Part shown: one piece after another, positions 1 through 64,000 of the stretch
Layout of the letters: each line of letters begins with the position of its first letter
Position numbering within the stretch: the stretch's first letter is position 1
DNA from: Strix aluco
Taxonomy: Eukaryota > Chordata > Aves > Strigiformes > Strigidae
NCBI RefSeq assembly: GCF_031877795.1
Contig: NC_133948.1
Coordinates: 12,570,948 to 12,634,947, forward strand
DNA length: 64,000 bases
Reading direction: 5' to 3'
The notes under the pieces: model-generated
The model's input: the letters and a program-made list of their open reading frames with translations, nothing else
Databases searched by the model: none
What the model was told of the DNA's origin: nothing
Position numbers and translations under genes: made by a program

Positions 1-3000
1 ACCGTGTAGCGGGGAAACATCAGGCAACCGGCTTCACTAGAAAGATCTAGAGAGTTTGAGTTCCTTTGGTACCGAGCCGGAAAGGGGGTGGATCTGCCCA
101 AATCCCTTGTGCTCTGGGAGACATTAGGGTGACTGAGTTCTGCTTATGAAACCGATTAAATCAGACACTGGGGAGGGGCTGCAATCCGTTACTTCCATCC
201 TACCTTTAATAGAAACCAGACGTTCTGTTAAGATATGCTCCAGGAATATTGCAGTTTTATTACTGGACCTGGAAGCTCACATTACAGTGCTGGCATAAAG
301 CTGGTGGTCACACCTTCAGAAAACAAACTCTGAACTGGGCTAATGAATAAACTTAGGGGGCAAGGAGTCTGTCAGCTGCATGGCTTCCTGGTGAAAGGTG
401 CACCATGAAGCATTTGTTCTTGGGGAGTTCACCCTCTGCTTGGTGCAAACAGAATGAATTTCTCCTGCGCTGCTTCTCACAGTTATTGTTTCTGTAAGCG
501 GAGACAGTTCTGTTTACCGTTTCTCGTATCCCTCAGCCTGGTTATCTTTTGGAGATTGGGTGCAAGTTTCTAGTCTGTTCAGGAATGCGTTGCTAGTCAG
601 AACAGGATTCACCCAGGCTGTGTATTGACTTGCTGAGTGGCCCTTCAAGGTGAGCTTACAGATAGCATTGTGGAGGGCCAGTTTAGAGTCTCATCAACAT
701 GCTCTTTAACAAACCATGGGAGCTGTACTGTGCCCACTGCCATTGTTGCATTCCTTGAACAGTTCTAACAGTTCCAGTTGTCCTAACAGGCTACTGCAGT
801 TTCAACACATTTTCCCTTTCCTCTGTAGGAGGATTAGAGGTGAAATGCAAAGAAATTCTGAGAAAGATCTGAATTTGTGTCTGTTTTGAGGTGTTAAATG
901 TATTGGCACAACCAAAAGTTAGAAGTTGTGATCTGATTTTTAAAATAGAACTTTTTGTCTCTGCAACTTGATTTCATCAAGTCTGAATTACACCATGTCT
1001 TTCTTAATTTTTGGGCAGTCTTCCAGACTGGACAAGATCTGATTATCTAGCAGTAAGCAGTTGAACAAAAATTGGGACCCTTTCTAAGCTTTTCTTTGGT
1101 GTATGGAATTCACCACAGAAAGGCACGTGAGCTATCTTCCTTCCACAAATCATTGTTAGCCCCAAAATTGCTCACTTATTTTTCTAAAGCCATTCGCCTT
1201 GGGATGCATAAATAAGGGAACAATGCCGTGCTGATACAACTCCCCTGAAATAAGTCAAACTTTTGAACTGAAGTGAGAGTTGTTTGTTTTTCTTTCCTCA
1301 TTATCTATGGGTGGATTATCAGAGTTGTGGATTAACTGTGCCATGGATACAGACGTCTGTGCTGGCTCTGTCCAAAGTCAAGCCGGTCCGTCAGGACTTG
1401 TTGGTTCAGGCACAATGCCATGTGGACGTAGCTGCACTGCTCCCAGGGCCAGTTTTGGCCCAAAAGTAGTTTAGCATTGAGCCTGAGCTAATATGCCTTG
1501 CAGGTTCAGAGTTGATGTCAAGTAAAATCAGCTTAGATATTTCTACACCATGCTTCTGAATGTATGTGGTGCAGAAATGACTAGTGACTGATGGACCTTG
1601 CTGGGCAGGAGAGAACACCTCACAGAACCCATTGGTGTGTCTGTTCTTAACTCCCTGAGTTTATCAGAATCTCCTCCCTCTTCCTGGAGCTGATGGAGTT
1701 GATCAGTGTGTACTTGTGCACTGTAAAATGGAGGTCCAGAAGTATCTCAGTTTTACGCTGCTTGGCCTGGAGAGGTTATGAAACATCTGTGAGAATGGAT
1801 TTGTGTTGCTTCGGGGATTCATTTGGAGTTGAAAAAAAAACTTTGTTGCTTTTTATTCCCCTCAGTGTTGGAGAAGTGGTGTTACAGTGTGCAGCTGACA
1901 CAGGAAACTGTTTCAGAGCTCTGCAAGCGGAACTTGTGCACCCCGTTGAGCTGGGGGAGCCTCTGTGGCACAGGACACTCCGTGCTGGGTCTGGGTGTAA
2001 ACCAGAATAGCACATTGTGGGAAGGGAGGGAGGAGACGGTGAATTCGAGCAGCTGACCAGACTTGTCCAGATTGTCTTCCTCGAATCTCTCTAAGGAAGC
2101 GTATTTTGCGGATGTACTTGGAGTTTGACAGGAAACTTGCTGAATGAGTTTGCCATTCTGCAGTATTGTAAATTGGCACAGAGAGTAAAACCTAGTCCTA
2201 AAGAGTGAAAATACTAACTCAGGGCTATCACCCCTTTCAGGGGATTAGCAAAGTGCAGCGTGTTGTTACGTGCTGTGCTTCCAGCTCACAAGTGACCAGC
2301 CACACATATTTGCCTCAGACAATTTGAGATACTGAGTTAGAGGTTGAATTATTCTTGGTTCTGTGGTGCTACCTTGTCTATGTAGTACGTGTGAACAGAT
2401 CCATTAAGATCTGCTGGTTGCAGAGGAAGAAATCTAATCTGTGTAGTGTGTCATGTATTTTATGGTGAGAGGAGTAGGAGAAAGGAAACTTTATGTTTGC
2501 TTTAGTCAGATACTGTTTGATTTTGAATTTGAATGTTTTTACAGCCTTTTTCTGAAAGGGGTTGTTTGCAAACACTACTGTAAAACCTTTTTTTTTTTTC
2601 CCTTTGGTAACTCCAAACAGAAATGGTGTTGCTTTTAGAAGCTTTCTTTTGATGGCTTTGAAATTCTAATTTTTCTACTTTTTTTTTTTTTTAAAGGCTT
2701 CAGATTTTTTTAACTGGATTTTGCAATCAAAAACAAAACAGCATTCACTAGAGCTTGTAAAAGATGTTTTACAAAGAAGTTATTTCTGTTTAATGAAAAC
2801 GTATTTATGGCAGTGCTTTGGCTGTGCATGTAAACTAGGCTGTAAGCTGCTTATTTTAGGTGTGCTTGCTCACTTCTAGAAGGATTTTGCTTTTGCAGAA
2901 AGGTTTGTCTAGCAATGTAGCTTCAAAATTCTGGGTGCAAAGGTTCAGTGGCACAAGAGATTTTACTTTAAAAGTTGTTTCCCTCTGTTTTAGGAACTCT

Positions 3001-6000
3001 AACCCACCCTCTCTTCAGGGCTTAATCCTCTCAAGATTGACTTTAAAGGGAGCAGTCTTGCCATTGATTTTTCATGGGAGTGTTGAGGGGCTTGCATATG
3101 TTTCCATCTGTCATCTGTCCTAACATTTGGAAGATTGCTGTGCTCTGCAGTGCTGTGCTGTCTGTCCCTCTTCTGAAGGGGATGCTTTCCTGTTTCTGAC
3201 TCAGTTCCTTCAGTTTAGAAGTCATATGCAGTGGGTTTTGGTCTTATTTGACTGAAAGTTTAGTGTGAAATTGCTCATGGTCAGGAAATGGTATTGGGGG
3301 AACGCTGGTAAAGTAATTTGGTCCCTTGGCTTTCTACTGGCTCAGGTTTCTGAGTCATTCCTGCTGCTGGGCGAGAAAACTGTAAACAGAACTAATACTC
3401 TGCACAATGGGGTTCTGACTTGTTTCAGCTTCTTAGCTGTTGTGACCCCTTGTAAAACAGGGACTTCATTGTCCTGAGCAACTCAGACAGGGAGTCCTCT
3501 GCCTCGAGCAGTGTGCGATGCAGAGAGAGGCTTCTTTTCTTGTTGCTCTATTTCCGTGGAAAGGCCGGACTCTGTGCTGTCTTTAGCTTCTTTGTCCTTC
3601 GCTGGGAGAGGTCAACTTATCCCAAGTGTTCAGCTGCCCTCCTGGTTAAAATTGATCCTCCGACACCATCACTACCACTAGAGAAAGAAATGGGTAACTT
3701 CTCAACATCTTCTTTAACTCTCTCTACTTGTTCTTTCTTTCCCAGGGAATCATGATACTTCAGACCCTTTTTTCCTCATCTCTCCCCATGAAGTGTATTT
3801 ATTATGTGAAACAAGTTGTGAAATTGCAGAAATGATGGATAAAATTCTTAAGTCTGGCAGCAGAACAAGCAATAATAGTGCACTTCTCGTTAGATCAGAG
3901 TTGTTTTTCTGATATTGTTAAGACAGACAGATATAAATTCCTTAAATTAAATCTGTGCAACTAGAAGGGGGGAAAAGCCTGTCCATGGCCACAAAACAAA
4001 TCTGTTTGAATCAGATTAATGCATTAGTTGTGATATCCAGGATCTACTGCAGCTTGTGTTGTGCTAGTGGAAAATCAGTGCGAGTGACTAGGATCTCTGG
4101 TCCCAGTTTCCTGCTCTGTTCTCAGACTATGCCTCCCTCCCTTTGTCTACTGATCTTCTGTGTCCCTTTTTGTCTGATGCGGAAGCTGTTAATGAAGATG
4201 CTCTACTACTCCAGCTGCCTGAAAGTGAGGCATTGTCTGTGGGAAGCTTTCCTGGGCTATGATAAGAAGATGGGGTTTAGGAAGTGAGCTTTTTGTTCAC
4301 TTTAGCCTGTCTTAACTAACTTAGGTTTAATAACAAGCCCTGGAAGTACAGGTTGTCATGACTGCTAAGCTATTATATTGTAAAATACTAGGTAGGGAAC
4401 TCTGGAGACTTTTGGGTCCTGTTCTTGTTTCAGTGTTTGTAAAATCTCACCTCTCATCTCACCCAGTTTCGGATGGTAGCCAAAAATGATGATTCCAACT
4501 TGTGTGCTTGCTGCTTACTTAGTGATTATCAGGCTCCACAATGAATTGGTTGAAATTTCTGATCTTTTGGAAAACCAGCCCTTTCCCCCAAATTGAACAA
4601 ATGATTTGCTATTGGATCACTAAGATGAACTGTCCTGCCCTGTGGCAATAACTAGATCCAGTGCAGTGTAGAAGCAAGGAGTGGCACCGTTCCTTTCCAT
4701 TTTGGGCTGGAGTTAAATGGATTGGAAAGTGGAAGTGTGATTTCAAATTGGTTTAACCTCATTTAACTGCTGGCTGCTGTAAGGTGTGTTGTGTTCTCTG
4801 CCCTCATCTTCCTTCCTTGTTTCCACAATAATGGTTGGGCAGTTAGCTGGATCAGCAAGCTTGATTCTTCTGATAGTAATTTTTTTGACATGGACACTTG
4901 ACTGGGAAGAAGGTGAGGCCACCTCTTTTAGCTGGGGCTTATGTTTAATCTATCATAAGGTAACATTCACAGCCTCAAAAGTTCGCCCTGATGTTAGGCA
5001 TATTGTTTCTCCGTCTGTGAAATAGAGATAAATAGCTCCTTACCTGCAATGTACAGTTAATGTTCATTGAGATCTTTGTGTTTCTGAAATAGCTTCCAGC
5101 TGAATATATCACAATAGTAACTCAACATTTTCTGGTCACCATTGCTGGAAAAGCTTATAATGGCACGTTTGAATTAGATTTTTAAGTTTTTATTCCCTTC
5201 TCAGCCCTGTTTAATGTTCCCTCTCTGCCCTTCTGATGGCTCATCCTTTCTTCATCCTCTGTTATGACAGGCTGTGAGTAGGGAGAAAAGATTTCCTTTC
5301 CCTTCCAAATTCCCCACAGTAGTTCTACTCTAGTCTTTCCCTTTACCACAGAGTGTCGTGAAGTCATTCAAAGAATGTCGTGTGCTAAAGATATACCATA
5401 AAAATAGGAGGTGGGTGATGACTTTCTCATATCACTCTTAGCTGTTTTTCCCATTCGTGCTTATTCTCATTGCAAACGGCCCCAGAGCAGCAGAAACCAG
5501 CTGGGCTGGGGACAATCTCCCTTGATTGACTGGTGCTAAAATCCATGCTTTTTCTTCTGCGTATGTATGTTTTTAAATCCCAACGAAGCAAAAGAAGTAG
5601 AAATGGCAACTGGGGTGCTGTGGAGCAAGTTTGGTGTTGGTGTTTCAGTTAGAGGAACTTGAGTCCCTGAGGTTATGTATTTGTGTTGTTTAGGAGTCTG
5701 GTAGGCTCTTTTTCTGCTCATATAAATACAGCTTTTTCTTGTAGCAGACAGTAATTATTCTGAATTTACATGGGAAATTTATCTAAGCAGTTTGAGACAA
5801 CTATAAGCTGAGGATCCAAGAGAACTTACGGCAGGCCACAGGGGGAGGCAGCCTGCATTGTTATTGCTTGGCTCCTTTTTCCCTATGCTGGACTGCCTCT
5901 ACACTGTGAACAAGTTTAGTTCAAGTTATTTAAATGATGATGAGGTAGTCTGAAGTCTTCAAATACGGTTTGTCATGCCACTTCTCACAGTGTTCTTATT

Positions 6001-9000
6001 ATTATATGCAAGTTTGGTGTAGATGCCTTTGCTGGGTGAGCTACTGAGCACGTCTGGCTGGCAGCATGCAGTGGAGTGTAGCTTGATTTCTTGGTTTTTT
6101 ACTGTTTATTGCACGTGTTTAAACCTCAAACATTGCAAGTGATGTGAAGAACATCAGAAAAAGTAAATGGCGCTCCAGGGAATAAACTTTCTGAATGACA
6201 CTTTGCATGGGGAATTGTGCTTTAAACGGCTCAGCTATAAATCAAACTGTATGGGGTCTCCAGGAATAAATCAATCCCATGTTTTTGTCACAAAATCGAG
6301 CTGGCAGACAGAATTAATCCTATGTCTGTCTAGACGCCTGATAGGATCTTGCTTTATTTCCATCCTTGAAGAGCAAGGTGAGCAGAGAATTTCACTTTGT
6401 GCTATAAGGAAGTTTGTGATGGTTCAGGGACTGCAATTAGGCTGGGTTTTTCTAAAAGCAGAAGGGGCAAAAAAAGCCAGAAATCGAAAAGGTCATGGGC
6501 ATGAGGGCTGTAAATGATTTGACATGGATTAGGGGCTTAATACTCTCTTGTTCTATCCTCTTTCATGGTTCTAAACAAGTTCAAGGCTTCTCTCTGAAAA
6601 GGTTTCTTTTGGGTTGGAGCCACTAATTTCAGCTGGGTCAGACAAAAGAACCTAAGGCTAACTGCATGTCAGTTGAGGTTACTGGTGCTCCACGAGCTGC
6701 AATAAGATGATGGCCTGTCTGGTCTTCTCTGCCACTCATCTTGTTTGACCATTAGTTAGTTGTGTCTGCTGCTCCCCATCCCTCAGCACCAGCAGCTGCC
6801 TTGGGACTAGAGTTTTTTTGTTGCCTCTAGCAAATTACCCCTCTTGGGCAGAGGTGGTCCGCAAGAGTACGATGCCCAGGAGTAGTACTTCTGGTTTGCA
6901 GCTCTCCCTCTTGATCATTACGGTTTTATGTGGGAGACTTTTCTTGGGCTGTGTAGGTCTGGTTAGGCAGCATGATACACAGCTGGAACTATTCTGCCTG
7001 GCTGCAAGCAGCTCAGTTAGACAGGATCCCTGCAGAGAGCTGGAGCACTGGGGGAGGGAATGAAATGCCATTTCATCCACGTCATGAAATCTCTTATCAG
7101 TGGCCAACTCAGTGTTGTGGGTGGGTGAGCGGTGTTGGCCAGAAGAAGCTGCCTTTTATTTCTGCTGTGAAATGTGAGGAGCTCAGCGCTGTCAGTCTGG
7201 GAGCTGTAGAGAGACTGTGTGGAGTTGGGGATGAATTTGTCCATCGGGTTCTTATAACCCTAAGCTTGTAGTTTTCAATCTATCCTGCTGGTGCTTAATC
7301 TGAGATTTGCTACTTGGCTGTCCTGAGCGGTTCCCTTGGGCAGTGCCTCACAAGCACAGCTGCTCTGGCACGCTGCTCCGGTACTTCTTAATTGCTTAAA
7401 TCTGGCGCCTCCAGCACCTTCTGCCTTGGGATCATGCTTAAAAGCCTTGGCCGTGCGAGTTACAGATAAAATATGCTAGGTTATCATTCATTTTTCTGTA
7501 AGAGTTGGTTAAGGGCTCAGTTTGTTGGATGCTACTTTACCATCAAACGCGAGGGAGAAAACTACATGAGACAGATCACCATGCTACGGCTTACAGTGGT
7601 GTGAAATTCAGAGAGCTGCTAGGCTGTCTGGATCTACTAGAGTCCTGACTGCATTGCTTGGGTTTGAAAACCACTCTGTGTGGGATGGAATAGCCAGCGC
7701 GATGCGAGGCGTTTGGTGCCGCTTTCTGCGCGCAGAGTGGTATCGCTCCGGTGTGATCCTGTCTTCACAGGGTTGGGAAGCTGCTTGCTGGGGAGGAGGG
7801 TTGAAGAGAAGGGGCTGGGGGTGGTGCAGGGAGGAAGCTTTATGTAATTCTTGGCTGGCTTCTGAGTAATTGTTTTAATGAAATGGAATGCAGTGTATTC
7901 AGTGCTTGCTTGGCAGAAACAGCTATTTTTTTATTTTCTGTTTTTTAAGGGGAGGGGGGGTAGGGAAGGAGTTGGAGTTAGTCTATTTTCCAGCTGCTTT
8001 AAGCAGTTAGGTTGGGATTTGTTGCAGAGATAGGAGTGGAATATTGTTCTCGGCGAGGGGGCAGTTGCGCTGCTGTGCGTGTGTAGGAGGTTGTCTTTGT
8101 ACATTCAGTGTGTAAGTTGAAGAGCCCGGTCCCTCTCTTTTTCTGTGGGTTGTGAATGCCGGTGTGGTTCTGAAGTGGATCAGTACACGGCAGTAATGGG
8201 ATGATAGTGATATGAGTAGGTACATGTCTATATAAAATACATATGCATCTAGGTACTTGATAGGAAAACTAATCCATTTTCCACTATGCCCTAGTTCAGT
8301 GTATAGCAGGGAAGAATATGATGAGTTGAGACAAAGAAGTCAACTTAATTTTCAGCAAAGCAGAAATGTAGGGGCTGGGAATCTTGACTTCTGTAGACTA
8401 GTGCAAAATATTCTCCTCAGTTAGCTCAGATGATTGTTGACTTTCATCATAGGATTAGTGGAGGAACAATCAGAGATCATGCTGAAAACCCTTTTTTAGA
8501 AAGTAATTTGAGGAAGGATTTATTTCATGTACCTATGAAAGGGAAGTTTATTCTCATGCTGCTTCTATTTCAGTATTGCTGTATTTCCATTTTTGGTCAG
8601 CGCTGGAGATTGGGCTCTCTTACTCATCTTTACCTCTCAAAAATCTACTTTCTCTTTGTTCTTTGTAATTTTTTTTTAATTGCAGTTTTCTGTGGTCACG
8701 AGTTCTCTTGTGAGTAAAACAGCCTTTGGCTGATATAATAAAATTTTTCTTTGTGTATTAACAAAACAACAACTTCTGTGCAGGGCACTGAGATGAAGAA
8801 GCTGTCATGCGTTTAATTGCTTTATTAATACTGCTCTTGGTAAGAAGAAATCCTCACTATTTCTTTTGCCAGTGACGAAACAAGCACAAGACTTGTGACT
8901 AATGCTTCTGTCATGATGTCAGATGATAGGTAGAAGGATAGGTCATCTACCTTCTTGCAGTAGGAAGAGGTAAGAAAACCTTAAACATTCTCCAGCTCTT

Positions 9001-12000
9001 CTCCATCCACTGGCTACAATATATTCCAGTTCTAAAAAGTTAGTTTTCTGTCTGGCTTTAACAATTTCCTTTCTTTCAGTGGGCCTCTGTCATGACATTG
9101 TGAAACTCTTGAGCCACATTCTTCTGCCAATGCTAAAAAAAAATTAAAATACAGTGCTCTAGAGCCATAGAGCCATCAGCAAGCTTCATCAACTTACCAC
9201 CCACGTCTTCTCCCAAAGTAGATTGGGGGACCAGTTCCCACATTCATTTCTGGAACATTGTCCTCCTTTTATTTCCAGAAGCTGCTTTTAAAGTAAAAAG
9301 GAGCTGCTTTAATTAGATTTTTAACCATGTGTTTCTTGGCCCCTTGTACTCTGTTGTCTTTCAAAGATGTTGCTTGTCCACCATCTGTACTTACTTGGGT
9401 TATCTTTTAAGTTTTAGTAGAATGCTAATCAGATTGAAAGCTTAATTTTAAAACTTTCTACCTATTATAGTTATAAGTAGTACTAAGATCCACATGACTG
9501 AAAAATGTTAAATATTTTGTTGTCATTTCCCCCTGCCCTGCTCTGTGAGTTTACATTGTGCTTTTGGCAGTACTTTGTGTAAAGTCAGTTGCTGATGATG
9601 ACTTACACTTTTTGGCTAATAAAGAGTTTGGTGTTGCTTCCAAGTCTGCTCCCACTCTCTGTTGCAGAGAACCCTTGCAGAATCAAAAACTTCTTAAAAA
9701 GAAAAATCCACCATTTTGAAAGTACTTTCTTAGTAATTAGATTTTTAACAAGCCAGTTAAACCACATACCACATTTGACAAAAGTTCCTTTTCTAAAAAA
9801 AGGGAAACAACTCACTTCAGAGTGGTTGGCAGGTCAAGACAGCAAGTCTTTTGAACTTGTCTTTATTTATATCTTAATATATTAACCTTTTATTTGGCAT
9901 CCCCAGTATCTCGGTGAGATTTGCTGGGACTTTATAGGCACAGGCTTTTCAAACTTGAGATACTTTGGTTTTTAAGGGTAGATTTGCATTTGTTGAATGT
10001 TCTTTGCATTTATGCTCTTGGGAGATATGTTTGTTACTTGCTGAATGGGAAGTTGCTGGAGTTAATTAAAAATATTCTTTCAAGGACTAAAATCTCTCAA
10101 GTCTGCATTCTGATATCCCATTTAAGAGCCTTCAGGATAGGAATTCTTCAATAAGACTGTACTAAATATGGATACAATTGCAGGTCCGTACAATTGCAGT
10201 ATCTCTTTAGGACCTCTGTTGTTTATTTCTGGAATCCTCCTTTTGGTGGTAGCCAGGGAATTCTACATCTCATGGGCAGAATTTGTGCTTCTAATGCTTT
10301 TAATGAATTCAGAAATTTATACTAATATTTCTGCCCTTCATTTCATCATCTTTATGTGTGTCTCAGATTTTGCACCTGGCACTTTGCCTGGACGGGTCTA
10401 TATTCAGATCTGTTTATGCTGCTTGGATAGGATTTCCACTGTTTAAAAGATGCTATTTTTTTCCTCCCTTAAGTTTCATGTCTATTCTTGCATAACTGTG
10501 CAAATCTTACCCTTCCCTATATTGGTTATAGGGTCCACATGCCTTCCTGTTTCTGTTACTTATTAAAAGGCAGATAATTAACTTAGAATGTGCAAGCTCT
10601 GACAGTATTTTGTCTCTGGCTGCGTCCAAAACCATTTATACATATGCAGATGGATAGGATCATAGTGATCTCTAGCAATCTTATTATTGACTGTGTTTAT
10701 CGGTGTGGCAGAGGTCAGATGCTGGGGTATCCGAGGTGGTGGTCCTGCTGGCACCTGAGTCAATATAATGGTTTGCTGCTGCTGAAAGGGGTATGGCTTT
10801 GCTTTCACCCTTACCCCTTTTCTACTCCCTTGTCTGGCTCTTTCTTCTTGCTAACTGCTGTGCTCATCTCTCTTTACTAACCCAAAAGAAAACAGTTGTT
10901 TTTTTTTTTTTCTCTGTCTGGGTGTATATTCTGTTGAACTGGTTCACAGAGGGGATCTTGTAAGGGCCAGAGCCAACACAAGTAAGTGGCAGCAGCACAT
11001 GTCTGGAAGAGGGAGTAAAACCTCTCCATTTTTGGCAGTGGTGAACTGTTAATTCGCCTTTCTGCATCTTGTGAAACTCTATCATTTGCTCCATGGTGCT
11101 CACTGTCCAGTGGAACTCCTGTGCTCTGTTCCCATGTAAGCCCTGATGTAACGTTTTCCTTCCCTAGGTGAGTTAAAATCAGCGGTTACCAAATTATGAT
11201 CTCCAAATGGTAAGTGCTCTACAGCTGTTGAAAGGTGTCCTCCTAAGTGGTCAAACTTACACGCTTGTCACTTCTACCCGAGGGCTCTGGAGCGCAAGCA
11301 GGTGAGGCTTGCTGTTGCCCAAGGGTTTGGAAACCACTGCTGTGTGTTCACACTGTTCTGATTTGCCACTGCTTATGGCACTAAGGTGCCACTTGGAAGA
11401 GTTATCCAGTACCGGTTTAGCATCTGTTGTAACCTCAATGCTGCTTATGACAATTTTCTGTTCAAGTCAGACCTAGCTAGCTACAGTTATGCAAATCTCA
11501 ACCAAATACAGTCCATCTAGGGCTTAAAAAATGCCCTTGTCTATCCTCATGTCAGTGGGCATGTAGGGGGTTGCTTGGGAGTAGCTGGGTGCCACACACC
11601 TCTGCATTTGGCAGTTTTTCTCCAAGTCCTGTAGTCCAGGGCTGAGCAGGGTGTGGCACAGAAATGATGGCAGTGTTTTCCACTCTGGTTTACTATCCTT
11701 GTAGTTGTTACTGTTGTCTGCCTGTCTGTTTTCCAGAAAGGTGTGAGAACAAATTGTCCAGTTCAGGTCTATAAAGAGTGTACTTCTGTGCTGAAGGAAG
11801 GAAGCTAGTCTGCTGGAGGAGACAAGATGACTTTCTTTCCCAGCAGCTCTGCATGCTGCTAGGGAAGAAGAATAGTAGGTAGAGGGAGTCTTCCCTTTCA
11901 TTGCACAGGGAGGACAAACTGACTTCTGGCAAGGTATTAATTATATGGCATCATCCTGACTACATGACTTGGAGAGAGCAGCACTGGTTTGGAGGGGCAT

Positions 12001-15000
12001 CCACTGTAGCAAAATTCTAGGGTATGATAAATTTCCCAGCACCATGATGCTCTTACTGCCCATGGTGCTATTTCCATGAGTGTTGGCCTGACTGATCATC
12101 CAAGGGACTAGAAATGAGTCCAGCCCTGAGCTTCTGTTTATTCACTTTACCAGAGCTGTGGTTTAAAATCTATAGTGTCTTGTTTCCTGCTGTTTCTGTA
12201 CCCCTCCTTGGGAGTCTTTGCTCTGTTTAATGGAAGTCTCCTTTGTGCTAGATTTGTAGATGTTTGTAAAATGGCAGCACACACTGTGTTTTGACCTAGC
12301 ACTTGTGGAGTAGCTGCATACTGATGCAGCAGGAAGGGTCTGGTTCCTCAGATAGCTGGCTTGGCCGAGCCCCTCTTCCTGTAGGAATACAAGGGAGTTG
12401 GTATTTTGATCAGAGGCCTTGGCCCTGGGAAGTTGTCCCTGAGAGGTCCATTCAGTGGCTGCTTGTTTGGTTTTTGTGAATATTTTTTTTTTTTTTGTTC
12501 TGGCAGAGGAGAGCAGATCTTGTCAGACTTCTTTGAACGTTGACCCCAGTTTCTAGAAACTTTCTGAGGGAAGCCGTCAGCAAATAAAAATTCTTATGGC
12601 ATGCCTGAGGAGGGTTAACTTACTAATTGTGTACGTAAGGATAAACAGATGACTAAAAAGGTTAATGCATTGGTGACTAATGTTTTTATTTTTATTTTAT
12701 TTTTTTTTTTTCCATCTAGGATGTTGGCTGAAATCCAGTCCAGGTCAGTAGTGAGATGGTATTAACTGCTTAGTTGCTTGTGTAAAATGTTTATACTCAC
12801 TCAATCTGTTCCTTCCACCAAACTCAGCCGGGATGCCATTTCACTCTTGTTCAGTTTGAGTGTTGCTGTGTTTGAAAAGAGCTAATGTCCTTTACTTTTG
12901 TCTGAGCCAAGTCACTACCCTCCCAGAGACAGTTAGGTCAATATTGGCTATTTGCTAATGCCTTTGTCTGGGACTTCCTGGAAATGCCTGAAGATCTATT
13001 TGCTGTCAGGCAGAGATCAGAAATAGATCTTGCACAAGAAGGGCCACTCTAGGAGAGGACAGTCAGAGGCTGTACTTACCCTCCTTGGAGACCAGAGCTG
13101 TTTCCAATTTGGCAGTTGACAGAGAGAGAGATGGAGACTCTCTAATTTGTGCAGATTGTTGTTCCTCGTAATCTTTCACAGGGCTAACTATAACTGCCCA
13201 TAGGAACACAGCCTATTTGCTTCCAAAAAGAGAGGATTCTGACAAAAGACTTGGTAGCAGGTGGAGCTCATAGCAGGCTGCAGATTCAGACTGAGAAATT
13301 CCAACTTAAGTATTTTTAGTACAGGCCTGAGAGTCAGACTTTCTATTCTGATACAACATGGACTTGCCATGTTATGTTGGGCTGTTCAGGGCTGCGTATC
13401 AGTTCTCCATTTCTGAAAGGTAGATGATTTTTCATGCTATCAAGGGGGTGTGAATGTCAGCATGAGGATTCTGATTTGTGATCCTTGTTGGAATTCAGGT
13501 GCAGTGACTGCAGGCTTTACTGCCTACAGATGCTGCAGGTTACAGCCTGTTACATCAATATGAAATGGAATATGTGGAGGTTTAGGTTTAGTGTGTGGAG
13601 CTGTTGACTGCTGTGACTGAAAAATGTGGCTGAAAATGTCTTCCACATCTGCTGTTAGTGCTGTATTTTGTTGGTGGGACAGTTATCTGAGGACAGTAGT
13701 ACTTAAATCATGGTGGTCTGAATCACTGGAGGTCATGAGTTGGAGTACTGAGTAAAGGCTTGTTAAGCCTGTGTGAAGCATTTTACATATCACAAACTTC
13801 TCTTGTGCAATCTGCATCTTCTCTGTCTGGTAAACCAGAACCTGGCTTTGTGCTCTTATGCATTGTACAAGTGTTGAGATTAGCTCAGCCTACTACTTTT
13901 GCATGTGCTGTGTCACAGAATGTGCTGGAGCTATCACTTGCAAAACCCTTTACAAACTTTTCCTAATCCTCCTGAAGATTGTTCATAGAGCAGTGGAAGG
14001 ATTTTTTGACTAAACTTATCCATCTTTGGTAATTGTTTCCTGTTGTTCAGGTCTCTCAGAGTAGTGATAGAAAGGAACCACGCAAGGGATTATTTTCTCT
14101 TTTAGCTTCACACAACTGTGGGCCATTTGTGTGAATCGCTATACAGAGACATTCAAGGCTTGTGTAGCTGGGGATCTGGGATTCTATGAAGCCTTTGGTA
14201 GCTGTGAAACTGGAAACATTTATTTGTTTAGTAAGCTGGAACATGAATTCAGTTTAGGCAGCAGGTCTTAGCATAGGGTGTTTTTTCCTGACATGAGCTG
14301 TTTGCTGCTCTGGACTATAAACAGAGGGAAGTAAATAGAAGATGTGTCTTTTCACTTAAAGTGTGGAGAAAGCCATGCTATAAAAAAGAGGATGCTGTAT
14401 ACGACAGGAAATAACCCTTCCCTCCCTCCCCTCCCCAGCACTTTCTGGAAATGAGAAATAAACGGGAGGACACACCTTTGGGAGGGAGCAGGCTCTGAAA
14501 CCAGTGATGTCACAGTGCTGCTAGTAAGTTCAAGTACTCCTCTTGGAGGCAATACATGAGATATACAACAGCCAATTTAAGCGGGATTTGGATGGCCTCA
14601 CTTTGCTCTGTGCTTTCCTTAGATCTTCGACACCAGTAAGAGTTTGTTCTTCCTGGTGTTTCTGTTGACAGCTTCCAAATGCAGAGGCAAGGGAGTGGAC
14701 AGCTTAGGTTAATTTGAAGAACATGTAAAGGCTACAATTGGTTAGCTTTTCAGCTGAAAAACAAAAAAACCCATTTTCAAACCATATTTTCTGTGGAAGT
14801 TGTTCTGGTAACCTTTTTTTTCTAGAACATCAGATATAACCCTTCTGAAAGGAGATGGTACTTAAATCACAAATCACTTCCAGTGTGAGGATGCTCAGCA
14901 AAGCTATAACATGTTGAGGAATATTTCTCTCTGGCAATGTAAGCAGTTATGTGCCTTGTGAGACATGCATTCTGTTATCTCAGCCATCTAATGAACAGTT

Positions 15001-18000
15001 CTGAGGTAGCGGAAAGGGGATGAAAGTTTTTCTAAGGAAGTTGGAGGAAGGCAGAATGACTATTCGTTTCTCTTTTGTAGGTGGTGGTTCATTTTTCTCA
15101 GCCAGTTTGAACTGGGGTCAAATTTAGTGTTCAAGAGCTAAGTGGAAAAATTCTGGTCCTACAGGAAAATCTTTTGTGGTTCCTTCACACAGCTTGGACC
15201 GTAGGCCAGAGAGCGCTGTGGATTTGTGTAGTTTCATCCAGGAAACTGTGCTGACTCAGATCTTCGAGGCAGTTGCAGTGTCTCTGAGCCTGCATGCTGC
15301 GTTGATGATCCCATGCCCTGTGGGTCTGGTTAAGATTAGGTTACCTTCCTGCCAACTCGGTGATGTGAGCCTGTTGCATCAAAGATGACAAGAGGTGGAT
15401 CTGAGATGCTTACTCAAGGAATGGGGCTGTGATTCCCAGGGACTGCTGGTGTCAAGGGGCAAACTGGTCAGCTGGTTTCCTACAGAGTGTCTCTGTGCCC
15501 TTGAAAGCCTTGCTGCTGGGTTACATGGGAACTAGCTGACCCCTCGTGATGCTGGCACTCCAGCACCCTCACCGTGCTGACAAATACACCATTGCTGAGG
15601 TTACAGGGCAGGTCTGACTTCCAGTGAAATGCTTGTGTTAATTTGAAAGGAAGCGGTGTGGTCAGTTCCAGGAAGGATCTTGCAGTGACCTTTATGGTTT
15701 TCCAGCACACGTACAAATAGCCCTCTTGCCCCTCAGAGGGATCTGATGGAAGGTCTGAGCTCACGTGATGGCTTCTGTTGGGTTTTTGTAGCATACAGAG
15801 TTGGCTCATCTTCAAAGTTTTATGATCAGGAGTAGTCTCGGTGAAAAGCTAACTCTAAGCTCAGTGGCACAAATGAGATAGCACCAGTAGGTACATAATA
15901 TATGCAGCCCGACTGGTTGAGCCCTATTGCGATTCTGAGGCTGCAAAGCCAAAATAAAATGTCGGTGTAGGCTCAGGTGGAAGTGGCTGGTAGTGGTGAG
16001 GGATGTCTGCAGAATGTAAGAGCATTTCAGTTTGTGCGCTCTGCTGATTGCTCCCTTTTCAGGCTGAAGTTTTTCTGGTCTGCATCCGAGATGCAGATTA
16101 ATTATGGGAATCAGACAGGAGGATGGCTGATTAATTTCAATAATGGCCGGATGGGGCTGGATTTTACAGTTTGTGTCCTGACCTGAGTTTTGGAGGTGAA
16201 AGTACAGTATTTCCTATTTAAAGCAGAAGTTTTATTTGCTTACTTAGACAAGGGATAAATTCTGGCATTGGTCTCTTTAAAACATTTTCTAAAAGCTGCA
16301 TAAGTCATAGAGTGGCTGGAACTATGCTTACAAGAAATGTAACTAGTTTATCTAAAAAAAACAGACAACACAGCAAACTTTTACTGGATTAAGTAAGCTG
16401 AATTAGTTCAGAAAGTGTCTGGTGATCAGCAGGGCGAGTTCCAGGAACAGTGTGGGTTTGCATGCTGGGGAAGGAGGGGATCGCTGGGCCCTTCCCTTAC
16501 ACTGGCAGCGTGTGGTGGTGTCAGCTCTGCTGAAACTACAGCCAGAGCACTCGAAGGGTTTGCATTTCATCCCTGAATGTGCAGTGAGTAGTCACTGAAA
16601 ATGCAAAATGCTTTTAAAACAGGCTGTATTTGTAGACTCTTTTGCAACCCTATGCTTGGGGTGGTAATAGCACATGTTGGTTGTGACCAGTTAGCTGGCC
16701 ACAAGCTCTGGAATAAAGTCTTCAGCTCAGGTCTCAGTGGTTGGAACGGGAAGCCACAATCATTGTTGCAGCTGATCTTGTAGACCACATCTCACAGTGC
16801 AGAGTCTTGTCTTTGTTTAGACATTTGCTGATAGTGGTCAGAGCTGGGTGCATGGACTGCTGTACTGGGGAAAGCTAACTGGTTTGGCTGTCTGTATTCA
16901 AGTTATGGCATAGATAGGACTGATGGTGGCTGCCATCACGTGATTTCAAAAGCAGTTCTGTCTGTCATGGGAAGAATTCTTGTTTGGTTTGTCTCTGCAG
17001 TCTGGTGTAGCTAGGCAGAACAACTACTAGGTGGTTGCCTTTGCTGTTAAGCTTTTCTGAAGCACCCACACAACTTTGTAAATCAGTGCTGTAAATGCAT
17101 AGTCTTGCTTATTCTAAGGGGCAGTATTGGTTTCAAAGAACAGAGAAGCTTCAAGGATTTAATGGGTATTGTCTTCTATCAGAGTTCACCATACCACATA
17201 CTCATTCTAGTCTGGACATTCTTTTTAATAAGCAGTGACACAAGGCATGACTTGCACCAATACTTTGATAATGAGAAAGCGCAAGGCTTCAAATAATCAT
17301 CAGTCACTGGAATACATTAAAGAAATAGCTGAGTGATTTTTTTGACAGTGTCATCTGAACTTCCTTTAGGCAGGTCTAGACAATGTGAAGTAAAAATACC
17401 AGTTGCTGCTCTGTGCTGGTACTCCAGCAGTTGTCTGGCAAATGACTTCTCTTTTGTGCCTTGAATTTTCCTGTACCTTAAATAACAATCTGTCTCTGCT
17501 TCACAAGAGAGCTGAGAGTTGTTGTGTGTTCTGTGTTCTAACCACCTTCTCAACCTACTGGTTAAGTTTTGGAAAACTTGTAAATGTCTCCTTCTCAAAA
17601 TGTTTTAGAAAATAAGCCAAGCTGTTTTACATGCTTTCTATGTATGTGAACCAGAGAACTTCAGGATTTTAAGAGCATCTAATTGCACTTTGAATTTTTA
17701 AGATCTCATTTTGAATGTAGTCTTTGTATTTTATTGCTTTTGTAGTCTCTGATCTTTTTGCATTTAAAAACATCGATTAGAATATAATGCCTTAAGAACC
17801 TTTTATTAAATTTCTTTTACCTGGAAGTCAATGCCTGCATTCACCTGTTTGCTCTTGGTTTTCCTATTTCTGATAATGCTTTTCCATTCTGTTGAGAAAA
17901 GTCACAACTGCTGTTAAAAAGGGAATTCCTGTCATCAGTGTTGCTCTTTGGGGCTCCCCACCCCTTCCAGACTCAAAACTCGAGGGCTGTGAGAAGCCCT

Positions 18001-21000
18001 GCAGCAAGGCTCCAACAAGTCTTTTTGATGCAGCTCTTCTAGGGCATTGAAAATGTTTCATTTGAAAGGCTATTTAATAGGATAAATATACCCAAGCTCC
18101 CCATTCCTCTGCAGTTACTCACAATGTAAAACTGTCTTGCCAGGGATTGGGTTACTGCCCTGAGCTGTCTCCCTGTATGTGAGCTGGTGTTGCATCTACT
18201 CCTGGAGGTGGGGGAGAGAAGATTTACTTGAACCTAATGAGATTTTTAAAGTTTGGATTCGGGGATTTTACAGAGAGGCTGCTTAGATGAGTCTGGAAGC
18301 TCAAGGTTCAGTTCCGGAGGTGCCTTTCCCCTCGTTCTTCTAAGGGACAGCAAAAATCAAGGATTTGAATTCACCACCTTACAGGTATTAAGTAAAAAGG
18401 GCTGGAGAATGGAGTGTCATTCTGCAAATGAGGGGTCTGCAATTTGTCTTATGCCAAGTGAGACACGATTATCATGTAAAGTCCATGTCCTCATTTAGAC
18501 CTGCCCTTACGGCTATCTTGCTTTTTATTTCCATTTGCCAGTCCTCTGGGAATCTTCTGCTGCCTAAGCCAGGAAAACCTGTAGCAGTTCTAGTTATTTG
18601 GGTAAACAGGGGCCTGGGGAAGAACAGGGGAGGTGCAGACACCTGTTCCCTGCAGCTGCGTTAGAGGAAATACTGTAGTTTGTGCTCAGACATCTCATCC
18701 TGATGAGCCAGCGTGCTGTGTCCGGGCTGTCAGGGACATGTGGCAGTTGAGATGCTGGGGGAGATGGGACTCTGGCTGAACGCTGAAGGCGTTTGCTCTC
18801 TGTGGTGGCTGGATGAAGAATCCTGTCTCCAGTGTCACTTGCTTTCCAGATGTCCCATGCAAGAAGCAGAACTACAGGCAACGTGCGGTTTGATGGGTGC
18901 GCAGATGTGGCTTTCAGCTGTTGAAAATGAAAGGCTGATATCTGAGGCATTTGAAATATCTTGCCTCAGTTATGCTTCCACTTCCTCCCTCCAGCAGTAG
19001 ATGAGATGTAGAAGAAAATTTGACCACCATCCTTTTGATATACTTCCTATATTGATAACATTTTATTTGCTGTGTCAGCATGGGTTAACAGCTCATCCTC
19101 AGTTGTTGAGATGAACTGCATATGGAAATCTGAGGTAGTTTTCTCTCTTCTGGCACTAATGCTGTCATCTTTGAGCTGACTGAGTATGCTGCGTCTCTCT
19201 AGCCCTTGTACACACTGGAGTTATGCTGGACACTCAGTAGTAGAAGACTTCTCCTTAACAGAGGAAAGCAAATTTAGATTTTTCTAAATTGCCTCACTTG
19301 AAAAAAAAAAAAAAGATAATAATCCTAGACTGCTTATGAATAGTGGAAAACTCTTTACTGCTCGAGGGAAAATTAGCATTAAAAAGCTGCTTGATGCCAG
19401 TTGGCAAATGTGTATTTGTCGATGCCTTGTCACATAGGTTTTTCCAGAACTAGTTCATGATGTGTTCTGCTTCACCTTAATCCAGGAGCATTTCTGAGAT
19501 GCACAGAAGGCACAGGAAGAGGGGAATGAACAAAGCATGTTTTGATACATATAGGAAGATACATGTAAATATATATATTTTTTTTCTTTTTAATAACTTT
19601 ATCTAAGGGGGCTGAGTGTGGCTTGGACTTACAGAAAGGGGGTTGATGTGTGCATCAGTACAAAGGGGTCCCTGTGTCATCCATTCCTGTTCTGTACCTC
19701 AGAACTCTGTTGTGATCTCTAGGCTGGCATTACTGCTCTTTATCAGACAAACCTGGGATATGGGAAGCTGAAGAATGTGCCCCTGTGGCTGCAGACGAGG
19801 CCATTTCTGCTGGAGGGTACTGCATTTGCAGGACAGCGAGTGCTGACATGCAGGGATGGCAAAGGAGCCTGCGTCGGAGCCCCTGGAATGCATGAGCTGT
19901 TCCTCGGCCTGACAGAGGTGTGGGCTGAGGAGATAGCGCAGGAATGTGCAGTATATAACTTGGGGGATGATTATTCTTTTCAGTGCAGCTTGAATTGGTA
20001 AATGGGACTTACCCTAAGGTATTGTTCTGCTCTTTCATCTTGCTGATTTTCTTCGTAAAAGGGATTTTTTTTTTCTGAGTGGTTCAATGCATTGGACATC
20101 AGCCTGAGAGTTCTTTTCCCAAGCTCTCCAAATGACTAGCAGAACTTTGGCAGATGCTGGGAGCTACCCTGAAGCAATGCAGTTGGTATTAAGGCCCTCT
20201 CATACATATCTAATGTATATGCAGGGCTGTGTGTGGGATTTGAAGACCAGAATCCCAAGGACCTCATAGTTAATAATGAGTTTTGGCAAAAGGGAGGGAA
20301 GGGAGGGAGGGGCAAACCAATACACCTGGACCTCCAGATGTCTTGGAGTGCTTTATAGCAGTAAAGGTGTCAAACGTCATATCATTCTTTAATTGTCTCT
20401 CCTCCACAGGAAAATCTGTAGAAAACCCACTTGAGTGTGAACACAAATGTCCTCCCATATTGGGGAGGATGTGGTTTGAGTAGTTCCTGGCCTGAACGTG
20501 ATTTCAATTGAGCATGTAATTTTTGGGTTGCCCAGTGGAGGGAGGACTGCGTCCTTCTGTGTCTCTGTCTCATGTTTGCATGCAGCTTTACCGGGTGCTG
20601 GGGCGAGTTACCTGAGCCGGTGGCATGCACATGTTGAGAGGCCCTGCTGCAGTGGCAGGGAGTTGGGGTTTTATCAGCTGTGTGACTGCACCAGCACAGT
20701 GATGACAAGCAGGAGCGTCTGGGTTGGTGGTGTTCTAGCAAGTATCCCTCACTCTTCCACACCCCACTGAGCAGCATGCTGTTAATGGAGTGGAAAATAG
20801 AAATTTCTAGATTCATAGCCCATGCCTGTGGGTCGGCTGAGCCCTACTGAGTCTTTGGAAACTGGACTGTGTGATTCCACTCTATCCACTTACCTGTGAG
20901 TTGACGTTTTGTCTGTTCTTGTAGGGGTGAGAGTAGAAGGAGGGGTGATCCTGTGGAGGAGCAACGGCTTGAAGATCTAGTATAAGCCTGTCTGGTTTAC

Positions 21001-24000
21001 TTTATTGCTACAAAATGGTTAAATCTATCCTCTAGAGATAAATGAATTTCTGATCTTTTAACCTTGGGAGATTCTGTCTCCTAAAGCTGTGTCTGTAGTA
21101 TTTGAGATAGTATTTGGGGCAGCAGTAAAACCGGTGAGGTCAGTGTGTGGTTGTCTCCAGAGTGCTGGGCGATAGCCCCTTAGATGCTGCAGCGTGTGCT
21201 GGTGTGGAGGCACGTCCCCGTGGGGAGGTGCAGCACACGGGGCACCGGCAGAAAGTTTCTGCGTGCCCAGAACAAGGGCAGGTTCCCGACTCTGCGGGGG
21301 TGAACAAGGGAGGTGAAGTTACTGCCAAGCTGGCCGTTGCTGTGGGGTTTGTGTGTCCGTGTAAGGATGCAGCGGTGCCCTCTGGCCGGTGGCTGTGTGT
21401 ACTGCTCTGCCTCTGTGCGCTGGGGTGATGCAGTCAACCGCTTCCTACGGGTTGGGAGGGACTAACTGGTTGATTTACACCTCCTGCAGCACTGTCCCTC
21501 AGGAGTCGCCTTGGGAAGGAACACTTCATTACCCAGTAAATCGATCGAACCTTTAATATTTCTATTTAAGTATTTAATTTTCTGTTTAAGGAGCGGTCAC
21601 TGAGGTGATCTCTAGCCTGTGGCATGAGGTGCAGCAAAGCACAGCATCTTCGTTACAGTTCATCAGGTTACAGCTGTCTGGTCCATTGTGTGAAAGAGAG
21701 AGAACGATGCATCTTTTTTCCATTAATAAATCTCCCTTCTTTTCCACCATCTCTTATCTCACATTGTCTTCTGGTAGCGTTAAAAAGTTGTACAAATCCT
21801 AAATGATTTGGGACCTCTTGGGGTGAGGTGCTGCATGGAAAACAAAATGTTAATCCCTTTGGTTGGGTTTTGATGGTCTTTGGACTGCAGCTTCCTTAGG
21901 TTGAGCTCCAGGGCAGCGATGTGCAGTCGCTTGCCTCTCGCAGGATGAAGCCCTGCAAGGTGGGGTGGACTCAGCCAGCACCGTGCCACCACCACACCCG
22001 CCATGCCCTCCTGGGGGCACTTCTACTGTCCATGTTGGACCCTTTGGACAGGCACAACTTCCCAGTCCAGCAAAACTTCAGGGAACTGTGGTGACTGATG
22101 GCATTCGATCGGAGAACAGTTTTCATGGCTGGAAGCAGCCACGGGGATGGGCGGGAATGGGGAAGACCTTCCCTCTGTCGTGGCTGTGAGCTCGGAGGGG
22201 GCGGCTGGGGCGTGAGGAAGGGTGGACCCGGGGTCTGCAGAACATGAGGGCGAGCAAGACATGAGGAGGGGTCATTTGCCCCCGTAGGCCGGTGTGTGAG
22301 CGCCTGGCTTGTTCCTGGCTTGCTCCTTTTCTTGTCCCGCCGGGTGGGCTGGTGCCTTCTTGCAACTGCTTCGCTATCAGTTGTAAAGTTGAAGTGCAGT
22401 TTGAGTAACTGAGTGATTCCTCTCCAGCCTTTTCTCCTCCCTCCGCTTCCCGTTCCTCAGCTCTGCCTTGTTTGCTCAAGTCAGGAAGGGGGAGGGTATG
22501 GGGGAAGTTAATCATTAAACTGTAATGTCTTCTCCTTAACTCCTTCACAACCTGGGGGCAGAGCGCTCCTGGCATTTCCAGACCCCTCTTCTGCAGACTT
22601 GTAAAAGTAAACCCGTAAATCTAGCCGGACTCCTGAGCCGTTAGTAAAAAGCAGTGGATTTCTGTCCGATGGTTCATTCAGCAGAGTGCTGAGCCGAGGA
22701 GGTGATTCTGTGGCGAGATGGTTACATCTGCCTGTCCAGCAGTGAGGGCTGGGGGTGGAGGGTGGAAAAATGGTTTGGGTCCCCTCTGCAGGACTGGAGG
22801 AGCCCAACACCCTCATAGGATTTTCACTTCCTGGTGGAGTTTGATTTGCCTTTGTCATTGGTGGGGAGAAGCAAAAACCACACCTTCTCGGATAGCACTT
22901 CTCTTGGAGGTTGTGTGCACGAAACCTCCAGTCATAGGACCTGCCAGGTTGAAGGAATTGCAGCTCTTCAGCAGTTCCCTTGAGGTATGTGCCTTTTGCT
23001 CTGGAATCCACCAGCTGTTCTTTTGCTTAAAAAGAAGATTAAGTTCATTTTTTCCCAGCTGCAGAAAACTTGTATCTCTTTGGAGAATCTGCTTCTGGGG
23101 TATTTTGGCCCCTCTAGGAAGATGCCTATGGCTTAAATGATTTGGAACATCTTTTTGTCTAAATGAAAGGTGTATGGAGTTAATTTAATGCAGTGTTTAA
23201 TTTGCTAATGGCTGTATTCTGTTCTCTGAGGGCAGGACTGTTTTTTTTTTCCTTTTGTGATGCTTTGGTTTGTGGAAGAGAGTGAGTATAAAAGCAGCAC
23301 CTTCCTCATCTTGTAATGCATTAATACTGTCCTCCATTTGACCCTTTAATATATTTTCTTGAAGGGTTGCTAAGTGCCTTGGCTGATGTGGTCTGCTCTG
23401 CTCAGGAAGTGGCTTTGAGCTGGCAGGTGCCTGCCCTTTCCGAGCCGGTAGGCAGCCATTAGGGCGAGCAGTCGCTCCGTTGCTATTCTGGTGCCACCTG
23501 ATAATTTCAGCTCCTTGTGACCCTGGTGGAGGATGCTGCGGGGTGGCTGCGCTCAGGCCGACCCCTCACACCCCAAACCCAAGTACCAAGTACTTGCTGT
23601 GTGCGGGAGGAGAAAGACAAATCCTGCTAACTGAGACTACCTGAAGACAGTTGGGTCTGTGCGGAAGGGAGGGAGATCCAGGGGGTCTCTGAGAGCCCCC
23701 CTCTCCTAATGCTGCTGAAGTTGCGTTACTGTTGTCTGGCTGAATTCCACATCGCCAAAGGGACCTGCCAGGTATGTCCTGATGCTCTTATAATGGAGAG
23801 TGCTGATGTCCCTAGTGAACCGGCTCCTCTCTAATAGCCTTAAAGAGGTATGCGAGAGCTTGCTGCCCCAGTGGAAGGCTGGGCGCCCGGCCAGCGAAGC
23901 TTTCTTTAGAAAGTGAGTACAGTGCGGACCTGCAGTCACTCGCTGGAGTTTCCCCCACCAGGGACTGCAGCGGGCTCCGCAGGGTGGGTTCACAGGACAG

Positions 24001-24906
24001 AAGGTCCAACAAGTCAGGATTTGCCTGTGAGTCACTGCAGAAGAGTGCAGGGTTGGGAATGGGCAGAGGGTAGTTTGCAGGGAGAAACTCAGAAAGATGG
24101 GAATGTCATTTCATGTCCCATCGCTGAGGGAGAGTGTTTTTCCTGTGTTAAGATTTCTGAGAGGTGCTGACTGTGTGACGTGGGTTCCTCTGCCTGGCAT
24201 GAGTGATGGTGTTTCTAGCTGGTGGAAGTTTTTCTTCTCTTCAGGAATTTGTGAGCAGTCTCCACCCAGCAAGTTCAGAATTGTTTCCAGGAGAAGAAAT
24301 GGCGTTTACCTGGCAGCCTCTGAAAACTAGTTAACTGTTTGTGTGATGTACCGAGAGGGATTTTTGTTAGGAAAACTGAAATGCATACTCCTGCTGCACT
24401 GATGGACTCATCTGAAAGTTTCGTGCTTCTTCCACTACCTTAGACTCTGGAGAAAATCCCTCCCGAGATCTTGTTTCCTGCAGAAAGCAGTGCCTGCGGC
24501 CACAGTAAATGACTCTGTGATGATGTGGGGCCTGTAATTAGTCTGTGTCAATATCCTGTTGAGTTGATCTCTGGGCAGGTTTCTCCTAGGTTGCTCTTCT
24601 GCAGGGTGCAGTGAGCCTAGCTGTTGGGTAGTTTTCCAGTTAAGACAAAAATCTGAGACTGACACAGTTTTTCTAGCTGCTTTGTTACCTCTTGATGTTT
24701 TCTTTGTACTAGAAGTTTGATTAACCTGTTCGGTCCTGGGCTGCAGTAATGTTTTTCAGGGCATTTAGTAGACCGCTTAGATGAAAAGTCTTTCCAAAGA
24801 CCTTCTGTTACAGATATCCTGAATGAGATGAAAGAGAAAAAGCTGTAGCCCAGGATTTTACCATTTTGACTGGGGGGTTTCTGTGGGTTTTTTTGCTTTC
24901 CTGCAG
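1..24906 (+). other. PXN: PXN intron 1 (3' part); no coding gene seen
   Basis: This stretch ends in a clean acceptor directly before codon 5 of paxillin, so it is the downstream part of the first intron. I read no protein with recognisable domains on either strand; open frames are short and look random. It contains T or A homopolymers, one small CpG-dense patch (about 7690-7765), a broader GC-rich zone in its last 4 kb (about 21150-24010), a possible MIR relic near 5005-5085, and a possible SMAD-site cluster near 6240-6360. The intron is otherwise CpG-poor and shows few obvious interspersed repeats; the typical terminal repeat of chicken CR1 elements was not seen. Long first introns of cytoskeletal genes often carry enhancers, but that is inference here. 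Confidence 0.85.
5005..5085 (-). mobile_element. Possible degraded MIR-like fragment in PXN intron 1
   Basis: The stretch tttctccgtctgtgaaatagagataaatagctccttacct resembles the MIR core complement (tttcctcatctgtaaaatggggataatagtacctacct) with several changes. It is weaker than the copy at 45310. Confidence 0.4.
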
Positions 24907-25133
24907 ACGCCTTACTGGCAGACCTGGAATCCACCACCTCACATATTTCCAAACGACCAGTGTTTCTAACGGAGGAAACACCTTACTCCTATCCAACTGG
25001 AAACCACACATACCAGGAGATCGCTGTGCCACCTCCAGTGCCCCCGCCGCCTTCCAGTGAGGCCCTGAATGGCACTGTGATTGACCCCTTAGACCAGTGG
25101 CAACCCAACGTATCCAGATACGTCCACCAACAA
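24907..25133 (+). CDS. PXN: PXN exon 2 (LD1 remainder, Tyr31/Tyr40)
   Basis: The exon starts after ...cctgcag, completes the Asp5 codon with AC, then reads [10 protein letters not shown], the rest of LD1. It contains TPYSY (Tyr31), HTYQE (Tyr40) and a PPPVPPPP proline cluster, and ends at CAA|gtaagt. It encodes residues 5-80. The SH2-docking tyrosines and SH3-binding prolines are established paxillin features. Confidence 0.97.
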
Positions 25134-28100
25134 GTAAGTGAATGTATGCGGATGGGGAGAGTGCATGCTTGTTTTGTTGGTGCAGTGTCTCTTAAGGAGG
25201 TAGATGAGGGGAGGGAACAGCAAGAACTGAGGATGAGTTTGGCTGTGAACAGAGTTGGGAAATGCAGGGAGGTGTGGGCTTTTAATAGAACTAGCTGGTC
25301 GGAGCAAACTGCAAAAAATAATTTGAAACCCCTCGTCACTGTTCCAACAAAATGGTAGTGTGATGAGATTAGTGTTAGTCATCGTCTTGTAGCCTGTGGA
25401 AAGCAGACTGGGGGTTTCCAGCACAGATCTGCGACTCATAGGCAAATCTGAAGCAAGTGGAGAACAGTTGTTCCTGGTGTTGCTCATCTGGTAGAGGCTG
25501 GCTTGGCTAGATAGCAGATTTTTTTATTTTTTTCCTTTCTGTTGGGTTTTGTTCTGCGGTATATATGTGTGGGGTTGCAATGCAGTAGTATATTTGCTTT
25601 GTGTTCTCTGTTTCTAATGCAAATCTCATTTCCACAGCCTCAGTCCCAGTCTCCTGTATACAGCTCTAGTGCCAAAAGCTCCAGTGCCTCTCTTCCTCGA
25701 GACGGGCTCAGCTCTCCTTCGCCCCGTGCCAGTGAAGAGGAACACGTCTACAGGTATCTTGTCCCTCTTAAGAGATAAGCCTGACTCACAGCTTGAGCGG
25801 ACACTGCTCCCTGTGTATGTTATGTTGCCTTGTGTTGTTTTTGATTACGTCTTTTGTAAGAGACCACTGTTCCTTTCATACTCACTTCAAACGTTGACCC
25901 AGCCTTTTGATTTGCTCAGCTGCAGACGAGCCTAAGGCTCCATCAGACAGAACAGGATCTGGATTGTGTTGTGAAGGATATGATCCAGAGACAGGTGACA
26001 AATCCATCCCCTTGTTAAGTAGCACAAAAGTTCTGTAGGAGGCGGGTGGCCTTTGGGTCAGGTATCCCGGGGAACTCAGTTACTTGTGGCGTAGCAGCAT
26101 GTGCAGTAACTTGAATTTTCAAGTAAATTTGAACTGCTTAAAACTTTCATCTCGTTAGATGATAGGTAGGTAACGAGTTTATACTTGCAAAGGCAGCTGC
26201 TCTTACACTGAGAGGTTGGAGGAGTAGGCTGTGCTGTAGGACAGAGCTTTCTGCTGACATGGGGATGAGTGAGGAAGAGGCTGTCAGAACTCCATCTCTG
26301 ATGGCCCTCTAGAGTTCACTCTGTCCTGGGTACCTTTTTGCATTGTGGAGACTGGTGTTACTCTGGTGCCGTGTTCTAACCGTGCCCAGCTCTTCCTGCT
26401 GAGCTTTCAACCAAATTAATTCTGGGTAGAGGCAGGCATATCCAGAGATGGCCCAATGGAGTCAGTAATTGCAATTTTTTCAGATGGCTGTATGTAATTA
26501 GTACAAAATCGAGGTAATTATAGCCATAAGTCCTCCTGTACAAGGGTCTGGCGTGAATTGTAGCTTGTGTGCTTAGCTCAGGATGAAGTATGCCCTCCTC
26601 AGATTGCATTTATGGATTTTTTTTTTTTTTTGGTCTGAAGAAAAAGATAGTAACTGCCCTTATGGAATTTCATAATTGTTACTGGTATGACAGGTGTCAG
26701 AGTCCTAAAGCCTGTTACATATTAACTTTCTGAGCATGATGTGGTGGTGTGCACAAGACAGAAGTTGCCATTTTGGATTTGGAAAGTATGTTTTCAATGA
26801 AATAAGAACCTCTAGAGCATTAGAAGTTATTTTTTCATTTGTGAAACTAGGAGAAAATAATTTCTCTGCCATTGATGATGGGAGGGCTGTTATTACAGTG
26901 TAATTACTATAAAAATCACTGCATTGGTGCTAGGTTTTGCTTTGAAACAGTTTTCAGATGTGTGTGGTAAATGGGATCACCCACGTAGGATAAGCAATAA
27001 TTACAGCCAGTGTTTTATATGCACTTGTGCACAGGTAAACTTCTTTCAAGGATTGTGTATTTAACACAGTAGAAAACAGTTTCAGATTACTTTCTTATAA
27101 ATTGATTAGAGTTCCCCAAACTAAAGGTTTGAGGACTTGAAAAGAGACCTTGAGTGCTGTAAGAGGTTACCACATAACCTGCTGCTTTTGACTTTTTGTT
27201 GACAGCTTGAGGACTGTACTTTGCCTCTTTCTCCAGTCTGTGCTAGCCCTGCAAGGGAACTTGCTTCAGGGGGGAGGATTTTGCTGTTTGGTGTGATGTC
27301 AGCAGAAACAAGTAATTTTTCTGTGTGCGAGCTAATGGTTGTGCTGCTGTTCTAATGTGTCTCAGATCTGCAGACGGTTAACTCTTTGCTACAGCACACA
27401 GTCCTAAAACCTGAGGCCCTGTCCATAAATGCTATTTCTTTGTAACTGACAACTGAAGATGTGGCTGAGCAGTGGCTGGGTTGTAGTCATTTCACAAAGC
27501 CACATCTTCTTTCCCCCAGAGCTAAAAGCATCAACTTGAAAAGAATACAGTACATGTAGAAACTTTGTGAACCTAATGTAAGTTTCCCTCCATCCTTCTG
27601 CTGTGTCTTGACATAGAAGTTTCACATTTCCCTTTTATCTTTAGTTTCCCAAACAAGCAGAAGTCTGCAGAACCATCTCCCACAATGACCAGCTCCTCTC
27701 TGGGCAGCAACCTCTCAGAACTGGACAGACTTCTTCTGGAACTGAATGCTGTTCAACATAATCCCGCCAGTGGCTTCCCAGCAGGTAAGGAATAGCAAGA
27801 CATTTGGTAGGAGTGGTTAGTTTGATTCTCAAAATAGTAGCTTGCTTTTCCCTTCTAGCATCCTCACTGAGGGAGACCCCTCCAGCCCCTGCTCAAAGAT
27901 TCATTTATTATGGGTGGGATCTCTCGAGGTCTGTGGCGCAGCATCCTGCTCAAAGCAAGGCTGACTTCAAAATTGGCTCCAACTAAAGTTTTGAAGTTAG
28001 GTTAGGTTGCTCAGGCCCTTACACCTTTAAGTTCTGAATATCCTCAAAGATGGATGTTCCACAAGATTTCTGGGCAATTTGTTGCTCTTGCCTGTGATTA

Positions 28101-31100
28101 GCACGTATGTATGGATCTAAGGGTCTGAATGACTTTTCTGCTCCTCTTTCTCAAGATGAAGCCAGCAGAAGCCCATCACTGCCCAGCGTGACTGGATCTC
28201 ACTATGTTGTCCCGGAGAGCAGCAGCTCTGTGGGAGGGAAGGCTGCTCCCCCTACAAAAGAAAAGCCAAAGCGAAATGGTGCACGTGGGATCGAAGATGT
28301 GCGACCCAGTGTGGAGAGCCTGCTGGATGAGCTGGAGAGCTCTGTGCCAAGTCCAGTGTGAGTGGTGTTTTGGTGGTTGCTGACTTGGGTGGGGTGGCAC
28401 AGACTCTTGTGAGATGAGTGACTGTAGTGTAGGGACAGATGCTGCAGGAGAGTGACAGACAGAAGATGGGCTTTATCTAAAGGCTTGGAAACCAAGCAAG
28501 TGCATGAAGATGCTGGTGCTCTTTTATCTACTTGTGTATGAAAAAATACATGTCATGTTACGAGAGGTGGATTGTTCAAACTCAGATTTATAGATGATCA
28601 CAAACACCCACTGTCTGACAAAATGAATGTTTGGTCATCATCTGTTTCTTAATGGATGGTGTGTGTGTGTACACACTGATGTTAGGCTTGGCAGAGAGAC
28701 AGGGTCTGTCTGTGTTGTGGAAGCTGGGTCTGCGGGAGGGCTGGCCAGGGTGGACGCTGCTGCTGAAACTCATCATGCTGTGCTTTCCTGGGGGAGCAGT
28801 GGGACTTTCAGTCTAGGAGTGCTCTCCTAGGCTTAAATGCACTTTTTTTTTCTTTTTCTCCGCCCTGCCCCCCCCCCCCCCCCCCCCCCACCCCCAGCCC
28901 TGCAATCACTGTGAGCCAAGGTGAGGTGAGCAGCCCCCAGCGGGTCACTGCCAGTCAGCAGCAGACCCGTATATCTGCTTCTTCAGCTACACGAGAACTG
29001 GATGAGCTGATGGCATCTCTCTCTGACTTTAAGGTAACCTATCATGACAACTTAATACTTCATCTTGTCCCTCCCCACCCCCAGACTCTCTTGCCTGTTA
29101 GCCACACCTGTTGACCTTCGTTAGTCTCCAGAATGCCCTCTTTACCTCTCAAACTTGCTCTGAGAAACTTCCTGTGGTGGTATTCGTGCTGTAGGTGTTC
29201 TTGACTGCTATAAATTCTCATCGCTGGCAGAGTAAGGCAGTTACAGGATCTGTTTTTCCTTCAGTTCTGCAGTTTGTTTGCCAAAGATAATGAGCAATGT
29301 ACTGCTCAGTACAGGGTGAATTATTTTTCTGTGCTACAACTTAACAAGAAGTAAGGGAGCATGGGACACCAGTCTGCTTACTGACAGAGACCAGGCTCCT
29401 CTGTTCTGTGGGATGACCCTCCTCTTTGGAGTGTATTTTTACCCTGATTTACTTCTCCCGAGGAGGATCTTCCAGGCATGTGGTGTGAGCACTGAAGCCT
29501 TTGCATCAGACAGCTGGAGACTTCAAACGTTTCCATCTTAAAACAGTATCTCTTATTCACCTCAAAGTGGGATTAAAGTCTGAGCTTCTTGTGGGGGCAG
29601 AGGATGGCAAATACTATTCAGAATCTTGTTTGGAAATCGAACTATTGTGTTGGAAAAGAACTGCTACTTCAGTCACAAGTAGCACAAAAATCCCATAATA
29701 GGATAAGCTCAGGAGTAACTTGCCTGTGGTCACCTTCATACGTGGAGCACTTGGCATATGTACTTGGATAACTTGTTCTTTTATTCATATCTGTATGTTA
29801 TCATTCCTGCACTAAATGATTAACTGTGGAGCTTATTGTCATGAGACTTCATTTACCCATAATCATAGCAAAATGAAAAATATTTTCTCTTCTTACTTTT
29901 TCAGCTGCTTTGCTTATAGCCTTACTGAATTGTTCAGTTGAATTTGTTCTGAGAGAGGTAGAGAAAGCAAATACCTAATATATTCTCTCTGTTGTCATTG
30001 TTGGGTTTGTCTTTCTTACATACACATGCAAGTCTGCTTTCTAATCCTAAGGAAGTTCCTAACTCTGGTTTTTCCTCATATGGAAGATTCTGCTGATGCT
30101 TGGTGCTTCTTGCCTGTGCTGAACTCCATCTTCTCCTACCATGACTTTAGGTGGGGCAGCCAGAGCTGAGGAATGTTGTGTGAGGAGAGGTAGACAGGGC
30201 ATTCAGTGACAGCTTTGCCGTTTGTTGTTCTGTCTGTGCCACCGTTCATGCGAGCGCTTTTGATGTGTGCTCTGGGTTTCATGGAGGTTGTTACAATACC
30301 CAGAGTTTTGACCAAGTGTGTGAGTTCACACATTGCTGGGAATGAGCATGCACGCTCTGTGGCACTTTGCTTGCCTTGCACTTGCTGGAATTGCATTCAG
30401 TCTGCTATTTCTGGCACAAGTACTTCATTTTGTGAGAATATAGGAGTTACTCACTGTTTTCTCTAGACTTACTGTAGTGTGTGTTTAGTCAACTGCAAAT
30501 ATTGACACCTTAAGTTGCCTTTTTCCTCCATATTAGGTCCTAGGGTAGAGTGCAGGATATCCACAAGTGTCTGTTCAGTCTGGTTGAAAAAACTGTGAAG
30601 CTGGAGAAGAGTTCCCACCTGTGCTGCTGGCGTACCCTGCCTTGTTCCTTCCGCACGCTGTGGGAGCTTGAGAGCTGTCACCTAGTGCCCCTGCTGCTTT
30701 TCTCAGGGCTCAGAAAACAAGCTCGGGGTGTGGTTGCTGCCACCAGCCTTTGCTCCTAGGTGAGCTCTTGGCAGCTGAGAATGACCTTGCCCAGCACAGG
30801 TTTTCGTTGCAAAATACGGGGAGGGGACATTTCTTAGTGTGGGTGTTCAAATGCTTTGCAGTCTTGAGAAGAGTCCTAAGAATCTTTGTGCAACTCCAAT
30901 AAAACCTGCATGGCAGAGATGAGCCGCCTTCTGTAATACTGCCTGCCTTCCTGGCTTAGTTTCTGGTTAAGCTCTGAGAGCAAACTGAAATGCAGCAAGA
31001 CTAAGATTTGGCCTTTATAAATACAGCATTAGTATTTTCACGAGACATTGAACTCATCTGTGTCTAAACGTTCGTCCTGAAGCACAAAGAACATGGATTC

Positions 31101-34100
31101 TGTGATCATTTTCCTTTTGTTTATATTGTCATTGACTGTTTTTAATGGTTAGTTTACTTTTTCCTGTCCTCCAGGTTGTTTAATTTTCCCTTCAATCCTG
31201 GTTTGGTTTTACCTCCTCTGTTTGTGCCAACTAGTGGGGTTAGCTTGTCTGTAAAAATGAATTTCTAGACTGTACCAGTAGCAGGATGGAAGAGAAGTGG
31301 AGTGTTTGCAACGGTGAAAGATGAAAGGCTGTTGTTCAAGTGCCAGACCTGTGTGTGGTTGCAAGAAATAGGACAGAAAAACTGAGTATGATGTGTAACT
31401 AGTTGGAGTTGGTACAACTAGAAGTTGCATTAGGCGAGGATGCAAGGAGGCACTGATGCTTAATGTCCCTCATACTCCAGAGTAAAAGGTGCTATTACAG
31501 ACTGATACATTACCCTTTTATCATCTTCTGCTCGCTTTAATGAGTTGCTCATTCTTCTTGCTTACAGAATCCATTTGATTTTGCTTATCTAGCTCATCAG
31601 TCAGCGAGCACTGGATTACTTAATGCACTTGTTTTGTCAACCTCTGCCATTTCTGTGTAATAGGATGCCTGCTTACTGCATAGCTAGATGCTTGTATTTA
31701 ACTGTTCTATTACTGTTGAGTGTTTAACCGTTGCTCTTATTTTGGAGCTAGTATGTTTTTAATATGCTGAAAATACTTGCTTTTGAGCAAAATGATAGTC
31801 TTGCCTTGAAAATGACTGACTTCATTTTAGGCCTGGAAACTAAGTGGAAACTGGGTTACTTTTACAGGTGCGTTCTGCTTAGGCAAAATACAGGGGAAAC
31901 ACAACACTGGGAAATTCCCTCATTTGAACTACTGAATGTACTTAGTCCTTTTCATCTCTGCTGTGACTGTGGGTCTTGCTGTGCTACTCAAGGGGAGGAG
32001 CAATTCTAATAAATTGTGGTCCCTTATTGCTCCTTCCTTTCTGAGCATGGATGGTCTTCCTGTAGCTCCTGACCCCTCGGGGTGGTAGCAGCTTGAGTCA
32101 GCTGAAGGTATATGTCTCTTCCATCTTCTGGCAGATTTTGTGCATGTTCTGGTTAATTTTATCCTTTTATTCATGATAAGTATCTCAGAAAGGTAAGTAG
32201 AGACTGAGATACCATCCATGGGCTTAGGAAGTTATGTGCCCCACTACCTTAGACCATAAGCATCTAACTTCTTGAGGCTTCTTTGGAAAGTGTAACTTAA
32301 GAATCAGAGCAGGTCTTGAGAGCTCTTGGATTTGGAAATCCTTTGTGGATATGTTTATAAAACTGATAGGGCTCAGCATTGGACTTTGGTTGACTTGGTG
32401 TGTGAACTTGTCCAAGCCACTGTTCTGATTTTCCCTTTTTAAGAAAAAGGATGTCTCCTAGAGTTTAGCTAGGAACTACTGAAAATGGGGAAAGTAAGAA
32501 CCAGGATCTTTCATTTTCAGAAGATCCTGTAAGTCAAGGAGAATGAAAAACTCTATCACTTGCTCTTGTTAGAGTGTATTTTGGATCAAAATTAGTAGTG
32601 ATTTTATTACAGTGTAAATGTGGACCCTTTGGCCTAAGGGAAAGAGGCTAATCTAGCCACCTAAGCAATGCTTACAAGGGCGTGGAGTGACTGACAGACT
32701 CGAATAGATTCAGTATGTGTCACATCCAAGGTGAGATTAGTGATGTGAATAGAACAAAGCCCATGTCATCTGTTCATGCTGTGAATGCCCTGAAGCTTTG
32801 TTTTCATTGCCATGAACTCAGCCAACTGGAGCATTTTATTAGTGTATCAAGAAGAAAATGTCATGCTTTGTTCTATTCATTGATTGCTTTTTTTTTTAGC
32901 TTTGAAATGTAAAATTTACATGTCTGACTATGAGTAAGTTAACGTGACCTTTACTCACAGGCTAGACATTCCTGGGTTTGTAGCTGGCTTCCCAGCAGCT
33001 GCTGCGTGCCCCTATCACAGCTGCAGGTGAACGCATGAGCTATCACTTAGAAGGAGGGCATAAGTGAAGGATTTTGATGGCTGTAGAACTTCATCTCCCG
33101 TAATTTCCTGTGAAGATCAGCACAATGTCATACTGGTTCTGCTCTTTGATATCTCATTTTCCTTCCTTACTCTTGGAAGTAAGGCTTTGGATCAACATGG
33201 CTCTTTGATTTGGAGGTTGTGATTGCTATAATGCTTAATTCTTTGCTTTTTTCCTTCTCCTTACCTCTGTCTCTATCTCTTTCTCTCCTTATTCCTTCTG
33301 TCTCCTTTTTTGCAGACTAGTTCCACTATGTCTCTGATTTCTGAACCGTCCCTAGAACCAGTTCCCAGTTCAGCAAATGCAGCTTCCAGCAACACTCCTC
33401 ACAGCTTAACAGTGCTATCTCATTCCAAACACCCTTCTGCAGGTCACAGTGGGGACTCGGCAGTGCCAACATCTGCCCCCTCAGCAGTCCTCTGCACTGA
33501 GGCAGGCAGTAACACCGTAGTTCTGCCTTCTTCAGGGCATTCTGCCGCTCCTCCACATATGCCCTGTTTGCCACAAATGGTCCCTGTGCCCCCACCACGA
33601 TTCTCTTCTGGTTCTGCTACTCGTGGGGAGCAGATGACCTCTGCAAGCTTGGGGCCGAGCAGAAAGCCTGACCCTCCTAGAAATGTTTTCCAGGCTGTGC
33701 CAGCTTCCAGTGTGGAGCTTCTGTCTAGATCTGCTAATGTGGAGGCCCAAGGCCTAGAGAGTGGTTTGGCAAAAGAGTCTGAGAAGAAGGAGCAGAGAAC
33801 TGACTCCAAAATCTCAACTGTACCAGTTTCAAACACTTTAAATGGTCAAGGGAGGGGGCAGATACCTAAAGAGCTGGATCAGCAGGGAGCATTCAGGGAC
33901 AATTCAGCCCTTCCTTCCCAGGGCAGAAATGTGGAAACAGCTTTAGATGAGCTGTGGGCCCTGGAGCTGTCTGCACATGTGCCAGAGGTACATGCAAAGA
34001 ATGACAGCGCTTTGAATCCTGTGTATGAACCTTCTGTTGTGGCCCTGGATCGATGTCATGTCTTCCTAGACACTAAAAACCAGTTGGGCTTTGTAGTGGA

Positions 34101-37100
34101 GCAAGGACAGGATCTAAAAGCTGAAGTACCACATGAAACCAAGGTAGATGGCTGTCCTGAGCTGGTCAGGAAGAGGCAGGGCAGAGAGAGAACTCCTAGG
34201 AAGGCAGGTACTGCTAACATGAACAAAGCTGGAGGAGACCAGGAAAATGAGCAGTTCAGAAGCTCTGCAGTCGCTCCAGAATCTGCTGAAAATGTCTGGA
34301 AAGCTGAATGGGATCTGCCATGCATCTCCAAACCACCCATTGAGAGGATTTCTGCATCAGGCCAGGCAGGCACTGAATGAATGTAGGAGTAGGATGAGCA
34401 CTAGCTGGGGCTGTTCTGACAGCGCACTAACATGTTGTGTGTGGTGTGAGTGTGCCCAGACTCACCCACGCTAACAGCACGCAGCTCTGAGCAGTGTTAG
34501 CGACAGCTGCACGTCACGGCGGTTTGAAATCCTCAGCTTTATCTTGTGGTCTCTTCTGCATGTCAGTCAGCAGCACAGAACATGGCAGTCTGTAGGGAAT
34601 TCCCTGTGAAATGGACTTTTATTCCCTAACTGGGGTAAGGTTCAGTCCACAGAGGCTTCTGAAAAGTTAAAGGGCTGTTTCATGCCACCGGAGGATGTTC
34701 CTGACTTGGGCTGGCAGCTCCTCTGCTCTGCTCGCCTTTTTAGGTCTCGTTGCTGGAGCTCTTAGTGTTCCTTCCAGCGGTGGAAGTACGCTCAGTGCAC
34801 CAGACATCTCTGACCAAGAGTCTTATGCCTGTAAAGGGCAAACAGAGAGGCTGCTCTGTGTCCTTGTGATGCTGAGGTTTCTTCACAGCAACAACTCAGT
34901 GGAGTGGTCGTGCTGCACCTCCTATCTTGGCTTCCTGCTGGTTAATCTTTCCCTTCCTTTTCTAGATAGTTATTTTTGGCTGCTGTGATTATCCTTACAG
35001 GGTTTTTCCTTGCACTGACTCACTGTTCTGGGCTGTGCCAAGAAGAATTTTGGCATTGTGGAATAAATGTCATCACTCTTCCTGCTCGCAGTTGTCACTA
35101 ATGGCTTGAGTTTGTGCTGTTGCATCTTGGGGCTTGCTCTGACACTGTTCTTCTCTGCTGATACTATTACCTTTGTCATTTAGATTAAATCTTTAATCAA
35201 GAGGACAAAAGAGACTTCGAATGTGCATCCAATGTATCGTGACCTCTCTCCAAGGCGTAAACTAGGTCCTGCCATATTTCACAAGACCAAGTCCCAAGAT
35301 CGCTTGATTGAAGAGCTGCAGGACAGACTGGGCATCGCTAAACAGGAACAAGAAGAGTGGAAAAGCCAGGATGACTGGCTGACAGAGGGGGTCATTATCA
35401 CTGTCAGACCCCAGGGGGAAGAGCAGAATGGTGGACAGCAAGTAGAGAAGGTAGAAAGCAGGGACACCTGCTGGGAAGTTCCAGCATGTCCCTCTGTCCA
35501 GATAGCATTTAGTGGAGGTGCAGATTAAGTTTCTGAGTGTCCTAAGCAACACAAAATGAAGAACTAAGTCTTTCTACTCACCCTTGTCTGGCCTGAAAAG
35601 GGAACCAGCATGCAGGTCCTAGTTCTTGTTGTTTAAGAACTGGAGTGGGATCTGAGGGTGCTGGTGATGGTATCCGTTTGGGCGGTCTATTACTATCACG
35701 TGTCAAGTGTCCATGTGGGGATTATTTTTAAAACCACACTGGAAAGTCTGTCATAGAGGTTTGTTTTGTTTTTCCCAGTACTGTACCTGTGCAGGAAGTT
35801 CTGGGTATAAGATGGTGCTTTTCCTTGAGCTACACAGAGAAGTTTTCTAGTTCCCTTCTCTTTCTTGCTGCTTTTTCCCCTCAGATAAACATACTGGTAA
35901 CAACCAGCCTTCCTGTTGCAGGAAGTGCTTGTTGGTTCCTCTTTGGGTTTATTCACCTTTCTTCTTCCTCCGTGTCTTTCTAGGTGGTTTTTCCTCCAGA
36001 ATCCCCGCTTCCCCCAAGGAGGACGATCTCTGTTCCAGCCTCTCCCCCGCTCCAGCCTTCCAAAGAAGCTGCAAAGACAGTCCCTGCTAACGTTGCTCCC
36101 TCTCATGCCTCTGGCTCTGCACCTCTCCTCCCACTCCTACCTCAGGCTTCCCATGTGCCATCTACCCCAGCTCCTAGTCCAGTCTCCTCTTCCTTCACCT
36201 TGGCTCCCCAGCCTCTCTTCCAGTGGGAAACTTCTGATGATGATTATCATGAGCTTTCTGTTGTGGGCACCCCTCCTTCTGAAGATCCTAGGCGTTCGTG
36301 TTCTCCCCAGACGTGGACCCTTAGCACCAAGTCAGTTGTTTCTGTTGGCTGTCAGACTGAAGATGATGCTCTCTTCCCACAGATGCAGGCAGGCTTCTCT
36401 CTCTGGTTTATTTTTTTAGCAGTGTTTTCCAGTCCAACTATCGCTCCCAGCTTGATAGCTCAGTAGGTGCAATGTTCAGGTAAAGACTGTTCTGAACTGC
36501 TAGAGAGGAGAGAGGACTCATTGGCAATATCTAATCCCAGCAGTGCCTGTCCAGCACTGCAAAGTACGTGTCTGTGCAATAACCTGCTGGGGTGTGTGTG
36601 GTTCCTGTCTGTCCTTATGATCACTTTGTGCAGCAGGGACTTTATTTCCCTCTGAGATGAAGAAGGTAGCTCTGAAACACAGACTGCAACTCTCCCTGCC
36701 ACAATCTCTCATGGAGTGGGGGGAGTAAAAGATGGCAAAATCTCAGTACTGGAAGGAGCAGATCAGCAGCCCTTCATGTGTTTGCACGTTCAGACAGGTG
36801 TCCACGGTGCGAGTGGGTTTTGGGGAGGAGATGGTATGATCAAGAGCTGTTCAGCATGTCCCATCAGGGAAGGGCTGTAGCTTCAGGATGATGGGAAATC
36901 TTAATGTCTATGAGCAGTGCAGTGGTGTGCAGTGTTATGTGTACAGGCAGCTCTCAAGCAGTGAGCAAGGAACCACCTCTACATCTTGAACTGTTGTACT
37001 TTTCAGGTGACCTCTGCTCCTCCCCTCGTCCGCAGTGCCAATCTGCTGGCTGCTCATGCACCCCTGGGCCCCCCCACCCCTGAGAAGGCAGGACCTCCTT

Positions 37101-40100
37101 TCTGTTTGCTCAGCATGGTGTGCTCTGCTGGTTGATGAGTGTGCTGCAGACGATGCTGGGATCTGCTCGAGAGCTCCCAGCACCATTAATGTAGATGATA
37201 CCCTGTAGCGCATGGTTTGCTGCTCGTAGAGCTCCTAGCTGAACTAGACTGATGGCACACCTCAGGGGTGAAAGGTGGGAATTTGAAGGGCCTTTGCATG
37301 ATGAATTGATGTGGATGCTGTGCTGAATGTCCCCTGTAAGCAGCAGGCATTGTGTGCAGGAGATGGAAACAAACCTCTTTCAGGTGGGGACTCATCTGTG
37401 AGCTGTCGAGGAGGCTGGCTCGCCAGGCCAGGTACCAAGTACAGCAGGCGCAGGTGGTTGTGCCTGCACTGAGGTCAGCTGTGGCTTGCAGGAGCCTGTG
37501 GTCCCTACAGGCAAGGGTGAAGTGCTCTTTGCTACGTGTTGAATTCATCTCACCTCCTTTCTCTCCAGATGGTATTTATCATTTGTGTGCGACATTTGTG
37601 CCTGCCCTGCCTGGTGGCTGCAAACCCCTTGGTAGAGCGAGAGAGGGATATGCTTCCCTTGACACAGGGATATGCTTCCCTTGACACAGGGATATGCTTC
37701 CCTTGACACGGTCCAGCCCTTTTCCTCCTGCTGTGCCACGCGGGAAGCCCTGGCTTTGTCCGGGGACTCTGGCCTGGGTTTTTGTACAGAGGCCTGCTGC
37801 CTCCCGCTGCGAGAACTCTCCTTGCAGTCGTGTGCTTTGGAGACATTCACTGTAACCCTTTGGTAGCAAATAACTGCTGTGTGGCAGGGGGTTTGTTTTA
37901 GGCTCAGAACGTTGGGGTGTGATGGCTCTGCTGTGTGCTGCTGGACTAGGAGAGGTTGTGAGTTATGGGATGGCAGGGAGGAGGGGAAAAGCTGTGTGTT
38001 AGACTTCATTGGGAGTCATGCTGCATGCGACGTAAAGCTGAGGAGTATGTGTGTATATGTGTGTGTAAAAAAAGCTTAAATTATGTCATGAGAATTTTTG
38101 TAGAAACAGGTAGAAACCAGAGTTTGTCATTGAGTGAAGACTACAAGTACAGGACAGGGAATAGAGCTCCTCCTGCGGCTGGAAGGGCAGGTTCTGTCAA
38201 GGCTCTGAAGCCTCTGAATTGTGTCCCTACTCCCCTGGCTGTGCCAGCAGCAGGCTGGTGGGTTGTTCACAAGCATAGATTTTATGTCTGTTTTAATCTA
38301 TCCTCTTAGTAAAAGAAAATGTGCTCCAGACCAACATCTCAGGGAGGGACTTTTCTGGGTCTCTCTAAACCTGACAGTAGCTATTGCAGTGCAATGTCAG
38401 CTACAATAATCTGCATTTCATTATTGTGGTTTGTCTGCAAAGGGGGCTTTGATGGCCAAAGAGAACATACACTTTGTTTATAAGTTCTGAACCTAAGTAA
38501 AATATTTTTCCCCCTCCTCTGGGAAGCCTTTCCAAGCCATGTGTACTGTGGTGCTGTGAGTTTCAGAAACAGCCTCTGAGACAACTATCTTAATCCCTTC
38601 CCCTCCACCCCTGTGCATTTCCAGCTGTCCGACAATAGACGTGGCAGTCTTTGCGTTGCAGTCCTCTCTGCTAGGGCTCTGCTGTGGATGCACTGCCCTC
38701 TCTGTAGGTAAACAGCAGGCAGCTCCAAGAGAGTTACTTCCTTCCTGCTTCCACTTGCTTAGCTCAGGCGTGGGGTGAGAGCCACCTGATGGGGGCAAAG
38801 GAGACTTGGCAAAAAGATCTGCAGAAGGTGGTGCAGAGGGAGGCTAAGGAAGAAGATATTCTAGCTGAAAGGGAGGTAAGAGGAGGAGGAGGAGAGGGAT
38901 TTCTGTCAGAGAGGAGAAAGTGACAACAGAGAGAGAGCAACAGCATAGAAATAGAGGTCAAGGAGAAGGGGCCCTCTGGATGGTGTCTCTGCTTTGTCAG
39001 CTGGCCAGGAACTGATAAAATAAAAGGAGATTTTTGGCAGAGGTTTAGAGAGCGCTGTACTGACTACTTGGGATCTGCTGGTGACTTCTGCTGTGTGCCC
39101 AGTGTAGGAAAATCAAATCCTTGGTTCACAGCTCTGCTGTTACACATCCCAGGCTCTCTGCATGGCTCTGCATGGGCAGAATACATGTGTGTACTTGACC
39201 CTGGCTCTCACAGGCTTCTGCTGTCTCCTAGCAATCTCCTGTCTGTCTCTACAGAGGAGCCACTGGCAGCAACAGCAGGCATTTATCTTGGAAGCACAGC
39301 AGCACTTGCCTTACAGTCTTTGTTTTCTCTTCCCTGCAGTTCATGGCGCAGGGGAAGGCTGGGAGCAGCTCCCCTCCATCCACAGCCTCCAAGCCTGGCA
39401 GTCAGCTGGACACCATGCTGGGAAGTCTCCAGTCTGACCTGAACAAACTGGGTGTCGCTACCGTTGCCAAAGGTGTCTGTGGAGCCTGCAAGAAGCCTAT
39501 TGCTGGGCAGGTGAGTTGAAGGTGCTGTCTCATTGCTGAGTCTTGGGCTGCAGCTGGGAGTAATGGGGAGGGCTGTTTCGTGAGGCTGAAGAGACTGGAG
39601 ATGCTGGAGAAACTGAAGTACTGTATTTATCCACTGGCTAGGTACGCTGTAAGCTCCTCCAGTGACCTCTACCCTGCCCTTGAGGGACTGCCCTCTCCTG
39701 AGATGATAGGTAATTCAGTTTTCATGCTACCCCAGTCCAGGGCTCACTTGAGTAGTAGAACTTGTCATTCTTGCTGACCTCCAGCTGGTATCTTGTCATG
39801 TGGTCTAGGGGAGAGGGAGATAAGAGTTGTCCTTCATAATTTGTCTTCCCAACAGGTAGTTACAGCCATGGGGAAAACCTGGCACCCTGAGCACTTCGTC
39901 TGCACCCACTGCCAGGAGGAGATCGGGTCGCGGAACTTCTTTGAACGGGATGGTCAACCCTACTGCGAGAAAGACTATCACAACCTCTTCTCCCCTCGCT
40001 GCTACTACTGCAATGGGCCGATCCTTGATGTGAGTTCCTTGGGGGGATTAAGGGTGCTGGCAAGGTGCTGCAGACTTGGATGTTAAAAACTCCACTTTAC

Positions 40101-43100
40101 CCGTGTGTCCTGGATGGAAGATTTTGTTTGGGAATTTCTATTTTTCCTTTGCCCTGTCTCTGAAAGGGAAACAACTTAGCCCAGTCAAATTTTTAACACT
40201 AGTGAGAGGAGTTAGTCCCTCTTACCTTCACTGAAGCTCCTTCAGAACCCCACATGGCTCCATCATTCCAGTAATGATTCCTCAGCTTTTGTCTGTTGGT
40301 AGCTTGTAGTAACAGGCACCAGTGCTAGTCCTGAGAGCCGGACGGGGCCCTGTATAAGGGAGGAAGCAGTGTGTAAGATCCTTTTAGGGTAAAAGAAAGT
40401 GTGCAGTGGGGAAAGCCTGAATAAGCCAGAGGCAGGGGGAGAATTGACTCAGCTCTCTAAAGGGCAGTCTATTTTAATGCATGCTCTTGTCAGTACCAAC
40501 ATTAATGTGTTCTTCCCCCCTACCCAGCCCCCCTTACCTCCAAGCTGAAGTAATCATTTACGTGACTTGCACTTTGTCTTCTGAACAGAAAGTGGTGACG
40601 GCTTTGGACAGGACATGGCACCCTGAACACTTTTTCTGTGCCCAGTGTGGAGCTTTCTTTGGACCCGAAGGTATTGCTGGTTTCTGCAATCTCCTCCCTG
40701 AACTGTAGACAAGTGTGTAAGGCAGGGCTGCTGTTAGGGGACAGCCTGAGAGGTGGCTGGGGAACTACTGAAGATGGAACTCCAAGGGATGTAGCTGTTT
40801 ATGGGGGAAGGATGCTAGCAGTAATCTGCATTCCCCCCTGGAGAGGAAGGGTATGTGTGTGCGCGTGGGACAGGGAGGGCAGCAGAACAAGGAACAGCCA
40901 CCTGCTGCGTGTGTTAGCAGGGGGAAGGATGATCCTACCCACACTGGTTACCCTGCAGAGCTTGGCTGCCCATAGGTAAAGATCAGGAGCTGATGCTCTT
41001 CGCCTCTCTTCTCCTTTGGCAGGATTTCATGAGAAGGATGGCAAAGCCTACTGCCGCAAGGACTACTTTGACATGTTTGCTCCCAAGTGTGGCGGCTGTG
41101 CCCGGGCTATCCTGGAAAACTACATCTCTGCCTTGAACACCCTGTGGCACCCTGAATGCTTTGTCTGTCGGGTAAGAAACCCAAGATCCTTTGCTGCTGC
41201 TGTACGACCCCTCTCATTTCCACCCTGCAGGCATCTGCTCCCTTATCAGGAAAAGGCGCCTGTGGGGTAGTGAAGGGCAGCCAGCCCCACAAGATAAAAA
41301 CATGTCAGCAACCAAACACCTTCTTGTTCCTCTGCCTATTTACATTAAACTTTCTAGCTGCTTTGCTCTTTCTGTTCCCAGCTGCAATTATGGGCTTCTG
41401 CAGCAGCTCACAGATAAACAGACATTTTCTGTGACCTTTAAATAATTATAAGCTAAGCTTCTCTCTAAGCACTTGCTTCAGCAATCAGATTTTGAGGATC
41501 TTCCATGCTCCATCTGACAATGTAAACTAATAAGACTGACCTTGTTCAGACAAACATGTAAGTCAGTGAAATGGTGGCAGGCTCCATACAACAGACATAA
41601 TAAACAGGAATACTGCAGATTAAATGCTTGGCACTCTTTCAGAGAGCCTTGCAAATATTAACTCTTACAGGCCCCAAGAGATGAGCAAAATCAGCCAGTG
41701 TTTCCTAGAGTGGGAAAGAAAGGCAGAGACCAGAACAAACAGTAGAACCACAAGCTGCCTATTGCTGGTATGATGCTCAGAGCAGACTGTCACCATGCTG
41801 TTGGGACTGCCTGCCCAGAACTGTCTGTGGCTCCCAGAATGGCGTGCAGACAGCGGAGGCAGAAGATAGCAGTCCTGACTGTGTGGGGCTGGGGAGGGCT
41901 GTGCCTTGTTGTGCAGAGATTGAGGCTTCTATCAAGCACTTCTGCTTTCCTTCCCCCAGCTGCCACACTGCCTGTATCCGTGGGGCCAACACTGATGCCT
42001 TCCAGGGCACGAGACAGGATTCTCGTCCTGGTTTTGCTAAAGCAGAGCAGACTTTCCAGCTGTCCTGCTGACTGAGGAAGGAGACCCTTTATTGAACTAA
42101 TTGTCAGCATTAGAAAAGTCTTGGACTCGCTGCAGGCAAACTGCATTCGTCCTGGTATTGAGAGTGTTTAGCTATCCATGGCTCTGTGTGCTCTTTGCTG
42201 GACTTCTGTGTACATGTTGGGGTCCAGCTGTGTGTGATACTGTGTGTCCTCCCTGGGGAAGAGGATGGTGTTGGGGCTGAGCAAAACCAGGATTCTGGAA
42301 ATCTGTCATGTCTGGGCCTTGCTGCTGATCTGCTCAGGAAACTTGGCAGTATCCTCGGCTCTCCCTCACACCCTGCTGCCTCAGTTGCCCACTTGTACAA
42401 GGAGGGGAGTCTCCCCAGTCTTGTGGGGATGGTGGGTGCTTCTGTGGCAGGTTCTGAAGAGTAGCATCCTCAGCTGCCTGACACTGAGGGGGGTGAGGAG
42501 CTCTGGATGCTAATAAGCACATAGCTGGTGTATCCTCTTCTCATCTGTTCAAAATCATTAGCACTGTAGAACAAACAGTTTCTCCCAGTGTGTGTATCTG
42601 GTGGAGATGTTTCAGGATGGATGATCCTGCGCAAAGTGTACCTGTGTAATGCCAGCCATTCTGAAGAGGTCACTTGTAAAGATTAATTGTGCCTCATTTT
42701 CTCAGCTGGAACCAGTCCAATCTTCATCAAAATTCTGCTGCATGAAAGTCTGTTGGTCCCTGCTTCAGCATGCCATTGTGGGGAAGCTGAAGTAAGATTT
42801 TAAACAAAAAAAAAAAAAAAAAGGGAAAGGTGCTGCAGTGTTTCCCATTTCAGGGGAAGGAGTGTTCTCCTTTCTCCTGGCTGGACGCATCTGGTTGCTC
42901 GTCTGTAGTATTTTTTTTGGAGAAGTGAAACCAGCTGTGGGGAGAAGCATGGTTAATTCCCTTGCTTGTGGCTGTATCTGTCTATCAGCCTTTCCTTGGA
43001 CACTCTTCAGAGTTTGGCTCTTTGAACAACAGGATGATGCTGAAAGGCAGCAGTTTATGCTGCTCACAGTGCAGCTAGGCTGTGCCACAGAGCAGAGGCG

Positions 43101-43435
43101 GCTCGTGGAGCTGCCTGCATCCCCAGCTTGTTACACAATCTGTCCCCTTCTGCTTTATCCTCCTGCAGGAATGTTTCATCCCGTTCATCAATGGCAGCTT
43201 CTTTGAGCACGACGGGCAGCCCTACTGCGAGGTGCATTACCACGAGCGCCGCGGCTCGCTCTGCTCCGGTTGCCAGAAGCCCATCACAGGACGCTGCATC
43301 ACTGCTATGGGCAAGAAATTTCACCCCGAACACTTTGTCTGTGCCTTCTGCCTCAAGCAGCTCAACAAAGGAACCTTCAAAGAACAGAACGACAAGCCCT
43401 ACTGCCAGAACTGCTTTCTCAAGCTCTTCTGTTAA
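24907..43435 (+). CDS. PXN: Paxillin, focal-adhesion adaptor (spliced, exons 2-11; exon 1 outside window)
   Basis: Paxillin is a cytoplasmic scaffold of focal adhesions. Its N-terminal LD motifs bind FAK, vinculin and GIT/ARF-GAP proteins, and its C-terminal LIM domains target it to adhesions. Seen here: ten canonical exons whose phases join exactly into 553 codons plus the stop. With five missing codons (MDDLD) from the upstream exon 1 the total is 558 residues, close to the roughly 559 known for chicken. LD1 is split by intron 1. LD2 lies near residue 144, LD3 near 218, LD4 near 266 and LD5 near 300. Tyr31 and Tyr118, the FAK/Src sites, fall in exons 2 and 3. Four LIM domains, each with a HPEHFxC- or HPECFVC-type zinc motif, fill residues about 325-558 and the protein ends in KLFC. 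The coding join is 24907-25133, 25638-25753, 27645-27784, 28156-28357, 28898-29033, 39340-39510, 39856-40029, 40589-40670, 41023-41171, 43169-43435. Additional in-frame cassette exons lie between exons 6 and 7. Confidence 0.97.
25638..25753 (+). CDS. PXN: PXN exon 3 (Ser-rich, Tyr118)
   Basis: The acceptor is tttccacag and the donor is TACAG|gtatct. Residues 81-118 plus a split Ser119 are serine-rich and end in EEEHVY, where Tyr118 is the second main FAK/Src phosphorylation site. The donor splits the AG|T serine codon, which is completed exactly by exon 4. Confidence 0.97.
27645..27784 (+). CDS. PXN: PXN exon 4 (LD2; Met133)
   Basis: The acceptor is atctttag and the donor GCAG|gtaagg. The exon reads [18 protein letters not shown] and then LD2, [11 protein letters not shown] (residues about 143-153), the high-affinity FAK/vinculin site. 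Met133 at 27685-27687 has A at -3 and corresponds to the internal start described for the delta form of paxillin in mammals. Confidence 0.97.
28156..28357 (+). CDS. PXN: PXN exon 5 (LD3)
   Basis: The acceptor is tttctcaag and the donor CCAGT|gtgagt. The exon completes a split Asp codon and encodes about 66 residues, including the SHYVVPE tyrosine site and LD3 ([11 protein letters not shown]). It ends in a split Val codon shared with exon 6. Confidence 0.97.
28868..28897 (+). promoter_or_regulatory. PXN: C-homopolymer 3' splice site of PXN exon 6
   Basis: Positions 28868-28889 are 22 consecutive C, followed by A, five C and AG. This is the whole pyrimidine tract of the exon 6 acceptor. U2AF prefers U-rich tracts, so a C-only tract is atypical and may favour poly(C)-binding proteins. 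Length errors in assembly are possible. Confidence 0.85.
28898..29033 (+). CDS. PXN: PXN exon 6 (LD4)
   Basis: The exon begins after an unusual acceptor whose pyrimidine tract is a 22-base C run, completes the Val codon and ends at TTTAAG|gtaacc in phase 0. It encodes residues 234-278, including LD4 ([14 protein letters not shown]), the binding site for FAK and GIT proteins. The phase-0 end lets the downstream phase-0 cassettes insert directly after LD4. Confidence 0.96.
29034..33315 (+). other. PXN: PXN intron downstream of exon 6; nothing coding recognised
   Basis: This 4.3 kb interval lies between the exon 6 donor and the large alternative exon. I see only short open frames without domain signatures. 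Its last 75 bases are a long pyrimidine-rich run ending in ttttttgcag, a strong acceptor for the 33316 exon. Confidence 0.7.
33316..34365 (+). CDS. PXN: Large alternative PXN cassette exon (350 codons, phase 0)
   Basis: After a strong acceptor (about 75 bases of pyrimidines, then ttttttgcag) the frame is open for 354 codons and starts in the phase left by exon 6. The product is Ser/Pro-rich and probably disordered, with one LD-like helix, [12 protein letters not shown] (33934-33969). The exon may end at CCAG|gcaggc (34365), a GC-type donor that keeps phase 0. If it is not spliced there, the frame stops four codons later (TGA at 34378-34380). No better GT donor near the end preserves this reading. 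Earlier GT candidates are AAG|gtagat after 34143 and CAG|gtactg after 34207. Inclusion would nearly double the N-terminal region. I believe mammalian PXN annotation contains comparable long isoforms, but cannot check this here. Confidence 0.7.
35184..35450 (+). CDS. PXN: Alternative PXN cassette exon (about 89 codons, phase 0)
   Basis: The acceptor is tgtcatttag. The open frame starts [16 protein letters not shown] and continues through [17 protein letters not shown] and [12 protein letters not shown]. The donor is either AAG|gtagaa (35450) or CAA|gtagag (35441); both leave phase 0. The segment [12 protein letters not shown] (35298-35333) is an amphipathic helix resembling an LD motif. The composition is charged and looks like conserved protein rather than chance. 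It can be inserted between LD4 and LD5 without changing the LIM frame. I cannot tell the tissue use. Confidence 0.72.
35984..36388 (+). CDS. PXN: Alternative PXN cassette exon (135 codons, Pro-rich, phase 0)
   Basis: The acceptor is gtctttctag. The frame is open and in phase 0, rich in Pro and Ser ([18 protein letters not shown] at the start). It then has an acidic block, [18 protein letters not shown], and ends in a [13 protein letters not shown] segment. The likely end is ATGCAG|gcaggc, again a GC donor. The frame would otherwise run 25 hydrophobic codons to a TAG, which looks like intron. The [10 protein letters not shown] stretch could bind SH3 domains (inference). Confidence 0.68.
37007..37087 (+). 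CDS. PXN: Possible small alternative PXN exon (27 codons, phase 0)
   Basis: A fair acceptor (gttgtacttttcag) is followed by an open phase-0 frame, [20 protein letters not shown] and a GPPTPEK end. The composition matches the neighbouring Pro-rich cassettes. The proposed end is GAGAAG|gcagga, a GC donor. The frame otherwise stays open to a TGA at 37133-37135. This is the least certain of the cassettes. Confidence 0.45.
37645..37710 (+). repeat. Three tandem copies of a 22-bp unit
   Basis: Units at 37645-37666, 37667-37688 and 37689-37710 begin GGGATATGCTTCCC and end TTGACACA. The third differs only in its last base. It is a small minisatellite inside a PXN intron. There are no spacers, so it is not a CRISPR array. 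Confidence 0.9.
38768..38875 (+). CDS. PXN: Small alternative PXN cassette exon (36 codons, phase 0)
   Basis: The acceptor is pyrimidine-rich (cttccttcctgcttccacttgcttagctcag) and the donor is a near-consensus GAG|gtaaga. The length is 108 bases, a multiple of three in phase 0. The peptide begins [17 protein letters not shown] and ends EEDILAERE: a charged, helix-forming stretch with a Lys-Glu/Gln pattern. A GGA-rich purine tract follows the donor (38881-38899) and could be a splicing enhancer. The exon is too short to be caught by ordinary ORF searches. Confidence 0.6.
39340..39510 (+). CDS. PXN: PXN exon 7 (LD5, start of LIM1)
   Basis: The acceptor is tcttccctgcag and the donor GGGCAG|gtgagt, both phase 0. 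It encodes residues 279-335: FMAQGK, a Ser-rich linker, LD5 ([13 protein letters not shown]) and the first zinc pair of LIM1 (CGACKKPI). Confidence 0.97.
39856..40029 (+). CDS. PXN: PXN exon 8 (LIM1, start of LIM2)
   Basis: The acceptor is cttcccaacag and the donor CTTGAT|gtgagt. It encodes residues 336-393: the LIM1 core with [11 protein letters not shown], the second finger ending at [11 protein letters not shown], and the first LIM2 pair CYYC. Confidence 0.97.
40589..40670 (+). CDS. PXN: PXN exon 9 (LIM2 centre)
   Basis: The acceptor is cttctgaacag and the donor CCCGAAG|gtattg. It encodes [10 protein letters not shown] followed by [10 protein letters not shown], the central LIM2 zinc ligands, and ends in a split Gly codon completed by exon 10. 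Confidence 0.97.
41023..41171 (+). CDS. PXN: PXN exon 10 (end of LIM2, LIM3 first half)
   Basis: The acceptor is ctcctttggcag and the donor TGTCGG|gtaaga. It encodes residues 421-470: [18 protein letters not shown], then the LIM3 zinc pair CGGC and the WHPECFVC motif. LIM3 is one of the two LIM domains needed for focal-adhesion targeting. Confidence 0.97.
41172..43168 (+). other. PXN: PXN intron 10; nothing coding recognised
   Basis: This 2.0 kb intron lies inside the LIM3 coding region. It carries a 17-base A run at 42806-42822. The short open frames on both strands lack domain features. Confidence 0.8.
42806..42822 (+). repeat. A17 homopolymer
   Basis: Seventeen A in PXN intron 10. No target-site duplication or retroposon body was recognised next to it. 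Confidence 0.9.
43169..43435 (+). CDS. PXN: PXN exon 11 (LIM3 end, LIM4, stop)
   Basis: The acceptor is atcctcctgcag. It encodes [16 protein letters not shown], the rest of LIM3, then LIM4 with [15 protein letters not shown] and the C-terminal [10 protein letters not shown], followed by TAA at 43433-43435. The 3' untranslated region follows directly. Confidence 0.97.
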
Positions 43436-43529
43436 AGGCATCCTAGATGGGCGCTAAGCATCTTTCTGCCACCCCCTTGGCAGTTCTGTCTCTCTGAACA
43501 TTACTGTGATTTAGAAATCTTACCAGGCA

Positions 43530-43559
43530 GGGGAGGAGGGTGGGGCGGGGTGGGGTGGG
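43530..43559 (+). promoter_or_regulatory. PXN: G-quadruplex motif in PXN 3' UTR
   Basis: There are six runs of three or four G. The last five are separated by single-base loops (T, C, T, T) and the first by AGGA. Such short loops are known to give very stable parallel quadruplexes, and in RNA this would lie 95 bases after the stop codon. Confidence 0.75.
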
Positions 43560-43610
43560 AGCGCTTTCTGCTGCTATGGAGAGGCAGTAGATCCAGAGAT
43601 GAGACGGACC

Positions 43611-43616
43611 ATTAAA
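43611..43616 (+). terminator. PXN: Candidate proximal poly(A) signal of PXN (ATTAAA)
   Basis: ATTAAA lies 176 bases after the stop, followed some 55-80 bases later by a GT-rich run (gtgtgcgtgtctgtgtgtgtg). The spacing to the GT-rich element is longer than usual, so the call is moderate. Confidence 0.4.
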
Positions 43617-45309
43617 CTGGAAATGCCCTTGCTGTGTCTCAGTAGAGAGAGGCCGAGTTCCCTCATTGCGGTGTGCGTGTCTGTGTGTGTGACTGACAGC
43701 TGAGCTTAGCCCGAGGGCTCCAACAGGGAGGTTTTACCCAGCCCCCTCCTGGCACTCTTTGCCAGTAAGTTTCAGCCTGTGGCAGCTCCCTGAGCAAATC
43801 GTGACACTTGCAGACGACACAGCCCTCTGCTTTGACACCTCTTTCTCAGGCTTTTGTCTGCAGGCCTGCAGTCTGAGCGATAGCGCGGCGAGGGTGCCCT
43901 GTGATCTCAGTGCCACCCTGGCTCTCTGGAGCCACGTGGCGCATGTGACTTACTGAGATCAAGAGCATCAGCACAGGCAGCCAAGACCCTGCAAGGGTCT
44001 CTCCAGTTCCATTACACTGTAAGGAGATGATACCACTTACTTTTTTGTTTTGTTTTTGCTAAGAGGAATCAAGATGTTACTGTGTGGGGTGTTTTGTTTT
44101 GTTTTTTTTTCCCTAGTTTGTTATTCCCTGCCTTTTTTCAACACACTGGAGCAGGAGGTGCAGTAAGCCCTGACCATCCCTCAGCACTGATGTCCGCTCC
44201 TGTGGGTGACATCCCATGGCGGGCACCTTTGTCAGCACCCAGGCCTGCTCAGTGCATCTGCTCCCCTGGCCTGCTGCTCCAGGGAGAGAGGAAGAGGCAT
44301 CGTCCCTTCTTTAAAAGCAGGTGCAGAGAGATTAGAGCACAGCCTTTTTCATCCAGCCCTGTCATGAGCGACTGTGACGTGTGTGTGTTTATCTGGCCTG
44401 AAACTCTCTCATCTATCGGGGCCTGAAACTGTCACAAGAGCGGGGAGAAGTGGAGGGGTTTAAGAAGCCAGGAAAAAAAAGATCCAAACTTTATATCCTT
44501 TCTTCTTCCTCTCTTTGCTAATGAGACCTGTCAGCCCCTTGGTATTTCCCTTTTCTGTGCTCTTGTTAAACATGTTCTACTGAGAGATGCTAGAGCAATA
44601 ACCTTTTATATTGACTGTTACTGGTATAACAAGTCCCTTGGGTCAGGTGTGTGTGACACACTTGGAGTTTTACTATCAAAGTGAATACTGTATCCTGTCT
44701 TTGATAAGAACTGTAGATTTCTACACTGATTTTGAATTCATATCTAATTTACTTTTAATCCTCTTATACAGAAATTGGTTTTGAAGTGATTTTAAGAAAG
44801 CAACTTTTATATCAAGCTGTGCTGTTCTAGGCAGTATGCCAGTTGTGCTGGTTTACTGCATCTGTAACCTCAACGCTTTGTTAAGCCTAACTAACATTCA
44901 ATATTTTCTTTTTATTGCGGGTTGGGAGGGGCTGGAATCTATGGGGAAGGGAATGTGACCTGTATTTTTTTTTTTTTCCTAGCACAGGCAGGTGAACTGT
45001 GAATAGCTTTTTTTTAGCTTCTTTTTTTCCCTCCTCTGGGTCACCTAAAAGTGTGTTTTTTGGTTTTTATTGTAACCTGTAAACTGCTGTATTTGAATCA
45101 CCTGCCGTTCTCCCAAAGCCCAGCTTCCAGGATATTACAGTGAGTCTTAATATGATGCTGCAGGGGGGAAGAGCTCAGACCTTTGCCCTGGGTTTCTCCT
45201 CTTCTGCCACCTGAAAACAGAGCAGGGCCAATTGGGGAAGGGGTTCCCTTCCTCCTGTGGAAGAAAGGTCTTGTGACTAAGGAGAAGAAATTGGGAGAGA
45301 CAGACTCTG

Positions 45310-45460
45310 TTCCTGCCTAGCTGTGCAACTTTGGGTCAGTCACTAAACCTGACCGTGCCTCAGTTTCCCCATCTGTAAAATGGGGGCAATTTAGTCTGGA
45401 TTTGTGAGGTTATTGTGAGGCTTAGTTCATGTTTGCTAAAGCACTTTTAGGTCTCTGGCT
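45310..45460 (-). mobile_element. MIR-like SINE relic
   Basis: Read on the + strand: gggtcagtcactaaacct, gtgcctcagtttcccc, atctgtaaaatggggg, then tgtgaggttattgtgagg and gctaaagcactttt. These blocks follow, in order and spacing, the complement of the MIR core SINE consensus that I remember. The relic lies in the presumed PXN 3' UTR. MIR-type elements are old and scarce in birds, so this copy is well preserved. Confidence 0.75.
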
Positions 45461-46070
45461 GGAGGGTGCTATGGAAGGTGAAATACTACATTGGAATACC
45501 CGATGGTGTTCTGTGGTAACAGCCGAAGCAGCCCAGGGAGCGGTGGTTGGAATTACTTCTCCAGAGTGCTACAGCAATGTCACCATCAATATCTGGTTGT
45601 GCTTTTCAGCTTGACAGGTGCATTAGGGGTCTGGGAGCAACTCTGTCGGAAACCAGCCCGACCTTGGGCTGGAATCTATGGGTTACTGTCCCGTGTAACC
45701 TCGCCACAGTGCTTTGCTGCCCTGCTTGGGTCACTGAAACTGTTTTTCACCAGTTTTCCTGTAGAAATGAACCTAAATTTGTGGTTGTGAGACCGAAGGG
45801 AGCTGTGAAAGCACTAGAGCTAAAGCTGCATCAGCTGGGCTGAGCGCAGCTCTTGGAGAGTTTGTGAGGCAAGAAACCTTACGCATTTGTCTTTTTACCT
45901 TTGAAATCGATTTGACTTAAAATGGATATTTCCAAGTTGTGTGTGTTTAAATCTTGCTAAAAAGGTCAACTTCTTTCAGCCCCACTAAGAGGATGAAAAG
46001 CTGTAGTGTTGGGAGTGCTAGAGGGGGGTGAAAAGATGCTTCTGGCACTACTGCTCATTGTGTGACACCT

Positions 46071-46145
46071 GCAAACTGTGTAATCATGTGCCTCAGTTTC
46101 CCTGTCCGGGGAGTCTTTAACCTACCTCACTGCTAGTTGAGGCTG
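46071..46145 (-). mobile_element. Possible second, shorter MIR-like fragment
   Basis: The block gtaatcatgtgcctcagtttccctg, followed by cctacctcactgctagttgagg, resembles the same part of the MIR consensus as the element at 45310. It is shorter and more diverged, so the call is weak. Confidence 0.4.
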
Positions 46146-46439
46146 GCGTGACGCTTCTGGCACGCATGGAAAACCCTGAGTGCGGGGTGCTGGTGGTGCG
46201 TGGCACCCAAGGGGAGGCTCGGCTGGCCTTAGTGCTTAACGGAGATCGTTAAACACTTACCTCCCGAGCAGGATGTTGAGCGTGTCCTGGATTTGTCTGG
46301 TTTCTGATACGCTGGGATGCTACACGGATGCTACTCTGCCAAATAATGACTTTGGTGACTGCTGCCACTGTGGATGTCTAAAATGCCTGTTCTTTGATTT
46401 CAGATGCAGTTTTAGGGTAGCACAGCCACAGGGGGGTGT

Positions 46440-46449
46440 GGGGGGGGGG
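46440..46449 (+). repeat. G10 run in a G-rich stretch upstream of RPLP0
   Basis: Ten G within 46431-46493, which has several more runs of four to seven G and so has quadruplex potential. It lies about 600 bases upstream of the RPLP0 start. Confidence 0.8.
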
Positions 46450-46731
46450 AGAGATGGTGTTCGAGGGCTGGGGGTGGTGCCGGAGGGGGGGACCTGTGTC
46501 CCCAGGCATGGAGAGGAGAGGGGGAATGGCTGTGGATGGCTTTCAAGGCCTCAGGCCTGTGTGCAGCCCTCCCCCGACCAAGTGCTACCCCTGGGGAAGG
46601 TCTTTCACCCCGCGTTCAGGCTGGGCTGGGGGCTGCTCTGCTGGGTCGACAGTTATTTGATATCTTTTCTCCCTTGTAAACCTCTTAACTCCGCTTTCTT
46701 TATTTCCATTTAAAATTCTTGCAGTTACGCT

Positions 46732-46737
46732 AATAAA
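46732..46737 (+). terminator. PXN: Candidate distal poly(A) signal of PXN (AATAAA)
   Basis: This is a canonical AATAAA in an AT-rich pocket just before the GC-rich RPLP0 promoter, with a TCTGCGTTGCCCTTGTTT stretch downstream. It is the last canonical signal before the next gene, hence the natural distal end of PXN. Confidence 0.55.
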
Positions 46738-46953
46738 ATTTTTACCATTATTCTCACGTCTGCGTTGCCCTTGTTTCTGGCCCTTAAGCTTGTGAGAAGC
46801 AAAGCGGGTGCCCCCTCCGGGGCTGCGGGGAGCGGGGCGGGGGGGGCAGCGCCCCGACCCCCGCCGGGGCTCCTCCGGCCGCCAGGGGGCGCCCTGCGCC
46901 GAGCCGCGCGTTCCTGTGCCGCCCGCGCCTTCCGCCGGCCACCGGCGCGCTGC

Positions 46954-47041
46954 CCAATCAGAACGGCGGCCCGCCTTGATTGATAGGCGGTGAGTGGCCA
47001 ATGGGATGAGCAGGGGTACGTGCGCGGCTCGCTGCAATTGG
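46954..47041 (+). promoter_or_regulatory. RPLP0: CCAAT-box cluster upstream of RPLP0
   Basis: CCAAT occurs at 46954-46958 and 46998-47002, and in inverse form (ATTGG) at 47037-47041. The roughly 40-base spacing directly before the TATA box suggests cooperative NF-Y sites. Confidence 0.65.
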
Positions 47042-47054
47042 GCGTGAGCCGCGG

Positions 47055-47062
47055 TATAAAAG
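47055..47062 (+). promoter_or_regulatory. RPLP0: TATA box of RPLP0
   Basis: TATAAAAG lies about 29 bases before a pyrimidine-rich start region (cctttctttccc from 47083). TATA-like boxes combined with a 5'TOP start are typical of ribosomal protein genes. Confidence 0.85.
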
Positions 47063-47083
47063 GAGTCGGGCCCGCCCTCCGGC

Positions 47084-47109
47084 CTTTCTTTCCCGGAGCC
47101 CTCGTGGAG
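47084..47109 (+). other. RPLP0: RPLP0 exon 1 (5' UTR, 5'TOP start)
   Basis: The start is inferred at the C of the pyrimidine run ctttctttccc, 29 bases after the TATA box. The exon ends at GTGGAG|gtgggt. The oligopyrimidine start predicts mTOR-controlled translation. The exact first base may be one or two off. Confidence 0.7.
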
Positions 47110-47230
47110 GTGGGTGCGCGGCGCGCCCGCTCCTGTGGGGCCGCTCCCGGAGCGTACCTGGGCTGTACCCGGGGTGTACAGCCGCGGCCGGACTGTCGGG
47201 CGGGGGGCGCGGAGCCGCGGGGAGGAGGCG

Positions 47231-47266
47231 GGGGGAAAGGAAGGGAAGGGGAAGGAAGGGAAGGGT
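47231..47266 (+). promoter_or_regulatory. RPLP0: G-rich purine tract in RPLP0 intron 1
   Basis: Runs of G (six, three, four, three, three) are separated by A and AAGGAA spacers on a purine-only strand. The tract can form a quadruplex or triplex and lies about 150 bases downstream of the start site. Confidence 0.55.
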
Positions 47267-47350
47267 GAGGGCCCGCCTGAGCCGCGCTTCTCCCTGACAG
47301 GACCCAGCTCGTCTTTAAACCCACCGGGCGATCCTTGGAGCACCGCCGCG

Positions 47351-50327
<2,977 letters not shown>

Positions 50328-50375
50328 CAGCAGCCACTGTCTGTCTATTTGTGTCAGAGTTGCTCCAGTTGGAGA

Positions 50376-50381
50376 AATAAA
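50376..50381 (+). terminator. RPLP0: RPLP0 poly(A) signal (AATAAA)
   Basis: This canonical AATAAA lies 49 bases after the stop, giving the short 3' UTR usual for ribosomal protein genes. Cleavage is expected near 50395-50405, immediately before the GCN1 CpG island. Confidence 0.9.
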
Positions 50382-50662
50382 AAGCTGTTTTACACCTTCA
50401 CGTGTGCCCGCATCGATGCTGTACTCTCCGGATCACCCGGGGGCTTGGGAAAAGTGTAACCCGAGGGGCTCCCGGTGCTGCGGAGGAACGCGGGTTCCTC
50501 GGGGGCTGCTGCAGCCCGGGCTGAGCCGGGGCCTCGCCCGGCAGCTCGTCTGAGCGGTGGAGCCACCGCCCGCCCCTCCCCGTTCCCCAGCGCTCGGTTC
50601 CGCCGTGCGGAGGCGCCGGGGCCGCCTGGGGGAGGCTCCGGGCCGGGCCAGGCCGCAGCGCC

Positions 50663-50734
50663 GTCGCCATAGAGACGGGCCCGCCCCGGCCGGCCCCGCG
50701 CGCGGCCCGCACCGGAAGCCGCTACCGCTTCCGG
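50663..50734 (+). promoter_or_regulatory. GCN1: GCN1 core promoter motifs (inverted ETS pair, X-box-like site)
   Basis: CCGGAAGC (50712-50719) and GCTTCCGG (50727-50734) form a perfect inverted repeat with a 7-base gap. Both are ETS/GABP-type sites. GTCGCCATAGAGAC (50663-50676) partly resembles an RFX X-box. The region is TATA-less and lies in a CpG island, fitting a housekeeping promoter. Transcription probably starts near the ETS pair (inference). Confidence 0.6.
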
Positions 50735-50750
50735 GGGCGCAGGCGGCGCC

Positions 50751-50768
50751 ATGGCGGCCGACACGCAG
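50751..50768 (+). CDS. GCN1: GCN1 exon 1 (MAADTQ)
   Basis: The six codons are ATGGCGGCCGACACGCAG followed by gtgagt. The GCGCCATGG context is close to Kozak consensus, and the peptide equals the conserved vertebrate GCN1 start. Confidence 0.93.
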
Positions 50769-53700
50769 GTGAGTGCGGGACGGGCCCGCGGCGCGGCGGC
50801 CGGGTGGCGGCGGCGGGACGGGGGGAGTCGCCCGAGGCCGCGTCCGCGCCCGCTCCCGCTCCGCTGCGCTCCCTCCGCCCATCTGCGCGGCCCGGCCCGG
50901 CCCGGCCCGGCGCCCGCGGCCGGCCGGGGACGTGGCAGCCGGCCCGGGCGCGTCCCGGGGCGGGAAGGCCGCGCCGGCGCTGCCCGCTGGAGCCGTCCGC
51001 AGGGAGGCCGCAGCGGCGCCGTGCGCCGGCCCGCGGGACGGTGAAAAGGGCGCCCCGCTGCCGGCCTTTGGGCAGCGTGGAGGCGGCCGGAGAGCCGGGG
51101 CTGAGCCGCCGCTCCCCGAGCGGCTGCCGGGGGCGGCTGCGGCCCGGAGGGGAGCGAGGGACGGCGGCTGCCGCGCTCCAGAGGGTGCCGCCCGCTCCCG
51201 ACGTGAGTTCCCGATAAACGACCGGCACAAGCTGCGTCCGTCCCGGCTGCCGGCCCTGCGCCGGGCTCGGCGGGCCCGCGGCGCTCCCCGCGGGGGGCTG
51301 CGGCCGCCCCCGCGGCTGCCGGGAGCCCCGTTCAGAGAGGGAGAGCCCGGGCGCTGTCCCGGTTCCGGGCTGCCTGGGGCCGCCTGTTACACCCTGATGG
51401 CTTTTTTCTCCAGCTTGGTGCGTTAGGTTGGGATGTTCCCAAGACAAATCCCAGCCTTCCTAGGATCAAGTCCTAACTAGTACAAACGTTGTGTTTGTTC
51501 TCTGTATCTGTTTGCCGAGGCGGTAACGCGTGTAACGCGTGTGCGTGTACATCCTAATAAAAAGAAAAATCAAATGGGTGAAATCTGCCCCAGCAGCTCT
51601 TCTGTGGAGACTGGGGAGTCGTAGTTTGTGCCGTTTGTGTAAGTTGCTAAGCTGCTGGGGAAGTCCTGTAGTGTTTGTTATACATCATTTATATTTTTAA
51701 TTTCTAGACTGTTGGGATAATTTAAACGTGTTTTTCATGTCCGTACGTCTCCCTGCTTGTGATTAAGCAGCATGAGTAGGTGCAGCCTGGTTTCAGTTTG
51801 CATATGATGAACTCACGTGTAATTGAAGAGTCTGAAAGAAGATGAGCTCTTTAATGGCGGCTTGTTCTGTCAGTTCTGAGGGGTAGAACATCGATTGTCC
51901 TCCGCAGGTCGACCTGTGCCTGCGCGTTCAGAGGAGCAGCACCACTTTCAGCCGGTTTTTAGGGAGAGCTCCGGGTGTGGGTGCTCACAGGGTGGGGGGG
52001 GTGTGGACAGCCTCTCTGAATCCCAGGTAGCCGCGGCTCAGGATTACCCTTCCTGCCTGTCAGCAAAAAAGCTTCACTGAAAGCAGCTCTTGAGAAGGAT
52101 GGAGGCAGCTGCCATTTCTCCATTGCCAGGTTTCCTGTGGCAAAACTGATAGAATTTTGCCTGAGGAGGGAAGGAACAGTTTTGACGAGTTTCTAAAGGC
52201 ATGCTTGTTTGCTGCCCTTCCTAAAGATAATGGTTATTATTATTAAGATATAAAGTTGCACAGTTTAAGACTGAGTTTTAAAAGCCTTTCCTGGAGAGTT
52301 GGCTTTTGGTTTATGTAAATGCAGAAAACCTGCAAGCATAGACCTGGCTGAGCCCTGTTCAGCCCACACCCGGTCTTTTATCTTGCATATCTTGAAAAAC
52401 TTGGAAGTTCATGGAAGTGGTTTCAGTAGTTCGAGGAGCTGGTTGCTGAGAACTTCAACTTCTTTCTCGTCTTTCCAGCATATCTCACTGTCTCGATGCC
52501 ACTTGAAAACTGAAACAGACTATTTATAGGAGTTAAGCTCAGTGAGGGGTCTTAGTCCCTTCCCACTGGCAGATCCAGGCACACAGTAACGCAGGCATGA
52601 AAAAGATGAGTGTATGATGTGATTTTTTTTTTGTTTTACTTGTGTAACCTTGGTTGCTACTGATAGTGCATGGAAGGAGTTTGATAGCGAGGCACAAGCT
52701 TTTGTAATCTGGTGAGTCCAATTTCCAAAATCCCTATGACATGGGTGTTAATTCTGGAAAAAGAATAAATGCAAGTGGTTTGTTCTTTTGCTGGGCCTGA
52801 GTAGAGAATTTTCTCAACTACTGACAGCCTGAAACCACAGATCAGTTTTTCAGGCCGGGCAGTTACAGCCAGCCCTGGGTCCTCTGCAGTTAGAAGTCCC
52901 CTTTGGGGGGGTGTGGGCTTTAGGATATAACATACGCTGAAAAGCACCTTTGCATTCTTGAAGTGCTTTTATTTTTTGCTTTTAAAGATCCTTTACTCTA
53001 GGCTAATGATCTTACCTCTCACTCTGTCTTACTTTTAGGGGGTATCTTACAGAGCATAAGTGCTAGTTACCAGGTTAACGAACAAAGCAGTCATCCTTCA
53101 GCTGAAGGGGAAGGTTTCTGAGTTTCATCGTGTATCACGTACAGTGACCCTTTCCCCAGCCGGTAAATCCGCGGGTGCTCACATTTGGTCACTAAGAGGT
53201 TGTGTGGCAGCAGGTGACGTGTTTTGCTTGCCGTGGTTTTGTGTTCTGTGTGTTGATATCAAAGGCAGTCTGATGTTTTTTCCTCTGTGTGTGGTTTTAG
53301 ATTTCTGATACACTGAAGCGGTTTGCAGTAAAAGTAACTACAGCCAGCGTGAAGGAACGGAGAGAGATCCTCAGTGAGCTGGGAAAATGCATTTCTGGGA
53401 AAGGTAAAAGCTTTGGGACACTGTTCTGGTTAGCAGGGTGGAGAAGAATGTTAAAATGTTTTGTTTCAAAGGCTGCATGAAACTTGAGGGGTGGGTTTTT
53501 GAGGGAGGGGGCTGGCAGCGTTTGGAGTCCTGCTTTCTCACAGTGTTAATTCTAAGCATGGGTTTTGTAGGTAACACAGAACTCTGGTTACTAGCATGTG
53601 TGCTTTTTCCAGTTTGTACTTGTAGCATCATACATATAAGTTTTTCATGAGTGTATCAGTTGCTTGTTTCTCTCCTGACTCTTAGCCTGTTTTTTTAATG

Positions 53701-56700
53701 ATTCATGGAATATTTGTATACACACATATATGTGTGTAGAGAGAGGGAGAGTATGGAAGATTTCAGATAGTCTTAATAAAATGAAGCAAATTTTAAAAGA
53801 TCTTTTTTATTTGTCTCATTTTCTGAAGATGACTGTGGAATAGCATGTGTTCCAATTTTGCCACTATTTTAAAAAATATGGACAAAATGTATAAAAAGAA
53901 CTTTTACTATGCTTCTTGCAGGCAATATCATAGATGTGAGCAGTTCACCGATTTCAGTTGTGAAGTGAATCATGTTTGTGTTAAAGATTAAGAGCTCATT
54001 GATTTGTGAAGAAATATTTTGAAATACATTTTGTTACAGATCTTCCAGAGGGTGCAGTGAAAGGCCTTTGCAAACTCTTCTGCCTTACTCTGCATCGATA
54101 CCGGTGAGTAAATTGATGTGGAAAGGCTGTACTATTTAATCTATCAGTATTTACATATTTAATAGTTAAACTGGTATGGGGCATCTGGAGATGATAGCAC
54201 GCAGTGTCACATAGATGCGCCTGACACTGAAAGATGCTGTCTAGTAATTAGGCTCTCAGGTTTGTCATTAAAAAGTTTTACCACACATATCTTGCATTTC
54301 ACCTTGAATTTTGAAATTAAAACTTTTATCCTGTGGTTCAGTTTGTAAGAATAAATGTCCTTTGCTTGTGAAGCGAGAATCAGGTGTCTTTTAGATGCTT
54401 TTAGATTGAATTAAATCGTGGCCTGTTGTAGAGAAGCTGTTCAGAACCGATGTTTTCTTCTGCAACCTGCTGGAGAGCCTCGACATAACTTCTGTCAGCT
54501 GAGGAAGGGAATGGAGCTTTCTGCCAGAAACTCCTCTACTTCTTGGAACAGCAGAAATAAAATAACTTAGCTTGACTGCCGAAATGAGAAAGCAGAGCCC
54601 TTTGTGTGATGCAAGTGTAGTAATATGTGTAATGTTGGCAGGATTTATAAAGTTCACGGAGATACATTTTTCATTCTAGCGATGCAGCATCCCGCAGAGC
54701 CCTGCAGCTGGCGCTTCAGCAGCTCGCAGAATCCCAGCCAGATGCAACAGCAAAAAATCTTCTGCAGTCACTTCAGTCTTCAGGGATCGGCGGCAAGGCT
54801 GGAGTTCCCAGGTGCTGGATGAGTTGCTTTGTGTGGAAGCAGTTCTGAGTTGCTGGTGGTTGCTCTTGTGTCTGGAATGATTCTGTTGCTGCTTGCCAGA
54901 GGTGTTAAAAACATTTAGAGACAAAGCTGTTAATGGCCATTCAGTTGTTCCTCTTACCTCTTTCATGTCTTCTGGGAAAGCAGAAGGACGATTGTGGTGG
55001 TGGATTGGGTCTGAGTTAGGCTTTTGCCTTTGTTAACCGTGAGGTCTGAAGACATGAGAAACAAACTCTTATCAAGAAACAGTCTCTAAAATGATTAGGA
55101 AAGGGGATTTCCTTGCCCATCTGGTGTTCAGCTGGTGGAACTTAAGACCTTATTATCGACAGGGAGATAATGGAAGTTGAAGCTGATGCAGGGCACAGAG
55201 TAGTGTCCTGCAGTGCCTCCACGGCTGAGTAGAAGTGTAGCTTTTCGAAAAATATCTGATGTTGGTTTAAAGGCTTGCAGTGATACAGTATTTACCCTTC
55301 AGTCGCAGTGGCTGGCCTTGTGTGCAAGGACACTTTCTACTTTTTTTCACTTTGAGGTAGAGATCAAAATGGGGTGATGATCCTCAGGGAGCTGCGAGGT
55401 GGGATCTGTTACCTGAATTGGAGGGAGGAGGTGAGAGTTAGCAGAAACCAGAGCTGAGTAGTGTGCCAGGACGGAATGTAAGCTGAGAAATGATTTGGCA
55501 GTCTAAGGCTGGGAAGCTCTGACAGTAAAGATGAACAGCAGATGAGACATCTTGAGTCACTTTTTGGACACTCTCAGTTGGCAAAGTATTTAACTCTCAT
55601 TTCTGTAATGCCACTGGGAAGATCCAAAAATGGTCTGTCTTCTGCTAGGGTTTTTCATTCCCAGCAGGGTTTTTAATTCCCAAGATTCAGCCTCTTTTGT
55701 GCCATTCAGAAGTTCTAAGTGTTAAACAGGAGTTGGAACACATAGCTTATGAGGAGTAATTATTTCCTTTAAATGCTAAGACTTCAGCTGTATTTTTCTG
55801 TGATAAAATTGCCTTGTTTATAAGGTGGTGTTCTGACTTGGGCAAAGATGAGTCTGTTATGGACTAATAGGTGTAAGTTACATACTGGGAGCTGTAGATT
55901 TACCTCCTTCTCCCGTTTGTACAACAGTAAGAGCAGTGGATCTGCAGCTCTGCTGGCACTCTCCTGGACATGCCTGCTTGTACGCACAGTCTTTCCAACA
56001 CCTGACAAGAGACAGGGAGAAACATGGAAAAAACTGGTAGGTTCTTTTTGGTTTGCAGAAATACCCCTTTGGAAATAAGGACTTAAATATTTCTAATGTC
56101 TTTTAAGTTTCTGAAACATTGCAGATAATTCTGAACGTAACTGATCATGTTGTGTTAAAATCCAGGTTTACATGACAATCTTTTTTGCTTTCTGGTGTAT
56201 TTTGATCTCTCCTATTTCACTGGAGAAAGCAGGAGGTGTATAAAGGATGGCAGTGGGGCAGTCTTGCAGCTGTGCAGAGTTGCTGTGCATACTGTGGTGT
56301 GTACCAGTGTTTCTAGACTAGGTGTGCTAGTGGTGCCTCCAAGGTGCAGTCTGCAGCGTGGCATGAATTCCTTGTGCCTCCCTTGAAGTATTTGCATGTG
56401 ATATTCTGTCATACAGTGTCAAGAAGCTTTTTGCTTTCTTTTCACCTACTTTAACAACCTGAACCTGTGACCATGCTCTTAGCACCTTGGAATATAGTTG
56501 GAACACATTTTAAGAAGAGATGTAATCTGCTATGAATTGCTGTTTTCAAAGTCAGAGTTTCCAAAACTGTTATGCATGGTTCTTCAAAGTGGTGTGTGTG
56601 AGGTGGAAGGAATGGCAGCTTGTTGGAAGATCTTACACAACCTAAGGTCATTTTCCTAAGCAGATTCAGCTAATCAGTGGCATCTGACATGTCTTGTTTG

Positions 56701-59700
56701 ATATGAGCTCTCTTGAGAAGTAGATGCATGAAGGTTTTGTTGGCTGTTTCCCTTGGCAGGTGGAGGTTCAGTGTTTGCTCCTTTTGGAAGTCCTGGGAGG
56801 TTCTCACAGGCAGGCGGTGGATGGGGCTGTGAAGAAGTTGAACAGGCTGTGGAAGGAGGTGATGTATGCCTTACGTGACCACACTCAGTAGCTGTTCCAG
56901 GTTCTGTTGTGTTAACGTGCCTTGCTTTTTTTTCCCTTCAGAACCAAGATCTGGTGGATCAGTACCTATCCGTCATTCTTGGTCTTGAACCAAACCAGAG
57001 TTACGCTGCAATGCTGGGACTTGTGGTGCAGTTTTGCACAGCCCAGAAAGAGATTGATATTATTAAACGATACAAGGTAAATCTGTCCTACTGCTTTCTC
57101 TGGGGGTAATAAGTAGTGTCACTTCTCATTGTGGAGAAGGGAGCTGAACAGATGTCTCAGTGAGGTTGGTACTTTGCACCTGCCCCTGGTTTCATTATCT
57201 GTCAATTCAGTAGTTGTGCACTTTTGACTAAAACAGCTGGGATAGATTTACAGAGGAGGTGCCAGATATGTGGCTTTTTGCTGTGGCCTGTGCATTTAAG
57301 TAGATGGCCAGCACCGCAGCATTCTGCCTTCTCCCCTGTTGAAGAAATGGAAGGCAGCATTTAGCTCTCTGCGTTTTGAGTGTTGGGCTGAAGGGCCTGA
57401 TCTCTGCTTGGCTGTCTGTGTGAGGATGGAGGCAGAGCTGCTGCTTAGTGGCTAGGGCTGCCTTCCAGAGGAGAATGAGGTGGGGTGTCAAGCCTGGCTT
57501 CCTGACGGTGTGCGGGGAGCTGTGTATAGGTTACGATGTGGCTGTAATGTGGTGTTTCTGCTTGTTCAGAGTGCTCTTCTGGATTTCTACTTGAAGACCA
57601 TCCTTATGAGCAAGACAAAGCCTCAGAAGCACGTGCTGGTGAGACATCCTGTTACAGGGCTGTTTGTGCTTTTGTCCTACGTGCAACGTCTGCTGCTGTG
57701 CTGAGCACTTTGTTCCCTTTGCAGGACAGCTGCTCCCCGCTTCTTCGTTACATGTCTCATGCTGAATTCAAGGACTTAGTTTTGCCAACTCTGCAGAAAT
57801 CCCTGCTACGGAGTCCTGAGAATGTAATTGAAAGTGAGTCTGTCATCCCTCTGCATTACCCTGTCAAAGAGCATGAATAGTTGTCGCTTGGAGGTCTGGA
57901 GTTGTTGGGCAAATGTGTCTCTCTGGACTATGCTTTTGGTCCTGTGAGCACAGGTGGCAGGATTGTCTGGTGTCTAAGGGTTAGATGTGGAGAAGCAACA
58001 TTTGTAGTGTGATCCCAAGTGTCTGGGTATGTGATAGCTACTGTTTGCACTGAGGACAGAATTTCACAGCTGAGTGCTAAGAATAATCCTGAATTAAGCT
58101 GTTCACTGGGCATCAATTTCAATGTTTTTTTTCTTTCTACTCCTTACTGACCCTCTCTGCTCTTGATGTGTACTGTGGGGAAGGGTATATTAAACTGCTA
58201 AAACCAGTTACTTAACAAAATGTAATATGCCATTATCTCTTCTGTCTTCAGCAATCTCTTGCTTGCTCGTATCTGTGAACCTGGATCTCAGCCAGTATGC
58301 TCTAGACATTGTGAAAGGACTGGCCAGTAAGTACTCTTAACTTCTGGAGGGAATGATGAATTCAGAGTAAATCTTTCTTCAACTTTCTGTACCTATAACA
58401 GCTTGATTACTGGTGAAGAGGTGGTATTATGTGGGAGGTAGGGTGATGCTGTAACTTGGAACTGGAATAGTTCACGTGACAGTTCCAGAAGCTGAGTCAA
58501 GCCACATGTAAATATAATGTCCTTGTCTTGCTGATTTTATGCAGTTTGTTGTAAGGAGCTCTTAGCTTGTGTATTGTTTTCTAGGTCATCTGAAGTCCAA
58601 CAGTGTGCAGCTGATGGATGAAGCTGTTGTGGCATTGAAGAACTTGGCTCGACAGTGTAGTGACCCTTCGGCTGTGGAGTCTCTGGGCAGACACCTCTTT
58701 GCCATCTTAGGGGGTGAGTAAATTGTAGGACAAGCAGTGGAGATGAATAAAGGTTTGCCAGCTTCAACCAGATTTGGGTATTGTATTTTCTGTTGTCTTT
58801 AGCTGCCTGTATGGTAGGGGTGGCTCAACCTGGGTCAGAGATAATGGGGCAAGCTTTTGTATTTTAGAGAAGATTCTTGATGTAGCACGTAGCTTTTTTT
58901 CGTCTCTGAGTCAGCTGTTACCCATTTGTTTCTTGTTGGCAGGCTCAGAAGGGAAGCTGACAGTTGTTGCTCAGAAGATGAGTGTCCTTTCAGGTGAGGA
59001 TCCTAGAAGAAGGCTGATTCTCTGGTGGAAGAAATTCAGCAGAAGGCTGAATGAGAGGGATCTGTACTTAAGCCTTTAGGATTCCCTGCCTGTAATTCCG
59101 AATTGGCTGTAGTTGATGTCATAGAGGGTGCTGGATAGCACATGCTAGTTCTTGACTTTGTATTCAAAGGAAATAATTGCCTGATAGGCTAAAATGTTTT
59201 ATGCAAGGAAGAAGGTGACTGTATCCTCAGTAAAAATGAAGACAGGTCCTGCAGTGTTGGTACGTGGTAGATGTGACATCCAGATGTAGTGACAAGAGGT
59301 GTCTGTGCAAGGATTGAAATGTTGAAGGGTCATTCTTGATTGTTTTTAGATTTTGCAGCAAGGGCTGGTAGTTTGGGAACTAATGAGAGAATCCTGTCCT
59401 TTCAGGGATTGGCAGCCTTAGTCACCATGTGGTTTCTGGATCCTCTAGCCAAGCTCTGACTGGAACCATGTCTGAGCTTTTCATCCCTTTCCTGCAACAA
59501 GAAGGTGAGACCTCTTGCCTTTGTTTTGGGTTCGCTAAGCTGCTTTCATCTTGAGCCGGATTTTCATATGGCTTGTTATTCTGGATAAACCCAGATTCTC
59601 TCCTGTTGTGTTTTAAAATCTGTTGCCCTGTTCTGATGAGCGACCCCATGGAGACAGTGCTTTGTCTGTTAGAAGTACATGCATTCTTTTCCTGCCTCCT

Positions 59701-62700
59701 CCTGATGTTGATACCCGCTTTCTGTTTTATGTTCTTGTGTTTTATGCAATTGTTGTACTGACATGAGCTGTACTGTGTTACTTCCTAGTCCATGAAGGCA
59801 CGTTGGTTCATGCAGTCTCTGTCCTGGCCCTTTGGTGTGTTCGGTTCACCACGGAAGTTCCTAAGAAGCTGGTAGAATGGCTGAAGAAAGCCTTCAGCCT
59901 TAAAACCTCTACTTCAGCTGTGAGACATGCCTACCTGCAGTGCATGCTAGCTTCTTTCAAAGGTAAAACTCTGTAGCTATTAATAACTCTCTTGACTGTG
60001 TGGCTTAAGAGAAGAGTAATCAACTTCTGTACTTTCTGATATACATAGGTGTGTGGATTAAGAAAGATTTTGTAAGTCAATACTTGTTCACTGATCTCCT
60101 TTGTATTTCTCCTTAAAGTCTCTTTTGCCTTTGAGTTTCTAAAGATGGCTTGTCTCCTTGTATAACTAGCATCATTGCCCATTGTGCTGTCTTTCATATA
60201 CCCTCAAAGTAATTTTTGACTGCTTTATTTTTGTCTTACACTTAAATGTAAGGTTTCTAGCTCAGGGACCATGCTTTTGTTTTATATAGCACCCAGCACA
60301 CTGAGATCCTGGTCTGTGGCTTTGGCTCTTGGGAGCTTTTAAAAAAAAAAAAAAAAAAAAAAAAGTGTTTGAAATGAAGATCTTAAGAAATTCTAAACTT
60401 TAAGTGATCCTTTTGAGATTTGTGTCTGTTGGTCCTATCCCCTTTGACTTCAGCGTTTCATCCAAGGGTCAATAGGCGATCAGTCTGATGCTTGTATGTG
60501 AGATCTCCCTTTCCTGTTGATGCAGTGTGAATCAAAAAGATGCTTAAGACATCAGTAAGTGTATGTATTGTATAGGTACAATGGATTAACAATCACTTTT
60601 TCAATATGGATATGAGTGAAATTGTAATTCTACATTTTTCTGCTGTAGCTACCAGGAATTTCTGTGCTATCATAGGGCTGAAAAAGCCACTCTAAAAACG
60701 ACTTAGATATCAGGGGTGGTGCTCCTTTCATGGATACCAGTATGGCAAACCTGAAGTTGCTCATGCTTGCTACAGGCAAGGGGGATTGTGTGTGATGTGT
60801 GCAGCTGTTCAGGGGGTCAAGGCTCAAGATACTTACATTTTAAAATCACTTACCCCTGGAACAATGACTACCATTGGTTTGACCACCCAATGAAGCATTC
60901 AACTGGGACGTAAAGAAAATAGAGATTCTAGCTCTTAGGAATTCTAGCTCTTAGGAATTTATGGTTAAAACAGTACTCGTGAATACTTAATGTAGAAAAT
61001 CACAAGGTCTTTTGTTTCCTTTTTCGGTATTGTGTGTGAGGTGTTGCTTCTGGAAATACTAGGAACATCTAGCTCAGCTTCTGTGGAAGTGAGGGTCACA
61101 GATCCATGGGATTCCTTGACTTGTGAATGTTGGAAGCGGAACAGATGATCGTGGCTTGCTAGGAATTTACCTCCCTCTCTTAGGGAGGCATGATCTTTGA
61201 AATCAGACTTCCTGTGATTTGAACCAATTCTTTTAATTTAACTGAATTAGCATTTTTTTTTTTGCATCCCGTGAACAGAAACTCATATTGAGATGGGACT
61301 GTTCTATCTGTGAGGAAAGAACTGAAGTGTGGTTATCATCTAGCTTTTCATAGTTAAAGTTTAATGATAGCAGTGATTGCAAATACTCTGGGAGATTCAG
61401 TCTTCACAGTAGGTGCCTGGTTCCTTTCCTTGTCTCATGTCAACATAAGAACAATTGATAACCTTGTGGTGGAAAGTGTGAAGGACCATGTTGTTTTGTG
61501 ACTTGTCTCTTTCTGTCTCCTCAGGTGACACATTATTACAGGGAATGGACTTGCTGCCAATGCTGATCCAGACAGTGGAAAAAGCAGCATCTCAAAGTAC
61601 TCAGGTTCCCATGGTAACTGAAGGAGTTGCTGCAGCTTTGTTGATCTGCAGGATGTCTGTAATTGAGGGACAAACTGGTAAGGTCACAAAACATCTAATA
61701 GAATCCAATATACACGGGTTCTGAGAGTTAGAACTTTTTCTTGAGAATACACATAAGATACTACTATTCCTTAATCTGGGTATTGTCTCTGCATGGAGAA
61801 TCATTGCCCATTTGTAAGCCAGGGAAAGATTTATTCCTCTCTCTCAGCTATTTCAGTGAAGAATTCTTGCTTTTCCGTGGCTTTTCAAATTCCAGCTTCC
61901 ATACACTTAGGGCAATATTCCTCTATTCTGACGGGAGGTGTTCACCCAGTCCTTACATGCTAGAACTTGACTGATGCATTAAAAGTACTACCTGCTTGTT
62001 ATTTGGGTAGTATTTGTACAAACTATCTTTGGAAAGCATGAGGACTGGGATTCTGTCTTCCATTAGAGGATACTACAAGAACTGTCTGAGTTCATACATC
62101 TTCCAGGATATAAAATTCAGGCGTGTTCTGTCTATCAAAAGCAATACACAGTGGTGTTCCTCCTTTCCTTCATTTTTAGGAAGGTTTGCCTTTCAAAAGA
62201 TTAAGGGGAAACAGACTTTACATTTCACATGTGTAAGTCGGAGAAATCTATTTTCGTCAGCAGGGCATGCTTATAGTTCTGACTGAGAGAGATGAGAGGC
62301 TTTATGACTGAAGACAAGTAAAGCTAGAAGTAACTTGAGTGATTTCAGGAGACAGAATTCTACTGTATTTTTGTATGCTGGTGAATTCTGACTTATTTTG
62401 AAACATCCTTGATAGACATCTATTCTTTTCCTGTCAGAGTCTAAGCTGAGTAGTTTCTGGCAGCTGATTCTGGATGAGAAAAAACAAATTTTTACATCTG
62501 AGAAGTTCTTGCAGTCTGCGTCAGAGGAAGGTAAATTGTCAGTTACTTTGTATCCATTTGACATTTAACTATTACTTATTACTTACAAGAGCTAATATTG
62601 CTGTTAGCCCTGTTCTGTGATCCTTGGAGAATCCAGTTTCAGATTGGAATGAACGGTGTACTCTCAGAAGTACATCTAGGCTAGTTGTAGTCTAAGCTTG

Positions 62701-64000
62701 ACAATTAGTTTATTTCTTAATGAACCTTAATGAATTCTTAATGAATTTCCAATTTGTATATTCTGTAAAAGTCTTTCCAACACAAAATGTGTCTGTGTGG
62801 TGTCCCAGTTTGTAAGTATGTAGTTGCAGCCAATCTGAGGGTTGTGGAGAAGCCTAAAACTAAGATGGGAAAAATTAAAATAAGGCTGGAGAAGAAAACA
62901 TGTGAAAATCTTAAGATATGTGGGGGAAGAGTAATAACAGATAGGAAATCAATTGGGTTATAAATTACTGTCTCTGTGCTCTGTTTTGTTCTCTTGTGTT
63001 TAAAGATTAATTGAAAAAAAAATTAATGGAATGTGCCCAACAGAAAACATTACTGACTACATTTTAAACAGAATGTTTTGAAAATGAGTTCATGGATTGT
63101 TTCTTTGAAATGAATTAATTTATCTTTTGTACAAAGCTTTGAAGAGATAGAGGTAAAGCTTTCTAAATGGGAAATAACATCATTTCTACTTTGCTTCCTG
63201 TGATCCCTGTTTCCTGAAGGTGATGTTTATATCCATTAATTTTCCCTCCCAAGTCTGCAAATATCCTGAAACAGCGTGATTTGGAAAAATTTATATTGCT
63301 CCCTTAGAATGTTACATCCAAAACTAATGCTGAGAGTAAATATTGTGATGATGTATTATTATTGGTTATTTAAGCAACAGCATCCAGCTGACATGCTTAA
63401 CATCCCCAAACTATCTGACCTTGAATGTCAAATGTCTCCTGTACCATACTGAATACAGGTTATAACCCAGCCCGTGTTTCAGGGCTTTCTGCTCCTGCTT
63501 TTATGATGTGGTTGAACATGGATATACAACCCAAAGGGCCTAGTGGCAGTTGAAGCTCAGAAGGTGGTATGAGGTAGAATACCAAGGCTACTAATCAGAT
63601 ATGCACTTGTGTATGAATTCCGTATACGTTTTATTGTTACTGAAGCCATTTCAGCAGGGCTCAGGAATTAACAGTATTGATGTAGCGAGCACAGTGTTTA
63701 TCGTTTGGTTTGCTCTGTTGACTTAGACAAAAATAGGTCACACATAGTGGTCAGGAAAATTCTGCTGGGATCCAGCTAACAGCATTTCTATGAAATCATG
63801 GTTCTGTTTCAGGTCTTGGCAGATCTGAGTTGGATTTGTCTCTAGCTTCACTGAGAAGATTATGTAGAGGCTCAGTTTGGGTAGCTATTTTAATGGGTCC
63901 TGCTTGCAGTTTGTTTGTTTTCAGGTAAAAATAATATGTTTCTATATGAAATCTCATGCTGTTTTAAATATTTGTCTTTTCCCACAGCGATGTGTACTGT
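50751..64000 (+). CDS. GCN1: eIF-2-alpha kinase activator GCN1 (5' part, spliced, runs off window)
   Basis: GCN1 is a giant HEAT-repeat protein that binds colliding or stalled ribosomes with GCN20/ABCF3 and activates the kinase GCN2, which phosphorylates eIF2-alpha. Seen here: ATG at 50751 in a strong context, then 17 exons whose phases join without a break for about 541 codons of an expected 2,670. The start MAADTQ, the segments VKERREILSELGKC, LEPNQSYAAMLGLVVQF, SEGKLTVVAQKMSVLSG and KAFSLKTSTSAVRHAYLQC, and the whole exon order agree with vertebrate GCN1. The coding join is 50751-50768, 53301-53403, 54040-54103, 54680-54811, 55928-56036, 56760-56858, 56942-57076, 57570-57638, 57725-57833, 58252-58326, 58585-58713, 58943-58993, 59406-59504, 59789-59962, 61525-61677, 62438-62530, 63988-64000 (partial). 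The content is helical HEAT-like repeats with no membrane segment. It lies directly downstream of RPLP0 on the same strand. Confidence 0.97.
50769..53300 (+). other. GCN1: GCN1 intron 1
   Basis: The first 650 bases belong to the CpG island. The rest is ordinary intron with a T run near 52622-52633. It ends in gtgtggttttag. No gene was recognised inside. Confidence 0.85.
53301..53403 (+). CDS. GCN1: GCN1 exon 2
   Basis: It encodes ISDTLKRFAVKVTTASVK through LGKCISGK and ends AAAG|gtaaaa, splitting an Asp codon. Confidence 0.95.
53719..53738. repeat. 20-bp perfect palindrome, alternating purine/pyrimidine
   Basis: The sequence reads TACACACATA then TATGTGTGTA and equals its own reverse complement. 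It is a short CA/TG microsatellite palindrome in GCN1 intron 2 and could cruciform or adopt Z-form. Confidence 0.85.
54040..54103 (+). CDS. GCN1: GCN1 exon 3
   Basis: The acceptor is tttgttacag and the donor TACCG|gtgagt. It encodes LPEGAVKGLCKLFCLTLHRY with a split Arg codon at the end. Confidence 0.95.
54680..54811 (+). CDS. GCN1: GCN1 exon 4
   Basis: The acceptor is ttcattctag. It encodes DAASRRALQLALQQLAES through GIGGKAGVP. The donor CCCAG|gtgctg is weak at positions +4 to +6, but the frame and protein require it. Confidence 0.92.
55928..56036 (+). CDS. GCN1: GCN1 exon 5
   Basis: The acceptor is tttgtacaacag and the donor AAACTG|gtaggt. It encodes KSSGSAALLALSWTCLLV through KRQGETWKKL. 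Confidence 0.95.
56760..56858 (+). CDS. GCN1: GCN1 exon 6
   Basis: The acceptor is tcccttggcag and the donor AAGGAG|gtgatg. It encodes VEVQCLLLLEVLGGSHRQ through LNRLWKE, a HEAT-type helix pair. Confidence 0.95.
56942..57076 (+). CDS. GCN1: GCN1 exon 7
   Basis: The acceptor is ttttcccttcag and the donor TACAAG|gtaaat. It encodes NQDLVDQYLSVILGLEPN through EIDIIKRYK. Confidence 0.95.
57570..57638 (+). CDS. GCN1: GCN1 exon 8
   Basis: The acceptor is tgcttgttcag and the donor GTGCTG|gtgaga. It encodes SALLDFYLKTILMSKTKP and ends QKHVL. Confidence 0.95.
57725..57833 (+). CDS. GCN1: GCN1 exon 9
   Basis: The acceptor is ttccctttgcag and the donor GAAA|gtgagt. It encodes DSCSPLLRYMSHAEFKDL through RSPENVIE. 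Confidence 0.95.
58252..58326 (+). CDS. GCN1: GCN1 exon 10
   Basis: The acceptor is ttctgtcttcag and the donor GGCCA|gtaagt. It encodes ISCLLVSVNLDLSQYALD and IVKGLA. Confidence 0.95.
58585..58713 (+). CDS. GCN1: GCN1 exon 11
   Basis: The acceptor is attgttttctag and the donor TTAGGGG|gtgagt. It encodes HLKSNSVQLMDEAVVALK through LGRHLFAILG. Confidence 0.95.
58943..58993 (+). CDS. GCN1: GCN1 exon 12
   Basis: This is a short exon of 51 bases. The acceptor is cttgttggcag and the donor CTTTCAG|gtgagg. It encodes SEGKLTVVAQKMSVLS. Confidence 0.95.
59406..59504 (+). CDS. GCN1: GCN1 exon 13
   Basis: The acceptor is gtcctttcag and the donor AAGAAG|gtgaga. It encodes IGSLSHHVVSGSSSQALT through ELFIPFLQQE. 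Confidence 0.95.
59789..59962 (+). CDS. GCN1: GCN1 exon 14
   Basis: The acceptor is ttacttcctag and the donor TTCAAAG|gtaaaa. It encodes HEGTLVHAVSVLALWCVR through YLQCMLASFK. Confidence 0.95.
60240..60364 (+). mobile_element. Old retroposon 3' tail with A24
   Basis: The blocks ctcagggaccatg, tatagcacccagcac, gagatcctggtctgtgg and ggctcttgggagc line up in order with an amniote interspersed repeat tail I remember from turtle and crocodile genomes (gcagggaccgtg, tacagcgcctagcac, ggggtcctggtccatg, ggctcctaggcgc). A run of 24 A follows. The family name is uncertain. Confidence 0.6.
60925..60956 (+). repeat. 16-bp tandem duplication
   Basis: Two adjacent perfect copies of ATTCTAGCTCTTAGGA lie in a GCN1 intron, apparently a recent slippage or repair duplication. 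Confidence 0.9.
61525..61677 (+). CDS. GCN1: GCN1 exon 15
   Basis: The acceptor is ctgtctcctcag and the donor CAAACTG|gtaagg. It encodes DTLLQGMDLLPMLIQTVE through RMSVIEGQT. Confidence 0.95.
62438..62530 (+). CDS. GCN1: GCN1 exon 16
   Basis: The acceptor is ttttcctgtcag and the donor GAGGAAG|gtaaat. It encodes SKLSSFWQLILDEKKQIF through LQSASEE. Confidence 0.95.
62531..63987 (+). other. GCN1: GCN1 intron 16; nothing coding recognised
   Basis: This 1.46 kb AT-rich intron ends in tgtcttttcccacag. I see no gene or clear repeat in it. Confidence 0.8.
63988..64000 (+). CDS. GCN1: GCN1 exon 17 (first 13 bases, cut by window end)
   Basis: After ttttcccacag the bases complete an Ala codon and read MCT and the start of a Val codon, matching the DALCTV region of mammalian GCN1. 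The exon continues beyond the window. Confidence 0.85.

Follow-up and report, generated by a model that had tools for sequence, protein, structure and literature searches.

Among the adaptors of cell adhesions, paxillin holds a central place, and most work on it has dealt with its shorter form. Some of the predicted human and other mammalian PXN variants are probably long, and human paxillin beta and gamma were reportedly described by Mazaki in 1997 and 1998. The closest described system to the locus presented here is zebrafish pxnb-ins, a form of paxillin-b in which three alternatively spliced exons add 625 residues between LD4 and LD5, and which was detected in later embryos by RT-PCR and as a faint 130-kDa band (PMC5091871). 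The same text describes regions partly homologous to the zebrafish insert in gar, coelacanth and elephant shark, and states that the insert region was lost in tetrapods (PMC5091871). In human, beta is longer by 34 residues and gamma by 48, in both cases inserted downstream of LD4. Beta results from one inserted exon (15) ahead of exon 16 and gamma from the use of another splice site of exon 16; human PXN comprises at least 20 exons, some drawn as white boxes in the legend of the gene map, with at least 26 extra variants predicted by 2017 (PMC5316197). One proteomics table enters UniProt A0A1B0GTU4 as paxillin (PMC11283412). This kind of insert is therefore not new, being described in fish, with human variants already predicted. 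No such tetrapod paxillin insert was found published in the open literature searched, and the portions available of PMC12583701, PMC10156590, PMC11431473 and PMC13066811 make no mention of LD4–LD5 insert exons.

Open blocks between the LD4 and LD5 exons

The window analysed is the whole stretch of DNA of 64,000 nucleotides; the features under study are collected in Table 1. Exon 6 matched the Pfam Paxillin family (PF03535, E=6.1e-22), with the end of the model at the last codon of the exon, and exon 7 gave no Pfam match when searched alone. An LD pattern search placed LD4 at 28998 and LD5 at 39406. Acceptor and donor scores were 12.8 and 7.8 for exon 6 and 12.2 and 11.9 for exon 7. The junction between the two exons is in phase 0, so the frame is kept whether phase-0 blocks between them are skipped or included. 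As the earlier note had proposed, five acceptor-led blocks were confirmed in this intron, each preceded by AG, each open in phase 0 and each of a length divisible by three; the summed insert length that it had given is likewise correct (350+89+135+27+36 = 637 codons). In a Hic-5-like paralogue, located on another contig, the corresponding intron has only 85 bases, so that there is no room for an insert.

Table 1. Positions in the window of the paxillin exons, candidate insert exons and associated features
Feature	Position	Strand	Description
Exon 6	28898..29033	+	Constitutive paxillin exon with LD4; donor AAG|gtaacc; ends in phase 0
Block 1	33316..34365	+	Ser/Pro-rich, 350 codons; probably a long cassette exon whose end is uncertain
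LD-like stretch in block 1	33931..33966	+	VETALDEL, resembling LD3 VESLLDEL; overlapping register LDELWALE
In-frame TGA	34378..34380	+	Closes the frame of block 1, 12 bases past its proposed end
Block 2	35184..35450	+	Probable cassette exon, 89 codons, GT donor
LD-like stretch in block 2	35295..35318	+	QDRLIEEL; score 8.9, shuffle fraction 0.013
Block 3	35984..36388	+	Pro/Ser-rich, 135 codons; probably a cassette exon, with AG|GC at its end
Block 4	37007..37087	+	Doubtful exon, 27 codons, AG|GC end
Block 5	38768..38875	+	Plausible cassette exon, 36 codons; strong donor; positioned like human exon 15, which gives the 34 residues of beta
Exon 7	39340..39510	+	Constitutive exon with LD5; phase-0 acceptor

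All blocks sit between the LD4 exon and the LD5 exon, where a pxnb-ins-type insert belongs, and the claim that known paxillin variants insert at this very place agrees with what is reported for human beta and gamma (PMC5316197) and for zebrafish pxnb-ins (PMC5091871). Blocks 1–3 lie at the site of pxnb-ins and, if used as drawn, would resemble it in the number of exons (three) and in size, with 574 vs. 625 residues (PMC5091871). All three acceptors are in phase 0, and two of the three ends lie at AG|GC. The locus differs from pxnb-ins in belonging to a bird rather than a fish, in its GC donor ends and in up to two extra short exons. Judged by place, size and exon number alone, a match to the zebrafish insert appears to be the likeliest assignment.

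Compared with the human beta and gamma inserts (PMC5316197), blocks 1–3 are much longer. Block 5 resembles the beta insert, with 36 residues ahead of exon 7 as exon 15 stands ahead of exon 16, and its sequence features fit a short cassette in phase 0 that directly precedes the LD5 exon. A gamma-type in-frame extension of exon 7 was also sought, in the open stretch 39232–39339, and no strong in-frame acceptor was found there; the only in-frame acceptors were 39232 (4.7) and 39295 (−1.8), whereas a strong acceptor at 39255 (12.1) does not keep the frame.

Splice sites

Splice sites were scored with a human-type matrix. The acceptors of blocks 1–5 scored 13.9, 6.7, 11.7, 5.7 and 9.1, respectively. 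GT was present at only two of the five proposed ends, those of block 2 (AAG|gtagaa, 5.3) and block 5 (GAG|gtaaga, 10.3), the latter being the best donor of the five; the earlier note had not mentioned this. The other ends offer only AG|GC, with CAG|gcaggc (2.9) in both block 1 and block 3 and AAG|gcagga (2.5) in block 4. GC donors are rare, enriched in alternatively spliced genes and usually compensated by a close fit to the remaining consensus (PMC2490688), and make up 0.8% of human protein-coding junctions (PMC7242645). Those of blocks 1, 3 and 4 lack such compensation, departing from the consensus at +4 and +6. In block 1 the GC site is outscored by rival phase-0 GT donors at 33987, 34143 (6.5) and 34164, and block 4 has an alternative phase-0 GT at 37117. 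Strong in-frame acceptors were also detected inside block 1 (33922, 11.3) and block 3 (36146, 12.4).

The proposal that any combination of blocks could be included holds for phase, which is 0 throughout; against it stand the three ends without GT, the competing donors of block 1, the internal acceptors and the TGA at 34378. With AG|GC in place of GT at blocks 1, 3 and 4, the exact ends and the free combination of the blocks are tentative. RBFOX-type TGCATG motifs showed no clear enrichment (7 sites, 0.68 per kb vs. 0.52 elsewhere). When the intron was scanned for blocks in phase 0 whose splice sites pass, 31 acceptor-donor pairs were returned, among them three unrelated short blocks (29265–29315, 32961–33026 and 35795–35896), which indicates that short blocks with passable sites arise without other support.

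Open length and coding signatures

For comparison with chance, acceptor-led open runs were counted in 300 simulated introns of 10.3 kb. A run of at least 250 codons was never seen (longest 227), while runs of at least 160, 114 and 51 codons occurred 0.013, 0.17 and 4.6 times per intron. The full open runs of blocks 1, 2, 3 and 5 span 354, 114, 160 and 51 codons, the last being unremarkable by length; block 4 (42 codons open) is missing from this list, its acceptor having failed the pyrimidine filter. In real-sequence controls the longest runs were 104 (plus strand) and 107 codons (minus strand) at 1000–20000, and 59 and 62 at 51500–57000. The minus strand of the LD4–LD5 intron itself holds an acceptor-led open run of 131 codons, so the 114 codons of block 2 are not exceptional by length alone.

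We then consider periodicity, measured as the chi2 of base composition by codon position against non-coding windows. Values for block 1 (58.7) and block 3 (36.9) were reached by none of 5192 and 5781 null windows, respectively; the null fractions for blocks 2, 4 and 5 were 0.039, 0.064 and 0.012. The constitutive exons 6 and 7 were not significant (0.31 and 0.13), and the test is thus weak for short exons. Codon usage, scored with a table trained on kinase/LIM exon pieces, was better than non-coding for block 2 (null fraction 0.0018; synonymous part alone 0.096), with fractions of 0.020 for block 5 (synonymous part alone 0.21) and 0.025 for block 4, and did not set blocks 1 and 3 apart from non-coding sequence (0.37 and 0.59). 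A position-composition model was also built, for which portions of blocks 1 and 3 served as training data. The held-out parts of block 1 stayed in frame, and for blocks 2, 4 and 5 and the tail of block 1 the expected frame was the best of three. On a real LIM exon the model failed (fraction 0.98, another frame preferred), and hence recognizes only this kind of composition.

Taken together, blocks 1–3 look coding, by length and periodicity for blocks 1 and 3 and by codon usage for block 2. The earlier note's view of coding cassettes between LD4 and LD5 is thus well supported for these three, plausible for block 5 and weak for block 4.

Searches for copies, relatives and domains

A processed copy of a long transcript would be proof of splicing. 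The DNA of block 1 was therefore compared with the genome; it gave one genome match, and no processed retrocopy was seen among the best candidates, which were the ones scored. As proteins, blocks 2 and 5 each had one match in the genome and no significant relative elsewhere in it. Block 3 also had no significant relative elsewhere in the genome, its four other matches having E values of 4.2–9.7. Nothing credible was found in Pfam for the five blocks; the best hit, Phage_terminase for block 2 (E=0.0023, 18 bits), was rejected as implausible and under the cut-off of 22. Against PDB sequences, blocks 1, 3 and 5 gave no match at E≤1 and block 2 gave three with E of 1–1.7. Rfam gave no match over 24000–44500. 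Searches of prokaryote and viral collections with block 2 gave no relatives, which says little on vertebrates.

LD-like stretches in the insert

LD motifs come in a canonical (LDXLLXXL) and an inverse class (PMC7703752). Within the insert, a resemblance to LDXLLXXL is seen in two stretches, and both VETALDEL and QDRLIEEL carry D/E-L at +6/+7 as in the inverse class. They depart from the consensus in having Gln in place of the first Leu (block 2) and Ala or Glu, depending on register, at one hydrophobic position (block 1). The block 1 stretch reached matrix scores of 9.4 and 8.7 (within-block shuffle fraction 0.03); once LD3 was left out of the matrix, the 9.4 of VETALDEL fell to 4.3 and the 8.7 rose to 9.5. 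The score of QDRLIEEL fell to 6.2 once LD2-type motifs were left out. Known LD motifs, each left out of the matrix in turn, scored 8.1–14.0, as against 8.7–9.4 for the insert stretches with the full matrix. Scores of at least 8.9 occurred at none of 7507 positions in structured exons and at one of 38299 in non-coding frames. QDRLIEEL was also the sole match between exons 6 and 7 to a loose LD pattern, which was widened after QDRLIEEL had been seen and has two further matches by chance, at 23142 and 23358.

Alternative readings of the blocks

Several other readings were weighed. Block 1 may be a shorter cassette ending at the phase-0 GT 34143 (or 33987/34164), its tail to 34365 being open by chance. 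The better-scoring GT donors favor such an end, as does the chi2 of the tail 34144–34365, which is not significant alone (10.8, fraction 0.098); yet this held-out tail, beyond the GT site, keeps the codon-position pattern of block 1 in frame (5.1 vs. −12.5 and −23.6; null fraction 0.0028), and we regard the shorter form as unlikely. It overlaps with the main explanation, as only one exon end differs.

Block 1 could also, or instead, serve as an alternative last exon, with translation stopping at the TGA and polyadenylation near an AATAAA downstream of it at 35062. The product would be a LIM-less paxillin of LD1–LD4 plus a 354-residue tail, with blocks 2, 3 and 5 separate or unused. The absence of a GT donor near the end of block 1 and the closeness of the TGA are consistent with this, but a coding character in phase 0 is also apparent in blocks 2 and 3, which follow in order, and in fish the insert runs through three exons from LD4 to LD5 without a break (PMC5091871), which makes a terminal role improbable.

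Birds separated from fish more than 300 million years ago. Over that time an insert that once was coding and is no longer spliced in birds would not be expected to retain, without selection, 574 stop-free codons across three blocks, and the acceptors remain as well. The three blocks with non-GT ends and the statement of tetrapod loss in the 2016 paper (PMC5091871) point toward such relics, which we nevertheless hold to be quite improbable. That the blocks are chance open frames is very hard to believe, even though blocks 4 and 5 lie within chance by length, block 2 nearly so, and other short phase-0 candidates with passing sites are present, because block 1 exceeds every simulated run, block 3 has a length expected 0.013 times per intron and the periodicity of both is above all null windows.

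A probable long paxillin in birds

We consider it probable that the LD4–LD5 intron holds optional coding exons, with blocks 1–3 as the avian counterpart of pxnb-ins and block 5 as a further short cassette at the place of human beta; transcription and exact exon ends, like the homology to the fish insert, are what we infer from sequence features. Blocks 1, 2 and 3 would encode one long insert, probably mostly disordered. Skipping of all blocks would give the common paxillin, and inclusion a protein of about 1,130–1,195 residues with unchanged LIM domains. The weak AG|GC donors of blocks 1 and 3 may make skipping the default and leave inclusion to tissue-specific helpers. With the insert, the LD4–LD5 linker would be longer, and it may gain one or two LD-like helices for docking proteins such as FAK, vinculin or parvin.

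A bolder version would be that birds, and so tetrapods, kept the ancient vertebrate insert with two LD-like docking helices, which would bring paxillin to seven LD motifs, and that the unusually weak GC donors of two or three adjacent exons gate the inclusion of this insert; we put this forward as a speculative idea with a minor chance of being right. Should birds express the insert, the statement in PMC5091871 that it was lost in tetrapods would be wrong, and a roughly doubled paxillin would have been overlooked in a classic model class. Extra LD-like sites, if true, would provide the same LIM anchor with a different partner set.

Five open blocks within the paxillin gene

The window holds the paxillin gene, as judged from Pfam matches and reading of the LD motifs. 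Exon 2 (with the first four residues of the query supplied by hand) and the LD4 exon (exon 6) matched the Pfam Paxillin model at 1.7e-40 and 6.1e-22, respectively, and the two LIM exons tested matched the LIM model. Exon 6 ends (29033) and the LD5 exon, exon 7, starts (39340) in phase 0. The five acceptor-led open blocks that the earlier note had claimed are present at their coordinates, all within the 10.3-kb intron separating these exons.

Features of the paxillin locus (window positions; slash, exon-intron boundary)
Feature	Position	Strand	Codons	Block end	Remark
LD2	27721				motif reading
LD3	28311				motif reading
LD4	28998				motif reading
Block 1	33316-34365	+	350	CAG/gcaggc (34365)	open, AG-led
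Block 2	35184-35450	+	89		open, AG-led
Block 3	35984-36388	+	135	CAG/gcaggc (36388)	open, AG-led
Block 4	37007-37087	+	27	AAG/gcagga (37087)	open, AG-led
Block 5	38768-38875	+	36		open, AG-led
LD5	39406				motif reading

A long poly-C tract (28867-28897) immediately 5′ of exon 6 makes up most of its acceptor's polypyrimidine tract, and a 22-base unit stands in three perfect tandem copies (37644-37709) between blocks 4 and 5. Downstream frames at 48982-50327 and 57548-57880 presumably resemble RPLP0 and GCN1. According to PMC5091871, gcn1l1 adjoins paxillin in tetrapods.

Coding potential of the blocks

Open runs after acceptor-like sites were compared with those of 300 simulated introns from a third-order model of the window's non-coding DNA. 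The run of block 1 reaches 354 codons vs. 227 for the longest simulated one, and runs of at least 160 (block 3), 114 (block 2) and 51 codons (block 5) are expected 0.013, 0.17 and 4.6 times per intron. In real-sequence controls the longest runs were 104 and 107 codons (window 1000-20000), 59 and 62 (51500-57000) and 131 (minus strand of the LD4-LD5 intron).

Codon-position base composition was strongly periodic in block 1 (chi2 58.7; 0/5192 null windows as high) and block 3 (chi2 36.9; 0/5781). Null fractions (the share of non-coding windows scoring as high) were 0.039, 0.064 and 0.012 for blocks 2, 4 and 5, and 0.95 and 0.16 for two intron controls. As the constitutive exons 6 and 7 give 0.31 and 0.13, this test is underpowered for short exons. 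A position model was also trained, using block 3 and the first half of block 1; it assigned the correct frame to two held-out parts of block 1, the middle (no null window as high) and the tail (0.0028). Among the three frames, the expected one ranked first in blocks 2 (0.069), 4 (0.015) and 5 (0.014) and in exons 6 (0.015) and 7 (0.12). In a real LIM exon it did not (0.98), so the model recognises only composition of the block 1/3 type. A codon-usage table drawn from at most 58 pieces of kinase and LIM exons (7754 codons, with duplicates entered a single time) favoured blocks 2 (0.0018), 4 (0.025) and 5 (0.020) and, among the controls, a LIM exon (0.0000) and exon 7 (0.016), and gave no support to exon 6 (0.12), block 1 (0.37) or block 3 (0.59). 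When only synonymous choice was scored, block 2 weakened to 0.096 and block 5 to 0.21, with block 4 at 0.018. We conclude that blocks 1-3 are with high probability coding and block 5 probably so; block 4 is a doubtful candidate. Some public avian annotations presumably list the block exons already. A second copy was sought across the 1.41-Gb genome (protein of blocks 2, 3 and 5, DNA of block 1), and only the paxillin locus was significant.

Splice sites

Splice sites were scored with a human-type matrix. Three of the five blocks (1, 3 and 4) end in AG/GC instead of AG/GT, with +4 and +6 also departing from the donor consensus. GC-AG introns form 0.8% of human protein-coding junctions, with more than two per transcript in few protein-coding genes (PMC7242645); GC donors normally compensate by fitting the rest of the consensus more closely, and alternatively spliced genes are enriched in them (PMC2490688). 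A single GC site scoring at least 2.4 could be chance, since the density of such sites is 0-0.70 per kb across the six stretches of non-coding DNA that were counted and reaches 1.89 per kb within block 1's own frame. Block 1 offers phase-0 GT alternatives at 33987, 34143 and 34164; none scoring at least 5 was found within the frame of block 3. Some doubt also attaches to where the exons start, because internal in-frame acceptors score well in block 1 (33922, 11.3) and block 3 (36146, 12.4, above the block's own 11.7).

As the exon 6 donor (7.8) and exon 7 acceptor (12.2) are good sites and the donors of blocks 1 and 3 weak, skipping of the blocks would be the default, and their inclusion would need helpers. 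An acceptor-like site at 39255, 85 bases upstream of exon 7, scores 12.1 vs. the constitutive 12.2; splicing to it would throw translation out of frame ahead of the LIM domains.

LD-like stretches

The proposed insert has a high Ser and Pro content. With a matrix built from eight LD motifs of the owl genome, VETALDEL and LDELWALE (block 1) scored 9.4 and 8.7 and QDRLIEEL (block 2) 8.9; known motifs, each left out of the matrix, gave 8.1-14.0. Scores of at least 8.9 were seen at 0/7507 positions in structured exons and 1/38299 in non-coding frames. Several points count against LD identity. Within-block shuffle fractions were no lower than 0.03 (block 1) and 0.013 (block 2), with five blocks tested, and VETALDEL falls to 4.3 once LD3 leaves the matrix, QDRLIEEL to 6.2 once LD2 types do. 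The loose LD pattern was widened after the block 2 stretch had been noticed. VETALDEL and QDRLIEEL share D/E-L at +6/+7 with the inverse LD class described in PMC7703752.

Comparison with other paxillin family genes

Contig C120 carries a gene with LIM domains and with motifs resembling LD2, LD4 and LD5; from these motifs we take it to be Hic-5-like (TGFB1I1-like). The gene is compact (66000-75999, minus strand, 110-kb contig) and, as the intron between its LD4 and LD5 exons is only ~85 bases, has no insert there. TGFB1I1 is absent for chicken and flycatcher in Table 1 of PMC5091871; since a gene of this likeness occurs on C120 here, that avian absence may be an assembly gap.

In human paxillin (at least 20 exons), exon 15 supplies beta, gamma uses an alternative site of exon 16, and at least 26 further variants are predicted, according to a 2017 review (PMC5316197). 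An LD4-LD5 insert is a known kind of feature. Block 5 occupies the position expected of a beta exon. A gamma-like in-frame lengthening of exon 7 was sought upstream and none was found, the best in-frame acceptor scoring 4.7.

PMC5091871 describes zebrafish pxnb-ins, a paxillin-b isoform in which three alternatively spliced exons give 625 residues between LD4 and LD5. It was seen by RT-PCR at multiple stages, later embryos gave a faint band at the predicted 130 kDa, and the region is partly homologous in gar, coelacanth and elephant shark. Owl blocks 1-3 give 574 residues in three exons at the same place; place, size, exon number and phase suggest that they may be homologous to the fish insert. 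The authors concluded in 2016 that the insert was lost in tetrapods, and its retention there would contradict this paper, the sole one found on it in the open literature. The beta and gamma inserts reportedly change how human paxillin binds vinculin and FAK (PMC5316197), so one that is far longer and lies at this position would be expected to have consequences too.
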